Shown: one piece after another, positions 1 through 64,000 of the stretch | How the letters are laid out: each line of letters starts with the position of its first letter | How positions within the stretch are numbered: position 1 is the stretch's first letter | Notes under the pieces: model-generated | The model's database searches: none | Seen by the model: only the letters and a program-made list of their open reading frames with translations | What the model was told of the DNA's origin: nothing | Program-made: the position numbers and the translations under genes | DNA from: an uncultured Actinomycetes bacterium | GTDB taxonomy: Bacteria; Actinomycetota; Acidimicrobiia; Acidimicrobiales; RAAP-2 | Direction of reading: 5' to 3' | Length of the DNA stretch: 64,000 bases | NCBI GenBank assembly: GCA_903828785.1 | Contig: CAIKNP010000003.1 | Location: forward strand, 1 to 64,000

Positions 1-280
1 GTCTTTGGACTGAGGCTGGGCTGCGCTTAGAAGACCGGACTGGAGGTCTTTCGGCGGAGATCTGGTGACGGAAAAAGTCCTGGGATTAGTTGGGGGTGTG
101 GGGACCTATGAAATTCGTGGTGCAGAAGACTGTCGAGGGTTTCCCCCCTAGTATCAAGCGAAACCGAAAGTTCCTCTCTAACAAAAGTTGAAGCGGCGTT
201 CCCTTTTGTCTTTCCTTTCGTCCCCGCTGTACCTCATTTATGTCGTTTTTCGGCGGAAGTCCCTCTCTCCCCCGAGGCAA
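1..280. other. left-edge stretch without a recognisable gene
   Basis: I see no convincing gene here. The only frame of any length (minus strand, 86-310) runs into the tRNA-Asn gene and resembles no family. A short inverted repeat (AAGACC at 31-36, GGTCTT at 45-50) lacks a T-run, so it is not a clear terminator. Confidence 0.4.
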
Positions 281-356
281 TGGCTCCCAGAGCAGGACTC
301 GAACCTGCAACCTAGCGATTAACAGTCGCTTGCTCTGCCAATTGAGCTATCTGGGA
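281..356 (-). tRNA. tRNA-Asn (anticodon GTT)
   Basis: The minus strand folds into a full cloverleaf: a 7-bp acceptor stem (TCCCAGA with TCTGGGA), an anticodon loop CTGTTAA giving GTT, and a standard T-loop GTTCGAGTC. The 3' CCA is encoded (read from 283-281), giving 76 bases in all. It stands alone upstream of nothing on its strand within the window. Confidence 0.97.
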
Positions 357-399
357 ATGAACCCGGAGGGCACCAAACCTTAGCACCGCCCCCACCCCC

Positions 400-1221
400 C
401 TATTGCTGGTCCAGCCAGGCTTGGAGTCGCTGCGCTTGCGGACTTTCCCGGACGGCACGCCGACACTTCTCCAAACGTTTGCTCATGCCTTGTCGCGATA
501 TGCCTTGGCTTCGAGCAATTTCCTCTATCGACATCGTCCGGTGGGCGAATTGCCAGAAGGAATCGAAATCCGCCCCGCAGAGTTGCCGGAGCTCGTTGAT
601 CACCCAGGCCGGGGCGTCGTGCGTATCGACGTCGGGTTCCCTGCTGGCCGGGTCAAAGTCGGGACTGTCTTGGTGACGATCGGCGAATCGCTGGTTGGTC
701 TCCATAATGTCGCGAGCGAGATTTTGGGAAATTCCCAGTTTCGCGGCGACTTCACGAACGCCGAAACTTCGATTCAAATCAGTACGCAAGAGCTTCTGTA
801 AGGCCAGCACGAGGGCCATTTCGTGTTCGCTCAACCCCGCCTGCTGACGAATCGCCTGATTCACTAACTTGGTGATCCAGGGATAGGCGTAGGTCGAGAA
901 CCGTATACCGCGACTGGGATCAAAACGGCGCAAAGCGTTAGCGAGGCCTTCGACTCCCGCCAGTTCAAGGTCCTCGCTGGCAAAACTAAAGCCGCGCTCC
1001 TTCACGCGACGGCGCACCAAGCCCAGGGTGGCGCACAGGAGGGTCGATTCAGCGTCCTTGCCTTGGTTGACGGCACGCTGTAGTCGGCGCCGCTCCGCCG
1101 GGGTGAGCGTTTCGCTGAGTCGCTGAGCCGCCTCACGACCGCGAGCAATGTGTGGGAGGAGTTCGCGTTCCTCGGCCACCGTGAGTGGGGCCAGCAGGGT
1201 TAGACCCCCGACCGTACTCAC
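400..1221 (-). CDS. short sigma-70 family RNA polymerase sigma factor
   Basis: This protein directs RNA polymerase to promoters. A region 1.2-like helix lies near residues 10-35. A well-kept region 2 follows, with an LELAGVEGLANALRRFDPS block and FSTYAYPWI, matching the core-binding and -10-recognition helices of primary sigmas. A region 3-like helix-turn-helix follows, and region 4 (SIEEIARSQGISRQGMSKRL) lies near the C-terminus. At 273 residues it is shorter than a primary RpoD and lacks region 1.1. I chose the GTG at 1221 because it overlaps the dnaG TGA stop (GTGA), implying translational coupling; an upstream ATG at 1248 would overlap dnaG by 31 bases. Its place behind dnaG is that of rpoD in the macromolecular-synthesis operon, but it may be an alternative sigma of that lineage. 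Confidence 0.85.
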   Translation of the reverse strand: MSTVGGLTLLAPLTVAEERELLPHIARGREAAQRLSETLTPAERRRLQRAVNQGKDAESTLLCATLGLVRRRVKERGFSFASEDLELAGVEGLANALRRFDPSRGIRFSTYAYPWITKLVNQAIRQQAGLSEHEMALVLALQKLLRTDLNRSFGVREVAAKLGISQNLARDIMETNQRFADRHQDSPDFDPASREPDVDTHDAPAWVINELRQLCGADFDSFWQFAHRTMSIEEIARSQGISRQGMSKRLEKCRRAVRESPQAQRLQAWLDQQ

Positions 1222-3032
1222 GCGTCGCCACCGCGTGCGACGAGCCACTCGCGCAGATCGACTTCACTGCTGGCCGCCTCGGGACCCTGCAAGAGATCGA
1301 GACGTTGCTTGACGTCACGAATAGTCGCCATGGCGAGGTCCGGGCTTAAGGCCCCACTGCGCAAATCACGTTCGATGTCCTTCATCGCTGCGGCCACCGC
1401 ACCGCGAAGTAACTGCGAAACCACCGCGCTGACGTCGTCGTGCGTGTAGCTTCGATCGAGTTCGCTGACGGCGAGTTCACTCAGCACCCTCGCGGCTTCT
1501 GATTCACCGGCTCGTTCCAGCTGGTCAATGACTTGGCTGAGCGGAAGCCCCTTTGCAATCCCCACGAAAATTTCGCGTTGCGTCGGGTGCACAAAAAACT
1601 GCTCCACTAATCGACCGGCGACGAGTTCCGGTGCAAAAAGAGCGAGTCGCAGGGCTTCGAGCCCTGGTCGAGGCAGCGCCTCGGCGCTGCGCGTGGGGCG
1701 CTCGACGACGTCGCGCGACTGGGGCGCATTCGGATTGCGAGCCATTTCGAGAACGCGGGGCCGCAGCGCCGCGACATCGATGCGCAAACGGTCCGCGACC
1801 GTCAGGAGGTATTGATCGCGCACCAAGTCGCTCGGGTGCTCGGCCAGCACCCGCAGCGCCGCTTCGGCGGCCCGAGCTCGGCCTTCGGGACTCGAGAGGT
1901 TGGCGGTGTCGAGCACCCGTTCGAGGCGGAACTGCAGAAAAGGCACGGCATTCGCAATGGCGTCGCGCAAGGCCTGGGGGTCGCGTTGGGCGAGTTCGGC
2001 CGGATCGGATCCCTGGGGAAGGCGGGCGACGGCGACGTCCACGTCGTGCAGCTTCTCCCACTGGTATACCGAAGCGGCGGCTGACTGCCCAGCGCTATCG
2101 GCGTCGTAGGCGAGCACGATGCGCTTGGCGAAGTTTTTCATCACGCGAAAGTGGTCTTCACCCAGCGCCGTCCCGCACGTGGCCACCGCCCGTGGCAGGC
2201 CCGCGACGAAACAAGCGATCACGTCGGTGTAGCCCTCGCATACAATGATTTCCCCCGACTTAATAATGTCGTCCTTCGCCCAGTTGAGGGCGTAGAGGGT
2301 GCGGCGCTTCGAGTAAATCGCGGTCTCGGGCGAGTTCTTGTACTTCGGCTCGCTACGACCATCGGCGCGCGTCGGGGCTCCGGGCAAGATGCGCCCACCC
2401 ACCGCAATCGCCTTGCCCGACGTGTCAAAGATTGGAAAGATAATGCGCGAGCGCAGGGCATCTTGTTTGCGCTCGCGAGAATTCACGAAGCCCAACCCGG
2501 TTCCTTCGAGCACCTTGGGCGTCAGCCGAAGCGACCCGACGAGGGCATCCCATTCGTCCGGGGCCCAACCCAGCTTGAACTGACGGGCGAGCTCCCCGTT
2601 AATGCCCCGAGTCTTGAGATACTCGCGCGCGTTTCGCGCGTCGGGTGCCTTGAGGAGGCGGTCGTGGTACCACTCGACCGCACGGTCCATGGCGTCCAAG
2701 AACTCGGCCTTGTCCTTGCGCGCCGGTCCGGCACTCTCGTCGTCGTGCAATTCAATACCGGCACGGTCGGCCAGAAGTCGCACGGCGTCGATGAAGTCCA
2801 TTCGCAGCATTTCGCGCACGAAGGTAATTTGGTCGCCCGAAACTCGACAACCAAAACAGTAGTAGCGACCTTCTTCGGCATTCACCGAGAACGATGGTGA
2901 CTTTTCACCATGGAAGGGACACAATCCCGTCCAACGACGCCCCACTTTCTTTAGGGCCACGTGTTCGGTGATGAGGGCGACAATGTCTGTCGCTGAACGC
3001 ACCTGCGCAATCTCCGCTTCCGATATGGCCAT
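1218..3032 (-). CDS. dnaG: DNA primase DnaG
   Basis: Primase makes the RNA primers for DNA replication. The 604-residue protein starts with the CHC2 zinc finger (CPFH near residue 38, then CFGC about 20 residues on). The DnaG N-terminal catalytic domain follows, then a Toprim domain (IIVCEGYTDVIA and VLAYDADSAG) and a helicase-interaction C-terminal region. Length and domain order are normal for bacterial DnaG. The ATG start at 3032 lies about 70 bases from the divergent ABC exporter gene. It is the first gene of a two-gene unit with the short sigma factor, whose start overlaps its stop. Confidence 0.97.
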   Translation of the reverse strand: MAISEAEIAQVRSATDIVALITEHVALKKVGRRWTGLCPFHGEKSPSFSVNAEEGRYYCFGCRVSGDQITFVREMLRMDFIDAVRLLADRAGIELHDDESAGPARKDKAEFLDAMDRAVEWYHDRLLKAPDARNAREYLKTRGINGELARQFKLGWAPDEWDALVGSLRLTPKVLEGTGLGFVNSRERKQDALRSRIIFPIFDTSGKAIAVGGRILPGAPTRADGRSEPKYKNSPETAIYSKRRTLYALNWAKDDIIKSGEIIVCEGYTDVIACFVAGLPRAVATCGTALGEDHFRVMKNFAKRIVLAYDADSAGQSAAASVYQWEKLHDVDVAVARLPQGSDPAELAQRDPQALRDAIANAVPFLQFRLERVLDTANLSSPEGRARAAEAALRVLAEHPSDLVRDQYLLTVADRLRIDVAALRPRVLEMARNPNAPQSRDVVERPTRSAEALPRPGLEALRLALFAPELVAGRLVEQFFVHPTQREIFVGIAKGLPLSQVIDQLERAGESEAARVLSELAVSELDRSYTHDDVSAVVSQLLRGAVAAAMKDIERDLRSGALSPDLAMATIRDVKQRLDLLQGPEAASSEVDLREWLVARGGDA

Positions 3033-3100
3033 TCATAGAAGGTACCGGTTCTACAACTCGCTTCCGACACCGTCCCACAAAGTCTCTCTAAACTGGGAAA

Positions 3101-4090
3101 ATGAGCACCTTCGCCGTTGAAGCCCACGACATTGTTCGATCGTTCAAAGACGGCGAAGTGCAAGCCCTCAAGGGTGTGAGCTTGATGGTCCCGCGGGGCG
3201 AAGTCTTCGGACTGCTCGGACCCAACGGCTCGGGCAAAACGACCATGGTGCGCATCCTCTCCACCATCTTGGCGCCCAACGGTGGCTACGCCACGGTTGA
3301 CGGCTTCGATGTCGTCAAGCAACCCGACGCCGTGCGCCGCCGCATTGGCCTGGCTGGCCAGTACGCCACCGTCGACGAGAATCTCACCGGTTTCGAAAAC
3401 CTCCGAATGATCGGCTCACTCAATCACCTGAAAAAGTCATACGTCATTTCACGAGCCAACGAGTTGCTCGCCCAGTTCGGCCTCAGTGACGCCGCGAATC
3501 GAACAACCAAGGGCTATTCCGGTGGTATGCGCCGGCGTCTCGACCTCGCTGCCGCTCTGGTAGCGCACCCTCCAATTCTCTTCCTCGACGAACCCACTAC
3601 GGGGCTCGACCCCCAGAGTCGCCAAGATTTGTGGGGCATTATTGAAAATCTGGTTGAGGGCGGCACCACCGTTCTTCTCACTACCCAGTATCTCGAAGAG
3701 GCCGACCGTTTGGCCAAGCAGCTCGTCGTCCTCAACAAGGGCAGCATCATTGCCCAGGGCACGAGTGCCGAACTCAAGGCCCAGTTGGGAACCACCGTCC
3801 TGGCGCTCACCTTTGCGTCGACCGACGACGCCGCTCGGGGTCTGGAACTGGTACGTGAGCTTTCCGATAAGCCCGCCAACGTCGAAGGCAGTCTTATCGA
3901 GCTCACGCTCGATAACGGTCCTCGGGCCGCTGCCGACGCCCTACGGCGTTTAGACGGTGGTGGCATTACCGTCACTGGACTGAACCTTCGCGAACCGAGC
4001 CTGGACGACGTTTTTCTCAATCTGACGGGTCACAAAGCCGAGGACGAGGTCCCGGCCGACGTTCGCCCATCTCGAAAGGCCGGCAAATGA
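3101..4090 (+). CDS. DrrA-like ABC exporter ATP-binding protein
   Basis: This is the ATPase of an ABC-2 type exporter of the daunorubicin-resistance (DrrA) family, which couples ATP hydrolysis to export of drugs or lipids. It shows Walker A (GPNGSGKTT, near residue 39), the signature YSGGMRRRL, Walker B (ILFLDEP) and a switch histidine that is Gln-like in LLTTQYLEEAD, as is usual in DrrA proteins. The DrrA-type C-terminal extension (residues about 230-329) is present. The stop overlaps the ATG of the permease gene by four bases, so the two form an operon. The substrate cannot be told from sequence. Confidence 0.92.
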   Translation: MSTFAVEAHDIVRSFKDGEVQALKGVSLMVPRGEVFGLLGPNGSGKTTMVRILSTILAPNGGYATVDGFDVVKQPDAVRRRIGLAGQYATVDENLTGFENLRMIGSLNHLKKSYVISRANELLAQFGLSDAANRTTKGYSGGMRRRLDLAAALVAHPPILFLDEPTTGLDPQSRQDLWGIIENLVEGGTTVLLTTQYLEEADRLAKQLVVLNKGSIIAQGTSAELKAQLGTTVLALTFASTDDAARGLELVRELSDKPANVEGSLIELTLDNGPRAAADALRRLDGGGITVTGLNLREPSLDDVFLNLTGHKAEDEVPADVRPSRKAGK

Positions 4091-4884
4091 CCGACATCAT
4101 GCACGACGACCGAAGCGCCTTTGCTTGGGCGATGAGCGACGTCTTAACCATTGCCCGGCGCAACATACTGGCCCTCGTGCGCATTCCAAGTTCGCTGGTC
4201 TTCGCCATTTTGCAACCCATCATGTTTGTTTTGCTGTTCCGCTACGTCTTCGCTGGCGCCATTCCCGTCGGGGCCAATTTCGGTAGTTACGTCAACTACC
4301 TCATTCCAGGCATTCTGGTTCAAACGACAATCTTTGGAGCCGTCGGGACCGCGATTGGTCTCGCCGAAGACCTGCAACGAGGACTGATTGAGCGCTTTCG
4401 GGCCTTGCCCATGGCTCGAATGGCGGTCCTCGCGGGACGTACCGTTTCCGACCTCGCTCGTAACATTCTCATTCTGCTGGTGATCACTGGCATCGGCTTC
4501 CTCGTCGGATTTAGTCCTGGCGGAAGTTTCGTCGCCTACCTACAGGCCAGTCTCTTGATGCTCAGCTTCGCCTACTGCCTCTCCTGGGGTTTTGCCTACA
4601 TTGGCTTGGCCGCGCCGAATTCCGAAACGGCTCAGGCCATGACCTTTCCGCTGATTTTCCCCCTGACCTTTGCGTCGTCAATCTTTGTTCCACTGCAGTC
4701 GATGCCATCGTGGTTGCAGGTTTTCGCGCGCAACCAACCGGTCAGCCAGACGGCCGAAGCCGTTCGCGGCCTCATGTTGGGTGTGCCCCACGGTAACGCC
4801 ACGTACATTTCTCTCGCTTGGGCCCTCGGGGCCTTGTGTCTGCTCGGCCCCCTGTCGACGCGCGTCTATAAAAAAGTCGCCTAG
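4087..4884 (+). CDS. ABC-2 type (DrrB-like) exporter permease
   Basis: This is the membrane partner of the preceding ATPase. Its 265 residues contain about six hydrophobic segments (first near residues 35-60), and the ABC-2 signature region is recognisable around the loop ERFRALPMARMAVLAGR, typical of DrrB permeases. It starts with an ATGA overlap with the ATPase gene and ends just before the MFS gene, so all three may be cotranscribed. A drug or lipid efflux role is inferred from the family only. Confidence 0.9.
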   Translation: MTDIMHDDRSAFAWAMSDVLTIARRNILALVRIPSSLVFAILQPIMFVLLFRYVFAGAIPVGANFGSYVNYLIPGILVQTTIFGAVGTAIGLAEDLQRGLIERFRALPMARMAVLAGRTVSDLARNILILLVITGIGFLVGFSPGGSFVAYLQASLLMLSFAYCLSWGFAYIGLAAPNSETAQAMTFPLIFPLTFASSIFVPLQSMPSWLQVFARNQPVSQTAEAVRGLMLGVPHGNATYISLAWALGALCLLGPLSTRVYKKVA

Positions 4885-4904
4885 TCGTGAATCACGGGAC
4901 GGGC

Positions 4905-6065
4905 ATGAGCCGCTCCCTCACGTGGTTACTCGCGGTGGCCATTGGCTTAACGGTGGCCAACATGTACTACCTCATGCCGCTACTCAATCAAATTCGTGGC
5001 GATTTAGGGACCTCCACTTTCGCGGCTTCCTTGCTGGTGACTTACTCCCAGTTTGGCTACGGCCTCGGACTCTTCTTCGTGCTTCCGCTCGGAGACATCT
5101 TTCGCCGACGCGTGCTCATCGTGGTCGTGGTGGCGGGTTCCGCCGTGGCGATGGCGGGCCAGTCACTCGTTCACTCCTACGCCCCCTTCGCTCTCTTGTG
5201 CGTCCTCGTGGGGCTGGGGGCCGTGGCCTCGCACATCATGATTCCCCTCGGGGCGGACCTCGCCAAACCCGAACAGCGTGGTCGGATCATGGGGCGACTC
5301 ATGACGGGGCTTCTCGCCGGTGTCGTCTTGTCTCGAACCGCGGCCGGCGCCGTTACCGCGGCCTTTGGCTGGCAGAGCATCTACACCATCTCGGCCGTTT
5401 TGATGACCGTGCTCGCTGCGGTCCTGTGGCGGGTCGTTCCGAACGAGCCCCATCGTGCGCACCTGCCCTACCGCAGTCTGCTGGCGCGCGGGAGTCGCTT
5501 ACTGGTGTCGTCTTCGCTCCTCCGTCGCCGCAGCTGGTTGGGCGGGGCCGTTTTTGGCGGCCTTACGGTGATGTGGACGAGTTTGGCTTTCCACTTAGCC
5601 GCGGCCCCTTTTCACTACTCCTCGGGAGTCATTGGGCTCTTTGGTCTCGTCGCCTTGGGTGGCTTACTGGCCGCCAACGTGGCGGGGCACCAGGCCGATC
5701 AACGCCGCACACGCCGAAGCTCAATAGTCGCGGGCATTTTTATGTGTACCGGTTTCGCGATAATGCTGTTCTGGTCGGGTTCGGTGGTGGCCATGTGCGT
5801 AGGCATTATCTTCATTGACGTCGCCACCCAGAGCATGCAGATTTCCAACCAGTCCATCATCTTCACCATTGCGGCCGACCAGCGCTCGTCGATCAACTCG
5901 GCGTACATGTTGGTCTTCTATCTGGGTGGGGCCATTGGTTCCTTGGCCACCGGTTACGCCTACAGCCACTTCGGTTGGCACGGTTCGTGCTTCGCGGGGC
6001 TGTTGTTCGGACTGGCGGCGGTGATTCCCTCGGTCTTTCTACCCTCCGAAGCGCTGGAGCACTAG
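4905..6065 (+). CDS. MFS transporter
   Basis: This 386-residue protein is a 12-helix major facilitator with the inter-helix loop motif LGDIFRRRVL (the motif A position, after helix 2). It resembles the small drug/sugar antiporter group (YnfM/arabinose-efflux-like). I chose the ATG at 4905, which follows a GGGACGG ribosome site; a GTG at 4887 is in frame but has no such site. It sits 20 bases after the DrrAB-like exporter, suggesting an efflux operon. It converges on glyS with only 25 bases between the stop codons. Substrate unknown. Confidence 0.88.
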   Translation: MSRSLTWLLAVAIGLTVANMYYLMPLLNQIRGDLGTSTFAASLLVTYSQFGYGLGLFFVLPLGDIFRRRVLIVVVVAGSAVAMAGQSLVHSYAPFALLCVLVGLGAVASHIMIPLGADLAKPEQRGRIMGRLMTGLLAGVVLSRTAAGAVTAAFGWQSIYTISAVLMTVLAAVLWRVVPNEPHRAHLPYRSLLARGSRLLVSSSLLRRRSWLGGAVFGGLTVMWTSLAFHLAAAPFHYSSGVIGLFGLVALGGLLAANVAGHQADQRRTRRSSIVAGIFMCTGFAIMLFWSGSVVAMCVGIIFIDVATQSMQISNQSIIFTIAADQRSSINSAYMLVFYLGGAIGSLATGYAYSHFGWHGSCFAGLLFGLAAVIPSVFLPSEALEH

Positions 6066-6090
6066 CGACGGGTCCTCGGGGGATGGAGGA

Positions 6091-7407
6091 CTACTGGGTG
6101 CGCGTGCGCAAGGTGGCGAGCAGTTCGCCGATGGGAATACGCACTTGCTCGGTGGTGTCGCGGTCGCGAACAGTGACCGCGTCGTCGTTGAGCGAGTCAA
6201 AGTCCACCGTGATGCACAGGGGTGTACCCACCTCGTCTTGGCGACGGTAGCGCCGGCCAATCGACTGCGTTACGTCGTAATCGCAACTGAAGTGTGGCTG
6301 GAGAATCTCCAACACTCGTTGGCTCACGCCTTGCAATTCGGGCTTTTTCGACAGGGGCAACACCGCCACCTGGTAGGGCGCGAGTCGCCAGTCCAGGCGC
6401 AGAACGGTACGCACCTCACCCTCCACCTCATCCTCGTGGTACGCGGCGAGCAGGAAGGCCATCATGGCCCGGGTGGCGCCAGCGGCCGGTTCGATGACGT
6501 AGGGGGTGTAGCGCTCGTTGGCGGCCTGGTCGTAGTACTCGAGCTTGACCCCCGAATGGACCGAGTGCTGCGTGAGGTCGTAGTCTCCCCGATTAGCGAT
6601 GCCCTCCAGTTCGTCCCAGCCCCAGGGGTAGCGGTATTCCACGTCCGTGGTACCGCGACTGTAGTGAGAGAGATCCGCCAGTTCGTGCTCGTGCAGGCGC
6701 AATTGATCGGCCGGAATGCCGAGGTCGAGGTACCAATTGAGACGCTGCTCGATCCAGTAGCGGTACCACTGCTCCGCTTCGGCGGGCGGAACGAAGTATT
6801 CCATTTCCATCTGCTCGAACTCACGGGTGCGGAACACGAAGTTCTGAGGGGTGATCTCGTTGCGGAAGGACTTGCCTACTTGGGCGATGCCGAAGGGTGG
6901 CTTCTTGCGTGAAGTGGTGAGCACGTTGTTGAAGTTCGTGAACATGCCCTGCGCCGTCTCCGGTCGCAGGTACGCGGTCGCCCCGTCACCCTCGACGGGC
7001 CCCGCCTGGGTCTTGAACATCAGGTTGAAGGCGCGTGACTCGGTGAACTGAGTGGAACCGCAATTGGGGCAGACGCCGTCAATCTTGTCCTCGCGAAAGC
7101 GACCGTGGCACTTGAGGCAGTCGACCAGTGGGTCGGTGAAGGTTTCGAGGTGCCCCGAAGCCGCCCACACGGCCGGCGGACCGAGGATGGCCGCGTCGAG
7201 ACCGACCACGTCGTGTCGCAGCTGCACCATTGAACGCCACCAGGCATTCTTGACGTTGCGCAGCATGTTGACACCCAAGGGGCCGTAGTCATAGGTGGAG
7301 CGGAATCCCCCGTAAATGTCGGCCGACTGAAAGATAAAGCCGCGACGCTTCGCCAAATTAATGACTTTGTCGAGTAGTTCCGGGTCGTGAGGAGGGGTGG
7401 AATCCAT
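6091..7407 (-). CDS. glyS: glycyl-tRNA synthetase (single-chain, dimeric type)
   Basis: This enzyme charges tRNA-Gly. The 438-residue protein is the alpha2, archaeal/eukaryotic-like class II type used by actinobacteria, not the GlyQ-GlyS tetramer. Visible marks are the N-terminal FIFQSADIYGGFRSTYDYGP, the motif 2 and 3 regions around LRPETAQGMFTNF, a zinc site (CLKCHGRF and CPNCGS), and an anticodon-binding domain from about residue 340. It starts 51 bases after the end of hemW on the same strand, with a GC-rich inverted repeat in the gap. Confidence 0.97.
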   Translation of the reverse strand: MDSTPPHDPELLDKVINLAKRRGFIFQSADIYGGFRSTYDYGPLGVNMLRNVKNAWWRSMVQLRHDVVGLDAAILGPPAVWAASGHLETFTDPLVDCLKCHGRFREDKIDGVCPNCGSTQFTESRAFNLMFKTQAGPVEGDGATAYLRPETAQGMFTNFNNVLTTSRKKPPFGIAQVGKSFRNEITPQNFVFRTREFEQMEMEYFVPPAEAEQWYRYWIEQRLNWYLDLGIPADQLRLHEHELADLSHYSRGTTDVEYRYPWGWDELEGIANRGDYDLTQHSVHSGVKLEYYDQAANERYTPYVIEPAAGATRAMMAFLLAAYHEDEVEGEVRTVLRLDWRLAPYQVAVLPLSKKPELQGVSQRVLEILQPHFSCDYDVTQSIGRRYRRQDEVGTPLCITVDFDSLNDDAVTVRDRDTTEQVRIPIGELLATLRTRTQ

Positions 7408-7423
7408 AGACCTAGGCTAGTGG

Positions 7424-7439
7424 AGCCCGCTGGCGGGCT
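7424..7439. repeat. inverted repeat between hemW and glyS
   Basis: AGCCCGC and GCGGGCT face each other across two bases (effectively a 6-bp stem with a four-base loop). No T-run follows on either strand, so it is not a classical terminator. It could modulate the hemW-glyS readthrough message. Confidence 0.35.
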
Positions 7440-7458
7440 AGAGCCCGCTCTGGTGCGA

Positions 7459-8559
7459 CTAGGGAGTTGAGCGCAAACGCAATATGACTTGGTTCGCCAC
7501 TAAGCGAGCGCCGGGGGTAAGGACCACTCGATTATTCTCCACCTGCACCAGGTGCGCGATTTCCTCGAGCGAGTCGAAGGCTTCGACGGGAACGCCGCGA
7601 CGAGTTCGCAGCGCCAAGGAGTCTCGTTCAAAATTCTGCGCTGCCTGGTCGAGAAATTCCTCGCCGCCTAAGGGGCGTTCACCCCGCGCCACCATGGCGA
7701 TATAGCGATCGGGGGTGCGCACGTTCCAGAAACGGCGCCCCCGCTGGTGGCTATGGGCCGCCGAACCAAAGCCCACGTAGTCACCGTGATCCCAGTAGAC
7801 GTGGTTATGACGACACTCGTGTCCGGGTAGGGCCCAGTTCGATATTTCTTCCCACTGGTATCCCTCGGACTCTAAGGTCGACCCCACGAGGTCGTAGGCA
7901 TCGGCCGTGTCGTCCTCGTCCGGATGGCGACTTGGATCACGCCCTAGTGGGGTCGAGGCCTCGGGCGTAAGGGCGTAACAAGAAATGTGGGGTGGCGGGT
8001 TCTCGAGTGTGAGCAAGTCGGCGAGAGTGGCGCGAACGTCGTCGAGCGTTTCGGCCCGGGACCCCACGATGAGGTCCATGTTCCAGCTCGCGAATCCCAC
8101 ATCGTGGGTGAGGCGAGCCACCTCCTCGTGGGCCATCGTCCCGTGGCCCCGTCCCAAGTCGGCCAGCACCGCCGCCTGAGTCGACTGGACTCCGTAACTC
8201 ATGCGAGTGACGCCCCCGTCGCGGTAGGCCGTCAGGCGTTCTCGAGTGGCGTCTTCGGGATTGCACTCAACCGTGACCTCGCAGTCGTCACTACGTTCGA
8301 GCGCGTCAAGAATGGACAGCAGTTGCTCGGGCGTGAGGCGCGAGGGTGTGCCACCTCCAAAGAAAATCGACGTCGCCGCCGGGAGTCCTTGCTCTCTGGC
8401 CCAGGCAATTTCTTGAAGAACGGCGGCCACGTAGGTGTCTCGCAGATGGTCCCGGTCGTCGTAGGTGGCGAAGGCGCAGTAGTCGCAGCGATGCGCACAA
8501 AAGGGGACATGCACGTAGACGCCAAAGGCGTCAGCGACATCCAGCGGGGCGGCGTTCAC
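7459..8559 (-). CDS. hemW: HemW-type radical SAM heme chaperone (coproporphyrinogen III oxidase-like)
   Basis: The protein belongs to the HemN/HemW radical SAM family. The cluster-binding motif CX3CX2C (CAHRCDYC) lies near residue 21, followed by GGGTPS. The C-terminal HemN domain is present. At 366 residues it has the shorter HemW size, so a heme-delivery role is more likely than oxygen-independent coproporphyrinogen oxidase activity. Databases often call it HemN. The start is a GTG three bases after the photolyase stop, so both belong to one transcript. Confidence 0.88.
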   Translation of the reverse strand: MNAAPLDVADAFGVYVHVPFCAHRCDYCAFATYDDRDHLRDTYVAAVLQEIAWAREQGLPAATSIFFGGGTPSRLTPEQLLSILDALERSDDCEVTVECNPEDATRERLTAYRDGGVTRMSYGVQSTQAAVLADLGRGHGTMAHEEVARLTHDVGFASWNMDLIVGSRAETLDDVRATLADLLTLENPPPHISCYALTPEASTPLGRDPSRHPDEDDTADAYDLVGSTLESEGYQWEEISNWALPGHECRHNHVYWDHGDYVGFGSAAHSHQRGRRFWNVRTPDRYIAMVARGERPLGGEEFLDQAAQNFERDSLALRTRRGVPVEAFDSLEEIAHLVQVENNRVVLTPGARLVANQVILRLRSTP

Positions 8560-8562
8560 GGC

Positions 8563-9963
8563 TTAACGCTCCCGCAGTTTGGCGAGCCGATCAAGCGCTT
8601 CGTTTCGCTCCACCGCCGCGTCCACTATGGGGGCGGGGTAGCCCGTGGCCGCGAACAAACCGCCGCCACCGCCGGGTTGGAGGCAGTCGGGTGCGGACGT
8701 GTCGCGCAGCTCGGGAATCCAGCGGTGAATGTACCGTCCGTCGGGGTCGAAGCGTTCAGCTTGCAGGGTGGGGTTGAACACTCGATAGAAGGGCGAAGCG
8801 TCGGTGCCGGTGCCGGCGGTCCACTGCCAGCCGTGTTGGTTACTGGCGACGTCACCGTCAATCAGTCGCCACATAAACCACTTCGCCCCCCAACGCCAGT
8901 CGAGGTGGAGGTGCTTAACGAGAAACGACGCCGTCAACATTCGCACCCGGTTATGCATCCATCCTTCGGCGAGGAGTTGGCGCATGCCGGCGTCAACTAA
9001 GGGGTAGCCCGTTTCACCGCGCGCCCAATCGTGAAAGCGGGCGACCGCGCGATCATCAGTATCGACGGGTAAATCGGCCATGTTGGCTTGCAACACCTTC
9101 GTGGTTGACTCGGGATTGTGCCACAACACGTCAGCGTAAAACTCACGCCAGGCGATTTCGGAGCGAAAGACCTCCGACCCCCGCGAGCTGCCGTTCGTGC
9201 TCGCCAGGACCGTGCGGGGATGGATGGTGCCAAAACGAAGGTGGGGACTGAGGCGAGAGGTACCTTCGAGGGCTGGCACATTGCGCTGTTCGTCGTAGGC
9301 GGCGACGTGCGAAAGAAAGTCTTCGAGCACCGCCAGCGCTCCGGCCTCCCCCACGCGAGGGTCGTAGACCGGCGGGTCGTTGGGGAGGTCGCCGAAGTAC
9401 TCGGGTCGCTGGCGCGCGGCGTAGTGCGTGACTGCGTCCAGCGAGTCACTCTCGGCACTCACCCAGCGCACGTCCCGGGGCCGGGGGAAGGGCGCGAGTA
9501 GGGGTTCCGCTTCCCAGTAACGGCGAAAGGGCGTAAAGACCTTGGACGGCGTTCCCGCTTTGGTCAACACCGTACCCGGCGCCACCACGTAGGGCGAGTC
9601 CACGAATCGCAGATGCCGCCCGTGGACGGCGAGCTCTCGGGTCACCCTTTCGTCGCGCGCCCGTCCGCTGGGGGCGTAGTCAGCGGTGGCGACGTTGTCG
9701 GTCGCCCCGAGTTCGTGGCAAAGCGCTCGCAGGACCTCGTAGGGGTCGCCCACGCGAAGGATGAGCGCTCCCTCGAGCGACTCATCTAAGGCCGACAAGG
9801 TGTCTCGTAGGTAGGACGATCGGGCCGGACCGACGCTGGCCAAAAGCTTGGGATCAATTATGAAGACGGGAGCGACCTGCTTTTCGCCGAGGCGGACGGC
9901 CTCGAGCAGCGCGGGGTTGTCAGCGAGGCGAAGATCGCGTCGAAACCAAAAGAGGGCGGTCAC
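8563..9963 (-). CDS. phrB: deoxyribodipyrimidine photo-lyase
   Basis: This is a light-driven DNA repair enzyme that splits cyclobutane pyrimidine dimers. The 466 residues comprise an N-terminal photolyase alpha/beta domain (starting WFRRDLRLADNPAL), then the FAD-binding domain with WMHNRVRMLTASFLVKHL and the conserved block ending in HGWQWTAGTGTDA. This is the class I CPD photolyase/cryptochrome layout. The start is a GTG five bases after the recO stop. Its link to recO places it in a repair-flavoured operon. A cryptochrome function is less likely, as the active-site region is standard. Confidence 0.94.
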   Translation of the reverse strand: MTALFWFRRDLRLADNPALLEAVRLGEKQVAPVFIIDPKLLASVGPARSSYLRDTLSALDESLEGALILRVGDPYEVLRALCHELGATDNVATADYAPSGRARDERVTRELAVHGRHLRFVDSPYVVAPGTVLTKAGTPSKVFTPFRRYWEAEPLLAPFPRPRDVRWVSAESDSLDAVTHYAARQRPEYFGDLPNDPPVYDPRVGEAGALAVLEDFLSHVAAYDEQRNVPALEGTSRLSPHLRFGTIHPRTVLASTNGSSRGSEVFRSEIAWREFYADVLWHNPESTTKVLQANMADLPVDTDDRAVARFHDWARGETGYPLVDAGMRQLLAEGWMHNRVRMLTASFLVKHLHLDWRWGAKWFMWRLIDGDVASNQHGWQWTAGTGTDASPFYRVFNPTLQAERFDPDGRYIHRWIPELRDTSAPDCLQPGGGGGLFAATGYPAPIVDAAVERNEALDRLAKLRER

Positions 9964-9968
9964 GTTCG

Positions 9969-10712
9969 CTACGCCGATGACTTCGCGGTCAGGGGCGCCG
10001 TCGATCGCGAGACCTTCAAGCGCCGGCCAAAGTGGACCTCGATGGCGTGGAGCGCGAGCGCCGCCACGTCGCTGGCCCCCTCGAGATCCGACTCACGCAG
10101 TACCGGGGCGAGTTGGCCACCCATGATTCGCTGCAGTAACTGTTGCGCGGGAACCGATACGGGTGTCCCCGAACGACAGTTGCCGCACAGCATGCCACCA
10201 ACTTCGGCGTTAAAGCTCACCAGCGGCCCGGGCGACGCACAGCTCACGCACTCGTCAAGTACCGGCGCCGAACCGTCGAGGGCGAGCAACTTAAAGAAGA
10301 AGGAGGCCGGCACCAGGCTGGGCTCGTACTCGGTATTGTCGAGCGTGGTTAACACCCGCAAGAGGAGATCGAAGATGGCCTCGTCGACCACCTCCTCACT
10401 AGGAATGGCGTCCATCACCTCGACCACGGCTAGTCCGGCGGCGATGCGATCGTAGGAATCGCGCAAGGTGGAAAATCGAGTGCGGTGGGTCACGTTGCGC
10501 GTGACGTACAGGTCGCCACGGGACTTAACCAGATCAACCGTCACGTGGGCCATGGGCTCGAGGGAGCCCCCCATGCGCGAGGTCGTTTTGCGCACCCCTT
10601 TCGCGAGGATGCGCAACTTGCCGTGATGGCGAGTCCACAGGACCGCAACGCGATCCGCCTCACCCGACCGGTAGGTGCGCAGCACGACGGCCTCGTCGAC
10701 CAATTCCTTCAC
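9969..10712 (-). CDS. recO: DNA repair protein RecO
   Basis: RecO works with RecR to load RecA in recombinational repair. The 247-residue protein has the N-terminal OB fold (EAVVLRTYRSGEADRVAVLWT, then GKLRILAKGVRK) and the zinc-binding C-terminal domain with CVSC and CGNC. Length is normal. Its ATG overlaps the stop of the small membrane protein gene upstream, in the order uppS, membrane protein, recO, phrB, hemW. The recO-uppS neighbourhood is common in actinobacteria. Confidence 0.95.
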   Translation of the reverse strand: MKELVDEAVVLRTYRSGEADRVAVLWTRHHGKLRILAKGVRKTTSRMGGSLEPMAHVTVDLVKSRGDLYVTRNVTHRTRFSTLRDSYDRIAAGLAVVEVMDAIPSEEVVDEAIFDLLLRVLTTLDNTEYEPSLVPASFFFKLLALDGSAPVLDECVSCASPGPLVSFNAEVGGMLCGNCRSGTPVSVPAQQLLQRIMGGQLAPVLRESDLEGASDVAALALHAIEVHFGRRLKVSRSTAPLTAKSSA

Positions 10713-10924
10713 GAAGGGTCCTCGTCACTGGGATTCTCAAATTTCGAGCCCCTGGGCGTGATACCCATGAAGCGCTGCAACCACACCAGGAGCGCCACCA
10801 AAATCGCCAGAATGAGGGGAATCGCCAATAAGGGAATGAGCGAGGGCGCCCCGTGCAGAGCAATAGCCCATAACAGGAGATAGAGCACTCCAGCCACCAG
10901 GGCGACGCCTCGGGTGAAGGTCAT
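10709..10924 (-). CDS. small two-helix membrane protein, function unknown
   Basis: This is a 71-residue protein with two hydrophobic helices (about residues 5-23 and 28-50) and a short charged C-terminal tail. I do not recognise a family. It is supported as a gene by position: its start overlaps the uppS stop by four bases and its stop overlaps the recO start by four bases, so it is translated within the operon. A link to undecaprenyl phosphate metabolism or the membrane is only a guess from the neighbour. Confidence 0.75.
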   Translation of the reverse strand: MTFTRGVALVAGVLYLLLWAIALHGAPSLIPLLAIPLILAILVALLVWLQRFMGITPRGSKFENPSDEDPS

Positions 10925-11661
10925 GTTTCGAGCCCGCCGAAACGGCGCTCCCGCTGTTGGTACTCCCCAACGGCCTCGTAGAGATCCTCACGCCGAAAGT
11001 CGGGCCACAGCACGTCGGTGAACACGAGTTCGCTGTAGGCGTTCTCCCACATCAAGAAGTTCGAAATCCGGTACTCCCCCGAGGTGCGCACCACGAGATC
11101 GGGATCGGGCAGTTCGGGGTGATAGAGACGCTCAGCAATGGCCCGCTCGTCGACCTTATTAGCGCTTAGCCCGTCAGCCACCAGTTGCTTCACCGCATCA
11201 ACAATTTCGGCACGACCACCGTAATTGAAAGCGATGTTGAGGGTCATGGCCGTGTTGTCCTTGGTCAAGGCCGACGCCTCTTCCATTCGCCGCAAGACCC
11301 CTCGGGGCACTCGCCAGTCCCGACGTCCAGAAAAAGTGATGCGAATGCCCACCTCGTGCAGTTCGTGCTGGCGGCGCTCGAGCAGCGAACGATTGAAGTT
11401 CATAAGGTAACGCACCTCATCCACCGGTCGGCGCCAGTTCTCCGTGGAAAAGGCGTAGACCGTCAGGGCCTTTATTCCCATCGCCAGTGCTCCGTAGGTG
11501 GTGTCGACCAAGGCCTCTTCGCCGGCCCCGTGACCGTCGGTGCGTGGCAAACCCCGGCGCTGGGCCCAGCGACCATTGCCGTCCATAACCACACCCACGT
11601 GGGTAGGGATGTGCCCGGCCATGAGTTTGGCCGGAATGGGGACGGGACGGGGATCGGCCAT
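10921..11661 (-). CDS. uppS: isoprenyl transferase (undecaprenyl diphosphate synthase)
   Basis: This enzyme condenses isopentenyl diphosphate units into the polyprenyl diphosphate carrier for cell-wall synthesis. The family signature VVMDGNGRWAQRRGLPR lies near residue 25, with the catalytic Asp and the P-loop-like segment. The C-terminal signature DLVVRTSGEYRISNFLMWE is also present. Its 246 residues are typical. It heads the minus-strand operon and is divergent from dinG, 57 bases away. Exact chain length of the product cannot be read from the sequence. Confidence 0.95.
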   Translation of the reverse strand: MADPRPVPIPAKLMAGHIPTHVGVVMDGNGRWAQRRGLPRTDGHGAGEEALVDTTYGALAMGIKALTVYAFSTENWRRPVDEVRYLMNFNRSLLERRQHELHEVGIRITFSGRRDWRVPRGVLRRMEEASALTKDNTAMTLNIAFNYGGRAEIVDAVKQLVADGLSANKVDERAIAERLYHPELPDPDLVVRTSGEYRISNFLMWENAYSELVFTDVLWPDFRREDLYEAVGEYQQRERRFGGLET

Positions 11662-11718
11662 AGATAAAAACTAGTCGGGACGCCGAAACTTCTGCGCATT
11701 GACCCCTAGGGTTATCGG

Positions 11719-13689
11719 GTGGAATCATTTGACCCCGACGACGAGTTTCCCTTCGTCGACCCCGACTTCCCCGAGAGCACGCTGCACAAGCCCCAGGTCG
11801 ACGTTGACGTGGATCAAGCACTCGCCCTGCTCGACGCCATTACGAGTGCTCTCCCGGGTGGCGGCGAAAGTCGCCAGGGCCAGCGGGACATGGTCACGGC
11901 GATCGCCCACGCTCTTTCAACGGGGCAACACGCCGTCATCGAGGCCGGCACTGGCGTTGGCAAGTCGCTCGCCTATCTCGTTCCCGCAGCCCTCACTGGG
12001 CAGCGCGTCATCATCGCCACGGCCACCAAAAACCTGCAAGACCAACTCGCCCAAAAGGACGCCCCCACCGTGGCCTCCGTGGTGTCGAGGACCCGCGTGG
12101 CCGTCCTCAAGGGCAAGAGCGCATACCTCTGTCGCAACCGGGTCGACGCCGTGCAAGGTGACGCGCAACTCTCCTTCGACGATGGTTCCGATGTCCCCAA
12201 GGGCCTTGCTGACCAGATGCGTCGCGTCCTATCCTGGGCCAGCTCCACCCAAACCGGTGATCGCGACGAGTTGACCTTCGAGGTCGACGATCGAGCGTGG
12301 CGCCAATTGTCCGTGAGCCCGCAGGAATGTTTGGGCAAGAACGCGTGTCCCCAGGGCGCCAGCTGTTTTCACGAGGTGGCGAAGGACACCGCAGCCGGAA
12401 GCAACATCGTGATCGTCAACAGCCACCTCTACGCTTCGCACCTAGCCTCGGGTCGGGGTATTCTGCCGGCCCACGACTTCGTGGTCTTTGACGAAGCGCA
12501 CGAGGTGCTGGACGTCTTCGCCACCCTGCTGGGCTCTTCACTCAACGCCACCCGTTTGCGCGCTTTCGCCTCGGCGGCTCGCCCACTCTTGGGCGTTACC
12601 TTTGCCGACACCACCAATGATCTTCACGACACCGCCGATCGCCTGCAGCGCGCCCTCGAATTACAGATCGAAGCCGATCAAATGACTGGCGTGGGCGAGG
12701 ACGCCACACGCGAGCTCGTCACCGCCGCCGAACTGGTGAACAAGCTCCTCGAGGGCCTGCGCGCCCTGTCGGGCGATGGCGCGGAATCGGAGGCTCGCAA
12801 AATTCGCACATTAGGACCGGGGATCTACCTCAGCGGCGTTTTGTTGCGCTTCACCAAACCGCAGCGAGGTGAATTGCTCTACCTCGTCAAGCGTGAGCGC
12901 GAGATAGATCTGGAGCTCTCGATCATTGACGTAGCCCCGCGCTTGCAAGAAGAACTCTGGGGTGAGGTAACCGCGATCCTCACCAGCGCCACCATCCCCG
13001 ACACCTTGCCGCAGTCACTAGGACTTAGTGGTGTCGCCGTACAGAGTTTTCCCAGTCCCTTCAACTACGCCGAGCACTCCCTGCTCTACGTACCTCCCGA
13101 CATGCCCGCGCGTAACGATCCCGGCGCCGAAGCGGCCATCATCGAGGAATTAGTCGGCTTGATCACGGCCGCCGGTGGTCGCACACTCGCGCTCTTTACG
13201 AATCGCAGCGTTATGCAACGAGTCGCGGAAGCGGTGGCGCCGCGCCTGGACACTCCCGTCTTGGTGCAGGGTAGTTTGTCGCGTGATCGCATCATCAAGC
13301 AGTTCCGCGACGAGGCTTCCGCGAGTCTCTTCGCCGTCACCAGTTTCTGGCAGGGAATCGACGTTCCGGGCCACTCTCTCAGTCTGGTCACCATCGACCG
13401 ACTCCCCTTCGCCGCCCCGAACGACCCCTTGGTCATGGCCCGCCGCGAACGCGCAGCCAGTCCCTTCAACGACGTCGACCTTCCTCGGGCGACGATGCTC
13501 TTGGCTCAGGGAGTCGGCCGACTTATTCGCAACAACAGCGACATGGGCGTCGTCGCCGTCCTCGATACTCGCCTCGCTACCTCCAGCTACAAAAACAGCC
13601 TCTTTCGCAAACTCCCGCCCATGCGCCGTACGCGTGATCGCGCAGTCGTGCACGCCTTTTTGCGTGCCTTGCGTGATTCCGACGAATAA
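11719..13689 (+). CDS. dinG: DinG/XPD-like ATP-dependent DNA helicase
   Basis: This is a superfamily 2 helicase of the iron-sulfur XPD/DinG group. Walker A (AGTGVGKS) lies near residue 78 and the DEAH box (VFDEAHE) near residue 257. Four cysteines sit in the Fe-S position: one in LCRN and three in CLGKNACPQGASC. The C-terminal helicase block QGVGRLIRN is present. Length 656 fits the actinobacterial DinG-like form, which lacks the exonuclease domain. The start is a GTG, divergent from uppS. It probably resolves R-loops or damaged DNA, by family. Confidence 0.92.
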   Translation: MESFDPDDEFPFVDPDFPESTLHKPQVDVDVDQALALLDAITSALPGGGESRQGQRDMVTAIAHALSTGQHAVIEAGTGVGKSLAYLVPAALTGQRVIIATATKNLQDQLAQKDAPTVASVVSRTRVAVLKGKSAYLCRNRVDAVQGDAQLSFDDGSDVPKGLADQMRRVLSWASSTQTGDRDELTFEVDDRAWRQLSVSPQECLGKNACPQGASCFHEVAKDTAAGSNIVIVNSHLYASHLASGRGILPAHDFVVFDEAHEVLDVFATLLGSSLNATRLRAFASAARPLLGVTFADTTNDLHDTADRLQRALELQIEADQMTGVGEDATRELVTAAELVNKLLEGLRALSGDGAESEARKIRTLGPGIYLSGVLLRFTKPQRGELLYLVKREREIDLELSIIDVAPRLQEELWGEVTAILTSATIPDTLPQSLGLSGVAVQSFPSPFNYAEHSLLYVPPDMPARNDPGAEAAIIEELVGLITAAGGRTLALFTNRSVMQRVAEAVAPRLDTPVLVQGSLSRDRIIKQFRDEASASLFAVTSFWQGIDVPGHSLSLVTIDRLPFAAPNDPLVMARRERAASPFNDVDLPRATMLLAQGVGRLIRNNSDMGVVAVLDTRLATSSYKNSLFRKLPPMRRTRDRAVVHAFLRALRDSDE

Positions 13690-13708
13690 GTCGGTTCGAG
13701 AGGGTCTA

Positions 13709-13757
13709 TATGCTACTATTTCACTAGTTAATAGTGAAATGGATTGAAATTAGCATA
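13709..13757 (+). promoter_or_regulatory. nested inverted repeats before the TauE/SafE gene
   Basis: A perfect 9-bp inverted repeat (ATTTCACTA at 13718-13726, TAGTGAAAT at 13732-13740, 5-base spacer) lies inside an outer 7-bp pair (TATGCTA at 13709-13715, TAGCATA at 13751-13757). The right outer arm touches the ATG at 13757. The stretch is AT-rich in a GC-rich neighbourhood. It could be a repressor operator or an RNA fold that hides the start codon. The regulator is not identifiable here. Confidence 0.55.
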
Positions 13758-14677
13758 TGCACCTAAACCTCGCCCTCGTCGCTGGATCGGCCCTCGTTGG
13801 TTTTCTCGTGGGTCTCACCGGCATGGGTGGTGGCGCTTTGATGACCCCCATGCTGGTCATTCTTTTTAACGTCACACCCGCTTCGGCTATTTCGTCCGAC
13901 CTGGTGGCGGCCCTCTTCATGAAGCCAATGGGCGTCGCAATCCACTGGAAGCGACAGACGGTAAATGGAACCCTCGTTCGCTACCTCACCTACGGCTCGG
14001 TACCCGGTGCCCTGCTGGGCTCCTACGTCTTGCACCTGCTGGGCGGTTCAAAATCCACCCAAGTGCACCTCCAAGTCGTGCTGGGTCTCGCTTTACTCGT
14101 TGGTTCGGTGGCCATGGTGGGTCGCCTGGTCTTTCCTACGCATCACACGGCGACCGACCACGTTGACGTGCACAGAGTGCTCACCATCGCCGTCGGCGCC
14201 GTCGGCGGGTTCATGGTCGGGCTCACCTCGGTGGGGGCGGGCTCGCTCATTCTCGTGCTCTTGACCCTGATTTATCCAAGCTTGCGTTCTGACGTCCTCG
14301 TGGGCACGGACCTCACGCAAGCCCTCCCACTTACCGCCGCCGCTACCCTCGGGGCCATCCTCTTTGGCAAGGTTTCCTTCAGTCTCACCACGGCCATCAT
14401 CATCGGCGCCGTGCCCGCCGTCGTAGTTGGTGCCCTGATTTCGTCCAAGGCGCTTTCGGTGGGGCTGCGTCCCTTCCTCGCCGGAATCGCCATGCTGAGT
14501 GGCCTGAAGTACGTGGGTATGCCCATTACCTTCCTCGGCTACGCCGCGGTCGTTATTGGGGTCGGCGCGACCGCCTTAAGCGTTCGCACGGTGCGCCGCC
14601 TGCGAGCGAACTCAGATACCGAAACGGTCCATGACGTCGTCGCGCTTCTGCCATCCGGGCTCGACGGAGACCTTTAG
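13757..14677 (+). CDS. TauE/SafE family sulfite or organic-anion permease
   Basis: This is a 306-residue membrane protein of the TauE/SafE (formerly DUF81) family, whose members export sulfite, sulfoacetate or related anions. About eight hydrophobic helices occur in two related halves, each opening with a G-rich segment (FLVGLTGMGGGALMTP near residue 16 and FMVGLTSVGAGSLILVLL near residue 153). The last 22 codons overlap the 3' end of era on the other strand (14612-14677). The ATG lies at the edge of a nested inverted repeat. The substrate is unknown. Confidence 0.9.
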   Translation: MHLNLALVAGSALVGFLVGLTGMGGGALMTPMLVILFNVTPASAISSDLVAALFMKPMGVAIHWKRQTVNGTLVRYLTYGSVPGALLGSYVLHLLGGSKSTQVHLQVVLGLALLVGSVAMVGRLVFPTHHTATDHVDVHRVLTIAVGAVGGFMVGLTSVGAGSLILVLLTLIYPSLRSDVLVGTDLTQALPLTAAATLGAILFGKVSFSLTTAIIIGAVPAVVVGALISSKALSVGLRPFLAGIAMLSGLKYVGMPITFLGYAAVVIGVGATALSVRTVRRLRANSDTETVHDVVALLPSGLDGDL

Positions 14678-15517
14678 TTCGAGGTAGGTGCCCTCGGGCA
14701 ATTGACGACGGGCTGCTATGCCCACGTCCTTTAGCAGTTGTCCGCCCTTACCGATGACCATGCCCTTTTGCGATTCACGCTCCACCAGGATCTCGACGGT
14801 GACGTGGGGCCACTCGAACTCAGTGACGCGACAGTGAATGGAGTGCGGGAGCTCTTGCTTGGTCTTGCGCACCAGTTGCTCGCGCACCAACTCGGCGACC
14901 CACATGGCCTCGGGCACGTCGGAAACTTCTTCTTCGGGGTAGAGATATTCACCTTCGGGCATGCGGGCCTTGACGTAGGCGATGAGGGCGGCAGCCCCTT
15001 CGCCGGTTTTCGCCGAAACCGGGAAGTACTCGACGCGCTTGGCTACGTCACTGAGTTCCTTTTCGGCGGCGATGGCTTCCACGGCCACCTGGGCGGCCAG
15101 CAACTGAGCGGCGACCACTTCACGACCAGATTTGTCCATCTTGTTCACCACCACGCAGGGCTGCGCTCCACGCGACGAGCGGCAGGCCTGGAGCATGGTG
15201 GTAATGACGTTACGATCGCCCGGTCCAATTTCCTTACCCGCTTCGATCACCGCCAGAATAACTTCGACACCGTCGGTGCTCGCGCGAGCCGTCTCGTTGA
15301 GCCGGTTGCCCAGGGAGGTTTTAGGCCGGTGCAGACCGGGCGTGTCAACGAAGATCACTTGGATCTCGTCTTCGGTCAAGATGCCGCGAATGGCGTTGCG
15401 GGTGGTATTGGGACTGCCCGAGGTAATTGTCACCTTGGTACCGACCACTTGGTTCACCAGGGTTGATTTACCCACATTGGGACGCCCGATAATGGCGCAA
15501 AAGCCCGAACGGGTCAT
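14612..15517 (-). CDS. era: GTPase Era
   Basis: Era binds 16S rRNA and assists 30S ribosome maturation. Its 301 residues show G1 (GRPNVGKS, near residue 11), G3 (DTPGLHRP), G4 (NKMD) and a C-terminal KH domain with VIGKGGQLLKDVG. Length is normal. It is the last gene of the hrcA operon; its ATG overlaps the stop of the CNNM-type gene. Its 3' end overlaps the convergent TauE/SafE gene by 66 bases, so no terminator can lie between them. Confidence 0.97.
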   Translation of the reverse strand: MTRSGFCAIIGRPNVGKSTLVNQVVGTKVTITSGSPNTTRNAIRGILTEDEIQVIFVDTPGLHRPKTSLGNRLNETARASTDGVEVILAVIEAGKEIGPGDRNVITTMLQACRSSRGAQPCVVVNKMDKSGREVVAAQLLAAQVAVEAIAAEKELSDVAKRVEYFPVSAKTGEGAAALIAYVKARMPEGEYLYPEEEVSDVPEAMWVAELVREQLVRKTKQELPHSIHCRVTEFEWPHVTVEILVERESQKGMVIGKGGQLLKDVGIAARRQLPEGTYLELKVSVEPGWQKRDDVMDRFGI

Positions 15518-16791
15518 GATGGCTCCCGTCGTTCGATCAGCACTTCTTCAACTCGGCGTCCATCCATACGTACCACGGTAAGGCGATAGGGGTCCGCGTC
15601 AAACACGTCACCCGTTTCGGGTACCCCTCCGGCGAGGTCCAAAACGAAGCCACCCAAGGTGTCCCAGCCGTCTTTGGGCAGCACCAGATCGAATTCTTCG
15701 TTGACGTCGTCAATGTTGAGCCGACCCGACAGCACCAAGTGGTCGACGTCGTCACTGGTGGGATCGTCGTCATCGCGCACGTCGGATTCGTCAGTGATCT
15801 CTCCCACTAATTCTTCTAAGACGTCTTCCAGGGTCACCAGGCCGGCGGTGCCCCCGTATTCATCCACGACGACGAAGAGGTGATTTTGGCCCTCGCGAAT
15901 CTGCGTGAGTAGCGAAGCGACTTTCTTCGTCTCGGGGACGAAGGCCACCGGACTCATGTGCACCTCGATGAGTTCGTCTCCCTTGCCATCGGCCAACAGG
16001 CCGGCCAGGCTACGCAGGTTGATAATGCCCACCACGTCGTCGATGCCCTCGCCCAGCACCGGCAGACGGCTGCGACCCGTGCTCACCGCGACCGCGAGGC
16101 CTTCGCGCACCGTGGCGTCGTGATTGATGTCGACGAAGTCAATACGGGGCACCATCACCTCGCGAACAATGGTGTCGCCGAACTCGATAACCGAGCGAAT
16201 GAAATTACGCTCGTCCTTTTCAATCGCCTCGTCCTCGTGGGCAATCTCGGCCATAGCCAACACTTCGTCTTCGGTCATCTTCCCCGAGGTGGCCGTCGCG
16301 CCAAAGAGGCCAATCACCCCGTCGGCGATAGCCAGCAGTAATCCCGACAGCCAGCGAATGGGCCAAAAAGCCAACAGGCCGTTCACGATGGGCGCCGTAG
16401 TGAGCGCCGCTCGATCCGGGTGCAGCACCGCGAAGTTCTTGGGGATGGCTTCGAAGATGACGAAGATCACCACCACTTCAGCCACGGTGGCCACGAAGAC
16501 ACCGGCTCCGCCAAAGAGGCGGCCGGCGAGGAGACCCACCATCGTGGCCGAGACCAGCTGGCAAATCAACACCAGCAGCAGCAAAGGATTTAGAAACTTT
16601 TCGGGCGACTCGACCAGCGAGACCAGGGCCCGCGAACCTCGCATCTCCTGATCACGCAGGGAACGAGCCCGCGACTTATTCATACGAACCAGCGAGGTCT
16701 CCGCCATCGCAAAAAAGCCCGAGAGGACGAGCAGGACAAAGACGCTGACGCCGAGACCGGTGTCCGCAGTGGTCCAGGCGGCCGCGATCAC
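15514..16791 (-). CDS. CNNM/HlyC-CorC family membrane protein
   Basis: This is a 425-residue protein with an N-terminal DUF21/CNNM membrane domain (about four helices, residues 1-170), then two CBS domains (from about residue 200; MVPRIDFVDINHDATV starts the first). A CorC_HlyC transporter-associated domain follows (DGWDTLGGFVLDLAG, near residue 370). The family has been linked to magnesium or cobalt efflux and is often mislabelled hemolysin. It sits between ybeY and era, a conserved neighbourhood. Overlaps of four bases join it to both. Confidence 0.92.
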   Translation of the reverse strand: MIAAAWTTADTGLGVSVFVLLVLSGFFAMAETSLVRMNKSRARSLRDQEMRGSRALVSLVESPEKFLNPLLLLVLICQLVSATMVGLLAGRLFGGAGVFVATVAEVVVIFVIFEAIPKNFAVLHPDRAALTTAPIVNGLLAFWPIRWLSGLLLAIADGVIGLFGATATSGKMTEDEVLAMAEIAHEDEAIEKDERNFIRSVIEFGDTIVREVMVPRIDFVDINHDATVREGLAVAVSTGRSRLPVLGEGIDDVVGIINLRSLAGLLADGKGDELIEVHMSPVAFVPETKKVASLLTQIREGQNHLFVVVDEYGGTAGLVTLEDVLEELVGEITDESDVRDDDDPTSDDVDHLVLSGRLNIDDVNEEFDLVLPKDGWDTLGGFVLDLAGGVPETGDVFDADPYRLTVVRMDGRRVEEVLIERREPS

Positions 16792-17294
16792 GCGTCGTTC
16801 GAGCGGTAGTGGCGAGCGAGAATCTCACGCTCGCGTGCTTCCATGCGCTCTGCTTCGTCGTCAATCATGTGGTCCCATCCTCGCAGGTGCAAGACCCCGT
16901 GCACAATAAGGAGGGCCAGCTCGTCGTCGAAACTCACCTCGTGTTCGACGGCGTTGCGTGCCGCTACGGCGGGACAGAGCAGAATGTCCCCGACGAGTTG
17001 GGGGATGATTTCGAGGGGCGATTCGCCCGGACCCGTTCCGCCCGCGTCGGGCACCCGGCCGGTGGGCTCGGGTTCCGGGTCTATGGGGAAACTCAAGACG
17101 TCGGTGGGCCCTTGCTTGCCCATGAACTGTTCATTCAGGTCGGCAATGGTGCTTTCCGAACAGAAGATGAGTGAGACCTCGGCTGGCGGCCGCACCAACT
17201 CCTCCTCGAGAGCGGCGCGACACAGGGCCACCCAGCGCTCCAAATCGATGGCGAAGGCGTCCTGCTCGTCGGCGGCGTAAATGTCGATACTCAC
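16788..17294 (-). CDS. ybeY: endoribonuclease YbeY (16S rRNA maturation)
   Basis: YbeY is a single-strand endoribonuclease in 16S rRNA 3'-end maturation and ribosome quality control. The zinc-binding motif HGVLHLRGWDH (H-x3-H-x5-H) is intact near residue 129. The 168-residue length is normal. It overlaps phoH upstream and the CNNM-type gene downstream by four bases each. The phoH-ybeY pair is a classic conserved association. Confidence 0.96.
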   Translation of the reverse strand: MSIDIYAADEQDAFAIDLERWVALCRAALEEELVRPPAEVSLIFCSESTIADLNEQFMGKQGPTDVLSFPIDPEPEPTGRVPDAGGTGPGESPLEIIPQLVGDILLCPAVAARNAVEHEVSFDDELALLIVHGVLHLRGWDHMIDDEAERMEAREREILARHYRSNDA

Positions 17295-18256
17295 GAGTTA
17301 TTCCGGTCGTAGGCGGCGACAATATCGGCGACGATGCGGTGACGGACCACGTCCTTCGCGCCCAGGTGCACGAAGGCGATATCGTTCACGTCCGAGAGAA
17401 TGTGCTCGATGCGCACCAGTCCACTGGGCTTGCCGTTGAGGTCAATCTGCGTCACGTCGCCGGTGACCACGGCCTTGGCGTTGAAGCCAATGCGCGTGAG
17501 GAACATCTTCATCTGCTCGGGCGTGGTGTTTTGCGCCTCGTCGAGAATGATGAAGGCATCGTTCAAGGTACGACCGCGCATGAAGGCCAGCGGGGCGACT
17601 TCGATGGTGCCATTGGCGATGAGCCGCTGTGCGCCCTCGGGTCCGACCAGGTCGTAGAGGGCGTCGTAGAGGGGTCGCAGGTAGGGGTCCACTTTCGCCA
17701 TGAGGTCACCGGGCAAAAAACCCAGATGCTCCCCCGCCTCCACCGCGGGACGGGTCAACACGATGCGCTGGACCTGACGACGATGCAGTGCCTGCACTGC
17801 GGCGGCGACGGCGAGGTAGGACTTACCCGTGCCAGCGGGACCGATGCCGAAGGTGATGATGTTGGATTCAATTGCGTCGGTGTAGCGCTTTTGGCCGGCC
17901 GTGGAGGGACGGATGGCCTTGCCCTTGACGCTGCGAACCACCTCGTGACGTAAGACCTCACTAGGACGAACGTTGTCATCAACCATGTCGACGGTGCGAC
18001 CAATCTTCACCGGATCGAGCGCTTGGCCCGACTCGAGCACCACGACCAGTTCGTCAAAGAGCCGCAAGACTTTCGCGGCGTCCGGACCGGCTACCGAAAT
18101 CTGGTTACCCTGCACGCGAATCTTCGAATCAGGGTACGAACGTTCGATGATGCGAAGGTGTTCGTCGCGAGGACCGAGCAAGCCGACCATCAGGTGAGTA
18201 TTAGTGACGTAGGTGGTAACCGTCAGGGTGTCGTTCGACACGGCGTCGCCACTCAT
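17291..18256 (-). CDS. PhoH family ATPase (PhoH-like protein)
   Basis: This is a 321-residue P-loop protein of the PhoH family, related to superfamily 1 helicases and implicated in RNA metabolism. An N-terminal KH-like region (residues about 20-90) precedes Walker A (GPAGTGKS, near residue 140) and Walker B (FIILDEAQN). The position just before ybeY supports a role in rRNA processing or quality control. ATGA overlaps connect it to the HIT gene and ybeY. Confidence 0.94.
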   Translation of the reverse strand: MSGDAVSNDTLTVTTYVTNTHLMVGLLGPRDEHLRIIERSYPDSKIRVQGNQISVAGPDAAKVLRLFDELVVVLESGQALDPVKIGRTVDMVDDNVRPSEVLRHEVVRSVKGKAIRPSTAGQKRYTDAIESNIITFGIGPAGTGKSYLAVAAAVQALHRRQVQRIVLTRPAVEAGEHLGFLPGDLMAKVDPYLRPLYDALYDLVGPEGAQRLIANGTIEVAPLAFMRGRTLNDAFIILDEAQNTTPEQMKMFLTRIGFNAKAVVTGDVTQIDLNGKPSGLVRIEHILSDVNDIAFVHLGAKDVVRHRIVADIVAAYDRNNS

Positions 18257-18600
18257 CCCGGCGGCCAGTCGAGTGCTCGGCCACCGAGGACGTGTAAGTG
18301 CACGTGAGGAACGGACATCTGGGCATCGCGTCCAACGTTAAAAACCAAACGGTAGCCACTTTCGCGCACGCCTTCGCGCTCGGCAACTTCTTGGGCGAGT
18401 AGCACGAGCTCACCGACCAGCGCGGCGTTTTGAGTCGTGAGGTGGTCGGCGCTGCTGACGTGCTCGCGAGGAATAACCAGGACGTGCACCGGCGCCTGCG
18501 GGGCGAGGTCGTGAAAGGCCACGGCCGCATCGGACTGGGCCACCAGGTCGGCCGGAATGTCACCGGTCACTATTTTGCAAAAGACGCAGTCGCTACTCAT
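18253..18600 (-). CDS. HIT domain protein (HINT-type nucleotide hydrolase)
   Basis: This 115-residue protein is a histidine-triad hydrolase. The N-terminal CVFCKIVTGDIPA and the catalytic triad HVHLHVLGG near residue 103 are intact. HINT enzymes cleave phosphoramidates such as adenylyl-lysine. The gene lies between rsmE and phoH within the heat-shock/ribosome operon. The function in this operon is not established, and the family resemblance itself is clear. Confidence 0.94.
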   Translation of the reverse strand: MSSDCVFCKIVTGDIPADLVAQSDAAVAFHDLAPQAPVHVLVIPREHVSSADHLTTQNAALVGELVLLAQEVAEREGVRESGYRLVFNVGRDAQMSVPHVHLHVLGGRALDWPPG

Positions 18601-18615
18601 GTCGTGCTCTCATCA

Positions 18616-19326
18616 TTACTCATGGGAGCCGTCGGATGCGGTAAATCCCCACGAACCGTTGCTAAATGCGACCAGCGCGGCACTTACCACCGCCGCGGTT
18701 TCGGCGCGTAAGACGCTCGGGCCAAGGCTAAGACGAGGATGGTTCCCCCATTCACCCTCCGCCCAACCACCCTCGGGTCCCACCGCGATTGCCCGGACGG
18801 CACGCCAATCGGCCGATCCGGTGAAGTCGGCGACCGCGACCGTTTCGGGGACATCGGCTGGATGTACCGGATCCAAAATGGTGAGCGCGTAGGTTCGCCG
18901 GCACTGGCCGCAGGCTTCGTCCGCAATCCGCTGCCAGCGCGCAATGTTTTTGTCGCGGATCTCTCCTCGAAATTTCACCGCGAGGCGGGCGCTGAGGAGC
19001 GGCACAATGCTCGTGATACCCAGCTCGGTAGCCTTGGCGACGGCCCACTCGGAGCGGTCACCTTTTAATGGCGCGAGGTAGAGCGTGGTGGCCACGGGCT
19101 CGGGGTCGCGCGATACGGCCGTGACCCGGTTCAGACCGCGTTCGGCCACCTCGCAGATACTCCACGCACCCCGTCCGTCAGTGACCACCACTTCTTCGCC
19201 GACGGTGGCCCGCAGGACTTTGCGCAGGTGGTGCTCATCGTCATTGGACAAGACCGGCATCTGGGGGTCGACCACACGAAGCTGGGTCAACGCCGCCACG
19301 CGACGCGACCATTCGTTCATGCTCAC
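18616..19326 (-). CDS. rsmE: 16S rRNA (uracil-1498-N3)-methyltransferase RsmE
   Basis: RsmE methylates U1498 of 16S rRNA with S-adenosylmethionine. The 236-residue SPOUT protein has an N-terminal PUA-like domain and a C-terminal knot with AIAVGPEGGWAEGEWG and SLGPSVLRAETAAV. It directly follows dnaJ (ATGA overlap), the usual actinobacterial arrangement. Fifteen bases separate it from the HIT gene. Confidence 0.95.
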   Translation of the reverse strand: MSMNEWSRRVAALTQLRVVDPQMPVLSNDDEHHLRKVLRATVGEEVVVTDGRGAWSICEVAERGLNRVTAVSRDPEPVATTLYLAPLKGDRSEWAVAKATELGITSIVPLLSARLAVKFRGEIRDKNIARWQRIADEACGQCRRTYALTILDPVHPADVPETVAVADFTGSADWRAVRAIAVGPEGGWAEGEWGNHPRLSLGPSVLRAETAAVVSAALVAFSNGSWGFTASDGSHE

Positions 19327-20420
19327 TTCTTACCGCGCTTGCGAAACAGACCTACCGCGGGCGGGTGGACGTCTTCATTACGGTGAGCGGCGAGCTGTTC
19401 GAGGAGATCCCGCTCCACATCATCAAGCTCGGTTGGCACCTCGACGACGATTTGCACAAAGAGGTCGCCGCGACCACGACCGTGGAGGTGCTCAATTCCC
19501 TCGTGCTTGATTCGGTGCACCGTAGCGTTGGCCGTTCCCGCCGCTATCTCGATCTGGGTCTGCGAGCGCAAGGTGGGAACGGTAATCGTGGCACCCAACG
19601 CGGCTTGGGCGAAGGAAATCCGCGCCTGGTGGTGCAGGTCATCTCCTTCTCGTTCAAAGCGTTCGTCGGGAGTGACGCGTAAATGAACGAAGAGTCGACC
19701 ATTAGGACCACCTCGGGGACCGGCCGGTCCTCGGTCGGCGAGTCGCATGGTCGACCCGTCCTCCACTCCCGCGGGGATCTGCACGCTGAAGCTGCTCGAG
19801 AGGTTCTGGCGACCCTCGCCACGGCACTGCTGACAGGGCGATTCGATCCGAGATCCTTGCCCCTGGCACCGGGTACAGGGACTGGTCGTCATCATCTGGC
19901 CCAAGATGGAGTTGCGGACCCGACGTACTTCGCCGAGGCCGGCGCACTCGACGCAGGTCACCGGCGACGTCCCCGGGGCACAACCGCTGCCGCCGCACTC
20001 GCTGCAGCGCTGCGGCAGGGTGACGGTGACTTCCTTATTGACGCCGAAGGCCGCCTCGTCCAGGCTGATCTGCACACTCATTTCGGCGTCGGGACCAGGT
20101 TGGGGGCTACGGCGCTGCCCACCACGGTTTCCCATGCCACCGAAAAACATGTCAAAAATGTCCTGAACCGATCCGGCGTCGCCGAAGGGATTGCCACCCG
20201 CGCCTACGTCGGAACCAAAGCGGTCGTAGTTTGCCCGTCTTTCGGGGTCCGAAAGAATTTCGTAGGCCTGCGAGATTTCCTTAAAGTGAGCCTCGGACCG
20301 CGCGTCCCCGGGATTGGCGTCGGGGTGGTACTGACGCGCCAAGCGGCGGTAGCTCTTTTTTAGTTCGTCGGCCGATGCCGATCGCTCAACCTCGAGAATG
20401 GCGTATAGATCTGCGCTCAC
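19323..20420 (-). CDS. dnaJ: chaperone protein DnaJ
   Basis: DnaJ is the Hsp40 co-chaperone that stimulates DnaK. In order the 365 residues show a J domain with the HPD motif (QYHPDANPG, near residue 32) and a G/F-rich linker with DMFFGGMGN. A zinc region with four CxxCxGxG repeats (CSECGGSG, CVECAGLG, CTRCQGQG, CQQCRGEG) comes next, then the C-terminal substrate-binding domains. This is the full type I layout and probably the DnaJ2 copy that accompanies hrcA in actinobacteria. It overlaps hrcA by four bases and shares its CIRCE control. Confidence 0.96.
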   Translation of the reverse strand: MSADLYAILEVERSASADELKKSYRRLARQYHPDANPGDARSEAHFKEISQAYEILSDPERRANYDRFGSDVGAGGNPFGDAGSVQDIFDMFFGGMGNRGGQRRSPQPGPDAEMSVQISLDEAAFGVNKEVTVTLPQRCSECGGSGCAPGTSPVTCVECAGLGEVRRVRNSILGQMMTTSPCTRCQGQGSRIESPCQQCRGEGRQNLSSSFSVQIPAGVEDGSTMRLADRGPAGPRGGPNGRLFVHLRVTPDERFEREGDDLHHQARISFAQAALGATITVPTLRSQTQIEIAAGTANATVHRIKHEGIEHLHGRGRGDLFVQIVVEVPTELDDVERDLLEQLAAHRNEDVHPPAVGLFRKRGKK

Positions 20421-21457
20421 GTGTTTGTTCCTTCAAAGTGTCGAGTTATTTCGCGCGAAACGGACTCGGCCGCCGCGAGTGCTTCCTTGTACTTCATACG
20501 GGTGGGACCGAGAAGGCCCACGGCCCCGACCTTCTCACCGTCGATCGTGACGGGCGCTACCACCAGGGCACTGGTCGCCAGCGGCACTTGACCGTTTTCG
20601 GCCCCGATGGCCACCGACAGGCCCTTGTCGATGATGTCTTGGACGAGGGACACCACGAGCAACTCCTGCTCCAAAATGCTGAGCACCTGGCGCACGGTCT
20701 CAACTTGGTCGTAGGAATCGGCGACGTGACTCGCCCCCCCGATATACATCGACTCCCCCTCCATGGTGGGACGCTTGGCGTGCAGCACCGCGACGGCTTC
20801 GCGCACCACCGTGGCCACCGCGTTATTGCTGACGGGCACCTGGACGGGCTGCTGGAGGGTGGTGTCGATGAGCAGGGCGTGCATTTGACGCGACGCTTCG
20901 GTGCAGGTCTCAAAACTTACCGGGACCGAGGGGACCACCGTGTGCTTCGAGACGGTGCCATCGGAAAAAACAGTGACCAGCAGCAGGTGGCGAGGGTCCA
21001 AACTGACCAACTGCGCGGAAAGAACGGTCGCTTGCGTGTGGGCGCTGCCAACGACCACGGAGGTGTAGGCCGTCAATTGGCTCAGCAGCGAAGAGGTCTG
21101 CTCCAGCACGTCCTCGACCTCGCCACGAACCTTGGAGAAGAACTCACGCACCTGCATTTGTTGAGCCGGCCCCAGCACGCCTGTTTCGAGGTGATCGACG
21201 AAGTAGCGGTACCCCTTGTCGGTGGGGATGCGCCCGGCCGACGTGTGGGGTTGGGCGAGGTAGCCCTCACGCTCGAGACTTACCATCTCAGTGCGCACCG
21301 TGGCCGGCGATACGTCAATGTCGGTGTTTTGCAGGACGGAAGAGGAGCCAACGGGTTGCGCGGTGTCAATGTGTTCAGCCACCACCGCTTCGAGGATGGT
21401 GGCTTTACGGGGGTCTAAATCCTTGCCCTGATTGGGTGGCATTGTTTTGCGAGCCAT
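20417..21457 (-). CDS. hrcA: heat-inducible transcription repressor HrcA
   Basis: HrcA represses class I heat-shock genes by binding CIRCE. An N-terminal winged helix (ILEAVVAEHIDTAQPVGS onward, residues about 20-80) is followed by the GAF-like HrcA domain, giving 346 residues. I placed the start at the ATG 21457 because a strong GGAGGA site lies just before it. A TTG at 21478 lies in frame but falls inside the operator. It is the first gene of an eight-gene operon reaching era, so it controls its own expression and perhaps the whole unit. Confidence 0.95.
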   Translation of the reverse strand: MARKTMPPNQGKDLDPRKATILEAVVAEHIDTAQPVGSSSVLQNTDIDVSPATVRTEMVSLEREGYLAQPHTSAGRIPTDKGYRYFVDHLETGVLGPAQQMQVREFFSKVRGEVEDVLEQTSSLLSQLTAYTSVVVGSAHTQATVLSAQLVSLDPRHLLLVTVFSDGTVSKHTVVPSVPVSFETCTEASRQMHALLIDTTLQQPVQVPVSNNAVATVVREAVAVLHAKRPTMEGESMYIGGASHVADSYDQVETVRQVLSILEQELLVVSLVQDIIDKGLSVAIGAENGQVPLATSALVVAPVTIDGEKVGAVGLLGPTRMKYKEALAAAESVSREITRHFEGTNT

Positions 21458-21467
21458 GCTTCCTCCT

Positions 21468-21494
21468 TTGGCACTCAATTCTACCGAGTGCTAA
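21468..21494 (-). promoter_or_regulatory. CIRCE operator (HrcA-binding site)
   Basis: TTGGCACTC and GAGTGCTAA are separated by nine bases, matching the CIRCE consensus TTAGCACTC-N9-GAGTGCTAA with one mismatch. It lies 10 bases upstream of the hrcA ATG and directly abuts the ribosome site, so a bound repressor would block the transcript start region. Confidence 0.93.
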
Positions 21495-21581
21495 CTGAAC
21501 CCGATGCTCCCCACCGTGTTGCGCGGGCGTTCTAGGGTAAGTGCGGGATTCAGGGAAATCCCCGCGAAGCGAGGTCCCCGT

Positions 21582-22493
21582 ATGGCGAAAACCCCAGCAG
21601 CCTTACGCGTAGGGGTGGTTGGTGCTGGCCCCTGGGCCGAAATGGTCCACGCCCCCATGCTGCAACGCTCCACCGAGGTTGACTTCGTAGGCGTGTGGGG
21701 TCGGCGAATTGAGGCGTCGCAAGGGATCGCGGCCCAGTTCGGTACCCGCGCGTTTAGCGACCTCGACGCGCTCATCGCGGAATGTGACGCGCTCACCTTT
21801 TGCCTACCCCCCGACGTGCAGAACCAACTCGCCCAGAAAGCGGCCTTGGCCGGCAAGGCGCTTCTGCTCGAGAAGCCCGTCGCCCTTTCTCTCGCCTCGG
21901 CCGAAGAACTGGCCCGCGTGGTGGACGAGGCGCGCGTCCCTACGCAGCTCTTCTTGACCTGGCGATACGCCGCGAGTGCACGAGGCTTTCTCCAGCGCTT
22001 GACCGGCATCACACCAACGGGTGGGCGGGGTATTTTCGTGAATGGTCTCCAGTTCGGTGGCGCCTTCGCCACCCCCTGGCGCCTCGCCGAAGGCCCCCTC
22101 TTCGACCTGGGTCCGCACGTCATTGATTTCCTCGAAGCCGCCATGGGTCCGGTGGTTGAGATTCGGGCCAGCGGTGATTTGCTGGGCTGGGTCGCCCTGA
22201 CGCTCATCCACGAGAACGCGGCCGTCAGCCAGGCCTCGCTCTCCTTTGGCTCCGTGCTCGATCGCGACGTGGCCACCATAGAAATCTTCACGCCGCAGGG
22301 ACACTTCCCCTTCGATTGTGAAGCGACGTACAGCGAGCACACCATCGACACGGTTCTTCGCGAGTTTGTTACCTGTGTTCGCGAGCACCGTGCACACGAG
22401 CTTGATCTGCACCACGGCCTGCACCTGCAGCGATTGCTGGAAGAGGCCGCGGGACAACTACGCCGCTCCGAAGGCGGCGGCGCGGGGACCTAA
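21582..22493 (+). CDS. Gfo/Idh/MocA family oxidoreductase
   Basis: This is an NAD(P)-dependent dehydrogenase-like protein of 303 residues. The Rossmann motif [13 protein letters not shown] begins near residue 10, and [10 protein letters not shown] near residue 90 carries the EKP motif that holds the catalytic lysine of the family. I chose the ATG at 21582, preceded by GAGGT; the frame stays open back to 21504 without family similarity. Its 3' end overlaps lepA by four bases, tail to tail. The substrate, probably a sugar or polyol, is not readable. Confidence 0.87.
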
Positions 22494-24295
22494 TCCTCGA
22501 GCTTGAGAGCGGCGACGAAGGCTTCCTGGGGAACCTCGACTCGACCGAGGTTCTTCATGCGCTTCTTGCCTTCTTTTTGCTTTTCGAGCAGTTTGCGCTT
22601 TCGGGTGATGTCACCGCCATAACACTTGGCCAAAACGTCCTTGCGGCGAGCCTTGACCGTTTCGCGGGCAATCACTCGACCACCAACCGCGGCCTGAATG
22701 GGAACATCGAACATCTGGCGAGGAATGAGTTCCTTAAGCCGTTCGGCCATACGCCGTCCGTAGTAATCAGCGTTCGAGAAGTGCACGATGGTGGAAAAAG
22801 CGTCTACCGGCTCGTGATTGATAAGCAGATCCACCCGAACAAGTTTTGACGTGATGTAGCCCGCGGGTTCGTAGTCGAGCGAAGCGTAGCCCTTCGTACG
22901 CGACTTCAGTGCGTCGAAGAAGTCAATGACGACCTCGGCTAAGGGAATGCTGTACTTCAGCTCGACGCGCTCGGAGGAGAGGTAGTCCATGCGAATCATT
23001 TCGGCCCGACGCGACTGGCACAAATCCATGACCGTGCCCAGATACTCACTCGGGGTAAGAATAGAAATTGACAACATGGGCTCGTCGATATGGTCGAGTC
23101 GCGACGGGTCGGGGAGGTCCGTCGGGTTGTCAATCTTCACTTCGGTTCCATCGGTCAGGTAGGCCCGGTACACGACCGAAGGAGCAGTCGCGATGATGTC
23201 TAAATTGAACTCACGCTCGAGTCGTTCGCGCACGATTTCCATGTGCAAAAGTCCCAGGAAGCCGCAGCGAAAGCCGAAGCCCAGGGCGTGCGAGGATTCG
23301 GGTTCATAAGTGATGGACGCGTCATTGAGTTTCAACTTATCGAGAGCGTCGCGAAGATTTCCAAGGTCGTCACCATCAATGGGATAGATGCCGCAATAGA
23401 CCATGGGCTTGGGGTGGACATATCCTTCGAGCGGCGAATCAGCAGGCTTCATTGCCGTCGTGATGGTCTCTCCCGAGCGCGCGCCGCCGACGTCTTTAAT
23501 GCCAGCGACGATGTAACCAACTTCACCCGGCCCCAGCGACTCGACGGGAATCATCAGGGGCGTGCGAACGCCAATCTCCTCAATTTCGTGATTCTCCCCG
23601 GCCTGCATCATTCGGATTCGTGCGTCCGAACGCAGCGTGCCGTCTTTAATGCGAATCGAAGAAATTACTCCGCGATACTGGTCGTAGTGAGAGTCAAAAA
23701 TCAGCGCGCGCAGCGGATCGCTGGGGTTGCCTTGCGGGGCGGGGATTCGTTGAATCACCGCCCGAAGCAATTCAGCCACGCCCTCACCCGTTTTGGCGGA
23801 GATACTCAAGATTGAGTCAGCGGGGAGTCCGAGCACCCTGTCGAGTTCTTCCTTGCAGCGCTCGGGATCGGCGGCGGGGAGGTCAATTTTGTTTAGCACC
23901 GCCACGATTTCCAAGTTGTTCTCGATGGCCTGGTAGCAATTGGCCAGGGTCTGGGCCTGAATACCCTGAGAGGCGTCGACCAGCAATATAGCCCCCTCGC
24001 ACGCAGCCAAGGAACGTGAAACCTCATAACCGAAGTCCACGTGGCCGGGGGTGTCGATAAGTTGCAGAATGTGGTCTTCGAAATGAACGCGAACGTTCTG
24101 CGCCTTAATGGTGATGCCGCGCTCGCGTTCAATGTCCATTGAGTCGAGGTACTGGGCGCGCATGAGGCGGGGGTCCACCGCTCCCGTAATCTCTAGAATG
24201 CGGTCCGACAGTGTCGACTTTCCGTGGTCGACGTGAGCAATGATAGAGAAATTACGGATTTTCGCCGTTTCGACGGGGGGAAGAATGTTGGCCAC
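22490..24295 (-). CDS. lepA: elongation factor 4 (LepA)
   Basis: EF-4 is a ribosome-binding GTPase thought to act in initiation or back-translocation. G1 (AHVDHGKST, near residue 20), G3 ([11 protein letters not shown]) and G4 (NKID) are visible, followed by domain II, EF-G-like domains and the LepA-specific C-terminal domain ([20 protein letters not shown]). Length 601 is standard. It is divergent from rpsT, 120 bases away; the lepA-rpsT pairing is common in bacteria. Confidence 0.97.
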
Positions 24296-24415
24296 GGTGC
24301 CGATAAGGCTACCCGCCCAAAGCTGGCGAGGCGACGAAATGCACCAGTCCGCCCTTTCCTGCTAGCCTTACTAAGCCCGTGGAAGAGTTTCCGCGAACAA
24401 CGAACGAGGTTTTTT

Positions 24416-24685
24416 GTGGCAAATATCAAGAGCCAAATCAAGCGCAACAAGCAGAACGAGGTCGCTCGCGACCGAAACCGTGCGGTGAAGTCCGAGATGC
24501 GTACCCGTACCAAGACGGCGGTGAACGCCGTTGGTGGCGAGAATGAAGCGACCGCCCTTCGCGCGGCCGTCAAGCGAATTGACAAGGCTGCCGCCAAGGG
24601 AGTCATTCACAAGAACACCGCCGCCAACAAGAAGTCGGGTCTAATGCGTCGCATCAACGCTCTGAAGTCGGCGGCCAAGGCCTAA
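24416..24685 (+). CDS. rpsT: 30S ribosomal protein S20
   Basis: This 89-residue, Lys/Arg/Ala-rich protein starts ANIKSQIKRNKQ and carries HKNTAANKKSGL near the C-terminus, both S20 signatures. The correct start is a GTG at 24416 preceded by ACGAGG; the frame is open further upstream but that part does not resemble S20. A Rho-independent terminator follows 20 bases after the stop. Confidence 0.96.
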   Translation: MANIKSQIKRNKQNEVARDRNRAVKSEMRTRTKTAVNAVGGENEATALRAAVKRIDKAAAKGVIHKNTAANKKSGLMRRINALKSAAKA

Positions 24686-24703
24686 GGCATTCGCCAAACA
24701 ATG

Positions 24704-24734
24704 AAACCGGCACCGTGGGTGCCGGTTTTTTTGT
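24704..24734 (+). terminator. Rho-independent terminator of rpsT
   Basis: AACCGGCAC (24705-24713) pairs with GTGCCGGTT (24719-24727) over a five-base loop and runs into seven consecutive T. It separates rpsT from the convergent holA gene, whose stop lies at 24738. Confidence 0.92.
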
Positions 24735-24737
24735 TTT

Positions 24738-25745
24738 CTAGCGACGACGCGCCACGCTCAAACGAGCCAGACGCGCCACGAGCACTTCAACAACCGTGAG
24801 CTCGGTGACGTCCTGATCGCTCTCGAGATCTTTGCCACCGAAGCTGACCGCTCCCTTCAGGTCCAGATCGGCCTGGGCCACCATGGCGATGGCGTCGGCC
24901 AGTCGTTCGGGACCGAGTTGACGGGCCACCGCCTGGGCCTTACCCGCGGTGAAGGTCTTGGTCCCCAGGATCTGAGCCACCCCCTCGGCATCAATCGCCA
25001 ATCCCTCGACCCGCGCCGCCTTTAGGTAATGGCGCTGGCAGATGTTAATGATTTGCAGACCGGCGCGGCCCCGCGAGTCGAGCATACGCCTCGCTACCGT
25101 GATGGCCAGGGTCACGTTCCCCTTATCGATGGCGTCGGTCAGATCCCACTCGGGCAGGTTGCCGGCTTCACCGAGGTAGGGCTCGATGTGTTTGACGTTG
25201 AGCGGTGAGGTACCGTAAATGTTTTGCAGGGTGCGAGCAAGAGCATCCACTCGTTCAAGTTCGTCACCGAAGTGATTGAGTACGAGGGCCAGCGCGGCGG
25301 CGTCGGCCTCGACCCCGTACTGCGCGAAGGTGTCGCGGACGTAACTGGGTTTGGCACCCTTTTCTGAACCCGCTCCAGCGGCCACGATCTCATCGGCCGC
25401 CTTCACCAGTTTGTTCGTCTTGGGCCCCACCACCCCGAGGCAGAGAACGACGTCGGGGGTGGGACTCTTCATCCACCCCACCAGCGTCTCCACCTCATCG
25501 GCCGTGAGTTGCTGCGCGTCACGCACGACAACCACTCGTCGCCCCACCAGGAAGGGGGGCGTATTGAGTGCCTCCATGACCAGCGACAGCAAGGGTGCGT
25601 CACTGGTCGAGGTGGCGTCCTTGGCGGTGAAATCCTGTAGCGCGAATGACGGATCTAGGGACCCTAGGGCCTCAGCAACCACTCGGTGCAGGGCGTCAGC
25701 GACCAGGGTGGGATCGGTGGCCACGACGCAGCGCGAACTGATCAC
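24738..25745 (-). CDS. holA: DNA polymerase III delta subunit
   Basis: HolA is the clamp-loader subunit that opens the sliding clamp. The 335-residue protein shows the delta-subunit layout: an ATPase-like N-terminal domain with FLVGRRVVVVRDAQQL, the middle domain, and a collar domain with DAIDKGNVTLAITVARRML and the C-terminal helices. It starts with GTG overlapping the folP stop (GTGA). Similarity is moderate, as usual for HolA. Confidence 0.9.
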   Translation of the reverse strand: MISSRCVVATDPTLVADALHRVVAEALGSLDPSFALQDFTAKDATSTSDAPLLSLVMEALNTPPFLVGRRVVVVRDAQQLTADEVETLVGWMKSPTPDVVLCLGVVGPKTNKLVKAADEIVAAGAGSEKGAKPSYVRDTFAQYGVEADAAALALVLNHFGDELERVDALARTLQNIYGTSPLNVKHIEPYLGEAGNLPEWDLTDAIDKGNVTLAITVARRMLDSRGRAGLQIINICQRHYLKAARVEGLAIDAEGVAQILGTKTFTAGKAQAVARQLGPERLADAIAMVAQADLDLKGAVSFGGKDLESDQDVTELTVVEVLVARLARLSVARRR

Positions 25746-26596
25746 GCTGCCTCCAGTAGTCTCGCCATAACGTCGCGCACTCGCACGCTGCCCGCGACGT
25801 CGTGGACGCGCAGGATGCGACAGCCACCAACTATCCCTAAGGCCGCCGCTGACAAGGAGGGTTCTCGTCGCTGCAGAACATCGAGGTCGAGCAGCACCCC
25901 TAGAAAGGTCTTGTTCGATGCCGAAAGGAGCAGTGGTCCGAGCTCGGCCAACTGCGACGAGTCCCTCAAGAGCTGCAGACTCTGCCCAGCGGTTTTACCG
26001 AGGTCGAGTCCGGCGTCAACGATGACCCGCTGCGCCGCGACGCCGGCGTCGAGTGCCCAGGCGCGGCGCTCGATAAGGAAATCGCGCACCGTCTGAGTCA
26101 CGTCGTCATACTCGGGATGAGGGTCGGCCACGCGGGGGCGCAATCGGATGTGAGTGGCCACGACCGTGGCCCCAGCGGCGGCGGCCACGCGAAGGTAGTC
26201 CGGATCGGCGAAACCTGAAATATCGTTGCCGACACTAGCGCCCTGCTCGAAACAGGCCGCGGCCACCGACGCTCGCCACGTGTCGACGCTGAGCGGCAGG
26301 TCGAAGCGATCGCGCAGCGCACTGATTGCGGGGACCACGCGTTCGAGTTCTTCCGCTTCGCTCACCTCGGCCCCGGGACCCGCCTTCACTCCCCCCACGT
26401 CCAAAAGATCGGCCCCCGCCTCCACGAGGCTCTCAGCCCGTCGCAAAAAGTCGTCCATCGCCATCGTGGCGGCGGGAGCGAAAAAAGAGTCGTTGGTGCG
26501 ATTGAGAATACCCATCACCAAGGCGCGCGAGGTGATGTCGAAGCGGGTGGAACCGAGCTCGAGGTGGAGAGGAGCGTTAGGCCAGTAGGTGTTCAC
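25742..26596 (-). CDS. dihydropteroate synthase-like protein (FolP2 type)
   Basis: This is a pterin-binding TIM-barrel protein of the DHPS family. The first signature LVMGILNRTNDSFF is intact near residue 26, but the second reads LLDVGGVKAGPG rather than the usual DVGGESTRPG. I know that form from mycobacterial FolP2, which has been reported to lack dihydropteroate synthase activity. SVDTWR and NDISG are present. I chose the GTG at 26596; a TTG at 26626 is also possible. It overlaps holA. A folate role is therefore uncertain despite the fold. Confidence 0.85.
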   Translation of the reverse strand: MNTYWPNAPLHLELGSTRFDITSRALVMGILNRTNDSFFAPAATMAMDDFLRRAESLVEAGADLLDVGGVKAGPGAEVSEAEELERVVPAISALRDRFDLPLSVDTWRASVAAACFEQGASVGNDISGFADPDYLRVAAAAGATVVATHIRLRPRVADPHPEYDDVTQTVRDFLIERRAWALDAGVAAQRVIVDAGLDLGKTAGQSLQLLRDSSQLAELGPLLLSASNKTFLGVLLDLDVLQRREPSLSAAALGIVGGCRILRVHDVAGSVRVRDVMARLLEAA

Positions 26597-26655
26597 GGGG
26601 CTGGCGCGGGGACGGGGGACACGCAACTCAGCCTAACGTTCGACCGGGAGACGGC

Positions 26656-27597
26656 ATGAGTTTGTCAACTAACCTGATGACCTACGATGCACGTAGCAGG
26701 CGCCTGGAGAGACCTATGGACGACGAAATCTTTAGCCGCATGATGCCCCTCTCGGAGCCCGAGTTACACGAGCCCGTTTTGATCTACGCCCTCGAAGGGT
26801 GGATTGACGCGGGTCTGGGTGCCTCAGTGGCGATGAGCACGCTCATGGCCTCCATCCATACCGAGGCACTGGCCACCTTCGACACCGATTACTTCATTGA
26901 CCAGCGCGCCCGCCGTCCTATGGTGCGCATCATTGACGGTGTCACCACGGAGTTGACCTGGCCCGAGATTTCCCTGCGGTGGGGTCGCGACCGTGATGGC
27001 GCCGACCTGCTCTTCCTCGTGGGACCAGAGCCGGATTTTCACTGGAGTGATTTCGTCGAGGCGGTCACCGACGCGGCCATGTCCTACGGCGTGCGTTTGG
27101 CCCTGGGATTAGGGGCCTTTCCCGCACCCACTCCCCACACCCGACCAGTCAGAGTGATTGGTACTGCCCCCGCCCAGAGCGTTAACCTCCTCGCGGCGAT
27201 CGGTACCGTGAGTGGTGAGCTGGAGGTGCCCGCCGGTATAAATTCTGCGCTCGAACTCGGCTTCGCTGACGTCGATATTGACGTCATGACCCTCTGGGCC
27301 CGCGTGCCGCACTACGTAGCCTCAATGTCCTACCCGCAGGCTTCGGCGGCCCTTATTGAGGCGCTCGCCCGAGTGGGAGGACTTTCCCTAGACGCGAGCG
27401 ACCTGCGGGTCTCCGCCGATGAAGCTCGGGCCCGGGTGGACGACCTGGTCATGAACAACGTCGAACACGCCACCATGGTGGAGCAGCTCGAAGAGGTGGC
27501 TGACGAGGACGAGGGAAATTCGCTCGGCGACCAAATTCCTAGCGGAGACGAATTGGCCGCGGAACTCGAGCGATTCTTGCGGGGCGAATCGTCCTAG
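26656..27597 (+). CDS. PAC2 family protein
   Basis: This 313-residue protein has the PAC2 (proteasome-assembly chaperone-like) fold, opening with PVLIYALEGWIDAGLGASVA near residue 35 and containing LLFLVGPEPDFHWSDF. Family members are widespread in proteasome-bearing actinobacteria and archaea; the bacterial role is not settled. Start candidates are the ATG at 26656 (GGGAGA site) and one at 26716 (GGAGA site). The C-terminal part is acidic. It ends three bases from the convergent metallopeptidase gene. Confidence 0.85.
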   Translation: MSLSTNLMTYDARSRRLERPMDDEIFSRMMPLSEPELHEPVLIYALEGWIDAGLGASVAMSTLMASIHTEALATFDTDYFIDQRARRPMVRIIDGVTTELTWPEISLRWGRDRDGADLLFLVGPEPDFHWSDFVEAVTDAAMSYGVRLALGLGAFPAPTPHTRPVRVIGTAPAQSVNLLAAIGTVSGELEVPAGINSALELGFADVDIDVMTLWARVPHYVASMSYPQASAALIEALARVGGLSLDASDLRVSADEARARVDDLVMNNVEHATMVEQLEEVADEDEGNSLGDQIPSGDELAAELERFLRGESS

Positions 27598-27600
27598 TGA

Positions 27601-28176
27601 TCAGTTCGCGCTGAGGTCGTTCTCAATCCGCAAACCTAATCCCAGGGCGTATCCGTCGAGAAAAAGACCACTCTCACGCTGTCGAGGGAAGCGGTCGGCC
27701 AGAGCGTAAAAAGCGGGCGAATGATCAGCTTCGATGAGATGCGCGAGCTCGTGCACGAGAACGGCGTCGATCACCCACGAGGGACACTGCTGGAGCCGCG
27801 ACGAGAGACGAATCTCCTTAGAGTCGGGCGAACAAGATGCCCAGCGCTGTCGCTGCGAATCGCTCCAGCGAACGGAGCTGGGCCGGACCCCGTCAAGGTA
27901 GCGGTCGGCTAGTTCCGCCGCTCGCTCTTCGAGGTCGTGGTCACCACTCATCAGCTGGGGGCGTTGCGCCATGAGCCGCACGACCAGGTCATCAACGAAG
28001 ATGCTGCGATCGCGCCCCCGAAGCCGAGCGGGTATCTGCACGATGATTCTCGTCCCCGACCAGTGCGCCGTGCCCGTCTTCTTACGCCGGGCCGAAGCCC
28101 GTATTTCCACTTCGGGACGATCGAAACGGGGTGCCTCAATCGTGACCGTTGACATCGACGGCGAAACTTTGGCCAT
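27601..28176 (-). CDS. YgjP-type (M48-like) zinc metallopeptidase
   Basis: This 191-residue protein has a HExxH zinc motif (VLVHELAHLIEADH, near residue 142) with a following HSPAFYALADRF, the pattern of the YgjP/WLM-like DUF45 family. An IPARLRGRDRSIFVDDLV segment fits the family N-terminus. Its ATG overlaps the leuS stop by one base (TAATG), so it is cotranscribed with leuS. The substrate is unknown. Confidence 0.85.
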   Translation of the reverse strand: MAKVSPSMSTVTIEAPRFDRPEVEIRASARRKKTGTAHWSGTRIIVQIPARLRGRDRSIFVDDLVVRLMAQRPQLMSGDHDLEERAAELADRYLDGVRPSSVRWSDSQRQRWASCSPDSKEIRLSSRLQQCPSWVIDAVLVHELAHLIEADHSPAFYALADRFPRQRESGLFLDGYALGLGLRIENDLSAN

Positions 28177-30644
28177 TACAAAATGATATTGATTAATCGT
28201 GGCGGAACGGCCACCACCCGTTGAGGACTCGCGCCGGCCATCAACTCGACGATGGTCGCATCGGCCAGGGCAGCCGCAATCGCGTCGACCTCACTCACGT
28301 CGGGGCTCACCTCGATGCGCGACTTAAGCTTGCCGTTTATTTGCAGCACCATCGTGACGAGCGCGCGCGCGGTCAGTGTGGCGTCCGCCAGGGGCCAGGG
28401 CTGCGCGTGCACGCTCGAAGCGTCCGGATGGCGCATCTCCCACAGTTCGGCAGTGATGTGCGGGGCCATCGGCGCAAGTAAGCGCATAAAGAGGTCGAGG
28501 CACTCGTCGAGAACCACCTGATTGATCCCCTCCTTCGAGCGCGCCGCCTTCGACATCGTGTTCAAGAGTTCCATCAAGGCTGCGACCGCGGTGTTGTAAC
28601 TCCACTTTTCGAGTCCGTCGGTGACTTTGTCAATGGTGCGGTGAACCTCGCGAAGTACTTCGAGGTCACCTTCGGTGCGCTCCGTGTGAAAGTGGCACTC
28701 GTCGTATTGGCTGAGTCGGTAGATGCGGTCTAAAAAGCGGGCACAGCCTTCAATCACGTCCTCGGTTTGGCTCGTCCAATCAACGTCGTCGGCCGGTGGA
28801 CCCACGAAGAGGTGGAAGAGGCGCAGGCCATCAGCCCCCACCGTCTCGTAGTACTTTTCCGGCGCAATCAAGTTGCCCTTGGACTTGGACATCTTTGATC
28901 CATCGAGGCGAATCATGCCCTGGGTAAAGAGGCGCTTAAAGGGCTCACGGGGGAGGCCCGGAGCCACGCCAGTGTCGATGAGGGCCTTGAGGTAGAAGCG
29001 CGCGTAGAGGAGGTGCAAAATAGCGTGCTCGATACCACCGATGTACTGGTCGACCGGCATCCACTTTTCAACTTCAACGGGGTCGAAGGCTTGGCCCTCG
29101 GTGAAGGGGTCGGCATATCGCAGGAAATACCACGACGAGTCCGTGAAGGTGTCCATGGTGTCGGCTTCGCGACGAGCCGCTCCCCCGCAGTGTGGGCAGG
29201 TCGTGTTACGAAATCCTTCGTGCGTCGCCAGCGGTGACTGGCCGGACTTGTCCATCACCACGTCATCGGGTGCGAGGACCGGTAGCTGGTCCTCGGGCAC
29301 CGGCACGATGCCGCAGGCGTCGCAGTAGACCACCGGAATGGGGCAACCCCAGAAACGCTGGCGCGAGACCAGCCAGTCACGAAGGCGATAGTTAACTTTG
29401 CGCAGGCCCTGGGCGTGTTCTTCCAGATAGGTCGTCGCTCGCTCCTTGGCTTCGGCTACGTCAAGTCCGTCGAGAAAGCCCGAGTTGATGTGCACCCCCT
29501 CGCCGCTGTAGGCCCCGCCAGTGAAACCTTCGGGAGGGGCGATGGTGCGAACTACCGGCAAGCCATGAATTTCAGCAAAAGCGAAGTCACGCTCGTCCTC
29601 GGCCGGAACCGCCATGATGGCGCCCGTTCCGTAGTTGCCCAGCACGTAGTCGGCCACGTAGACCGGCACGGGCTGCTGATTGAAGGGGTTGATGACGAAA
29701 GATCCCGTAAAGGCTCCACGCTTCTCGAGGTTGGCCCCCGAGTCCGACGACGAGGTTCGTTCGAGTTCGCTGGCCTGCGAAGCTCGCTCGACGAGGGCCT
29801 GTACCCGGCTGCGCTCGTCGTCGGTGGTTAAGAAGTCCAGCAGGGGATGCTCGGGAGCCACGACAGCGTAGGTGACGCCAAATCCAGTATCCGGACGGGT
29901 GGTGAAGACACGCAGGGATTTAGAGGAATCAACTGCGAGCGCTAAGTCAAACTCCACTCCCTCACTGCGACCAATCCAGTTGCGCTGCATGGTTTTGACC
30001 CGCTCGGGCCATTCCAACGAATCGACGTCGTTCAGCAATTCGTCGGCGTAGTCGGTGATTTTAAAGAACCACTGCTCGAGGTGCTTGCGCTCGACCAAGT
30101 CACCGGAGCGGTCACAGGTGCCGTCGGCGTTCACTTGCTCATTGGCCAAGACGGTGGCGCAACCGGGGCACCAGTTAACCGGAGCGTTCGCGCGGTAGGC
30201 CAAACCCGCCTTCAAAAAGCGGAGGAAAATTGTTTGGGCCCAGCGCATGTAGCGAGGATCGTGACTGAAAACCTCTCGTCGCCAGTCATAAACGGCACCG
30301 AGTCGACGTACCGAATTCTTCAGCTCAACCATGCGGGCGTCAGTAAAGAGGCGGGGATGGCTGCCGGCTTTGATGGCGGCATTTTCGGCGGGAAGTCCAA
30401 AGGAATCAAAACCGAAGGGCGACAGAACGGCCTTGCCCTTCATGGTTTGGTAGCGAACGACCAAGTCGCCAAAGGTGTAGTTACGAATGTGTCCCTGGTG
30501 GGCGGTGCCCGAAGGGTAGGGGTACATGCATAGGGCGTAGTAGCGCTCGCGGGGATCGTCGTTGTCGACTTCGTAGGTGCCCTCGTCCAGCCAACGGGCT
30601 TGCCATTTTTGTTCTACCTGGGTGACATTAAAGGGTCGGGCCAT
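28176..30644 (-). CDS. leuS: leucyl-tRNA synthetase
   Basis: This enzyme charges tRNA-Leu. The 822 residues hold the class I HIGH-like site (YPYPSGTAHQGHIRNY, near residue 40), the editing domain (DTGFGVTYAVVAPEH), a zinc-like insertion (YCDACG, CPHCGG) and the KMSKSKGN loop near residue 580. The anticodon-binding domain follows. ATG 30644 is the likely start; a GTG three bases upstream is also possible. The metallopeptidase gene follows directly. Confidence 0.97.
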   Translation of the reverse strand: MARPFNVTQVEQKWQARWLDEGTYEVDNDDPRERYYALCMYPYPSGTAHQGHIRNYTFGDLVVRYQTMKGKAVLSPFGFDSFGLPAENAAIKAGSHPRLFTDARMVELKNSVRRLGAVYDWRREVFSHDPRYMRWAQTIFLRFLKAGLAYRANAPVNWCPGCATVLANEQVNADGTCDRSGDLVERKHLEQWFFKITDYADELLNDVDSLEWPERVKTMQRNWIGRSEGVEFDLALAVDSSKSLRVFTTRPDTGFGVTYAVVAPEHPLLDFLTTDDERSRVQALVERASQASELERTSSSDSGANLEKRGAFTGSFVINPFNQQPVPVYVADYVLGNYGTGAIMAVPAEDERDFAFAEIHGLPVVRTIAPPEGFTGGAYSGEGVHINSGFLDGLDVAEAKERATTYLEEHAQGLRKVNYRLRDWLVSRQRFWGCPIPVVYCDACGIVPVPEDQLPVLAPDDVVMDKSGQSPLATHEGFRNTTCPHCGGAARREADTMDTFTDSSWYFLRYADPFTEGQAFDPVEVEKWMPVDQYIGGIEHAILHLLYARFYLKALIDTGVAPGLPREPFKRLFTQGMIRLDGSKMSKSKGNLIAPEKYYETVGADGLRLFHLFVGPPADDVDWTSQTEDVIEGCARFLDRIYRLSQYDECHFHTERTEGDLEVLREVHRTIDKVTDGLEKWSYNTAVAALMELLNTMSKAARSKEGINQVVLDECLDLFMRLLAPMAPHITAELWEMRHPDASSVHAQPWPLADATLTARALVTMVLQINGKLKSRIEVSPDVSEVDAIAAALADATIVELMAGASPQRVVAVPPRLINIIL

Positions 30645-30713
30645 CACTTCATTCTAGGGAATGACGACGAAGGCGGCATTGGTGGGTTGCGCGTTGCGCA
30701 TTCATCACCACAG

Positions 30714-30729
30714 TTTGGTTCAGACCAAA
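30714..30729. repeat. short palindrome before a small TTG-start gene
   Basis: TTTGGT and ACCAAA flank a four-base TCAG loop, 8 bases upstream of the GGGAGGA ribosome site of the next gene. It could be an operator or leader hairpin; nothing else supports a specific role. Confidence 0.35.
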
Positions 30730-30748
30730 GTTTTCATGGGAGGAATGC

Positions 30749-31057
30749 TTGTCTTTTGTCGCCGCCTACACCTGGCGTTGTCAGCCCGGGCACGAAGATG
30801 AATTGATACGTCAAAGCCAGGATCTTCGAGCGCATGAGACTCGCCTCGGTGCCGTCATTGCCGCGTATCGAGTGGTATCCGGAGGGGACGCAGGATCTAT
30901 CGTCTTCACCGCTACTTTCGATTCAGAGGAGCATTACGCCGCCTGGATCGATGCCCTGGAGGGCGACCCCGAATCAGTCAAGATTCTTGACGAGATTGGC
31001 AATCACGATGCGTGGAGCATGACCGCGGTGGCCACCTCTATTTCCCTCGACTGGTGA
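30749..31057 (+). CDS. small ABM-like (dimeric alpha/beta barrel) protein
   Basis: This 102-residue protein looks like the ABM/stress-responsive ferredoxin-like fold: a beta strand (FVAAYTWRCQPG), a helix (EDELIRQSQDLRAHE), then beta strands and the segment FTATFDSEEHYAAWIDALEG. Such proteins are heme-degrading or quinone-linked monooxygenases or have no known activity. The start is a TTG with a strong GGGAGGA site six bases before it; an ATG at 30745 is out of frame. It is a single-gene unit ahead of tRNA-Ala. Confidence 0.7.
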   Translation: MSFVAAYTWRCQPGHEDELIRQSQDLRAHETRLGAVIAAYRVVSGGDAGSIVFTATFDSEEHYAAWIDALEGDPESVKILDEIGNHDAWSMTAVATSISLDW

Positions 31058-31091
31058 AAGCCTCGCTTTTTTTACGCTCGTGAGCACCTGC

Positions 31092-31097
31092 TAAGAT
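31092..31097 (+). promoter_or_regulatory. candidate -10 element of tRNA-Ala
   Basis: TAAGAT lies 12 bases before the tRNA 5' end, the right distance for a sigma-70 start. I see no good -35 hexamer, so the call is weak. Confidence 0.35.
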
Positions 31098-31108
31098 GGG
31101 TCACTCGC

Positions 31109-31181
31109 GGGGGTATAGCTCAGCTGGCAGAGCACTTGCATGGCATGCAAGGGGTCCGGGGTTCAAATCCCCGTACCTCCA
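31109..31181 (+). tRNA. tRNA-Ala (anticodon GGC)
   Basis: The cloverleaf has acceptor GGGGGTA against TACCTCC (one G-T pair), an anticodon stem CTTGC/GCAAG with loop ATGGCAT giving GGC, and a T-arm with GTTCAAATC. The discriminator is A and CCA is not encoded, unlike in the tRNA-Asn of this window. Confidence 0.96.
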
Positions 31182-31284
31182 CAAAGTGGGAAACACTTAT
31201 TTTTGACTTACGGATATCACATACGTGATTGTTATTTTTCTCTCGAAGCCAATTCCGGTTTCACTAAATCCACAGGAGTGGGAA

Positions 31285-31770
31285 ATGAATTTGAACCGCA
31301 TCGCAACATGGGCCGCAACAATCGTTCTTGGGGCCAGCGGCTCCATTGCGGTGCTTAGCCAGCCCGCCGGCGCCAGCAGTGAAGGGAACCATGCTGGGAC
31401 CAACCACAATTTGGTCTCAATCGTGAACCACTCGAGCAACGTGGAAAAGAAGGCTAAGGTCCACCTGCACTGCTCCTCCTCCACCGGCATAATGTCGCTC
31501 ACCGTTTCTGGCATCAACACCTTGGACGCACAAAAGAATTCATTCTTGGACTACTTCATTGCTAACGGTGTTACCCCAAATATTGGCTGGCAGCTCGGTA
31601 CGGATGCCGGCAACATCGTCATTACTCAGGATCCCACCAGTGGCCTGTGGGCCGGCAACCTGCGCCTGCAGCTGCCCAACGTCAACTCGTGCTCGAAGGG
31701 CTCGGCCTTCACTCTTACTGACCAGCCGTACGCCACGGGTGCCCTCAAGTTCACCGGGGTTCTTTCGTAA
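31285..31770 (+). CDS. small secreted protein, function unknown
   Basis: This 161-residue protein begins with a signal peptide (NLNRIATWAATIVLGASG, cleavage probably after QPAGA near residue 32). The mature part is rich in beta-prone residues, with one Cys in HLHCSS and another near the C-terminus (VNSCSKG), possibly forming a disulfide. I recognise no family. The ATG at 31285 follows CAGGAGTGGG; an upstream in-frame ATG at 31225 would spoil the signal peptide. A strong terminator follows, so it is a single-gene transcript. Confidence 0.7.
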   Translation: MNLNRIATWAATIVLGASGSIAVLSQPAGASSEGNHAGTNHNLVSIVNHSSNVEKKAKVHLHCSSSTGIMSLTVSGINTLDAQKNSFLDYFIANGVTPNIGWQLGTDAGNIVITQDPTSGLWAGNLRLQLPNVNSCSKGSAFTLTDQPYATGALKFTGVLS

Positions 31771-31828
31771 GGCCGGTAGTTACCCCTTTGGGCTCACGCT
31801 GCTTTAGCCTTGCGTGAGCTCGAGTCTC

Positions 31829-31868
31829 CAGTCGAACCTAGGGCGTTGCCCTAGGTTCGACTGTTTTT
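31829..31868 (+). terminator. strong Rho-independent terminator
   Basis: A perfect 16-bp stem (31829-31844 with 31848-31863) closes a three-base GTT loop and is followed by TTTTT. It ends the secreted-protein transcript, 58 bases after its stop. Confidence 0.93.
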
Positions 31869-31943
31869 GGGGCTGAAGGACCGGCGGGAGCGGTCCTGGC
31901 GCAACAGCGAAAGCCGTAAATAGTGAATGTGCAATAATGACAA

Positions 31944-32411
31944 GTGGCCAAAATCGTTAATTTCGTTACGGTGTCGACCGAAGGTCTTGAGTCCTCTCCG
32001 TTCGCCCTCGCCTTGGCGGGACTACGGGCCAACGAAGCTCGCTACTTTCACAACAAGTACGGCCACGTGTTTAGCGTCACACCTGCTTCGAAGTCGAAAA
32101 AAACGGTGGCCTACGTGAGTCGAGTCTTGCTCGAGCGCAACATCGTGATCGATTCACCGCCCTTGCAAGTCTCGTCCTTCGAGGTTGAGGGCGTTCGATG
32201 GACCTACGTCTTTTACGAAAGTGGTCTGTCAATAAACGTGCTCTACCAATTGGAGGGGCCATCACCGAAGCGAGCGGTGGGTTTCAAGCTCTCCGACGGA
32301 ATGGAAATCCCCCCGGAGTTGTCAGCATTCAAATTTGCTCGGCAGAAGTCAAAGCTCGCGGGCACCATTCGCGGGTCGTACTTCGTCGTCAAGGGCGAAT
32401 ATTCGCTGTAA
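31944..32411 (+). CDS. hypothetical protein, possibly leaderless
   Basis: This 155-residue protein matches no family I know. It has alternating hydrophobic strands and a basic N-terminal half (HNKYGHVFSVTPASKSKKTV). The start is a GTG at 31944 with no ribosome site, but AATAAT at 31933-31938 would be a -10 about six bases before it. That would give a leaderless message, which is common in actinobacteria. No signal peptide or membrane helix is visible. It is isolated between a terminator and the ABC importer operon. Confidence 0.55.
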   Translation: MAKIVNFVTVSTEGLESSPFALALAGLRANEARYFHNKYGHVFSVTPASKSKKTVAYVSRVLLERNIVIDSPPLQVSSFEVEGVRWTYVFYESGLSINVLYQLEGPSPKRAVGFKLSDGMEIPPELSAFKFARQKSKLAGTIRGSYFVVKGEYSL

Positions 32412-32461
32412 AGAGTAGCGGGATGCGTTTTGGGTTCTGAATGGCTCAACAAAAACACTTT

Positions 32462-32493
32462 CCCTTCAAGAAGGGTGCCACCTCCTAAGGAGG
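32462..32493. repeat. two tandem small hairpins between genes
   Basis: CCCTT-CAAG-AAGGG (32462-32475) and CCTCC-TAA-GGAGG (32481-32493) follow each other, 50 bases after the hypothetical gene. Neither has a T-run. The second contains a strong AAGGAGG that has no start codon after it. They may trim the upstream message; the role is unclear. Confidence 0.35.
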
Positions 32494-32606
32494 CATCACC
32501 TCAATTAGTATTGGTTGCTTTCACATTGCGACTGAAATCAGCCCACTTCGCTTCGCGAGGGGCCGACTCTCGAGCTTGATGTTACTTTTGGTGGTTTCTT
32601 AACAGG

Positions 32607-32612
32607 TACAAT
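32607..32612 (+). promoter_or_regulatory. candidate -10 of the first ABC importer operon
   Basis: TACAAT lies 30 bases before the GTG at 32642. The spacing to TTG-rich sequence upstream is not standard. If real, it excludes the TTG at 32612 as a start codon. Confidence 0.3.
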
Positions 32613-32641
32613 TGCATTTCGGTGAGAAAGATGGCGGCACG

Positions 32642-33622
32642 GTGAGAGTAATACTTCGGCGATTAGGGGTGTACGCCTTCACGGCGTGGGTCACGATTAC
32701 CGTAAACTTCATCCTCCCCCGCCTCATGCCGGGCAATCCCTTCGATCAAATTGCCGCCAAGTTGACCGGAGTGGTCACCGCCCAGGAACTCCAAGCCATC
32801 AAAATTCAACTCGGTGGCGACATTAATCAGCCAATGATTGAACAATATTGGCACTACCTCAATCAGCTCGCCCACTTCAATCTCGGTGTTTCCATCACCC
32901 TGTCCTCTCCCGTGAGCACCATTCTGGCCGGACAAATTTGGTGGACGGTGGGGCTTATTGGCGTGGCCGCCGTTCTCAGTTTCCTCATTGGGACGGTCCT
33001 CGGAGTTGTCTTCGGATGGATGAGGGGATCACGGGCCGACAACGTAATCCCCGTGGCCACCTTTTTGCAAAGCGTTCCCTATTACTTCCTAGGCACCGTC
33101 TTGATTATGGCCTTTGCCAGTCACTGGCACTTCTTCCCGCTCGAGAACGCGTACGATCTTTCGATCACGCCGGGATGGCATTGGGACTTCATTTCCAGCC
33201 TGCTTCGCCACAGCGAACTACCCATCCTGTCCATCGTCCTAAGCTCGCTCGCCGGCTGGATGCTTGGCATGCGCAACATGATGGTGACCATTGCGGGCGA
33301 GGATTTCGTCTTGATGGCGGTTGCGAAAGGCTTGCCTCGACGTCGGGTGATCTGGCACGCGGCTCGCAGTGCCATTTTGCCCTCGATTGCCAACTTCACC
33401 TTGGCTATTGGACTCTTGGTGTCGGGCTCGCTCCTGGTGGAGCAAATTTTCAACTACCCCGGTGTTGGTAACTTGATTCTGGAGGCGGTGGGAGGCGAAG
33501 ACTACCCATTGATTCAGGGAATCTTCCTCCTCATTACCTTCACGGTTCTGGGGGCGAGTTTCCTCGCCGACATCTTGTACTACGTCCTTGATCCCCGCAT
33601 CCGAACAGCGACGGCCCACTAA
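32642..33622 (+). CDS. peptide-type ABC importer permease (DppB-like)
   Basis: This is the first permease of a family-5 (dipeptide/oligopeptide/nickel) ABC importer, 326 residues. It has the N-terminal helix of the family (LRRLGVYAFTAWVTITVNF) followed by LPRLMPGNPF, five more helices and the EAA-type loop AVAKGLPRRRVIWHAARSA. I chose the GTG at 32642; a TTG at 32612 is in frame but lies on the possible -10. The stop overlaps the next start (TAATG). Transporters of this family also import oligosaccharides, and the nearby GH16 and GH1 genes make that worth considering. Confidence 0.9.
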   Translation: MRVILRRLGVYAFTAWVTITVNFILPRLMPGNPFDQIAAKLTGVVTAQELQAIKIQLGGDINQPMIEQYWHYLNQLAHFNLGVSITLSSPVSTILAGQIWWTVGLIGVAAVLSFLIGTVLGVVFGWMRGSRADNVIPVATFLQSVPYYFLGTVLIMAFASHWHFFPLENAYDLSITPGWHWDFISSLLRHSELPILSIVLSSLAGWMLGMRNMMVTIAGEDFVLMAVAKGLPRRRVIWHAARSAILPSIANFTLAIGLLVSGSLLVEQIFNYPGVGNLILEAVGGEDYPLIQGIFLLITFTVLGASFLADILYYVLDPRIRTATAH

Positions 33623-34569
33623 TGCGCTCACTGCAAATTCCAAAATCGCCCAAGGTAATCAGCGGCGTCGTCATTCTCGGCGTCTTCATCGTGCTAACGG
33701 TTATTGGCCCTTGGATTGCGCCTTATAGTCCCAACACCAACCGATTCAGTACCAGCCAAATGCCGTCGTGGCATCATCTCCTGGGCACGACTCTGCTGGG
33801 ACAAGACGTGTTTTCTCAGCTGCTCGTCGGGTGTCGCGAGACCATGGTGGTCGGATTTGTGGCCGGATTTATTGCCACGGTCTTGTCTATTGTCGTGGGC
33901 CTGGCCGCGGGCTACATCGGCGGAAAGACCGACGAGGGACTGTCACTGCTCTCCAACGTTTTCCTCGCCATTCCCGGGTTACCGCTCATGATCGTTATCA
34001 ATAGTTACCTTCCGCCCGGTAAGCAGGCCAATCCCCTGGTTATCGGTGTGGTCATATCTCTCACCGGTTGGGCGTGGGGCGCGCGAGTATTGCGGGCTCA
34101 GACTATGTCTCTGCGCGACCGTGACTTTGTTGAGGCTGCGCGCATCATTGGTGAGAGTCGCCGGCGAATTATGTTTGGTGAAATTGGTCCGAATCTGCTG
34201 CCCGTCTTGGCGTCGTCGTTACTATTCACCATTCTCTACGCCGTCGGTTTGTTTACGACACTGGCCTTCCTCGGCCTCACCCCACTGAGCACGTGGAACT
34301 GGGGAACCATGCTCTACTGGTCGAACACGCAAAACGCCGCCATCGCGGGACAGTGGTGGTGGGTTGGCCCACCCGGCATCGCAATTGCCCTCGTCGGTAC
34401 TTCGCTCGCCCTCATTAACTTCGGCATCGACGAATTCATTAACCCTCGCCTTCGGGCCGGTGGATTATCGGCGAGGCAACGTCGCAAGGTGGGGATGAGC
34501 CGCCGTCCGCACTTGGGCTTTACGCCCGTTCGGCGAGTTTCAGCGACCAAGCCGACGGGAAGCAACTAA
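33622..34569 (+). CDS. peptide-type ABC importer permease (DppC-like)
   Basis: This is the second permease of the importer, 315 residues. It has the short N-terminal helix and the LGTTLLGQDVFSQLLVGCRET segment typical of DppC/OppC. The EAA loop REAARIIGESRRRIMF-type sequence (residues about 170-190) docks on the ATPases. It is flanked by the DppB-like gene (TAATG overlap) and the DppD-like gene (overlap at 34569). Confidence 0.91.
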   Translation: MRSLQIPKSPKVISGVVILGVFIVLTVIGPWIAPYSPNTNRFSTSQMPSWHHLLGTTLLGQDVFSQLLVGCRETMVVGFVAGFIATVLSIVVGLAAGYIGGKTDEGLSLLSNVFLAIPGLPLMIVINSYLPPGKQANPLVIGVVISLTGWAWGARVLRAQTMSLRDRDFVEAARIIGESRRRIMFGEIGPNLLPVLASSLLFTILYAVGLFTTLAFLGLTPLSTWNWGTMLYWSNTQNAAIAGQWWWVGPPGIAIALVGTSLALINFGIDEFINPRLRAGGLSARQRRKVGMSRRPHLGFTPVRRVSATKPTGSN

Positions 34570-35630
34570 TGACCCTAGAGCACAACATCCTTGACGTTCA
34601 AGATTTTTGCGTCGACTATGGCTACGGCGAAAGTGCGGTGCGAGCGGTAAGCGACGTGAGTTTCACCCTCGGAGCTTCGCGGGTGCTCGGCGTGGCTGGC
34701 GAGAGCGGTTCGGGCAAGTCCACTCTCGTCTACGGTCTCACTCGTTTGCTCCGCGCACCGGGGGTCATCTCTGATGGTGAGGTCACTTTTACTATCGGAG
34801 CCGAGGGCGATCAACGAGCCTTCGACCTCCTGGCGGCCACCGAACAAGATTTGCGGGCCATCCGCTGGTCGCATATCTCCATCGTCTTGCAGAGCGCACT
34901 GAGCGCCCTTAACCCGATGCGCCGCATCGGTCGAGAATTCGACGAAGTGCTACGAACGCACGACAAGAATTCGTCCAAGGAATCTCGACACGAGCGCGCC
35001 ATTGAACTCTTGGCCATGGTGGGACTCGACGCCGACCGCCTCGACCGCTTCCCGCACGAGCTTTCGGGAGGGCAGCGCCAGCGCATCATGATTGCCATGG
35101 CGCTCGCACTGCGCCCGGAACTAGTGATTATGGACGAGCCGACCACTGCGCTCGATGTCGTAACGCAACGAGAAATTGTTTCGGAACTCTACGAATTGCG
35201 TCGCCAACTCGGCTTCGCCATGATTTTCATCACCCACGACCTCTCGCTCCTCGTGGAGCTGGCCGACGAAATAATGGTTATGTACGCTGGGCACATCGTG
35301 GAACGCGCGGCAGCGACGGATCTCTACCACGCTCCGCGTCACCCGTACACGCTCGGATTAATGAACTCCTTCCCCCCGCTCCACGGAGAGCGCAAGGAGT
35401 TGAGTGGTATTCCCGGTACACCGCCCGATCTCAAGTCGCTTCCCGCGGGCTGCAGCTTCAGCCCGCGCTGCGCCTACGCCATGGACATTTGTCATTCGTC
35501 CAAGCCACCGCTGGTGCCCGTTGATGAGACGGGTCGATTGGCGGCCTGCTGGCTCCACGATCCCAGCCATTCGCACAGTGTTCCCGTCGAGTTGGCTAGG
35601 AAGCACGTTCGTGGAGTGGAGGCCCAATGA
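34569..35630 (+). CDS. peptide-type ABC importer ATPase (DppD-like)
   Basis: This 353-residue nucleotide-binding protein has Walker A (GESGSGKST, near residue 43), the signature [16 protein letters not shown], Walker B ([14 protein letters not shown]) and the switch His (ITHDLSLL). The C-terminal oligopeptide-transporter domain with CSFSPRCAYAMDIC, found only in the OppD/OppF class, is present. It overlaps both neighbours by one to four bases. Confidence 0.93.
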   Translation: MTLEHNILDVQDFCVDYGYGESAVRAVSDVSFTLGASRVLGVAGESGSGKSTLVYGLTRLLRAPGVISDGEVTFTIGAEGDQRAFDLLAATEQDLRAIRWSHISIVLQSALSALNPMRRIGREFDEVLRTHDKNSSKESRHERAIELLAMVGLDADRLDRFPHELSGGQRQRIMIAMALALRPELVIMDEPTTALDVVTQREIVSELYELRRQLGFAMIFITHDLSLLVELADEIMVMYAGHIVERAAATDLYHAPRHPYTLGLMNSFPPLHGERKELSGIPGTPPDLKSLPAGCSFSPRCAYAMDICHSSKPPLVPVDETGRLAACWLHDPSHSHSVPVELARKHVRGVEAQ

Positions 35631-36652
35631 GCGATGTCCCCAAGGGTCAGATTCTGCTTGAAGCCAAGGCTCTCACTCGCCACTTCAGCGTTCGGGGCGA
35701 GGGGGGCTTCTTCGCCAAGAAGCGTCTTGTTCGCGCGGTTGACGACATCAATATCGCCTTGCGGGCCGGCTACGTGGTCGCCGTCGTAGGCGAAAGTGGT
35801 TCCGGGAAGTCCGTCTTGTCCCGCATGCTGTCGCGCATTATTGCCCCAACCAGCGGTGAGCTCTTTCTCAACGGCGAACTCGTGGATCTAAAGTCGCAAC
35901 GCAGCTTGGCCTACACGCGCGAGGTACAGCTCGTCTTGCAAGACCCCTTCGCCGCAATCAATCCCGTGCGCGGCATAATGCACGCTATCGAGCGTCCCCT
36001 ACGCATTCACGGGACTCCGAAGGACCAGGTACTCGCGAGGGCGCACGAAGTGCTCGAAAGCGTGTCGCTGACCCCACCCCAGCAGTACCTTGATCGCTAC
36101 CCCCACGAACTGTCCGGTGGCCAGTTGCAACGCATCAACATTGCACGGGGACTGGCCGTTAACCCCAAGATTCTTTTGGCCGATGAGCCGATTTCCATGC
36201 TCGACGTATCCGTTCGCCTGGGCGTGCTCAACCTCTTGCGAGAACTCTGCGACAAACGCAATCTCGCCATGATGTACATCACCCACGACATCGCCTCGGC
36301 CCGGTACATCGCCGACGAAACCGTGGTCATGTACGCCGGGCAGATTGTGGAGCGGGCCACCGATACTTCTATCATCGATGCCCCCGTCCACCCCTACACC
36401 CAGCTGCTGGTGCGCTCAGTGCCCGATCCTGAGAATCTCGAGAGCCGCCACGCGTCCACCGCACCCGACGCGGCGTCCCTCGGGTTCAACTACGAAGGAT
36501 GCCGATTCAGTCCTCGCTGTCCCGAGGCGATGGATATTTGTCGTGGAAATCAGCCTCCCGTGACCGAAGTAGCCCCCGGCCACTCCTCTCGTTGCTGGCT
36601 AAGCGCCACCGACGCCCAGCGCAGCGCCGTGTCAATTAGCGTCAAGTCCTAA
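35627..36652 (+). CDS. peptide-type ABC importer ATPase (DppF-like)
   Basis: This second ATPase (341 residues) has Walker A (GESGSGKS, near residue 64), the signature LSGGQLQRINIARGL, Walker B (ILLADEPISMLDVS) and the C-terminal oligopeptide domain with CRFSPRCPEAMDIC. It starts with ATGA in the overlap with the DppD-like gene. The binding-protein gene follows after a 142-base gap, which may hold its own promoter. Confidence 0.93.
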   Translation: MSDVPKGQILLEAKALTRHFSVRGEGGFFAKKRLVRAVDDINIALRAGYVVAVVGESGSGKSVLSRMLSRIIAPTSGELFLNGELVDLKSQRSLAYTREVQLVLQDPFAAINPVRGIMHAIERPLRIHGTPKDQVLARAHEVLESVSLTPPQQYLDRYPHELSGGQLQRINIARGLAVNPKILLADEPISMLDVSVRLGVLNLLRELCDKRNLAMMYITHDIASARYIADETVVMYAGQIVERATDTSIIDAPVHPYTQLLVRSVPDPENLESRHASTAPDAASLGFNYEGCRFSPRCPEAMDICRGNQPPVTEVAPGHSSRCWLSATDAQRSAVSISVKS

Positions 36653-36794
36653 CACTTTTCTCGCCTATAGTGAAAAGACGGCAACGTTCGACGGTTGGGT
36701 CTTTGGTACCGTTGGGCGTCGATTCTCTGAGGGGAGAGACTCGCGCTCATTGAGACAGCAATCTGATTCCAGATTGACGACAGAAAAGGGTGAC

Positions 36795-38525
36795 ATGAAA
36801 AAGAAGTTTCTGAGCAGTGGCGTGGCAATCGCCACATTGACGATCGGACTGGTCAGTACGAACGGCCTCCAAAGTGGCGCCGTCTCCAACCCCACCGTTC
36901 TTACTGAAGAAACCAACGTTGGTGTCACCTTCACGAACAACTTCAACCCCGCCGACAGCCAATCGACAAGTACGCAGATGGCTACGAACGGCCTCTCCTT
37001 CGAACCCCTCATTCAATACAACTCGCTGAAGCCGGGTGTTTGGTACCCCTGGCTGGCCACCAAGGAAGTCTTCAATTCCACGGGCCAAAAAGTGACTTTC
37101 ACGATGAATCCCAAGGCCGTGTGGAGCAATGGCGTCAAGCTGACCGCTCAGGACGTGGCCAACGAGTTCAACGCCATGAGCACCAACGGCAGTCTTAACG
37201 TGTTCGGTGTTCCCACCCTCGCGGCGCCCGCGACCTACACCGCCACGACGGTGACCCTCACCTACACCACGCCCCAGTTCTCTAACCGAGAAGCACTCGG
37301 CGGTGTCATGATTTTCCCCGTCACCGGCGATCCGGGAATTCCGGCTAACAGCATCATCACCAGCGGAAACCAGCAGTTGATGAACACCGACGTGATCGGC
37401 AGTGGGCCCTACTTGCCCACTGGCTACAGTGGTCAGCTGCTCAAGTACACGGCGAGCCCCCACTGGAACCTCACCAAGAAGCCCTACGTGACGGGGGTCA
37501 ACATCCCCTATTTTGCTTCCAACCAGGCCGCGACCGAAGCTCTCGTCTCTCACCAGCTCGACTGGGCCGGAAATGACATTCCCCAGATCCAGACCACCTT
37601 CGTGGGTCGCGACCCCAAGCACAACCACTTCTACTACCCCGCGGGCTCAACGGTGACGCTGTGGTTCAACACCAGCCTCTCGGCTCCCAGCGGTCAGCGC
37701 AGTTGTCTCCACGACGCGAATTTCCGGTACGCCATCTCCATGGCCATGGACCGCAATCAGTTGGCCTCGATTGGTGAGACCGGCTTCGCCAAGCCAGCCA
37801 CGTCATCGAGCGGTATGACTCCTTCGCAGCTGGCCTACCAGGGTAAGTACAAGAACAACCTGCCGCTGAACGGCTGGACGCTCAAGCAAGTCTCGAAGTT
37901 CCTGCTTTCGAAGGGCTACACGCTGGACTCGAGTAGTTACTGGCAGGTCACTGGCGCGGCGGCTCAAAAGGCCACCCAGCTTCAGCAGGGTACCGAATGC
38001 AGCTTCTCCATTCAAGACCCCACTGGGTATTCCGACTACGCCGAAGACGAGCAGCTCATTTCTGCTTCCTTGCAGGGTGTGCACATCAACGTGAACACCA
38101 TTGGTGTCACAACTGGTCAATGGAACACCAATATTTTCACCCATAACTTTGACGCCATGATTCACTGGGGTGCGGGTGGCACCAACCCCTACTCGCAGTT
38201 CGAGAACTGGCTGGGCGACCCCGCCAACACCGGCGGATCGACGAACTACGGCGAGTACGCCAACCCCGCCGCCCAGCAGATTCTGGTAGCGATGGCGGCG
38301 ACGCAACTCGGTACCCCGCAGTTCCAAGCCCAGGCCAATAAGTTGTCGGCGATTATGACCAGTGATGTTCCCGCCGCTCCAATTCTCTACGGTCCGGACT
38401 GGGACGTCTACTCCACCGCTCGCTTTACCGGTTGGGTGACGCCGAGTAACCAGTACGCCTACCCGGGGCCCGGTGGTAACAGCGTGGGCTTCGTCTTGAC
38501 CCGTTTAACCAAGACCACCAACTAA
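36795..38525 (+). CDS. family 5 extracellular solute-binding protein
   Basis: This is the extracellular binding protein of the importer, 576 residues. A signal peptide starts KKKFLSSGVAIATLTIGLVS, and the mature protein has the SBP_bac_5 fold (segments KVTFTMNPKAVWSNGVKLTA and FRYAISMAMDRNQLASIGE). There is no lipobox cysteine, so it may be free or wall-anchored. I chose the ATG at 36795, after AAAAGGG. Binding proteins of this family carry peptides but also cello-, laminari- or chito-oligosaccharides; the ligand here cannot be read, and the neighbouring glycosidases point to beta-glucan oligomers. Confidence 0.91.
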   Translation: MKKKFLSSGVAIATLTIGLVSTNGLQSGAVSNPTVLTEETNVGVTFTNNFNPADSQSTSTQMATNGLSFEPLIQYNSLKPGVWYPWLATKEVFNSTGQKVTFTMNPKAVWSNGVKLTAQDVANEFNAMSTNGSLNVFGVPTLAAPATYTATTVTLTYTTPQFSNREALGGVMIFPVTGDPGIPANSIITSGNQQLMNTDVIGSGPYLPTGYSGQLLKYTASPHWNLTKKPYVTGVNIPYFASNQAATEALVSHQLDWAGNDIPQIQTTFVGRDPKHNHFYYPAGSTVTLWFNTSLSAPSGQRSCLHDANFRYAISMAMDRNQLASIGETGFAKPATSSSGMTPSQLAYQGKYKNNLPLNGWTLKQVSKFLLSKGYTLDSSSYWQVTGAAAQKATQLQQGTECSFSIQDPTGYSDYAEDEQLISASLQGVHINVNTIGVTTGQWNTNIFTHNFDAMIHWGAGGTNPYSQFENWLGDPANTGGSTNYGEYANPAAQQILVAMAATQLGTPQFQAQANKLSAIMTSDVPAAPILYGPDWDVYSTARFTGWVTPSNQYAYPGPGGNSVGFVLTRLTKTTN

Positions 38526-38528
38526 GTA

Positions 38529-38584
38529 CTCCCCCTCCCCGAGGGCCCTGCGGATTCCGCTCGACTACTCTCGGGGCAGGGGAG
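38529..38584 (+). repeat. imperfect inverted repeat after the binding-protein gene
   Basis: Arms at 38529-38543 and 38570-38584 pair with 6 and 7 bp blocks split by a two-base mismatch and a loop of 26 bases. No T-run follows. It may stabilise the 3' end of the transporter message or act as a weak terminator. Confidence 0.45.
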
Positions 38585-38634
38585 CGAAATATGCTTACGT
38601 CCATCCATGAAGAGTTGATCCAGCGAGGTACACC

Positions 38635-39654
38635 ATGAACGCAACGATTCGCACGTCACTCGCCGTAATTGCGACCGCATCACTAGGGCTTACGCTGGTG
38701 GTACTCCCATCAGGCGCGACGAGTCCAATGGGGTCAAAGTACTACGCCTGCCGGGCCGGCACGTCAGTTTCCAAGATCAGCGTCCTCCCCCACCTTTGCC
38801 CCCGCGGGACCAAGGTGATTTCGGGAAACTTCGCCGGCGCCAACTTCACCAAAGCGAACTTCACTGGAGCCAACCTCACCAAAGCCCGGATGGGAACCGC
38901 CCGACTCCCGGGAGCGTTGTCGGGCAACATCAAAGGTCGCCCCGCCAGCTTGCCGAGTGGCTGGATCCTGTCGCAGGGCTATCTACTAGGTCCTAAGGCC
39001 AATCTCAATGGGGCGAACCTCGCGAGCGCCAATCTTCGCGCGGCAAATTTGACTGGCGCCAACCTTAATGGCGTCAGTTTTTACGGTGCCAATCTCACCA
39101 ACGCGAATTTAACGGGGGCCAACCTTACGAACGCCTCGCTGTCCTACGCCACGATCGCTGGCACCATGTTCGCCGGGTCGATTATGAAGGGCGTTATCTC
39201 CTCGTACGAGGTCGGACAGCCCAGCAGTCTCCCCGCCAATTGGCAGTTGATTGACGGCAGCTTTGAAGGCAACACTGTGGCCTACCTCGTTGGCCCGGGT
39301 GCCAGCATTGGCGGCGCTCAACTCAAGGGACTCGCTCTGAGTAATTTGAACTTGAAGGGAATTTACATGGCAGGTTCGGCCCTCGTAGGTACCTCCTTGG
39401 CGGGGTCCGACCTCACCGGTGCCACGCTGGCCAGTTCTAACCTCGAGACGGTGGATTTTACCGGGGCGAACGCCACGGGCGGTAATTTTGCCCACGCCGA
39501 TTTTGAGGGGGCGAACTTCACGAACGCCAACTTCACGCGAGTGGATCTGACCGGTTCGCGGCTCCTCAGCGTGGCTGGTCTGTCGACGGCGAACTTCACG
39601 GGAGCCATCTGCCCCGACGGTGCCGTCTACAACACTCCCGGCGCAAATTGCTAA
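38635..39654 (+). CDS. secreted pentapeptide-repeat protein
   Basis: This 339-residue protein has a signal peptide (residues about 1-28) and a short two-Cys module (YYACRAGTSVSK to HLCPRG). Three blocks of A(N/D)(L/F)xx repeats follow, near residues 65-85, 120-180 and 225-325. They are split by two related non-repeat inserts that each contain a SLP-x-x-W motif and a GP-A-x-L ending. The C-terminus is CPDG-x9-NC, as in other actinobacterial proteins of this type. It would form a right-handed beta-helix outside the cell. Function unknown; adhesion or matrix roles are guesses. The ATG follows a GAGGTACACC. Confidence 0.88.
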   Translation: MNATIRTSLAVIATASLGLTLVVLPSGATSPMGSKYYACRAGTSVSKISVLPHLCPRGTKVISGNFAGANFTKANFTGANLTKARMGTARLPGALSGNIKGRPASLPSGWILSQGYLLGPKANLNGANLASANLRAANLTGANLNGVSFYGANLTNANLTGANLTNASLSYATIAGTMFAGSIMKGVISSYEVGQPSSLPANWQLIDGSFEGNTVAYLVGPGASIGGAQLKGLALSNLNLKGIYMAGSALVGTSLAGSDLTGATLASSNLETVDFTGANATGGNFAHADFEGANFTNANFTRVDLTGSRLLSVAGLSTANFTGAICPDGAVYNTPGANC

Positions 39655-39779
39655 GGCTTTCGCTGGTCGTTTCGTCGGCCGCTCGGTAGTTGCAGAGGTA
39701 AGCGCCCGCAAGGAAGCGCGCCACCAGCCCCCACTGCGATTCAACGGAGATTAGCCCGCAGTGGTTGGCACTTCAGGTC

Positions 39780-40148
39780 CTAGCTGAACCGTCCTCCACG
39801 AAGACCGTTGGCCGAGATTCGTAGCTCGAGGGCCTCAAAGGCTTCCGAATCAGCATCCGCCAGGGCCAGACGACGCAGCAAGACGTGACGGCGGCGGCGG
39901 CGTGAGGCGCGACGAGTCTTGTGCCGAAGAAACTGCGCCGAGCACAATTCGCAGCCGCAACCACGGAAGACCACGTTCCAGAAGTACTCGCTGCCTTCCC
40001 AATGGCAGGTTGTGGAGTTCCAGATATTCTTGGCGAGGGGTGGCAGCTGGCAGGCCCCATGTTCACAACAATGTATTGGGACCGCACAACGGGCTGGGTT
40101 GACCATCATTTGCACGTGTGAAGGTGCGCTCTTGTTCGTGTCCGACAT
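39780..40148 (-). CDS. Cys-rich small protein, function unknown
   Basis: This 122-residue protein has eight cysteines and several histidines clustered in residues about 21-70 (CAVPIHCCEHGAC, then CH, CGCELC), a layout that suggests metal binding. A strongly basic stretch (KTRRASRRRRRH) follows, then an acidic-alanine C-terminal helix. I recognise no family. Support for the gene is a GGGAGA site five bases before the ATG at 40148. The rival plus-strand frames at 39902-40164 have no ribosome site of note. A hairpin lies just upstream in the leader. Nucleic-acid binding is a reasonable but untested guess. Confidence 0.55.
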   Translation of the reverse strand: MSDTNKSAPSHVQMMVNPARCAVPIHCCEHGACQLPPLAKNIWNSTTCHWEGSEYFWNVVFRGCGCELCSAQFLRHKTRRASRRRRRHVLLRRLALADADSEAFEALELRISANGLRGGRFS

Positions 40149-40163
40149 TCATTCTCCCTACTA

Positions 40164-40199
40164 ACAGGCCTGAAATTCCCCCTCGGGGTCAGGGCCTGT
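40164..40199 (-). promoter_or_regulatory. hairpin in the leader of the Cys-rich gene
   Basis: ACAGGCC (40164-40170) pairs with GGCCTGT (40193-40199); inside it TGA/TCA and CCCC/GGGG continue the fold. It sits 16 bases upstream of the ATG at 40148, just before the ribosome site. No T-run follows on the plus strand, and the fold lies on the 5' side of the gene. A leader regulating translation is therefore more likely than a terminator. Confidence 0.45.
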
Positions 40200-40474
40200 G
40201 TGGCAAGAATGAGTTGGTCGATGGCATGCGAATTTCATGCTAGCGGAACGCTTTGTATCGAGTCGTTCGTATGAGTCGTGCGAGTTGCGCTTCACTTGTT
40301 TCACTCTCCGTCATGGGAACGCGACGACCGCCACGCCATCTGAACCCCGGCGAAAGATCGTGGGTGGCCGATGTACCTAGGCAATGGTGCTGTCGAAGAA
40401 GCACAGGAGGTGGCCAAGCATTGACTCGTCAAAAGCGGGGGTCACCGGGACCGCCAGGGGCGTCCGTGTCAAAG

Positions 40475-40520
40475 AAGAATCCCCTTCTCGGAAGTAAACA
40501 CTTCCGAGAAGGGGATTCTT
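40475..40520 (-). terminator. 21-bp perfect hairpin terminating the GH16 gene
   Basis: Arms at 40475-40495 and 40500-40520 are perfectly complementary (21 bp) around a four-base loop. On the minus strand, the direction of GH16 transcription, the stem is followed by a T-containing tail (TTCTTTG). The 3' end of GH16 lies 39 bases upstream. Confidence 0.85.
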
Positions 40521-40558
40521 TCGGTTACGCGCCGCGGAACGTTCTCCGGGCGAGATCC

Positions 40559-41740
40559 TTAGTTCGAAGACGCTGTCGTCGTACCGTAGTTACCGTTCTT
40601 GTAGTAGTGCACCCACTGAATCTTCATGGTCGATGACGTTCCATTCGGAGCAACCGGTGAAACAATTCCACCGATAGCGTCGTTCAGGATGATGAAGAAG
40701 GGGTTGTTGAATGGCCAGTTGCCACCAATTGAGGTGATTGCGGTACCGGGACCAAAGGTAGCTGACTGCTGCTTACCGCTGACGATAATGGTCTGAGTAA
40801 CGTCCATGGTCTTCGGGTTGTAGGTGTCGCGAGCCCAGGCCTTACCATTCAGAATGAAGGTGATGGTGTTCGGGGCCCAAACGATGCCGTAGTTGTTGTA
40901 GCCACTGGTCATTTGCGCGGTAGAGATTGGGGCAATCTGCGTAAGTCCGCCACCTTGTGCCCAGTCCGCACTTGATCCAGTCTCGTTCGAGTGAATGGTC
41001 GCTTGGTCCTGCGTGTCATTCTGGAGTCCCTCGGCAATGTCGAGTTCACCACAGTATGGCCAACCGGTCTGAGGAGCTCCCGAGGTGTATTCCTGACCCA
41101 TCATCCAAAAGGCCGGCCAGTTGTACGAACCAGTAGGCATCCAGATACGTGCTTCGAGTTGGCCGTACTGGAAGGTGGCCTTGCCGGAAGTCCAAATACG
41201 TGCACTCGTCCACGTCTGGCCCATGGGCTGATTCGTCGCGGTGCAGCCAGGACTCGTGGTAGCCACGCAGGTAGCGGTAATCACGAGATTGCCGTTGCCG
41301 TCCGTTGAAACGTTTGAGGGCAGACTGGTGTTGTTTTCAATCTCGCCAGTGCCGTAGGTACCGAATCCCGTGACGGGAGTCCAAACATTCTGGTCTGGTG
41401 AGGTGCCGGCGGCGGCAGTGAACGACTCTTGCCAGAGCAAAGCGCCGGCGGGCGTATTGTCAAAATTCTGGGTAGGCAATGGTGCCGTGCCTACAGCGGT
41501 CGTCGTAGTGACGGGAACGATTTTCACTCCAGCGTTCCATTCCAATTTCTTCACCGTCTTTTTCTTGACGACGACGCTCACCTTTACGCAGGTGTACTTG
41601 AGACCCTTGTAGTTAACGGTCAAACCCAGAACCGGGCAGGCAGTTCCCTTCAATGTCTTTGGGGATGCACCGGCGGAGACGACGGTACTAAACGCCGCCA
41701 CAACTGCCACTGCTAGGACAAATTGGATTTTGGTTTTCAT
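40559..41740 (-). CDS. secreted GH16 family beta-glucanase (laminarinase-like)
   Basis: This 393-residue enzyme would cut beta-1,3- or mixed beta-glucans outside the cell. A signal peptide (KTKIQFVLAVAVVAAFSTVV) precedes a short two-Cys module, then the GH16 domain from about residue 95. The catalytic motif reads GELDIAEGL, with nucleophile Glu232 and acid/base Glu237, the bulge-type spacing usual in laminarinases. SYNWPAFWMMG and the C-terminal WVHYYK also fit. I chose the ATG at 41740; an in-frame upstream start would precede the signal peptide. Agarase or carrageenase specificity cannot be ruled out from sequence. Confidence 0.88.
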   Translation of the reverse strand: MKTKIQFVLAVAVVAAFSTVVSAGASPKTLKGTACPVLGLTVNYKGLKYTCVKVSVVVKKKTVKKLEWNAGVKIVPVTTTTAVGTAPLPTQNFDNTPAGALLWQESFTAAAGTSPDQNVWTPVTGFGTYGTGEIENNTSLPSNVSTDGNGNLVITATCVATTSPGCTATNQPMGQTWTSARIWTSGKATFQYGQLEARIWMPTGSYNWPAFWMMGQEYTSGAPQTGWPYCGELDIAEGLQNDTQDQATIHSNETGSSADWAQGGGLTQIAPISTAQMTSGYNNYGIVWAPNTITFILNGKAWARDTYNPKTMDVTQTIIVSGKQQSATFGPGTAITSIGGNWPFNNPFFIILNDAIGGIVSPVAPNGTSSTMKIQWVHYYKNGNYGTTTASSN

Positions 41741-42197
41741 ATTTGTTAACTCTAGAGCAAAATGCACACCACTGCACGATTGACCTCACGAAACTTCCAT
41801 GCCCGAATACGGCATTTTGCCGAAAACCGAGTCCATCAAGGAGAACGTCGCCAGCGAACACCCAGAATCTGCCTCTGCCCAGTACCTAAACCGCCATGAA
41901 CAACGGATTTCGGTCGCAAATTCTTCCCTCACCCGTAGCAATTTTGCCGCTACATGATCACTGGTCATCTCATTGTCGATGGCCACACGCCTTCCAGCCG
42001 CCCGGCAATTGCCGGCTCGACACGGTGAACGCATCTCTGCTTCCTGGTGGCAGGAGTTACGATTTGCGCACTTCGCCACCATTTGAACAAAGCGGAAGTC
42101 CTCTCACACACAACTAACACCGTGCGTTATCATTGACGAGCAGGGTAAAACTTCACCGACGGCTACCGTCACCTTATTCATACAAAGGGAGTTCAGA
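41741..42197. other. divergent intergenic region, GH16 and Ig-like gene
   Basis: This 457-base stretch separates two divergent secreted-protein genes. A small minus-strand frame (41786-42082) has no ribosome site or family. I see no strong promoter hexamers or operator repeat by eye, only the RBS GGGAG at the plus-strand gene start. Its length suggests room for shared regulation of both genes. Confidence 0.4.
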
Positions 42198-43730
42198 ATG
42201 TCACTCGACCTAACAACAGTGGTAGCGATTGCGATAGTCGCGATTGCTGCTTCTTTGGTGGTTCACTACCGGAGCTCGCTCTCTTCTGTGGCCACCGTGT
42301 CACTGAGCGTTGCTCTTTTGGCCGGTCTCGGGCTGTCTTCCAGCCTTTCCGCCACCGCTGCCACACCTTTCAAAATCACTAATACGGTGTCGACCGCCAA
42401 AGATGGTGCAATCGTCATGGTCAAGACGTCGGGTGGTTCGGGAAATGGTGCAGTAATTTTTACTGTCGGCGGAACCGTTTGCAAAATTAACGCCAAGACG
42501 GGCGCCTTGACTTCGCCTGTAAACGCCACTTGCTTCGTTACCGCAATCAAGCACCAGTCCAGGCTCGTACCCGAAGCGAAGGCTACGCACCGTTTCGTAT
42601 TCTTCACCGCAAGCCAGGCCGCGCTAACAATCTCGAACAAGAAGTTGACCGGTGAAGTGGGCATTCCAATCACGGTGACTGCCAAGGGTGGAACCGGAAC
42701 TGGTGCCGTGACGTTTGCGACCACCGGGGCTACCTGCTCGATCAATGCCGAATCTGGGGCACTCAACGCCTTCGCGGTGGGCACTTGTCCCGTGACCGCA
42801 ACCAAGGCCGGAAGTGGCATGTACCCCGCCATCACCTCGCCCGCCGTCACCTTCACCTTCACCGCCGGCCCACAGGCCGCCTTGCTGATCGGTAACAGCC
42901 CCTTGACCGGAACCATTGGTACTCCCGTCGCTCTCTTCACGAGCGGTGGATCCGGTAATGGCGCCGTTACCTACACCGTCACCGGCACTGGTTGCAGCCT
43001 GAACGGTGCTTCACTGAGCGATACGTCCGCTGGTGCGTGCACCGTGATTGCCACGAAGGCGGCCTCGGCATCCTTCCTGAGTGCTACGTCGGCACCTGCG
43101 GTCTTCACCTTCTCGGCCGCCACCGGCGGTGGTGGAAACACGGGCGAAAACCCAACATATGCCACCCCGGACGTGGCCACGCTGACCAGTGTCACTGGTC
43201 AAACGGGAAGCCAGATTGATGACACCGTCAACGGTGACTCCTACTTCATCAACGCTTACTACTTCCCAAGCGACCACTGGTACATGAACTACCTCAACGA
43301 GGGTGCGACCGTAACCTTGAACTGGCACGTGAACGGCTCCGACGGCAAAAAGCTCGTGGGCGCCAACGTCACCCTGTACAGCAACTTGGACTACTCGTCG
43401 GGTTGTGGAGTCACGTGGGATGCGTCGAACGCAGGCCTGAACTCCTGCTCCAACGGTGGCGGAAGTGGTCAGGGATCGATTACGGGTACCACCGACGAAG
43501 ACGGCAACGTTTCGTTCACGCTGGTGAACACCAACACGAACGCAATTTCCGGAGTGCGCTCAAGCAAAACGCCAGCCACCGCTGCGGCCGAGGCGGACGA
43601 GGCGACCTTCCACTACTGCGACATGTTGCTCGAAGTGAACACTGACGTGTACACCTCGGGAACGCCGAACCCCTCGATCAACCTGGCGACGGACCGGGTC
43701 GACTTCATCTTGGGACCGATGCTCACGTAA
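42198..43730 (+). CDS. secreted Ig-like repeat surface protein
   Basis: This 510-residue protein opens with a long hydrophobic leader (residues about 7-55). Three related beta-rich repeats of about 85 residues follow (roughly 57-135, 137-222, 224-310), each with a GGSGNGAV-type strand and two Cys probably forming a disulfide. After a Gly-rich linker comes a C-terminal domain (320-510) with an invasin-like strand pattern (DEDGNVSFTLVNT). I recognise Ig-like folds but no known function. It is divergent from the GH16 gene, so it may bind the polysaccharide or attach cells to it. The ATG follows AGGGAGT. Confidence 0.75.
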   Translation: MSLDLTTVVAIAIVAIAASLVVHYRSSLSSVATVSLSVALLAGLGLSSSLSATAATPFKITNTVSTAKDGAIVMVKTSGGSGNGAVIFTVGGTVCKINAKTGALTSPVNATCFVTAIKHQSRLVPEAKATHRFVFFTASQAALTISNKKLTGEVGIPITVTAKGGTGTGAVTFATTGATCSINAESGALNAFAVGTCPVTATKAGSGMYPAITSPAVTFTFTAGPQAALLIGNSPLTGTIGTPVALFTSGGSGNGAVTYTVTGTGCSLNGASLSDTSAGACTVIATKAASASFLSATSAPAVFTFSAATGGGGNTGENPTYATPDVATLTSVTGQTGSQIDDTVNGDSYFINAYYFPSDHWYMNYLNEGATVTLNWHVNGSDGKKLVGANVTLYSNLDYSSGCGVTWDASNAGLNSCSNGGGSGQGSITGTTDEDGNVSFTLVNTNTNAISGVRSSKTPATAAAEADEATFHYCDMLLEVNTDVYTSGTPNPSINLATDRVDFILGPMLT

Positions 43731-43775
43731 GGAATGAAGGTAGTACGCGTCCTTTAGGCCCAGCCTGAAGGACAG

Positions 43776-43815
43776 GCAAACACCCCTGCTGCTTCGCCAG
43801 CAGGGGTGTTTGCTT
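43776..43815 (+). terminator. 16-bp hairpin terminating the Ig-like gene
   Basis: Arms at 43776-43791 and 43798-43813 are fully complementary around a six-base CTTCGC loop, followed by a short T-rich tail (TTTATCT). It ends the gene whose stop is at 43730. Confidence 0.85.
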
Positions 43816-44009
43816 TATCTCCATCGGAGTGGAATCTCGACGCGTCGGCGTCGATCAGGTCTCTCTTTCTTTTCTAGGCGGGTTTTGGTCGTGACATCGC
43901 TGCTCGGCACGGATGGATCCAAGGGGCGTTACCCACATTGGTGCACTGCATTGCTCGTACGTTTCCAATTAAAGTTGTCAAAGGCTCCCCGCAGCCGCGA
44001 AAGGTATCC

Positions 44010-45434
44010 ATGTCAATTCCTCCGGTCCCATCTCGATCTTTCCCCAAGAGCTTCCTCTGGGGAACGGCAACGGCTTCGTACCAAATCGAAGGAGCCATCA
44101 CCGAGGACGGACGTACGCCGTCGATTTGGGACACCTTCAGCGCGACGCCCGGCAAGGTGACTAACGGCGACACCGGTGAAATGGCCTGCGACCACTACCA
44201 CCGGTGGAGTGAGGACCTCGACATTCTGGCCGACCTCGGTGTCGGTGCCTATCGCTTCTCGATCGCGTGGCCGCGCATTCACCCCGAGGTTTCCGGTCCC
44301 GCGAATCAAAAGGGTCTCGACTTTTACCAGCGATTGATTGACGGGCTGCGAGATCGAAATATTACGCCCTTGCCGACCATGTACCACTGGGACTTGCCCC
44401 AGGCGCTCGAGGACCAGGGTGGCTGGGCGAACCGTGAAACGGCCCTTCGCTTCGCGGACTACGCCGCGACCGTCCTGGAGGAACTCGACGGAATTGAAAA
44501 ATGGACCACCTTCAACGAGCCCTGGTGCAGCGCCTGGCTGGGATACGGCTACGGCATCCACGCACCGGGGCGCACCGACATTGGAGACGCCGTCCGCGCC
44601 ACGCACAATTTGCTCTTGGCACACGGACTGGGTGTGGAAGCGGCGCGCAGTCTTCGTCCTGACGTCGAGATCGGCCTCACCCTCAACCTTGGCGTTCATC
44701 GCCCCGGCACGAGTCATCCCGACGACCGGGCCGCTGCCTGGCGGGCGGACGGAAACACCAACCGTCTTTTCCTCGACCCCTTATTTCGTGGCAGCTACCC
44801 AGAAGACATGCTTGAGATTTATGCCGACACCAACGGCTTTGATGCGATGCGCGAAGGCGACCTCGCGCTGATCTCGGCGCCCATTGACTTCCTCGGTATT
44901 AATTTCTACACCCCAGGCACCGTCTTTGGCGCGGGCCGAGAGCAGCAGGCTCGCGAGGCGGGATTTAATCTGGGTCCGGCCCGTACCAGTACCGACAAGG
45001 ACTACCTACTCGCCATTGGCGCTGAGACGCCGGGTCGCCCCCAAACGGCGATGGGCTGGGAAATTGACGCTACTGCTTTGCGTGAGCTCCTAGTGCGACT
45101 CAAGAATGAGTACACCGCAGTCCCTCTGTACATCACCGAGAATGGTGCGGCGTTCCACGACTACGTTGACAGCAGCGGTCGGGTCCTTGACCCGGAACGA
45201 GTCACCTACGTTCACCAGCACCTCAGCGCCTGCCTCGACGCTATTGCCGACGGGGTGGACTTGCGGGGCTACTTCCTGTGGAGTCTTCTCGACAACTTTG
45301 AGTGGGCCTACGGTTACTCACGTCGCTTCGGAATTGTCTGGGTGGACTACGACAGTGGTCGTCGCATTCCCAAAGAGAGTTTCCACTGGTATCGAGGGGT
45401 CGTAACGACGAATGAACTCGACACACGCAGTTAG
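44010..45434 (+). CDS. bglA: GH1 family beta-glucosidase
   Basis: This 474-residue cytoplasmic enzyme (no signal peptide) would hydrolyse beta-linked glucosides from imported oligosaccharides. The family hallmarks are intact: SFLWGTATASYQIEGA at the start, the acid/base TFNEP with Glu170, and the nucleophile ITENG with Glu377. ATG 44010 follows GAAAGG; the frame is open upstream without family similarity. It sits between the GH16/Ig-like pair and a decayed receiver fragment. The gene name reflects the family, not a proven substrate; beta-galactosidase activity is also possible. Confidence 0.92.
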   Translation: MSIPPVPSRSFPKSFLWGTATASYQIEGAITEDGRTPSIWDTFSATPGKVTNGDTGEMACDHYHRWSEDLDILADLGVGAYRFSIAWPRIHPEVSGPANQKGLDFYQRLIDGLRDRNITPLPTMYHWDLPQALEDQGGWANRETALRFADYAATVLEELDGIEKWTTFNEPWCSAWLGYGYGIHAPGRTDIGDAVRATHNLLLAHGLGVEAARSLRPDVEIGLTLNLGVHRPGTSHPDDRAAAWRADGNTNRLFLDPLFRGSYPEDMLEIYADTNGFDAMREGDLALISAPIDFLGINFYTPGTVFGAGREQQAREAGFNLGPARTSTDKDYLLAIGAETPGRPQTAMGWEIDATALRELLVRLKNEYTAVPLYITENGAAFHDYVDSSGRVLDPERVTYVHQHLSACLDAIADGVDLRGYFLWSLLDNFEWAYGYSRRFGIVWVDYDSGRRIPKESFHWYRGVVTTNELDTRS

Positions 45435-45745
45435 TGCGACTGACGGGCACTGACCGCTGCATACCTTGCGAGGAACCCTTCGACCTCGTATTGATGGACA
45501 TGCAAATGCCGGTTATGGATGGGTTGACGGCCACCCGGCGCATTCGCAGTGATCACCGATTCGATCACCTCGTCATCATCGCCCTCACCGCCAACGCCCA
45601 AGTGGAATTTCGTGATCAGTGCCTGAAGGCGGGAATGAACGACTTCGCCACCAAACCCATTGACCCAACCACCCTGTTCGCCACGGTGGCTCACTGGATT
45701 GAAGTCAGTCGACGGCCCGTCGACGCCCCACCCCTCAGTCACTAG
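45434..45745 (+). pseudogene. truncated receiver domain, remnant of a hybrid sensor kinase
   Basis: The 103 codons match the C-terminal two thirds of a response-regulator receiver. The phosphorylated Asp lies in VLMDMQMPVMDG, and the conserved Thr (ALTANA) and Lys (TKPID) are also present. The first strand with its acidic pair and the linker of about 45 residues are missing, and the part before residue 15 has no similarity. The frame opens one base before the GH1 stop. Wording like MPVMDGLTATRRIR is typical of receivers fused to histidine kinases. It is probably a leftover, as it cannot fold as a full receiver. Confidence 0.75.
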
Positions 45746-46175
45746 TGACCGCGTCCGCGTGGCGTGGCTCGTGGCGAATCAGCCATGCCGCCAGAGATAC
45801 GACGAGCAGCAGTGCATGCACGCGGTTCAACACGCCGCCGACGCCGGCAGCCAGTTACCCGCGTCCTCGACGAAACTTTGCCTCTTAATCATTGACCCGC
45901 TACCTTGTCCCAAAAAAAAGGGGGGGACGAGTGCGGCAGAGGGGTCGGGCGATATTTCCCGCCCTACCACTCGAGCCATCACGAGCGACCGGCGCGTCGT
46001 GAACCACGCCTTCGCTGCGGGCAATCTGCTCACCAGGGCCCTTGGTTGTCACCCATCTACCAAGGAATCGTTGACGGATGCGCTTCTCGCTTTCGTGGGT
46101 CGAATCAAGGGCGGCCTTCGCCTAATCTGGATGCGGATTCGTCCACCTCGGGTGCGTCCTCGAAAGGATGTGGCC
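45746..46175. other. gene-poor scar between receiver remnant and thioredoxin
   Basis: No intact gene is visible in these 430 bases. On the minus strand, 45742-45858 encodes a 39-residue hydrophobic piece ending in a stop (one helix, ALLLVVSLAAWLIRHEP) with no start codon of its own; it could be the tail of a lost membrane protein. A run of eight A and seven G lies near 45910-45927. The plus-strand frame leading into thioredoxin is open but has no similarity and no constraint that I can see. Confidence 0.45.
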
Positions 46176-46547
46176 ATGCCCACCGTCGCCGTTACCGCCG
46201 AAAACCTCGAAACGCTTATTGAAGCGAACGACCTCGTGCTGCTCGATTTTTGGGCCGAGTGGTGCGGTCCGTGCCGCAGTTTTGGACCCGTCTTCGAGAC
46301 AATTTCGGAGGAGTTTCCTAACGCCGTCTTTGGCAAAATCGATACCGAGGACCAGCAGGCGCTCGCCGCCTCCTTCGCCATTCAATCAATCCCCACCCTG
46401 ATGGTCATCCGCGAGCAGGTCGTTATTTTCTCCCAGGCCGGTGCGCTACCCGAGGGGGCGCTGCGCGACCTCGTGACCCAGGCAGTCAATCTCGACATGA
46501 CCCCCATTCACGAGGAAATTGCCCAAGTCGCCGGCAACGAGGAGTAA
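46176..46547 (+). CDS. trxA: thioredoxin
   Basis: This is a small disulfide reductase. The active site WCGPC lies near residue 30 (FWAEWCGPCRSFGP) and the cis-Pro motif IPTLMV near residue 74. The length of 123 residues is a little over the classic size because of an acidic C-terminal tail (PIHEEIAQVAGNEE). I chose the ATG at 46176, with AAAGGATG before it; the frame is open 172 codons further upstream without similarity. Its stop lies three bases from the end of the convergent dioxygenase gene. Confidence 0.92.
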   Translation: MPTVAVTAENLETLIEANDLVLLDFWAEWCGPCRSFGPVFETISEEFPNAVFGKIDTEDQQALAASFAIQSIPTLMVIREQVVIFSQAGALPEGALRDLVTQAVNLDMTPIHEEIAQVAGNEE

Positions 46548-46550
46548 GTC

Positions 46551-47324
46551 CTAGAGGGTGGCGGCGTAGGCGGTCATCGAGAGAGAGCCCATGGCGCAGC
46601 CTTCGGCAATAGTCGAAACACGGGCCCCGCTGGCGGCCGCCATTCCGGCCAGGTAGGCCAAGGGCAAGAAGTGATCGGGGGTGGGAACCGCCAAGTGGTA
46701 GTCATCTGACTCGTCGAGCAAACCCAACTGGTCGGGGCGACTGATCATGATCTCGTGGGCGTCGCGGTCAAAGCGCTGCGCCCAGTTATAGCCCTGGTCA
46801 CTCCCCCAGGCAAGCGCTCGTAAATTGTGAACCACGTTGCCGGACGCCACCACGAGAACCTCGTCATTCATCAGCGGAACAAGACGGCTCCCGAGCTCGA
46901 CGTGGTAGTCAATTGGCTTGGTGGCATCAATAGCCAGTTGCACGACGGGAACGTCAGCCTCGGGATACATGTGCGCGAGCACCGACCAGGTGCCATGGTC
47001 GATGCCCCACGTTTCGTCGTCCAGACGAGTGACGGTCGGCTGCGCCAGTTCCGCGAGTTGCCGACCAAGTTCCGGTGAACCCGGCGCATTGTATTGAAAG
47101 TTCGAGAGCTCCTCAGGAAAACCCCAAAAGTCGTGAATCACCCGGGGGTGCGTCATTGAAGTGACGGCGGTTTCCCCAATAAACCAGTGGGCCGAAATGG
47201 CCACAATGGCCCGTGGCCGAGGGATGGAAAGGGCGTATTCACTCCAGGCGCTCGTCCACTGATTGGTCTCGATGGCGTTCATCGGACTTCCGTGGCCAAT
47301 AAAAATTGCGGGCATTGTGGTCAT
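46551..47324 (-). CDS. LigB/DODA-type extradiol dioxygenase (YgiD-like)
   Basis: This 257-residue protein belongs to the class III extradiol ring-cleavage family related to 4,5-DOPA dioxygenase. The zinc/iron ligands expected in the family are visible: His in FIGHGSP near residue 11 and in ISAHWF near residue 47, a conserved His in WGIDHGTW, and SGNVVHNLRALAW. A phenolic substrate is likely by family but not identifiable. It is the last gene of the long minus-strand array. Confidence 0.9.
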   Translation of the reverse strand: MTTMPAIFIGHGSPMNAIETNQWTSAWSEYALSIPRPRAIVAISAHWFIGETAVTSMTHPRVIHDFWGFPEELSNFQYNAPGSPELGRQLAELAQPTVTRLDDETWGIDHGTWSVLAHMYPEADVPVVQLAIDATKPIDYHVELGSRLVPLMNDEVLVVASGNVVHNLRALAWGSDQGYNWAQRFDRDAHEIMISRPDQLGLLDESDDYHLAVPTPDHFLPLAYLAGMAAASGARVSTIAEGCAMGSLSMTAYAATL

Positions 47325-47369
47325 GGCAAGCCTCCAATGGTCACCCTAGCGGGAATGACAGCGCGTCAA

Positions 47370-48137
47370 TTAGATGACTGGAGAAAGTCCCCCATCGAGG
47401 GCGATACCGACGCCAGTCAGGTAACTCGCCCGTGGCGAGAGCAAGAACGCGGCCAGGTCGGCAAATTCCTCTCGACGACCAAAACGGCCAAGGGCAATAG
47501 CCGAACGTTGGGGGTGGTTGTCGTAAAAGTTCTGCTCGGAGATGCCAGCGGCCTCCGCCCGACGCGCCCACTGGCCCGACGCAATAAGACCAATGAGGAG
47601 GGCGTTGACCCGCACCCCCTGCGCGCCAACTTCAGTGGCTAAGGCTTTCGTCATGGCTAAGCCCGCGGCCCGGGAGGCCCCCGTGGGCATAGAACCCGCG
47701 TGCGGCTCTCGAGCCATTATCGCCAGTACGTTAACGATGGCCCCCTGGCGGACGATCAGGGCGGGTAGCGCTAAGCGACACATGCGCACGGCCGCTACCA
47801 CCTTGAGTTCGTAGTCCTCGCGCCACTGCTCATCGTCCGAATCACGTATTGACGCCGCGGCCGCCCGTCCCGCATTGTTGACCAGGCCATCGATCCCACC
47901 AAATCGTTCGAGAGTGGCACTGACGAAGGACTCGCAGTCGCCGGCGCGTGTGACGTCGGCTCGCATCACGAGGGCTCGGTCCCTCAAGAGTTCCTGCGCT
48001 CGGTCCAGGCGATCGCGGCTGCGTCCACAGACGGCGACTTGAGCACCTTCGGCAATCAGCCGAGTGGCCAGGGCCAAGCCCAGACCGTCCGTACCACCGG
48101 TGATAACCATGGTCTTCTGTCGCAGTTCGAGATCCAC
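47370..48137 (-). CDS. atypical SDR protein without the usual catalytic tetrad
   Basis: This 255-residue protein has the SDR fold. The NAD(P)-binding TGGTDGLGLA near residue 13, the NNAG strand and the C-terminal LTGVGIALDGGLS are intact. The catalytic positions are not: the Ser strand reads VNVLAIMA, and the YxxxK segment reads TGASR, so Tyr and Lys are replaced by Thr and Arg. The helix Asn is replaced by Lys (YELKVVAAV). I recall an actinobacterial/proteobacterial SDR subfamily with this kind of PT-x-x-SRAAG motif, so this is a lineage feature, not decay. Function is unknown. Confidence 0.8.
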   Translation of the reverse strand: MDLELRQKTMVITGGTDGLGLALATRLIAEGAQVAVCGRSRDRLDRAQELLRDRALVMRADVTRAGDCESFVSATLERFGGIDGLVNNAGRAAAASIRDSDDEQWREDYELKVVAAVRMCRLALPALIVRQGAIVNVLAIMAREPHAGSMPTGASRAAGLAMTKALATEVGAQGVRVNALLIGLIASGQWARRAEAAGISEQNFYDNHPQRSAIALGRFGRREEFADLAAFLLSPRASYLTGVGIALDGGLSPVI

Positions 48138-48301
48138 GGGGCAATCGTAGGCAGGGTCGCCCGCGAGACGTCGGCAGTGGTGGCGCTCGGTCCGGCGGCG
48201 TAACGCATTCCTTTGGCGGCCGATTGAAAGGCCGGCGGGTACGCGACGAGAGAAATCCAGAACGAAGAAGCGAGTGCTGATCTCCCGGCTCAGTCTTCGC
48301 C

Positions 48302-49069
48302 CTAGTCCATGAAGGCACCACCGTTAACCGAGATTGCCTCTCCGGTCACGAAGGCGGCGTCGTCAGAAAGCAAGAAGGCCACGACTTTGGCGACGTCTTC
48401 GGGTGTTTCCAGTCGGCCCAGCGGGGTGTCGTTCACCCACCCCTGTCGTACGTCTTCGACCGTTACACCGCGAAGTTCGGCTTCCCAGGTTTGTTCGCGG
48501 TCCATCATCGGTGTCGCGACGAATCCGGGACAAACCGAGTTCACACGAATCTTATGAGGGGCTAGTTCCAGGGCCATGGCCTGGGTGAGGCCCAAGACGG
48601 CAAACTTGGAGGCGACGTAGTCGGCAAGAAACGGGGCCCGGCCTTGCTTCGCGGCCATAGATGCGGTGTTGACGATCGCGCCCCCAGTGCCGAGTCGCAT
48701 CATGGCGCGCGCCGCCGACTGACCGCAGTAGAAGACACCGAAGGTGTTGATCTCAAAATTCCACTTGAGATCGGCGGGGCTGATGTCGACGAAGCGCTGC
48801 ATTTTCGACACCCCCGCGTTGGAGACCCACGCGTCCAAGCGACCGTGATGGCTCACGATCGCTCCGACAACTTCCTCCACCTGCTCGGGGCTGGTGACGT
48901 CGAGGGCCCGCGCGTCGGCGCTGGGGAGACTCGCCGCCAAACGCTCGGCACTGTCGAGATTGACGTCAGTAACCACGACGTGAAAACCACGACGACTGAG
49001 CTCGGTGGCGATGGCCGCACCTATTCCGGAACCGGCTCCGGTGATGCCAACGACGGGAAGGGTATTCAT
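48302..49069 (-). CDS. SDR dehydrogenase, probably polyol-specific
   Basis: This is a classical short-chain dehydrogenase of 255 residues with TGAGSGIGAAIA near residue 10, SNAG, the catalytic Ser in NTASMAA and the YVASK pair. The C-terminal block (TPLGRLETPEDVAKVVAFLLS, then VNGGAFMD) resembles sorbitol/galactitol- and butanediol-type SDRs. Its ATG overlaps the stop of the sugar kinase gene by four bases, so it is cotranscribed with that gene and with the BtpA-family and DeoR genes. A role oxidising a polyol to a ketose before phosphorylation is an inference. Confidence 0.85.
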   Translation of the reverse strand: MNTLPVVGITGAGSGIGAAIATELSRRGFHVVVTDVNLDSAERLAASLPSADARALDVTSPEQVEEVVGAIVSHHGRLDAWVSNAGVSKMQRFVDISPADLKWNFEINTFGVFYCGQSAARAMMRLGTGGAIVNTASMAAKQGRAPFLADYVASKFAVLGLTQAMALELAPHKIRVNSVCPGFVATPMMDREQTWEAELRGVTVEDVRQGWVNDTPLGRLETPEDVAKVVAFLLSDDAAFVTGEAISVNGGAFMD

Positions 49070-50535
49070 AGCTGACTCCTTGCGAGACTGTGACTTAGGC
49101 TGGTGGTGACTTCGCTCAGTTGCAGAAACTGTTGGTAACGCTCTTCGTAGACCGCGAGGTGTTGGGGGTTGGGCGAAATAATTTCGCCCGCCTCCAGGGC
49201 ACCACGAACGTACGCCCAGTCATCGATGAGGCCGCTCCCCAGACCGGCCAACACCGCCGCGCCAAACGAGGCCCCCGGATGATTAATGATCGACACCAGG
49301 TCACGTTGCAACACCGAAGCAAGAATTTCACGCCATAGGCGCGACTTCGAGCCTCCGTTGGTTACGCGGATACTGGTCAGCGTAACTCCGCGTTGGGCGA
49401 ACACGTCGGTGTGGGAGCGAAAGCCGTAGGCGATGGCCTCGAGGAACGCTCGATGCAGGTTTCCCCGACTACTTCCCAGGTGTAGTCCGAGCACCGCCCC
49501 GCGAAGATTGGGGTCGTGCAGGGGGGTCTTCTCCCCCAAAAAGTATGGGAGGGCCAGCAGATCACCGGGCGCCGAGTGCTGGGCTTCGTCATCCAAACTC
49601 GCTAAGTCTGCCCCACCCAAGAGGTCTTGCTCCCAGCGCAAAATCGAACCGCTGGTCGCCATGCAACCGTTCGGCAGCCACTGGCCCTCAATCGGGTGCG
49701 CGTCGAGATACAGGCGCTCGTCGGTGAAGAGTTGGTCGCTAACGGCCAGGATGTCCCCCGCTCCCCCGAGCTTGACCAGGGCGTCGCCGCCTTCGACCAA
49801 TCCCGCCCCGTAGGCACTGAGCACGTGATCAGCGCCGCCGACCACGATGAGCGTTCCCGCGTCTAGCCCCGTCTCTTGGGCGGCCTGCGCCGATACCAGC
49901 CCCAGCGGCGTACCCGGCCGCTCGACCGGGAGCAGTTCGGGCCAGGTGATACCGGTGGCGTCGACGACGGCAGCGAGCGGATTGAGGTGCAGCGAGTAGA
50001 GGCCGCTTTCTATAGCCCAATTCTGTTCCACGTGGGGTCGGGCGCCCAGACGCATCGCCAACCAGTCGTAACTGCCCATGACGAAGTGTGTACGTGCCCA
50101 CAATTCGGGTTCGTTCGTCGCTAGCCAGAGGGCGGTGGGCGCCACCGACTGCTGGGAGAGTACCGAACCCGTGAGCCCCAGGAGATCGACGTCGGCGAGG
50201 GCCACTCGCAAGGACGCAATTTCCTTCGTCGCCCGAGCGTCATTTTGCAGCAGGGCTCGCCGCAGCGCTCGACCCTGCGCGTCACAAATAACGACCGCCG
50301 GCACCATACCCGACACCGCCACCGCGGCGATGGGGCCCGGGCACTGATCACGCAAGGCGCGAATCGTGCTGGCCACGCCCCGCCACCACTGTTCGGGATC
50401 GGCTTCCGCCCAGCCGGGACTGTCGGAGTAGAGGTCCACCGCGTAAGAAGCGGAGGCCACGATACCCTTTTCAGGATCGACCAACACCGCCTTGACGCCC
50501 GACGAACCGAGGTCGAGCCCCGCCAGTACGGTCAC
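49066..50535 (-). CDS. FGGY family carbohydrate kinase (xylulokinase-like)
   Basis: This 489-residue kinase has the FGGY fold. The phosphate-1 segment AGLDLGSSGVKAVLVD lies at the N-terminus, and the C-terminal signature block reads RVTNGGSKSRLWREILASVL. The sequence is nearest to xylulokinase/ketopentose kinases by eye, but FGGY specificity is hard to read. The GTG start is three bases after the BtpA-family gene, and the next gene is a polyol-type SDR, so a ketose or keto-sugar is a likely substrate. Confidence 0.88.
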   Translation of the reverse strand: MTVLAGLDLGSSGVKAVLVDPEKGIVASASYAVDLYSDSPGWAEADPEQWWRGVASTIRALRDQCPGPIAAVAVSGMVPAVVICDAQGRALRRALLQNDARATKEIASLRVALADVDLLGLTGSVLSQQSVAPTALWLATNEPELWARTHFVMGSYDWLAMRLGARPHVEQNWAIESGLYSLHLNPLAAVVDATGITWPELLPVERPGTPLGLVSAQAAQETGLDAGTLIVVGGADHVLSAYGAGLVEGGDALVKLGGAGDILAVSDQLFTDERLYLDAHPIEGQWLPNGCMATSGSILRWEQDLLGGADLASLDDEAQHSAPGDLLALPYFLGEKTPLHDPNLRGAVLGLHLGSSRGNLHRAFLEAIAYGFRSHTDVFAQRGVTLTSIRVTNGGSKSRLWREILASVLQRDLVSIINHPGASFGAAVLAGLGSGLIDDWAYVRGALEAGEIISPNPQHLAVYEERYQQFLQLSEVTTSLSHSLARSQL

Positions 50536-50538
50536 GAT

Positions 50539-51342
50539 TTAGGCGCTTCGAGCGGCGTCCACGAAACGCTTAACCCGCTCGGGGTCCACTTCGTTCCAGG
50601 TATAGCCGTCGCGCTTGAGGTCCGAGCCCACAATGCAACCATCGGCGTACTGGAGGTACTTCGCGATGGTCCCGGACTTCGCACCGGTATTCAAGAGCAC
50701 GGGTACCTCGGGGTCGAGCGCGGCGCGCACCTCGGCGACCGTGGCGACGTCGGGCTCGGATCCCGCCATCGGGCCCGATACCAAAATGACGTCGGCCAGA
50801 CTAGAGACCACCGTCGACTTCGCCATTTGCGCCGGCGTGCGTTTGCCGATGGGTGAGGCAAACTCCGGGGTGATGTTGGCGAATATCGCCAGGTCGTCGC
50901 GGCCGAAATTTCGGCGGTCGCGCAGCAACTTCGCGGCGTCGGGCGTCCACGGCCCCATGTCGGATTCCCAGTAACCGTTAATCACCTCACGCATGAATGA
51001 CGCCCCCGAAGCAACGGCAATAGCCAAGGCGCACTGGGCGTCCCAAAGGTAGTCAACCCCAAAGGGGCGATCGCTGGGGCGGCACTCGTTAACGACGCGG
51101 GTCATCACCGCCGAGGCCTCGAGACCGGCGTTGAGAACGTAGGGCCGATCACCCTCATTGCAGAACAAAATGGCGTCAAAGCCTCCTTCGAGCAGGAGCT
51201 CGGTATCACGTTTGACGTGATCAACCAGCCCCGGCACACCAGCGGCGGTATCAAATAAGGGCGTGCCGGGCAGCGGGGGGACGTGGGCCATAGCGATTAG
51301 CGGCTTGGCTACTCCAGGGAAGAGTTGGGCAAATCGGGACAC
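50539..51342 (-). CDS. BtpA/SgcQ family TIM-barrel protein
   Basis: This 267-residue protein belongs to the BtpA/SgcQ family, known from photosystem I biogenesis in cyanobacteria and from an E. coli sugar cluster. Its enzymatic activity is not established. Visible marks are the MAHVPPLPGTP start, GVDYLWDAQCALAIA and NTGAKSGTIAKYL, followed by a phosphate-gripper-like GCIVGSDLKRDG. A barrel with a phosphate site would fit an aldolase or epimerase step on a sugar phosphate. It lies between the DeoR regulator (1-base overlap) and the sugar kinase. The GTG start lacks an alternative nearby. Confidence 0.85.
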   Translation of the reverse strand: MSRFAQLFPGVAKPLIAMAHVPPLPGTPLFDTAAGVPGLVDHVKRDTELLLEGGFDAILFCNEGDRPYVLNAGLEASAVMTRVVNECRPSDRPFGVDYLWDAQCALAIAVASGASFMREVINGYWESDMGPWTPDAAKLLRDRRNFGRDDLAIFANITPEFASPIGKRTPAQMAKSTVVSSLADVILVSGPMAGSEPDVATVAEVRAALDPEVPVLLNTGAKSGTIAKYLQYADGCIVGSDLKRDGYTWNEVDPERVKRFVDAARSA

Positions 51343-52121
51343 TACTTTTCCTCCTCGACGGTGGCGTGAACAATTTCCACATCAAATTCACGAATCGCTC
51401 GCACCACGGGGTGGCTGAGCGACGCGTTGGTGACCAGCACGTCCACGTCGCGAATAGGGGCGAAGGTGACGACGGCCACCCGTCCAATCTTGGACTCATC
51501 GGCCAAAACCACCACGCGACGGCCACTGGCCACCGCGGCGCGCTTCACTTCCGCGTCGTCCAAGTTGTACTCACAAAGACCCTTGGTTTCGGTAACGCCG
51601 GCCACGCCGAGGTACACGGAATCGCAGTTCAGTGTGTCAAACACACTTTCGGCGTGCGCGCCTATCAAACTCATTTCACCCAGACGGACGACGCCACCGG
51701 TAACTATCGTTCGAATTGCTGGTTTATTCGCTAATTCCATCGCAATGAGGAGCGAGGGCGTAATTACCGTAATCGGCAGCTCTGGCGAGAGCGCGCGAGC
51801 CATTTCGTGCGTGGTCGATCCACCATCAACAAAGACAGTCTCGTTTTCTCGTACCAGGGCGGCGGCGGCTCGACCAATGGCCACTTTTTCCCGAGAATGG
51901 TGCGAGGACCGCTGAAGAATAGGTGGTTCGAAGGAACGACTCTGCACCGAAATTGCGCCGCCTCGCGTGCGACGAGCGACACCACGCTCTTCGAGATAAT
52001 CGAGGTCTCGACGAATCGTCATTTCGGACGTGGCAAATTGTTTCGCCAACTCGACGATGGTCACCTCGCCGTCCTGTCGCAATTGCTCGGTAATGTCGAG
52101 TTTTCTCGCCTTAGAATCCAC
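51342..52121 (-). CDS. DeoR/GlpR family transcriptional regulator
   Basis: This 259-residue repressor has an N-terminal winged helix (VTIVELAKQFATSEMTIRRDL, residues about 20-40) and a DeoR C-terminal sugar-phosphate sensor domain (FVDGGSTTHEMARAL near 97, and the DESK motif VVLADESKIGR near 212). It heads the module with the BtpA-family protein, kinase and SDR, and probably responds to one of their phosphorylated intermediates. The GTG start at 52121 has no strong ribosome site. I found no clear operator in the 95 bases upstream. Confidence 0.9.
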   Translation of the reverse strand: MDSKARKLDITEQLRQDGEVTIVELAKQFATSEMTIRRDLDYLEERGVARRTRGGAISVQSRSFEPPILQRSSHHSREKVAIGRAAAALVRENETVFVDGGSTTHEMARALSPELPITVITPSLLIAMELANKPAIRTIVTGGVVRLGEMSLIGAHAESVFDTLNCDSVYLGVAGVTETKGLCEYNLDDAEVKRAAVASGRRVVVLADESKIGRVAVVTFAPIRDVDVLVTNASLSHPVVRAIREFDVEIVHATVEEEK

Positions 52122-52216
52122 CTGAGCATCTTATGTTACTTTCGCACACGATTTTTTCAATTCACCTGGTGGTTGGACGTAAGGGCCACGACCCGCAACG
52201 CCGCACTCACTGAGCC

Positions 52217-53227
52217 CTAGCTCGCGCGGCGTGGTTCTGGTCCGTCGAAATGGATCCACCCCAGACGGCTGTGCCAGTCACCCTTTTTGAGGGTTTCGAG
52301 AATGAATGACTGGAGTCGCGATTGCGGTCGCAGTTCTTCAAAGGGGACCAGAGGCTGGCGAAAGACGAACTCGAGCACGTTGTCACGGTCGTCGTGCCAG
52401 GTGGGCAAAAATGTGAACCGCTGCTGGAACTGGACAATGCGGCTCTCGGGTCCGAGAGCGGCGGCTAAGCGGTCATCCATCATCCACGATTCCAGGGTCA
52501 TTAATCGGCTCTGCGAGCAGGGCCACAGTACCCCCAGTACGCGACGGGCCCGCGCGAAGGTCTCGTCGACGGCCTCGGGTGAAAGGTCAATGAAGGCCGG
52601 AATGTGTAGACCCAGGGACTCGTCCCCGTAACGGAAACCTTCGCCCAGTTCTTGTTGCTGGGCTTCGTCGTACCAGGGTTCACAGGCCAGGATGCCGTGA
52701 CCCAGCGGGGTGCGGTGAAACTCCAAACTGCCCACCTGGACTATCTCCCCTCGCAATACCGGCAGTAGCCACCAACCGGCGTCCACGCCGACCGACCCCC
52801 ACTTCTGACGATGAATCTCGCCGTGACGGGCGAGCAGGCTACAGGTTTCACTAACCAGGTCGTCGGGTGCCCCCTGGTCGCGAAGCATCCTACGCAGACC
52901 CGGGGCCGCCATAGCGAAGACGTAGTAGTACAGCAAGCGGCCGCTCGTCCCATGGTCGTCCAAGTCGTCCCAGATCGGGAGAAGCGCAAGGTTGTTCCCG
53001 CGGTCACGTTCCACCATGGTCACCAGTTGAGCGAGTCGCCTCACCCAGGCCTCTTCAGTGAGAAAGGTGCTCCAGTGCGACAGAATTTCGTTTCGCGCGT
53101 CCAGCGGTATGTCGAGAATGCCCAATTCGTCGTCGAGGGAGGTGGACGTCGTCTCGCGAACCCTCGCCACCACCGACGCTTCGGGTGCGCCGAGGAAGTG
53201 CTCCATCTGATCGAGCGTGGTGGACAC
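52217..53227 (-). CDS. GNAT-like acyltransferase domain protein, substrate unknown
   Basis: This 336-residue protein resembles the family often called acyltransferase domain-containing protein (NAT_N plus GNAT_C). The resemblance rests on HIPAFIDLSPEAVDETFARA, the following LESWMMDD-x-LAAALGPES, and IVQFQQRF, where a motif such as CHSWLL-x-LP-x-SNI is typical. I recognise it from memory only. The first 150 residues are helical with acidic patches. It follows the GH20 gene by six bases, so it is probably cotranscribed with it. Acylation of an amino sugar is a guess from that position. Confidence 0.55.
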   Translation of the reverse strand: MSTTLDQMEHFLGAPEASVVARVRETTSTSLDDELGILDIPLDARNEILSHWSTFLTEEAWVRRLAQLVTMVERDRGNNLALLPIWDDLDDHGTSGRLLYYYVFAMAAPGLRRMLRDQGAPDDLVSETCSLLARHGEIHRQKWGSVGVDAGWWLLPVLRGEIVQVGSLEFHRTPLGHGILACEPWYDEAQQQELGEGFRYGDESLGLHIPAFIDLSPEAVDETFARARRVLGVLWPCSQSRLMTLESWMMDDRLAAALGPESRIVQFQQRFTFLPTWHDDRDNVLEFVFRQPLVPFEELRPQSRLQSFILETLKKGDWHSRLGWIHFDGPEPRRAS

Positions 53228-53233
53228 GAGTCT

Positions 53234-54760
53234 CTAGTCCAGCGGTCGAAAGCGCACGCCTCGGGCGGCGAGGCGCTCGAGGTGTCGCTCTAAGCGAGGT
53301 CGAAAATCCTCGACCGCCGTCGCACTCCCCCACACCACCTCCGCGAAGGCGCTGAGTCGGGGAAAGGTCATGTAATCGAGGTGATCGCGCGTCGCGATGT
53401 ATTCCGTCCAAATTTGCACCTGTGAACCACGCACGTGGTGGTGTAGGGATGGCTCGAGCTCGTCGGGAATCACTTGGAATCCGTACACCTTTTCCCAGGT
53501 CGTCACCCGGGGCAGCGGCGAAATGGCGACGGGCTCGTCGGGCTCGTCGCTATTGAGGACGTCGAGATAGAGAAATTGTTCTGGACACATGATCGTGTCG
53601 AGACCTCGGCGAGCCGCTCGGACTCCCTTGCTCGCGTTACGCCAGGCCGCAATGATGGTTCCCTCGAGCACGTCGGCGTCAAGCACTTCGTCCCAGGCCA
53701 CCACTTCGTGACCGTCCGCTTGCAGGGCCGCCCCCAGGCGCTCGGTGTAGAGCCCTTGCAACTCACCGGGTGTGTCGAAACCATTGGCCTCCATGATGGC
53801 CAAGGCGGAGGGACTCGCCGCCCATTCATCGCTGGGACACTCGTCACCGCCGATGTGCACGGGGCTACCGGGGAACAGGCTCGCGACGTAGCGGACAACT
53901 TCTTCGGCGAAGTCCAAGGTGGCGGGCTCGACGTTGAGGACATTGTGCGAAATGCCCCAGTGCGTCCACACCGCCAAGGGTTCGTCGCCGTTGCCAAATT
54001 CGGGGTAGGCCGCGAGCACCGCTTGAGCGTGACCCGGTAAGTCGATCTCGGGCATGATCTGAACGTGGCGCTTCGCGGCGTGAGCGTTGATGGATGCGAT
54101 ATCAGCCGCCGTGTAAAAACCTCCGTGAGGCACGTTGTCTTGCACCTTTTCGTCCTCGTGCCCCACCGGCGAACCGGAACGGTAGGCCCCCACGGTGGTG
54201 AGTCGGGGCCACGCCGGAATTTCCACTCGCCAGCCCTGGTCGTCGTTGAGATGAAGGTGTAAACGGTTTAAACGGTGCATGGCAATGAGATCGATCATGC
54301 GACAGACGGTCGCGACATCAAAAAAGTGACGTGACACGTCAAAGTGGCAGCCTCGCCACTCGAAACGTGGTTCGTCAACGAGGTCAATACCGGGTAAACG
54401 CCACTCGGGACAAGGCGACAAGGTCTCGCCAAAGAGCTCAACCGGACCGAGCTGGCGTAAGGCGGTGAGAGCGTAGGAGAGTCCAGTCGCCGTGGCGACC
54501 GTGATGTCCACCCGACCATCAACGCGGAGGGCGAAACCCTCGGCGGGCATGGACTCATCCACCCGCACCACGATGATCGCCGACTGCTCGTCACTGGAGC
54601 GCACATCCCAGCCAACGGCGTTGGCCAGATCGCTGGCAAAGACGGCCACGGTGTCGGCCAAGGCGGCGGGGGCGTGGACGTGCAGGGGCGATTGCAACAC
54701 CACCCCCGCGCCCGAATCACCAGAGACAAATCGTGGCTGGGGTAATAATTCAGGAAACAT
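53234..54760 (-). CDS. GH20 beta-N-acetylhexosaminidase
   Basis: This 508-residue enzyme removes terminal beta-linked GlcNAc or GalNAc. The catalytic Asp306-Glu307 pair sits in VHIGGDEC, and the family segments RLHLHLNDDQGWRVEIP and IMPEIDLPGHAQAVLA are intact. It has an N-terminal GH20b domain, and no signal peptide, so it acts inside the cell on imported sugars. ATG 54760 overlaps the ABC ATPase stop by 11 bases and follows GAAAGAG. The gene completes an ABC-importer operon. Confidence 0.94.
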   Translation of the reverse strand: MFPELLPQPRFVSGDSGAGVVLQSPLHVHAPAALADTVAVFASDLANAVGWDVRSSDEQSAIIVVRVDESMPAEGFALRVDGRVDITVATATGLSYALTALRQLGPVELFGETLSPCPEWRLPGIDLVDEPRFEWRGCHFDVSRHFFDVATVCRMIDLIAMHRLNRLHLHLNDDQGWRVEIPAWPRLTTVGAYRSGSPVGHEDEKVQDNVPHGGFYTAADIASINAHAAKRHVQIMPEIDLPGHAQAVLAAYPEFGNGDEPLAVWTHWGISHNVLNVEPATLDFAEEVVRYVASLFPGSPVHIGGDECPSDEWAASPSALAIMEANGFDTPGELQGLYTERLGAALQADGHEVVAWDEVLDADVLEGTIIAAWRNASKGVRAARRGLDTIMCPEQFLYLDVLNSDEPDEPVAISPLPRVTTWEKVYGFQVIPDELEPSLHHHVRGSQVQIWTEYIATRDHLDYMTFPRLSAFAEVVWGSATAVEDFRPRLERHLERLAARGVRFRPLD

Positions 54761-55730
54761 GGGACTCTTTCTCAACGGCGAAACACGAAACGCTCTGGGT
54801 GGCGGACAGGAAAACGGGGGTCGGGGTCTGGCTGCGGCACACGTCCATGGCCAAGGGACAACGAGGAGCGAAACGGCAGCCCGGTCCGGGGTTAATTACT
54901 TTCGGTGGCTCACCAAGATCAGCCACGTCGGTGTCCGCGGGCAGGGGTAGACGGGGATCGGGGGCGGTCGCCATCAGGAGGCGGGTGTAGGGATGTTGCG
55001 GTGACGCAATGACCTCCTGGGTCAGACCCTGCTCGACCACTCGTCCGGCGTAGAGCACAATCATTCGGTCCGCCACGTACCGTGCCGAAGCCAAGTCGTG
55101 CGTGATGTACAGAAGGGAAACGCCTTCACTGCTGCGCAACTCTCTCATCACGTTGAGCAGGCCAATTCGAATGGAGACGTCGAGCATGGAAACCGGCTCG
55201 TCGGCGAGAATCAGACTGGGCCTCGAAGCCAAAGCCTGAGCGAAACCAAGACGCTGGCGTTGCCCACCCGAGAGCTCGTGGGGGTAGCGCCGCAACACCT
55301 CAGCTCCGGGCAAGAGCCCCACTCGCTCAACGAGAGTGATGGCTTCCGCCTCACGCGCGTCCTTGTCCAACTCGGGACGGTGTAGTTTGAGCGATCGAGC
55401 CAAGCTATGACCAACCCGCAAGACGGGATTAATCGACCCGAAGGGATCCTGAAAAACCATAGGCATTTTGCCGCGAACGGCCCGGCTGGACTTTTTCCCC
55501 AGCAGCTTTCCCTCGAAGGTAATACTGCCGCTGCTTGGCGGATAGAGACCAGCCAGCACTCGCGCAATAGTTGACTTGCCCGAACCAGACTCGCCCACCA
55601 GGGCCACAATCTCGCCTCGGGCGACCACAAAACTCACCTCGTCAGTGGCGTGGAGCGTCCCGCCGTGGCGAAAGCCCCCCACGCGGAAATGGCGCGAGAG
55701 GTTTTCGACGCGAAGAATTTCGTCGTTCAT
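54750..55730 (-). CDS. peptide-type ABC importer ATPase (DppF-like), second system
   Basis: This 326-residue ATPase has Walker A (GESGSGKST, near residue 45), the signature [15 protein letters not shown], Walker B ([14 protein letters not shown]) and the oligopeptide C-terminal domain with [15 protein letters not shown] chose the ATG at 55730, which overlaps the stop of the partner ATPase (TGATG); the frame is open to 55760. It precedes GH20 and is the last transporter gene of the operon. Confidence 0.92.
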
Positions 55731-56698
55731 CACAACTCCCCACTCGCGACCAAATGGCAACGAACGAGGTGGCCATCAACCGGCAACAGTTCGGGGCGGG
55801 TGGTGTGACAGCGTTCGGTGGCGTGCGGACAACGAGCGGCGAAGAGGCAGCCCACTGGAGGATTCACCAGGGAGGGAGGATTCCCCGCAATACCTACCAG
55901 TTCACGCGGCTCACCCACGAGAGAAGGAAAGGCGTCCATTAAGCCGTTGGCGTAGGGGTGGCGAGGCCGGTCGAAGACGTCACGGGTCTTTCCTAGTTCG
56001 ACAATTTCCCCCGCGTACATCACCGCCAGTCGGTCGGAGAAGTGTGAGACGACACTCATGTCGTGCGTCACGAAGAGAACGGCGAAGCCGAGCTCGCGGC
56101 GAAGGTCTTCTACTTGGCGCATCAATGAGCGCTGGGCCACCACGTCGAGGGCCGAGGTCGGCTCGTCCATGATGACCAGCTTGGGATTGAGAATCAGGGC
56201 CATGGCAATCATCGCGCGCTGGCGCATGCCGCCCGAAAGCTGGAAGGGAAAACTATTGAGGTGCGCGGCGTCGATGGATACCATGGCCAGAACCTCGGCG
56301 GAGCGCTCAGCAATCTTGCGGTCGTCCCAGTCGGTATGGGCACGACAAGTGTCCGCCAGCTGTGCCCCAATAGAAATGGTCGGATTGAGTGCGTTCATCG
56401 CGCTCTGCATAACGACCGAGATGTCGCGCCAACGAAGTTGACGAAGCTCTTCGGCCCCCATGCTCGAGAGATCGCGACCCTCGAAGAGCACCTGCCCACC
56501 CACCGTCGATGCGGGGTAGGTCAAGAGTTGGGCGATCGAGAAGAGCAGGGTGGACTTGCCACAACCGGACTCTCCCACGATGGCCAAAAATTCCCCGGGG
56601 TGGAGGTCGAAGGAAACGAACTCGACGGCGTGCGCCGGGCCGCTGGCTGTCTCGTACTCCACGCGCAAGTCGCGAACTTGGAGAATCGCTTGGCTCAC
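55730..56698 (-). CDS. peptide-type ABC importer ATPase (DppD-like), second system
   Basis: This 322-residue ATPase has Walker A (GESGCGKST, near residue 41), the signature [15 protein letters not shown], Walker B ([14 protein letters not shown]) and the C-terminal [14 protein letters not shown]. The start is the GTG at 56698, which overlaps the permease stop (GTGA). The frame is open further upstream to 57031, but that part is the permease gene in another frame. Confidence 0.92.
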
Positions 56699-57597
56699 GA
56701 TGGCACCACCTTGGACGCGCGCCGCCGACTCACGGGCCGGAGCGCCGGGTTGGCGATTTCGTCGAAGGCGTAGTTCAAGAGAGCGAGGGCACTGCCCAAG
56801 ACCGCAATGGCGATGCCAGGGGCGAGCGCCCACAGGGGCAGACCGGAATAGAGTGCCTCGTTGTTTTGGGCCCAGTAGAGCATGGTGCCCCAGGACTCGG
56901 AGTTGATGTTGCCCAGACCAATGAACTGCAAGCCTGACTCGGCGAGCACCGCGTACAGGGCCGCCCCCAGAAAGTTCGCCACTATGAGTGACGTCATCGG
57001 AGGAATCAATTCGACACTGATGACGTACCACGCCGATTCACCTCGAGCCCGGGCGGCCAGGAGGTAATCACGATTGCGCAAGGAGAGCGCCTGCACCCGC
57101 AACTGCCGAGCGCCGTAGGACCAGCCAGTGATCACCAGTACGGCGACCATAAGCCAGAAGGTGGCACCCTTCAGGTAGGCGGTAATCACGATGATGAGGG
57201 GGAAGGTAGGTATGACCAGGACCACATCGGTGAAGAGGGACAGGGCGTCGTCAAAAATGCCGCCGATGTACGCCGCCGAAATTCCAATTACCACGGAGAT
57301 AACGGTGCTGAAGAGACCGACCAGCATCGCGACCATCATGGACTCTCGGGTTCCCGCCATAAGTTGCGAAAAGACGTCTTGACCAAAGGACGTGGTCCCG
57401 AGGGGGTGCGCCCAGGAGAGCCCCATCGCGGGAGTGAAAATTTCGGCTTGGGGGTCATCCAAAATGAACCAGGAGGGAAAGGCCGAAATCAGCAGGAGGA
57501 TAAAGAGAATAATTGCGCCCCCCATGGCCTTCTTGTCACGACGCAGGAAACGCCAGCTCGCCCCCAACACCCCCAGCGCTCGACGAAGAATGGTCAT
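56695..57597 (-). CDS. peptide-type ABC importer permease (DppC-like), second system
   Basis: This 300-residue permease has the DppC landmark LGTTSFGQDVFSQLMAGTRES near residue 68 and the EAA-type loop AARARGESAWYVISVELIPP near residue 180. About six hydrophobic helices are visible. It overlaps the upstream DppB-like gene (ATGA) and the downstream ATPase gene (GTGA), so the four transport genes are tightly coupled. Confidence 0.92.
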   Translation of the reverse strand: MTILRRALGVLGASWRFLRRDKKAMGGAIILFILLLISAFPSWFILDDPQAEIFTPAMGLSWAHPLGTTSFGQDVFSQLMAGTRESMMVAMLVGLFSTVISVVIGISAAYIGGIFDDALSLFTDVVLVIPTFPLIIVITAYLKGATFWLMVAVLVITGWSYGARQLRVQALSLRNRDYLLAARARGESAWYVISVELIPPMTSLIVANFLGAALYAVLAESGLQFIGLGNINSESWGTMLYWAQNNEALYSGLPLWALAPGIAIAVLGSALALLNYAFDEIANPALRPVSRRRASKVVPS

Positions 57598-58577
57598 CGG
57601 CTGTTACGCGTCCGAGGATCCAGGAGCGCGGTGGCCACGTCTGAGACAAAAATAGCCAGGAGCACCGCGACGGTGATGAGGAGGAAGAGAGCCTGCATCA
57701 GCGGGAAGTCCTGGGCGGAAACAGCGTTCAGCAACATAAAGCCAACGCCGGGGTAGTTATAGACGTATTCCACCAAAATCGCACCCGAAATGACAAAACC
57801 CAATGACATGGCGAATCCGGTGAGATTAGGGAGCAGGGCATTACGGCCGGCGTACTGCCAAAGGATGCGCGAGGGCTTAAGGCCTTTGGCGCGGGCCATC
57901 TTGACGTAATCCTCGGCGACGACCGTGATCATGTTGTTACGCATGGTCAAAATCCAACCGCCAATTGACGTAATCAAAATGGTGAACGAGGGTAAGACCG
58001 CGTGCTTGAGAACATCCAGGATGAAGGGCCAGGTAAAAGTGGGAATGGTTGTTGAGGTGTACGGTCCGACGAAGGGGAACCAGTTCAGCGTGAGAGCGAA
58101 GAACCAAATCGACAAGAGGCCCACCCAGAAGTAGGGGAAGGCGGAAATTACAATAAACATAGGTGGCAGCACGTTATCGAGCCATCCCCCTCGGCGCCAA
58201 GCGGCGATCGCCCCCAGCGAGGTACCAATGAGGAATCCGAGAATGGTCGACAGACCAACGAGTCCGAGGGACCACGGCAAGCCCTTGGCGATGACGGTAG
58301 TCACCGGCAGCGGGAAATTACTCGTCGAGATCCCGAGATTGCCGTGCAGCACATTGACCAGATACTGCCCGTAGGAAGCAAGGAGTGACTCTTTGGTGTT
58401 GATGCCAAAAGCCACTTCCAGCGCGTGAATCGCCGCGGGATTAACGTGGCCGCGGAAAGTGGCCATCATGGCCTCCGCGGGGTTGCCCGGCATAAGCCGA
58501 GGGATGAAGAAGTTAACCGTGACGGCTACCCACAAGGTAATGAGCAGAAAACCGACACGCCTAACTAGAAACTTCAT
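57594..58577 (-). CDS. peptide-type ABC importer permease (DppB-like), second system
   Basis: This 327-residue permease has the family N-terminus (KFLVRRVGFLLITLWVAVTV then FFIPRLMPGNPAE) and the EAA loop ARAKGLKPSRILWQYAGRNA. It follows the binding-protein gene by 33 bases. The pair of systems in this window shows the same subunit set, but here the binding protein comes first. Confidence 0.92.
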   Translation of the reverse strand: MKFLVRRVGFLLITLWVAVTVNFFIPRLMPGNPAEAMMATFRGHVNPAAIHALEVAFGINTKESLLASYGQYLVNVLHGNLGISTSNFPLPVTTVIAKGLPWSLGLVGLSTILGFLIGTSLGAIAAWRRGGWLDNVLPPMFIVISAFPYFWVGLLSIWFFALTLNWFPFVGPYTSTTIPTFTWPFILDVLKHAVLPSFTILITSIGGWILTMRNNMITVVAEDYVKMARAKGLKPSRILWQYAGRNALLPNLTGFAMSLGFVISGAILVEYVYNYPGVGFMLLNAVSAQDFPLMQALFLLITVAVLLAIFVSDVATALLDPRTRNSR

Positions 58578-58610
58578 CCCCCGACCCTGCCGTAACTACC
58601 GACGTACCAC

Positions 58611-60281
58611 TTAGGCCTTGGGCTTCAACTGGTCAACCACGTATCCCCAGTCAGGCTCCGCGTAGAGCGCGGGCTGAGCGTAGGGGTTCGAGGGCGATGG
58701 GAAGTTGCCGAAGTGCGTAGCGTTGAATTCGAACCATTCGGCGCTCTGGAGCACGGGGATGATCGGCGCAGTGGTGGCCATGATGGACTCCAGCTGGTTG
58801 ATAATCGTGTGCTGCGTAGCGGTCGAAGTGGTGGCTGCGTAATTGTTCAACAAGCTGTCCACCGCGGGGTTGTTGTAACGCTCCCAGTTCGAGGATGCAT
58901 CGGTGCCGATGGCGGCCGAGTTCTTCGAGTAGAGAGCCTGGCGGAACTCGTAGTAGGGCGATGGTCCACCGGTCTCCGAGTTGTACGCCAGCTGGTAATT
59001 ACCGGTGTAGATGTCGTTGTAGAAGGTCGTCGACGCGGGCAGATTCAAGGTGATCTTGAATCCAGCAGCGTTCAGCTGCTGCGTCATTACCTGCGCCGAG
59101 GCCACCCAGTCGGAGTAACCACCATTGGTCATCAACGAGAAGGCCAACTGCTTGCCATCCTTGGTCCAAACGCCGTTGACCTTGGCGTAGCCGTCAGCGG
59201 TCAAGATGGAGGCCGTCTTAGCCACGTCGTAGGACTTACCTAGTGACGAGGACACCGAGGCGGACAGCCACTTCGAATACGTTGGCGTCACGATACCGGT
59301 CTGATTCGACGGTGCTTCGTAACCGTACTCGCCAATGGTCGAAATCGCCGAGCGGTTCAGGGCGTAACTCATCGCCAAACGAACCTTGGGGTCGTCCAAA
59401 CCGGGGACCGTCAGATTCGGGAAGATTGACACGTTCGCGATGGCGGGGAACCAGTAGTTGTTGCCCTTGGCCTTGTTCACGTACTGCGTCTTAATCGAAG
59501 GGATGAACTGCGAGCCCCACTGACCCAGGCCTTGCGCGAGGTACTCGTTGCAGGTGTTGTTGGAAAGGAAGGCCGGGTAGTTAACCACTTGGACCTGCGC
59601 CATCCCCTTCTGCCAGTAGTTCTTGTTGGCGGTGTACTTGATGTTCTGCGGCGTGCAGTGGTTCATCACGTAGCCACCCGAACCAATGGGTGCGGTGTCG
59701 GTGTAGGTAACGGGGTTGGCGACCTTGGTCCAGAGGTGCTTAGGCACAATGGGCGTCAAGCCAGCCAAATAGTAGAAGTAGGGCACGGCGGAAGTCTTGA
59801 AGTTCACCGTCACTTTGTTACCCGAGCTTGAGACACTGGACAAGACCGACCACAAGGCATTGACGTCGAGGGCCGAGTGCGTCTTCAGCAGGTTCAGGGT
59901 GTAGTACACGTCAGCCGCCGTAAGAGGCGTCCCGTCGGTCCACATCGCGCCACTGCGAATAGTGAAGGTCACCGTCTTGTTAGCGTTGCTCCACACGTAC
60001 GACGAAGCCAGCCACGGGGTCACCTTGGCGTTATTCAGCGCGTCGACAAAGTCCAGCGTTTCGTAAACGGGACCAATAGAGAACGCCGAGTCCGTGGGGT
60101 TGAAGGGATTAAACGCGCAACCCCACAGGTTCCCTTGCTCGTTCGCTAGGTTCAGGGCAATTTGCGACGGCGCAGCACTAGCCACTCCGCTTACGAGCAC
60201 CCCCGGCGCCACAATGACGCAGGTACTCGCCACGAACGCGAACGCGGTGGTGATCATCCCCAACTTGAATTTTTTAATCAC
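58611..60281 (-). CDS. family 5 extracellular solute-binding protein, second system
   Basis: This 556-residue binding protein starts with a signal peptide (IKKFKLGMITTAFAFVAS, ending near GVASA) and has the SBP_bac_5 fold, with TVTFTIRSGAMWTDGTPLTA and VRLAMSYALNRSAISTIGE. No lipobox cysteine is visible. I chose the GTG at 60281, six bases after GGGGAGGAG; the frame is open back to 60332. It opens a unit with two permeases, two ATPases and GH20, so the ligand is probably a beta-linked amino-sugar oligomer such as chitobiose. A peptide ligand remains possible. Confidence 0.9.
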   Translation of the reverse strand: MIKKFKLGMITTAFAFVASTCVIVAPGVLVSGVASAAPSQIALNLANEQGNLWGCAFNPFNPTDSAFSIGPVYETLDFVDALNNAKVTPWLASSYVWSNANKTVTFTIRSGAMWTDGTPLTAADVYYTLNLLKTHSALDVNALWSVLSSVSSSGNKVTVNFKTSAVPYFYYLAGLTPIVPKHLWTKVANPVTYTDTAPIGSGGYVMNHCTPQNIKYTANKNYWQKGMAQVQVVNYPAFLSNNTCNEYLAQGLGQWGSQFIPSIKTQYVNKAKGNNYWFPAIANVSIFPNLTVPGLDDPKVRLAMSYALNRSAISTIGEYGYEAPSNQTGIVTPTYSKWLSASVSSSLGKSYDVAKTASILTADGYAKVNGVWTKDGKQLAFSLMTNGGYSDWVASAQVMTQQLNAAGFKITLNLPASTTFYNDIYTGNYQLAYNSETGGPSPYYEFRQALYSKNSAAIGTDASSNWERYNNPAVDSLLNNYAATTSTATQHTIINQLESIMATTAPIIPVLQSAEWFEFNATHFGNFPSPSNPYAQPALYAEPDWGYVVDQLKPKA

Positions 60282-60296
60282 AACAACTCCTCCCCA

Positions 60297-60313
60297 GGGG
60301 GCTCCGCGCCCCC
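60297..60313 (-). promoter_or_regulatory. hairpin in the leader of the binding-protein gene
   Basis: GGGGGC and GCCCCC pair over a five-base loop. The fold ends one base before the ribosome site GGGGAGGAG of the binding-protein gene. It could control translation or stabilise the 5' end of the message. Confidence 0.45.
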
Positions 60314-60329
60314 AGATTGTGGAACTTGA

Positions 60330-60407
60330 CACTGCAGTGCAACCTACGGTAGCAAGATTTCTCGAGGTGAGCGTGTGCTTCGCACAAAAACACTGTTCGG
60401 TACGAAC
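60330..60407 (-). promoter_or_regulatory. two palindromes upstream of the binding-protein gene
   Basis: CACTGCAGTG (60330-60339) is a perfect 10-bp palindrome, and GTTCG-GTA-CGAAC (60395-60407) has 5-bp arms with a three-base spacer. They lie 49-126 bases upstream of the GTG at 60281, where an operator would be expected. I did not find either one repeated elsewhere in the window. Confidence 0.4.
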
Positions 60408-60452
60408 ATTCGATATCCCGGCCGAGCGGGGCTCACAAACGCAGAGCCTTGC

Positions 60453-61475
60453 TCAAGCCGAAAGTGTAACTTTGCGCAGTCGGGGTGATGTATCAATGGG
60501 TCGTCCACGGTACTCACCTATGCGCAAGGCCAGTACCTGGCCAATGATGACTTGCCCGAGACCCACCAGCCAGTTTGGACCACTAAAGGGCAACACAATT
60601 TCGGCATCGGCTCCGCTAAGGGTCCGGGAGGCTGGACGTAGGAATACGCAGAGCATCCCCGCCGCTTGGCTGTCGCGAACGGTGGCGGCGAGAACCTCGT
60701 CGCCAAGTTCGTCGGTAACCACCACGAGTAGGACGCATCGTTCGCCGTCAGCGCCGACCGGGCCGTGCAGGTAGTCAGATACCGCGTAGGATTCTGCGCG
60801 CAGCCCCGAGACTTCACGAATCTTGAGCGCAATCTCGCACGCCACCGCAAAGCCCACTCCTCGCCCAACCACAGTGAGCGCGGCCGCTTCGCCAAAGCGC
60901 TCAATCCCGAGGTCACCATCCAGAGCCCATTGAGTCACTTCTTCAACCATTTGGGGTATCTCGGCAATTCCGTCGAGCGGCTCGTCGCCCAGTGCGCTGA
61001 CCAGCTGGACCAAGGCGCACCACGAGGCGGTGAAGGTTTTCGTGGAGGCCACCGCAACCTCGGGACCAGTACCCAAGGCGATAGTCACTTGACTGGCCTG
61101 AGCCAAGGGCGACGCATTGTCGTTCGTAATACCCACCGTCGGGCGTCCTTGCGCCTGCGCTACCTCGAGCACTCGAGCAATACCCGGCGATCGCCCCGAC
61201 TGCGAGATACCAATAACTCCCGCCCCCGTAAGGTCCATGGCCCGTTCACTTTCGTATAACGATGACGTTGCCAGCGTTACCACGCGCCCTAGTTGCTGGC
61301 CAGCAAAGTACTGCAAAAATAGTGCGGCGTTGTCAGACGAGCCTCGAGCGGCAACGACGAGATAGGTGCAGTGTCGAAGGGCGTCCGCCGCCTCGGAGGC
61401 CTGTAACTGGCCCATCGACATGCGTGCTTCAAGAATCGCCGCTTGCGATCGTATTTCTTCTTCAAACTTCGTCAC
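60453..61475 (-). CDS. SIS domain sugar-phosphate isomerase/deaminase (GlmS-like)
   Basis: This 340-residue protein has two SIS domains like the isomerase half of GlmS: the first with ARGSSDNAALFLQYF (near residue 45) and ISQSGRSPGIARVLEVA, the second with VVGRGVGFAVACEIALKIRE and a LRAESY close to the GlmS HAEAY. Without the glutaminase domain it would act on fructose-6-phosphate or glucosamine-6-phosphate, as the NagB-II-like deaminases do. It starts with GTG at 61475 and sits in the same-strand run with an amino-sugar importer and GH20. A deaminase step is inferred. Confidence 0.85.
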   Translation of the reverse strand: MTKFEEEIRSQAAILEARMSMGQLQASEAADALRHCTYLVVAARGSSDNAALFLQYFAGQQLGRVVTLATSSLYESERAMDLTGAGVIGISQSGRSPGIARVLEVAQAQGRPTVGITNDNASPLAQASQVTIALGTGPEVAVASTKTFTASWCALVQLVSALGDEPLDGIAEIPQMVEEVTQWALDGDLGIERFGEAAALTVVGRGVGFAVACEIALKIREVSGLRAESYAVSDYLHGPVGADGERCVLLVVVTDELGDEVLAATVRDSQAAGMLCVFLRPASRTLSGADAEIVLPFSGPNWLVGLGQVIIGQVLALRIGEYRGRPIDTSPRLRKVTLSA

Positions 61476-61523
61476 TCAAGCCCCTTTAACCCTTCGCCAG
61501 AGCAACGCTGCGGAAGAGCTCTG

Positions 61524-62987
61524 TTACAGATTCTCTTCCAATTCGAGCATCATCGCGTGACGATCTTCGCCCGTCGGATTGACGAAGTACTTGGAACGTA
61601 CCACGAACCAGTAGTAGGCCATGGGGATGAAACCAAGCCCCATGGAACCGAGGCCGACCCACAGCGTCGTCCCATTCAAGTTCGGGATGACCTTGAGGAA
61701 GATAAATCCCATGAAGAGGGCGCCCAGCAGGGGCCACAGGCCAATGAGGAAGAAATTAGCCACCGAGGTAAAGAGCTGTCGGCGGTACAAAATAACCACC
61801 GAGAGTCCAGCCATGCAGTAGTAGAAGCAAATCTGTAAGCCAATGGCGTTGTAGCCATCACTCAAGATGTTGGCGACGCTGCCGATGTATTGCGAACCTA
61901 CGAAGAGCGCGAGCGAGACCACCGTCACGAAAATGGTGGCCACCAGCGGAGTCTTACGTTCGGCGTGCACCCGGCCCAAACCGGCGGGCAGCGTCCTATC
62001 CCGGCCCATGGCGAAGAGGGTTCGAGTGACTTGGATGAGGGTCGTTTCGAGGGTGGCTACCGTCGACAGCAAGACAGCGACCACGATCAACTTGCCGCCA
62101 GTCCCGTGCCACACCGTCTGGCCGAGCACGGCCAGAATGTCGGCCGCGTTATTGCCGTCGGCGAGTTGAGCGTGGGTCAACACCATGTTCGAGGCCACCG
62201 TGAAGAGTTCAAAGAGGCTAAAGACGACGAGGGTGCCCAGAATGCCCCCCATGCCCGAGGTGTGCTTGGCCGACTTGGTTTCCTCGTTCAAGTTAGCGGT
62301 CACGTCCCAGCCCCAGAAGTAGAAGGCGGCCAAGAGCGCTCCTGAAACGAAGCCACTGAAACCACCACTCGAGTGGAAAATCGAAGGGGCAAACCAGTGC
62401 CAGGAGAACGCGGTGACGTGGTGGGCGTGGAAGATCGCCATCAGGGCAAAGAGCACGAGGAAGAACACCTCAATGCACGACATGATGATCTGCACGGTCA
62501 CCGTAACGGTGACACCGGCGGCCACCGCCGCGACCATCAAGAGGAAGAAGAGGGCCCCAAAGAGTGTGATGAGTCCCTTGTTCGACGCCCAGGAGTTGGA
62601 AAAGAGGCCCAGAACACTGGAACCAGCGGGAAAGGTGGCGATAACCATGAAAATCAGTGCAGATACGACGACCGACCAGCCCGAAAGGTAGCCCAGAATG
62701 GGGTGAAGGGCGCGGCGAACCCACGAGAAGGTGGCCCCCGCGTGGGAAGAGTCACGAGACAGGTAGCGGAAGGCAAAGACAATGCCGAACATGAAGAAAC
62801 CGCAATAGAGGAGGGCGGCGGGACCACCGTAGGCCACGGCTCCAAACAGGGCCACCGTAGTGGCCGCGATGGAGTAGGCCGGAGCGGAGCCGGCGATAGC
62901 CATGATTGACGAGTCAAAGAGCCCAAGAACCCCAGAACGAAGAGCGTGCTCGGGGGCACTCGAATTTTGGTCGATGGTGTCAGTCAC
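61524..62987 (-). CDS. APC family amino acid permease
   Basis: This 487-residue membrane protein of the amino acid-polyamine-organocation superfamily has about twelve hydrophobic helices, the helix-1 region GVLGLFDSSIMAIAGSAPAYSIAA, and the loop VTRTLFAMGRDRTLPAGLGRVHAERKTP. The substrate is unknown. The start is a GTG at 62987 with AAGGAGG seven bases ahead, one of the strongest ribosome sites in the window. It lies 48 bases upstream of the SIS gene and divergent from the glycosyltransferase. It may export or import an amino acid or amine linked to the amino-sugar module. Confidence 0.88.
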   Translation of the reverse strand: MTDTIDQNSSAPEHALRSGVLGLFDSSIMAIAGSAPAYSIAATTVALFGAVAYGGPAALLYCGFFMFGIVFAFRYLSRDSSHAGATFSWVRRALHPILGYLSGWSVVVSALIFMVIATFPAGSSVLGLFSNSWASNKGLITLFGALFFLLMVAAVAAGVTVTVTVQIIMSCIEVFFLVLFALMAIFHAHHVTAFSWHWFAPSIFHSSGGFSGFVSGALLAAFYFWGWDVTANLNEETKSAKHTSGMGGILGTLVVFSLFELFTVASNMVLTHAQLADGNNAADILAVLGQTVWHGTGGKLIVVAVLLSTVATLETTLIQVTRTLFAMGRDRTLPAGLGRVHAERKTPLVATIFVTVVSLALFVGSQYIGSVANILSDGYNAIGLQICFYYCMAGLSVVILYRRQLFTSVANFFLIGLWPLLGALFMGFIFLKVIPNLNGTTLWVGLGSMGLGFIPMAYYWFVVRSKYFVNPTGEDRHAMMLELEENL

Positions 62988-63142
62988 GACAACCTCCTTT
63001 ATTTTGATATCACCTTCTACTGCGATTTGTATAGCAACGTGGAATACCCTAGACGTTATTGAATAGCGGGTGGGGAATATCTCGAAAGTCCCGAGTACAT
63101 TGCAACAGCATCAATCATTGACTTCAACCCGGAAAGGTCGCC

Positions 63143-64000
63143 GTGTCTCTGTTTACGCGTTTTGACAACAGCGGCGAGCAAAGCAGCGACGACATTCTCG
63201 CCGCGCGCTGGCGATCATTCCACGATGAGGTTCAGCGGCACTCCTCCCAACCCGGAGGACGCTTACTGGCGCTGGTATTCGGACACGAGACACGCCGCCG
63301 ACAGTGGGCTCAGGGCCTGCGTGATCGCCTGCGCCCTCCCCGTTCCTCGACTGCTCACGCTGATAGCTTCCTGGCTCATCGATCTCGCTTAGCGCTTCGG
63401 GTGGATGCCGTCGAGCTCGGGGACCATGATTACGCACTTGTCGCGGTAGATCCCCACTCTCCATCGGGGGCACTCGCCGCGATGCGCCTGGCCCTGGCGA
63501 GCAACTACGAATGGATTCTTATCAGCGATAACACGCAGGCCCTCTTGGCCAGCAGTGTGACCGAGCTGTGGCGTCGACGCGAGGACGGCGACGTCATTTT
63601 TGGAGATTTGGATGACGACCCTTGGCCCCAGCTGGGCTCCGCCGCGCTCGGTCCACACAGCCTGCTCAGTGAAAACCTGGTCACGCGTCCCACTCTTGTG
63701 CGCCGAGGAATAATCACCGATCTCGCAGTGGGACTTCGGGTGGAGGCCGGGGACGCGTGGGAGTGGGACTTGATGCTGCAATTGTGCGAAGCAAAGGTCC
63801 GCTTTGTGCACGTCCCCCTCCTGCTCGGAGTCGCTTCGGGCGCGCTGCAAGAGAGCAGTGACCAACAACGAGTCGTGGCCGAAGCGCTGGCCCGACGGGG
63901 TGTCACGACCAGGGTTGAGGCGGGTGCTCGTCCGGGACTCGTTTCGTGGAACATTGAACGAGATGATTGGCCAATGGTCGACATCATCATCCCGACGCGG
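63143..64000 (+). CDS. glycosyltransferase-like protein, 5' part only
   Basis: The frame from the GTG at 63143 is open to the end of the window (286 codons, no stop). Its last residues, WNIERDDWPMVDIIIPTR, match the start of a family 2 glycosyltransferase domain, so the gene continues beyond 64000. The first 270 residues form an N-terminal domain with WILISDN and DVIFGDLDD segments typical of glycosyltransferases that carry a degenerate GT-A-like domain before the active one. GGAAAGG lies five bases before the start. It is divergent from the APC permease gene. Confidence 0.75.
   Translation, partial: MSLFTRFDNSGEQSSDDILAARWRSFHDEVQRHSSQPGGRLLALVFGHETRRRQWAQGLRDRLRPPRSSTAHADSFLAHRSRLALRVDAVELGDHDYALVAVDPHSPSGALAAMRLALASNYEWILISDNTQALLASSVTELWRRREDGDVIFGDLDDDPWPQLGSAALGPHSLLSENLVTRPTLVRRGIITDLAVGLRVEAGDAWEWDLMLQLCEAKVRFVHVPLLLGVASGALQESSDQQRVVAEALARRGVTTRVEAGARPGLVSWNIERDDWPMVDIIIPTR

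Follow-up and report, generated by a model that had tools for sequence, protein, structure and literature searches.

To our knowledge, no reaction has been assigned to the BtpA/SgcQ family, which has members in Escherichia coli, cyanobacteria and Thermus. The E. coli member is encoded in the sgcXBCQAER operon, for which no substrate was known as of July 2026; a mutant deleted for it showed no phenotype across 190 Biolog carbon sources (PMC13343008). As in sgc, a regulator of the DeoR type and genes for sugar uptake are linked in the locus described here; the E. coli operon differs in having a PTS in place of the ABC importer and the FGGY kinase, and it encodes an epimerase of the RPE type and an M42 peptidase, with neither SDR nor GH20. 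Two further systems serve for comparison, namely the xylose and pentitol operons with the FGGY kinase XylB, and the chitin-oligosaccharide uptake of Vibrio (binding protein CBP plus ABC transporter); we know of no chitin system of which a BtpA cassette forms part.

The window analysed, a stretch of 64,000 nucleotides, carries a four-gene DeoR-BtpA-FGGY-SDR cassette. Our best explanation, to which a probability of about one half was given, is that in a freshwater or peat actinobacterium these genes would supply the catabolism in a small regulon, with the adjacent operon SBP5-DppBCDF-GH20-GNAT as its other half, so that an imported beta-N-acetylhexosaminide would be broken down by SDR, FGGY and BtpA under DeoR control.

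Four-gene cassette and its recurrence

Gene content and conservation could be read directly from the sequences (Table 1). The coordinates and junctions agreed exactly with the preliminary description: DeoR and BtpA overlap by one base (TAGTG), BtpA and FGGY are separated by three bases, and FGGY and SDR overlap by four (ATGA). All Pfam domains scored above their cut-offs (DeoRC 160 bits, BtpA 209, FGGY_N 117, FGGY_C 87, adh_short_C2 208), and no NCBIfam equivalog cut-off was reached for DeoR. Comparison with one relative (L002) indicated purifying selection on all four genes (dN 0.07-0.24, dS >1.3), strongest on BtpA, the most conserved of the four. A second SDR (47370-48137) was considered as a cassette member and dropped, since other genes intervene in most of the relatives that have it.

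Table 1. Cassette, upstream operon and predicted operator: positions in the window and basis of each assignment
Feature	Coordinates	Strand	Basis
Short-chain dehydrogenase (SDR), group of NADH-dependent 3-quinuclidinone reductase 3AK4	48302..49069	-	profile and PDB matches
FGGY carbohydrate kinase, signature GMVPA / QNDAR / NWAIES / GGADH	49066..50535	-	profile matches, signature
BtpA/SgcQ-family TIM-barrel protein, SgcQ clade; predicted sugar-phosphate enzyme	50539..51342	-	PF03437, TIGR00259, AF2 model
DeoR-family repressor of cassette	51342..52121	-	PF00455/PF08220; own predicted operator upstream in relatives
Degenerate palindromic copy of predicted operator (GTGTGCGAAAGTAACAT), ~10 bases upstream of DeoR	52132..52148	-	phylogenetic footprint; matrix score 9.3
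GNAT-like N-acyltransferase (NAT_N + GNAT_C), importer operon	52217..53227	-	PF18082, PF18164; synteny
GH20 beta-N-acetylhexosaminidase, no evident signal peptide (by eye)	53234..54775	-	PF00728, 337 bits; synteny in 23 loci
DppF-type ABC ATPase	54750..55736	-	conserved block; family read from translation
DppD-type ABC ATPase	55730..56698	-	conserved block; family read from translation
DppC-type permease	56695..57597	-	conserved block; family read from translation
DppB-type permease	57594..58577	-	conserved block; family read from translation
SBP family 5 binding protein (SBP5)	58611..60332	-	PDB matches; predicted operator upstream in relatives
SIS-domain protein resembling NagB-II glucosamine-6-P deaminase	60453..61475	-	neighbour outside operator-bounded unit

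A genome survey for the four-gene order, as proposed in the preliminary description, showed it unchanged in 41 loci of Actinomycetota, Chloroflexota and one Thermus plasmid, and recovered rearranged forms of the cassette in Alphaproteobacteria. In the Thermus plasmid locus (L082), BtpA lies at 9001-9798, the kinase at 9801-11273, the SDR at 11266-12036 and a binding protein at 12847-14109. Longest-ORF gene calling was noisy in high-GC loci, so tblastn and conservation-weighted picks were used. In an HMM-drawn Chloroflexota sample of BtpA genes (n = 37, including one seed picked for its module), about 17 had an FGGY kinase within 5 kb, compared with ~1.7% expected (binomial P for at least 16/37 ~3e-19). 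The four-gene linkage is far beyond chance. A literature search on the BtpA family, on BtpA in connection with FGGY or with sugars and TIM barrels, and on FGGY together with SDR and DeoR found no paper describing the cassette. The earlier suggestion of an unrecognised catabolic cassette, with BtpA beside a sugar kinase, was supported by a linkage kept across phyla and by the phosphate-binding barrel predicted for BtpA (see below).

The gene partners seen in other lineages point to a different reading, which we consider rather unlikely, namely the salvage of nucleoside-like or other N-linked sugars, in which the nitrogen group would be removed and a ketose-1-phosphate cleaved or isomerised by BtpA. 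A BMP nucleoside-type ABC importer with a TRZ/ATZ deaminase, a nucleoside hydrolase, M29 and M42 aminopeptidases and a gamma-glutamyltransferase are linked elsewhere, and genes of the IF-2B family, whose known sugar enzymes interconvert aldose-1-phosphates and ketose-1-phosphates, abut BtpA in two loci (L075 and L121). Nitrogen-containing carbon sources also induce E. coli sgc (PMC13343008). However, the window cassette has no such partner next to it, and the importers vary between lineages (Dpp/SBP5, CUT1, CUT2, BMP, amino-acid permease); solute-binding-protein searches named no cargo for the CUT1, CUT2 or BMP importers. Against the regulon explanation counts the presence of a phosphatase (IMPase, HAD or calcineurin-like) in many lineages, with none beside the window cassette. 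Separately, a 320-aa partner (c37) to which neither Pfam nor NCBIfam gave a name was seen by eye to be a calcineurin-like phosphoesterase.

BtpA barrel, kinase and dehydrogenase

The window BtpA scored above the cut-offs of PF03437 (208.9 bits, cut-off 30) and of the BtpA/SgcQ family model TIGR00259 (197.4 bits, cut-off 153.4). In a quick tree, all of the FGGY-linked BtpA rows (71/71) fell within one clade of 85 rows (SH-aLRT 98), which included E. coli SgcQ and the window protein. The residues E63, W100, E119, N156, E160, N218 and T219, all present in the window BtpA, are peculiar to this clade, and N62/E63, W100/D101, R118/E119, N156, E160 and NTG are common to the cassette proteins and SgcQ. 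In other BtpA clades the neighbours were PfkB kinases, PTS or nothing recognised. The objection foreseen in the preliminary description, that BtpA might rarely be linked to such kinases, consequently applies to those other clades and fails for the SgcQ-type clade.

A sequence search of the PDB found no relative of BtpA. Its AF2 model (pLDDT 93) had fold matches with Z of at least 8 for all of the best 1000 chains, the top ones being GGGPS, KDPG(al) aldolase, HPS, TrpF and ThiE-type barrels; the ribulose-phosphate-binding barrels (KDPG aldolase, GGGPS/PcrB, RPE, TrpF and TrpA) matched over nearly the full length, with Z of 17-19 and 10-18% identity. In the predicted model the invariant polar residues were grouped where the eight strands end on their C-terminal side, and N218-T219-G220, G239-S240 and K243 were invariant in the module set. 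On the model, BtpA is predicted to be a phosphate-binding TIM barrel of the ribulose-phosphate-binding superfamily, with a putative phosphate site at strands 7-8. A KDPG-type class I aldolase was considered and dropped: the Schiff-base lysine of KDPG aldolase presumably lies at the end of strand 6, and in BtpA this strand (185-189) and its end read DVILVSGPMAG, with no lysine, so a class I (Schiff-base) mechanism is not supported.

It is very unlikely that BtpA is a chaperone or regulator instead of an enzyme. The cyanobacterial protein was named for photosystem I biogenesis, and SgcQ has been noted as 'PTS chaperone-like' (PMC13343008), but the window protein reached 139.5 bits against the equivalog cut-off of 400 of the photosystem I biogenesis model (NF045918), and both the predicted gathering of its invariant polar residues and the kinase and PTS linkage in several lineages speak against this reading.

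The cassette kinase is the one FGGY kinase in the genome, and no NCBIfam kinase equivalog reached its cut-off; the best match was xylulokinase XylB (TIGR01312), with 295.9 bits against 380. It shares the FGGY fold with XylB but has GMVPA at the place of QMHG, which we take to be the sugar-binding motif of that enzyme. In typical cassette kinases and in 3IFR, the closest PDB kinase, GM[VL]P[AT] replaces QMHG throughout, and the kinase signature, shared with 3IFR, is distinct from that of xylulokinase. For the SDR, no polyol-dehydrogenase equivalog cut-off of NCBIfam was reached, the L-iditol and sorbitol-6-P dehydrogenase models giving 184 bits against 338 (PRK07067) and 170 against 307 (PRK12384); the sole cut-off passed among these models was that of the broad subfamily PRK07231 (217.8 against 215). 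The module SDR groups with the reductase AtQR (3AK4), which the SDR of a Rhizobium module matched with 367 bits.

These profiles bear on an ordinary pentitol pathway, in which the SDR would oxidise xylitol or arabinitol, a divergent xylulokinase would yield xylulose-5-P and BtpA would be accessory. It is unlikely, although XylB is the top match of the kinase, a 2011 FGGY study (PMC3245297) placed 3IFR under XylB, and the SDR is similar to sorbitol/iditol and acetoin dehydrogenases: the score below the XylB cut-off and the replaced motif argue against it, and it leaves the most conserved gene without a role.

Upstream importer operon and predicted operator

Where the preliminary description saw no linked transporter, the region immediately upstream holds genes for an ABC importer of the chitin-oligosaccharide type, a GH20 and a GNAT-like protein, and their synteny is conserved. 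In relatives this operon, unlike the Vibrio chitin-oligosaccharide uptake system, has a predicted operator in common with the BtpA cassette. A Vibrio chitin-oligosaccharide binding protein (1zty, E 6.7e-51) was among the best PDB matches of SBP5, which also matched a mannoside-binding protein (4pfu, E 1.9e-43). As in the Vibrio system, GH20 and SIS genes are near, and a ROK-type kinase adjoins the SIS gene in two relatives (L099 and L104); the SIS protein scored 165.4 bits against the NagB-II equivalog cut-off of 430.

The same tandem site, TGTGA-N5-TCWCA, stands in relatives ahead of both the DeoR cassette and the SBP5 importer operon. When five 20-kb loci were scanned with a matrix whose training set left out the test genomes, all matches of at least 8 were ahead of DeoR or SBP5 (0 elsewhere), and two whole genomes had exactly two tandem operators each, at DeoR and SBP5 (control, 0). 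A related tandem site precedes a BMP-ABC/amidohydrolase/DeoR-BtpA-FGGY operon in eight actinobacterial loci, e.g. in Microbacterium. A CRP-type operator (TGTGA-N6-TCACA) was also scanned for and dropped, the actual spacing being N5. In the window, a degenerate copy precedes DeoR, and the matrix scan found no operator upstream of SBP5. Binding of DeoR to the site is predicted from motif similarity, and the same regulation may hold in the window genome despite its degraded operator.

The predicted operator also argues against the pentitol pathway, since in relatives it connects the cassette with an operon for a hexosaminidase and an importer. The regulon explanation is in turn weakened by several relatives that have the cassette with no GH20 or Dpp nearby. 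GH20 was not seen in other phyla, and for both reasons the link to HexNAc may be confined to this group.

Proposed pathway and significance

In the regulon scheme, whose substrate, order of steps and BtpA chemistry we infer, the ABC importer would take up a beta-N-acetylhexosaminide and a cytoplasmic GH20 would split off HexNAc, which ROK and SIS (NagB-II-like) enzymes could then process. The polyol or sugar set free in this step would be oxidised to a ketose by the NAD-type SDR and phosphorylated by the FGGY kinase, and the SgcQ-type BtpA barrel would turn the sugar phosphate into a central metabolite, by C-C cleavage or isomerisation. DeoR would hold both operons off until a sugar-phosphate intermediate lifts repression. 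A broader proposal, which we regard as tentative, is that SgcQ-type BtpA may be a lyase or isomerase of sugar phosphates not assigned before, with ketose-1-phosphates as its probable substrates, common to E. coli sgc and to a cross-phylum cassette salvaging nitrogen-containing sugar conjugates (chitin-type glycosides, nucleoside-like or aminoacyl sugars), in which the importer and the conjugate-splitting hydrolase would be lineage-specific.

The cassette gives BtpA a likely substrate route through the SDR and the distinct FGGY kinase, along with a candidate importer and a repressor with a defined predicted DNA site. Its Thermus copies offer thermostable material, it makes the orphan sgc operon of E. 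coli testable, and a nutrient pathway so far without a name is now open to testing.

Extent and conservation of the cassette

The four minus-strand genes of the preliminary description were confirmed at their positions, with a 1-base overlap, a 3-base gap and a 4-base overlap at the junctions, and its family assignments (DeoR, BtpA, FGGY and SDR) were upheld by Pfam and NCBIfam. Neither the kinase nor the SDR is a named enzyme, because both fell below every specific NCBIfam equivalog cut-off. The host genome (1.56 Mb, 28 contigs, 96% complete) has one FGGY kinase only, that of the window.

Features and their positions in the window or in comparison loci (L-numbers)
Feature	Sequence	Position	Strand
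DeoR	window	51342-52121	-
BtpA	window	50539-51342	-
FGGY kinase	window	49066-50535	-
SDR	window	48302-49069	-
Importer operon	window	~52217-60332	-
NAT_N/GNAT_C protein	window	52217-53227	-
Operator site ahead of DeoR	window	52132-52148	
Second SDR	window	47370-48137	
4,5-DOPA dioxygenase	window	46551-47324	
Receiver-like ORF	window	45434-45745	
Calcineurin-like protein	L097	8660-9634	
Calcineurin-like protein	L140	4453-5418	
sgc-like cluster	L081	170-4432	

The sample comprised 80 loci from named genomes, plasmid loci and 62 regions picked by BtpA HMM matches from relatives, Actinomycetota and Chloroflexota. The exact DeoR-BtpA-FGGY-SDR chain (same strand, short gaps) was found in 41 loci, one of them on a Thermus plasmid and directly followed by an ABC importer. 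Among the named genomes, relatives with BtpA 81-91% identical were largely MAGs of Acidimicrobiaceae-type and other actinobacteria recovered from lake, peat and groundwater habitats. A reshuffled arrangement of these genes around CUT1 or CUT2 importers was seen in Rhizobium, Labrenzia, Shinella, Salipiger and Sulfitobacter, and a HAD phosphatase accompanies several of these forms. In the HMM-drawn Chloroflexota sample, an FGGY kinase lay within 5 kb of BtpA in about 17 of 37 cases, with ~1.7% expected from the kinase density of those genomes (binomial P = 3e-19, quoted for at least 16/37 since one BtpA gene was a seed picked for its module). Linkage was low in the Actinomycetota sample (2/16), since the BtpA genes of that sample fall mostly in other clades. 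The cassette is real, cross-phylum, unnamed and catabolic, in kind a DeoR-regulated sugar operon.

The second SDR and the LigB-type dioxygenase (NF007914, above cut-off) come after the cassette; in several relatives this SDR has an orthologue a few kb downstream of the cassette, in L007 immediately beside it. Farther on, a 103-aa ORF resembles a response-regulator receiver domain of which the C-terminal part is present and the N-terminal part missing; a GH1 beta-glucosidase lies on one side of it and a thioredoxin-like ORF on the other.

Importer operon and operator

The preliminary description had reported no linked transporter; an importer does adjoin the cassette, and in the window's genus SBP5-DppBCDF-GH20-GNAT precedes it on the same strand. 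GH20 occupies that place in 23 named loci, whereas in L052, L055 and L061 the SBP5-Dpp importer still adjoins the cassette without it. The top PDB hits of the window SBP5 included Vibrio chitin-oligosaccharide binding proteins, followed by mannoside-binding proteins. The NAT_N/GNAT_C protein is retained next to GH20.

When DeoR upstream regions were aligned, the palindrome TGTGA-N5-TCACA proved to be conserved, and a further copy of it lies about 31 bases upstream. In five 20-kb loci, a matrix trained without those five genomes gave matches of at least 8 solely ahead of DeoR and SBP5. The tandem pattern occurred exactly twice per whole genome, ahead of these two genes, in two relatives (~2.1 and 2.6 Mb), where the reversed control pattern had no matches; an exact tandem match was absent from the other eight genomes searched, the window's own included. 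A related tandem site precedes a BMP-ABC, TRZ/ATZ amidohydrolase, DeoR, BtpA and FGGY operon in eight Microbacterium-like loci. At the sequence level, predicted co-regulation of cassette and importer operon is established in relatives; for the window genome we only infer it, because the DeoR site is weak and single (score 9.3) and the matrix scan found none ahead of SBP5.

BtpA, its clade and the kinase

The AlphaFold2 model of BtpA (pLDDT 93.2, pTM 0.92) best matched ribulose-phosphate-binding barrels and related folds (GGGPS, KDPG/KDPGal aldolase, HPS, TrpF, ThiE and DHPS), all at Z 17-19 and 10-18% identity. The predicted fold does not discriminate among reactions. Its invariant residues (H20, N62/E63/D65, W100/D101, R118/E119, N156/E160, G190, N218-T219-G220 and G239-S240-K243) sit at the C-terminal strand ends of the eight-stranded barrel; in the model this arrangement resembles an enzyme active site and bears a phosphate-site signature. 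KDPG aldolase has a lysine in strand 6, which is absent from BtpA. Typical cassette kinases have GM[VL]P[AT], QNDAR, NWA[LI]ES and GGADH in common, in essence the signature of PDB 3IFR, whereas xylulokinases have QMHG in place of GM[VL]P[AT].

All FGGY-linked BtpA proteins and E. coli SgcQ fell in one 85-row clade (SH-aLRT 98; quick, midpoint-rooted tree of 119 rows). E63, W100, E119, N156, E160, N218 and T219 are kept in this clade and substituted elsewhere in the family, for example with D for N156 and G for N218, each in 97% of outside rows; SgcQ therefore probably functions as the cassette BtpA does. The sgc operon was located in L092 from its M42, RPE-family, BtpA and DeoR genes and the published order sgcXBCQAER (PMC5797941). 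It is reported to be induced on nitrogen-containing slow-growth carbon sources, its deletion caused no growth defect on 190 Biolog sources, and its substrate was given as not known in July 2026 (PMC13343008). An Anaerolineales cluster in L081 (HAD phosphatase, HUMPS-family protein, cassette-clade BtpA, M42 and SgcE-like epimerase) is sgc-like, but without an adjoining PTS or kinase.

Other BtpA proteins have other neighbours. In L094, L095, L096 and L116, a clade with a PfkB kinase, phosphotriesterase-like and GATase1_like proteins, TenA or a Zn-hydrolase, LacI and a CUT2 importer would constitute a second unexplained BtpA pathway. A distant clade (L119, L120, L121) shares an operon with mannose-family PTS IID, Amidohydro_2 and IF-2B proteins, and in L106, L108 and L110 a BtpA ~35% identical adjoins an AAA_5 ATPase, a lysine-decarboxylase-like (LOG-type) protein and a 700-aa protein without a Pfam match.

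Partner enzymes and proposed route

Importer and conjugate-splitting enzyme vary by lineage, the latter being elsewhere a TRZ/ATZ deaminase, nucleoside hydrolase, M29 or M42 aminopeptidase, or gamma-glutamyltransferase. Many lineages add a phosphatase: IMPase (nine loci), HAD, or, in 14 loci of the SgcQ/FGGY clade, a ~320-aa protein judged calcineurin-like by eye (no Pfam or NCBIfam match), adjoining BtpA and FGGY with an amino-acid permease. An IF-2B-family gene abuts BtpA in L075, without FGGY, and in L121, of another BtpA clade, where the two overlap by one base. Known sugar enzymes of the IF-2B family make ketose-1-phosphates, and for this reason a compound of that kind may be the substrate of BtpA.

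On the simplest interpretation, a beta-N-acetylhexosaminide would be imported and then broken down through GH20 and the cassette: the importer would take up the conjugate, GH20 would free HexNAc in the cytoplasm, and the other half would be oxidised, phosphorylated and then converted by BtpA.
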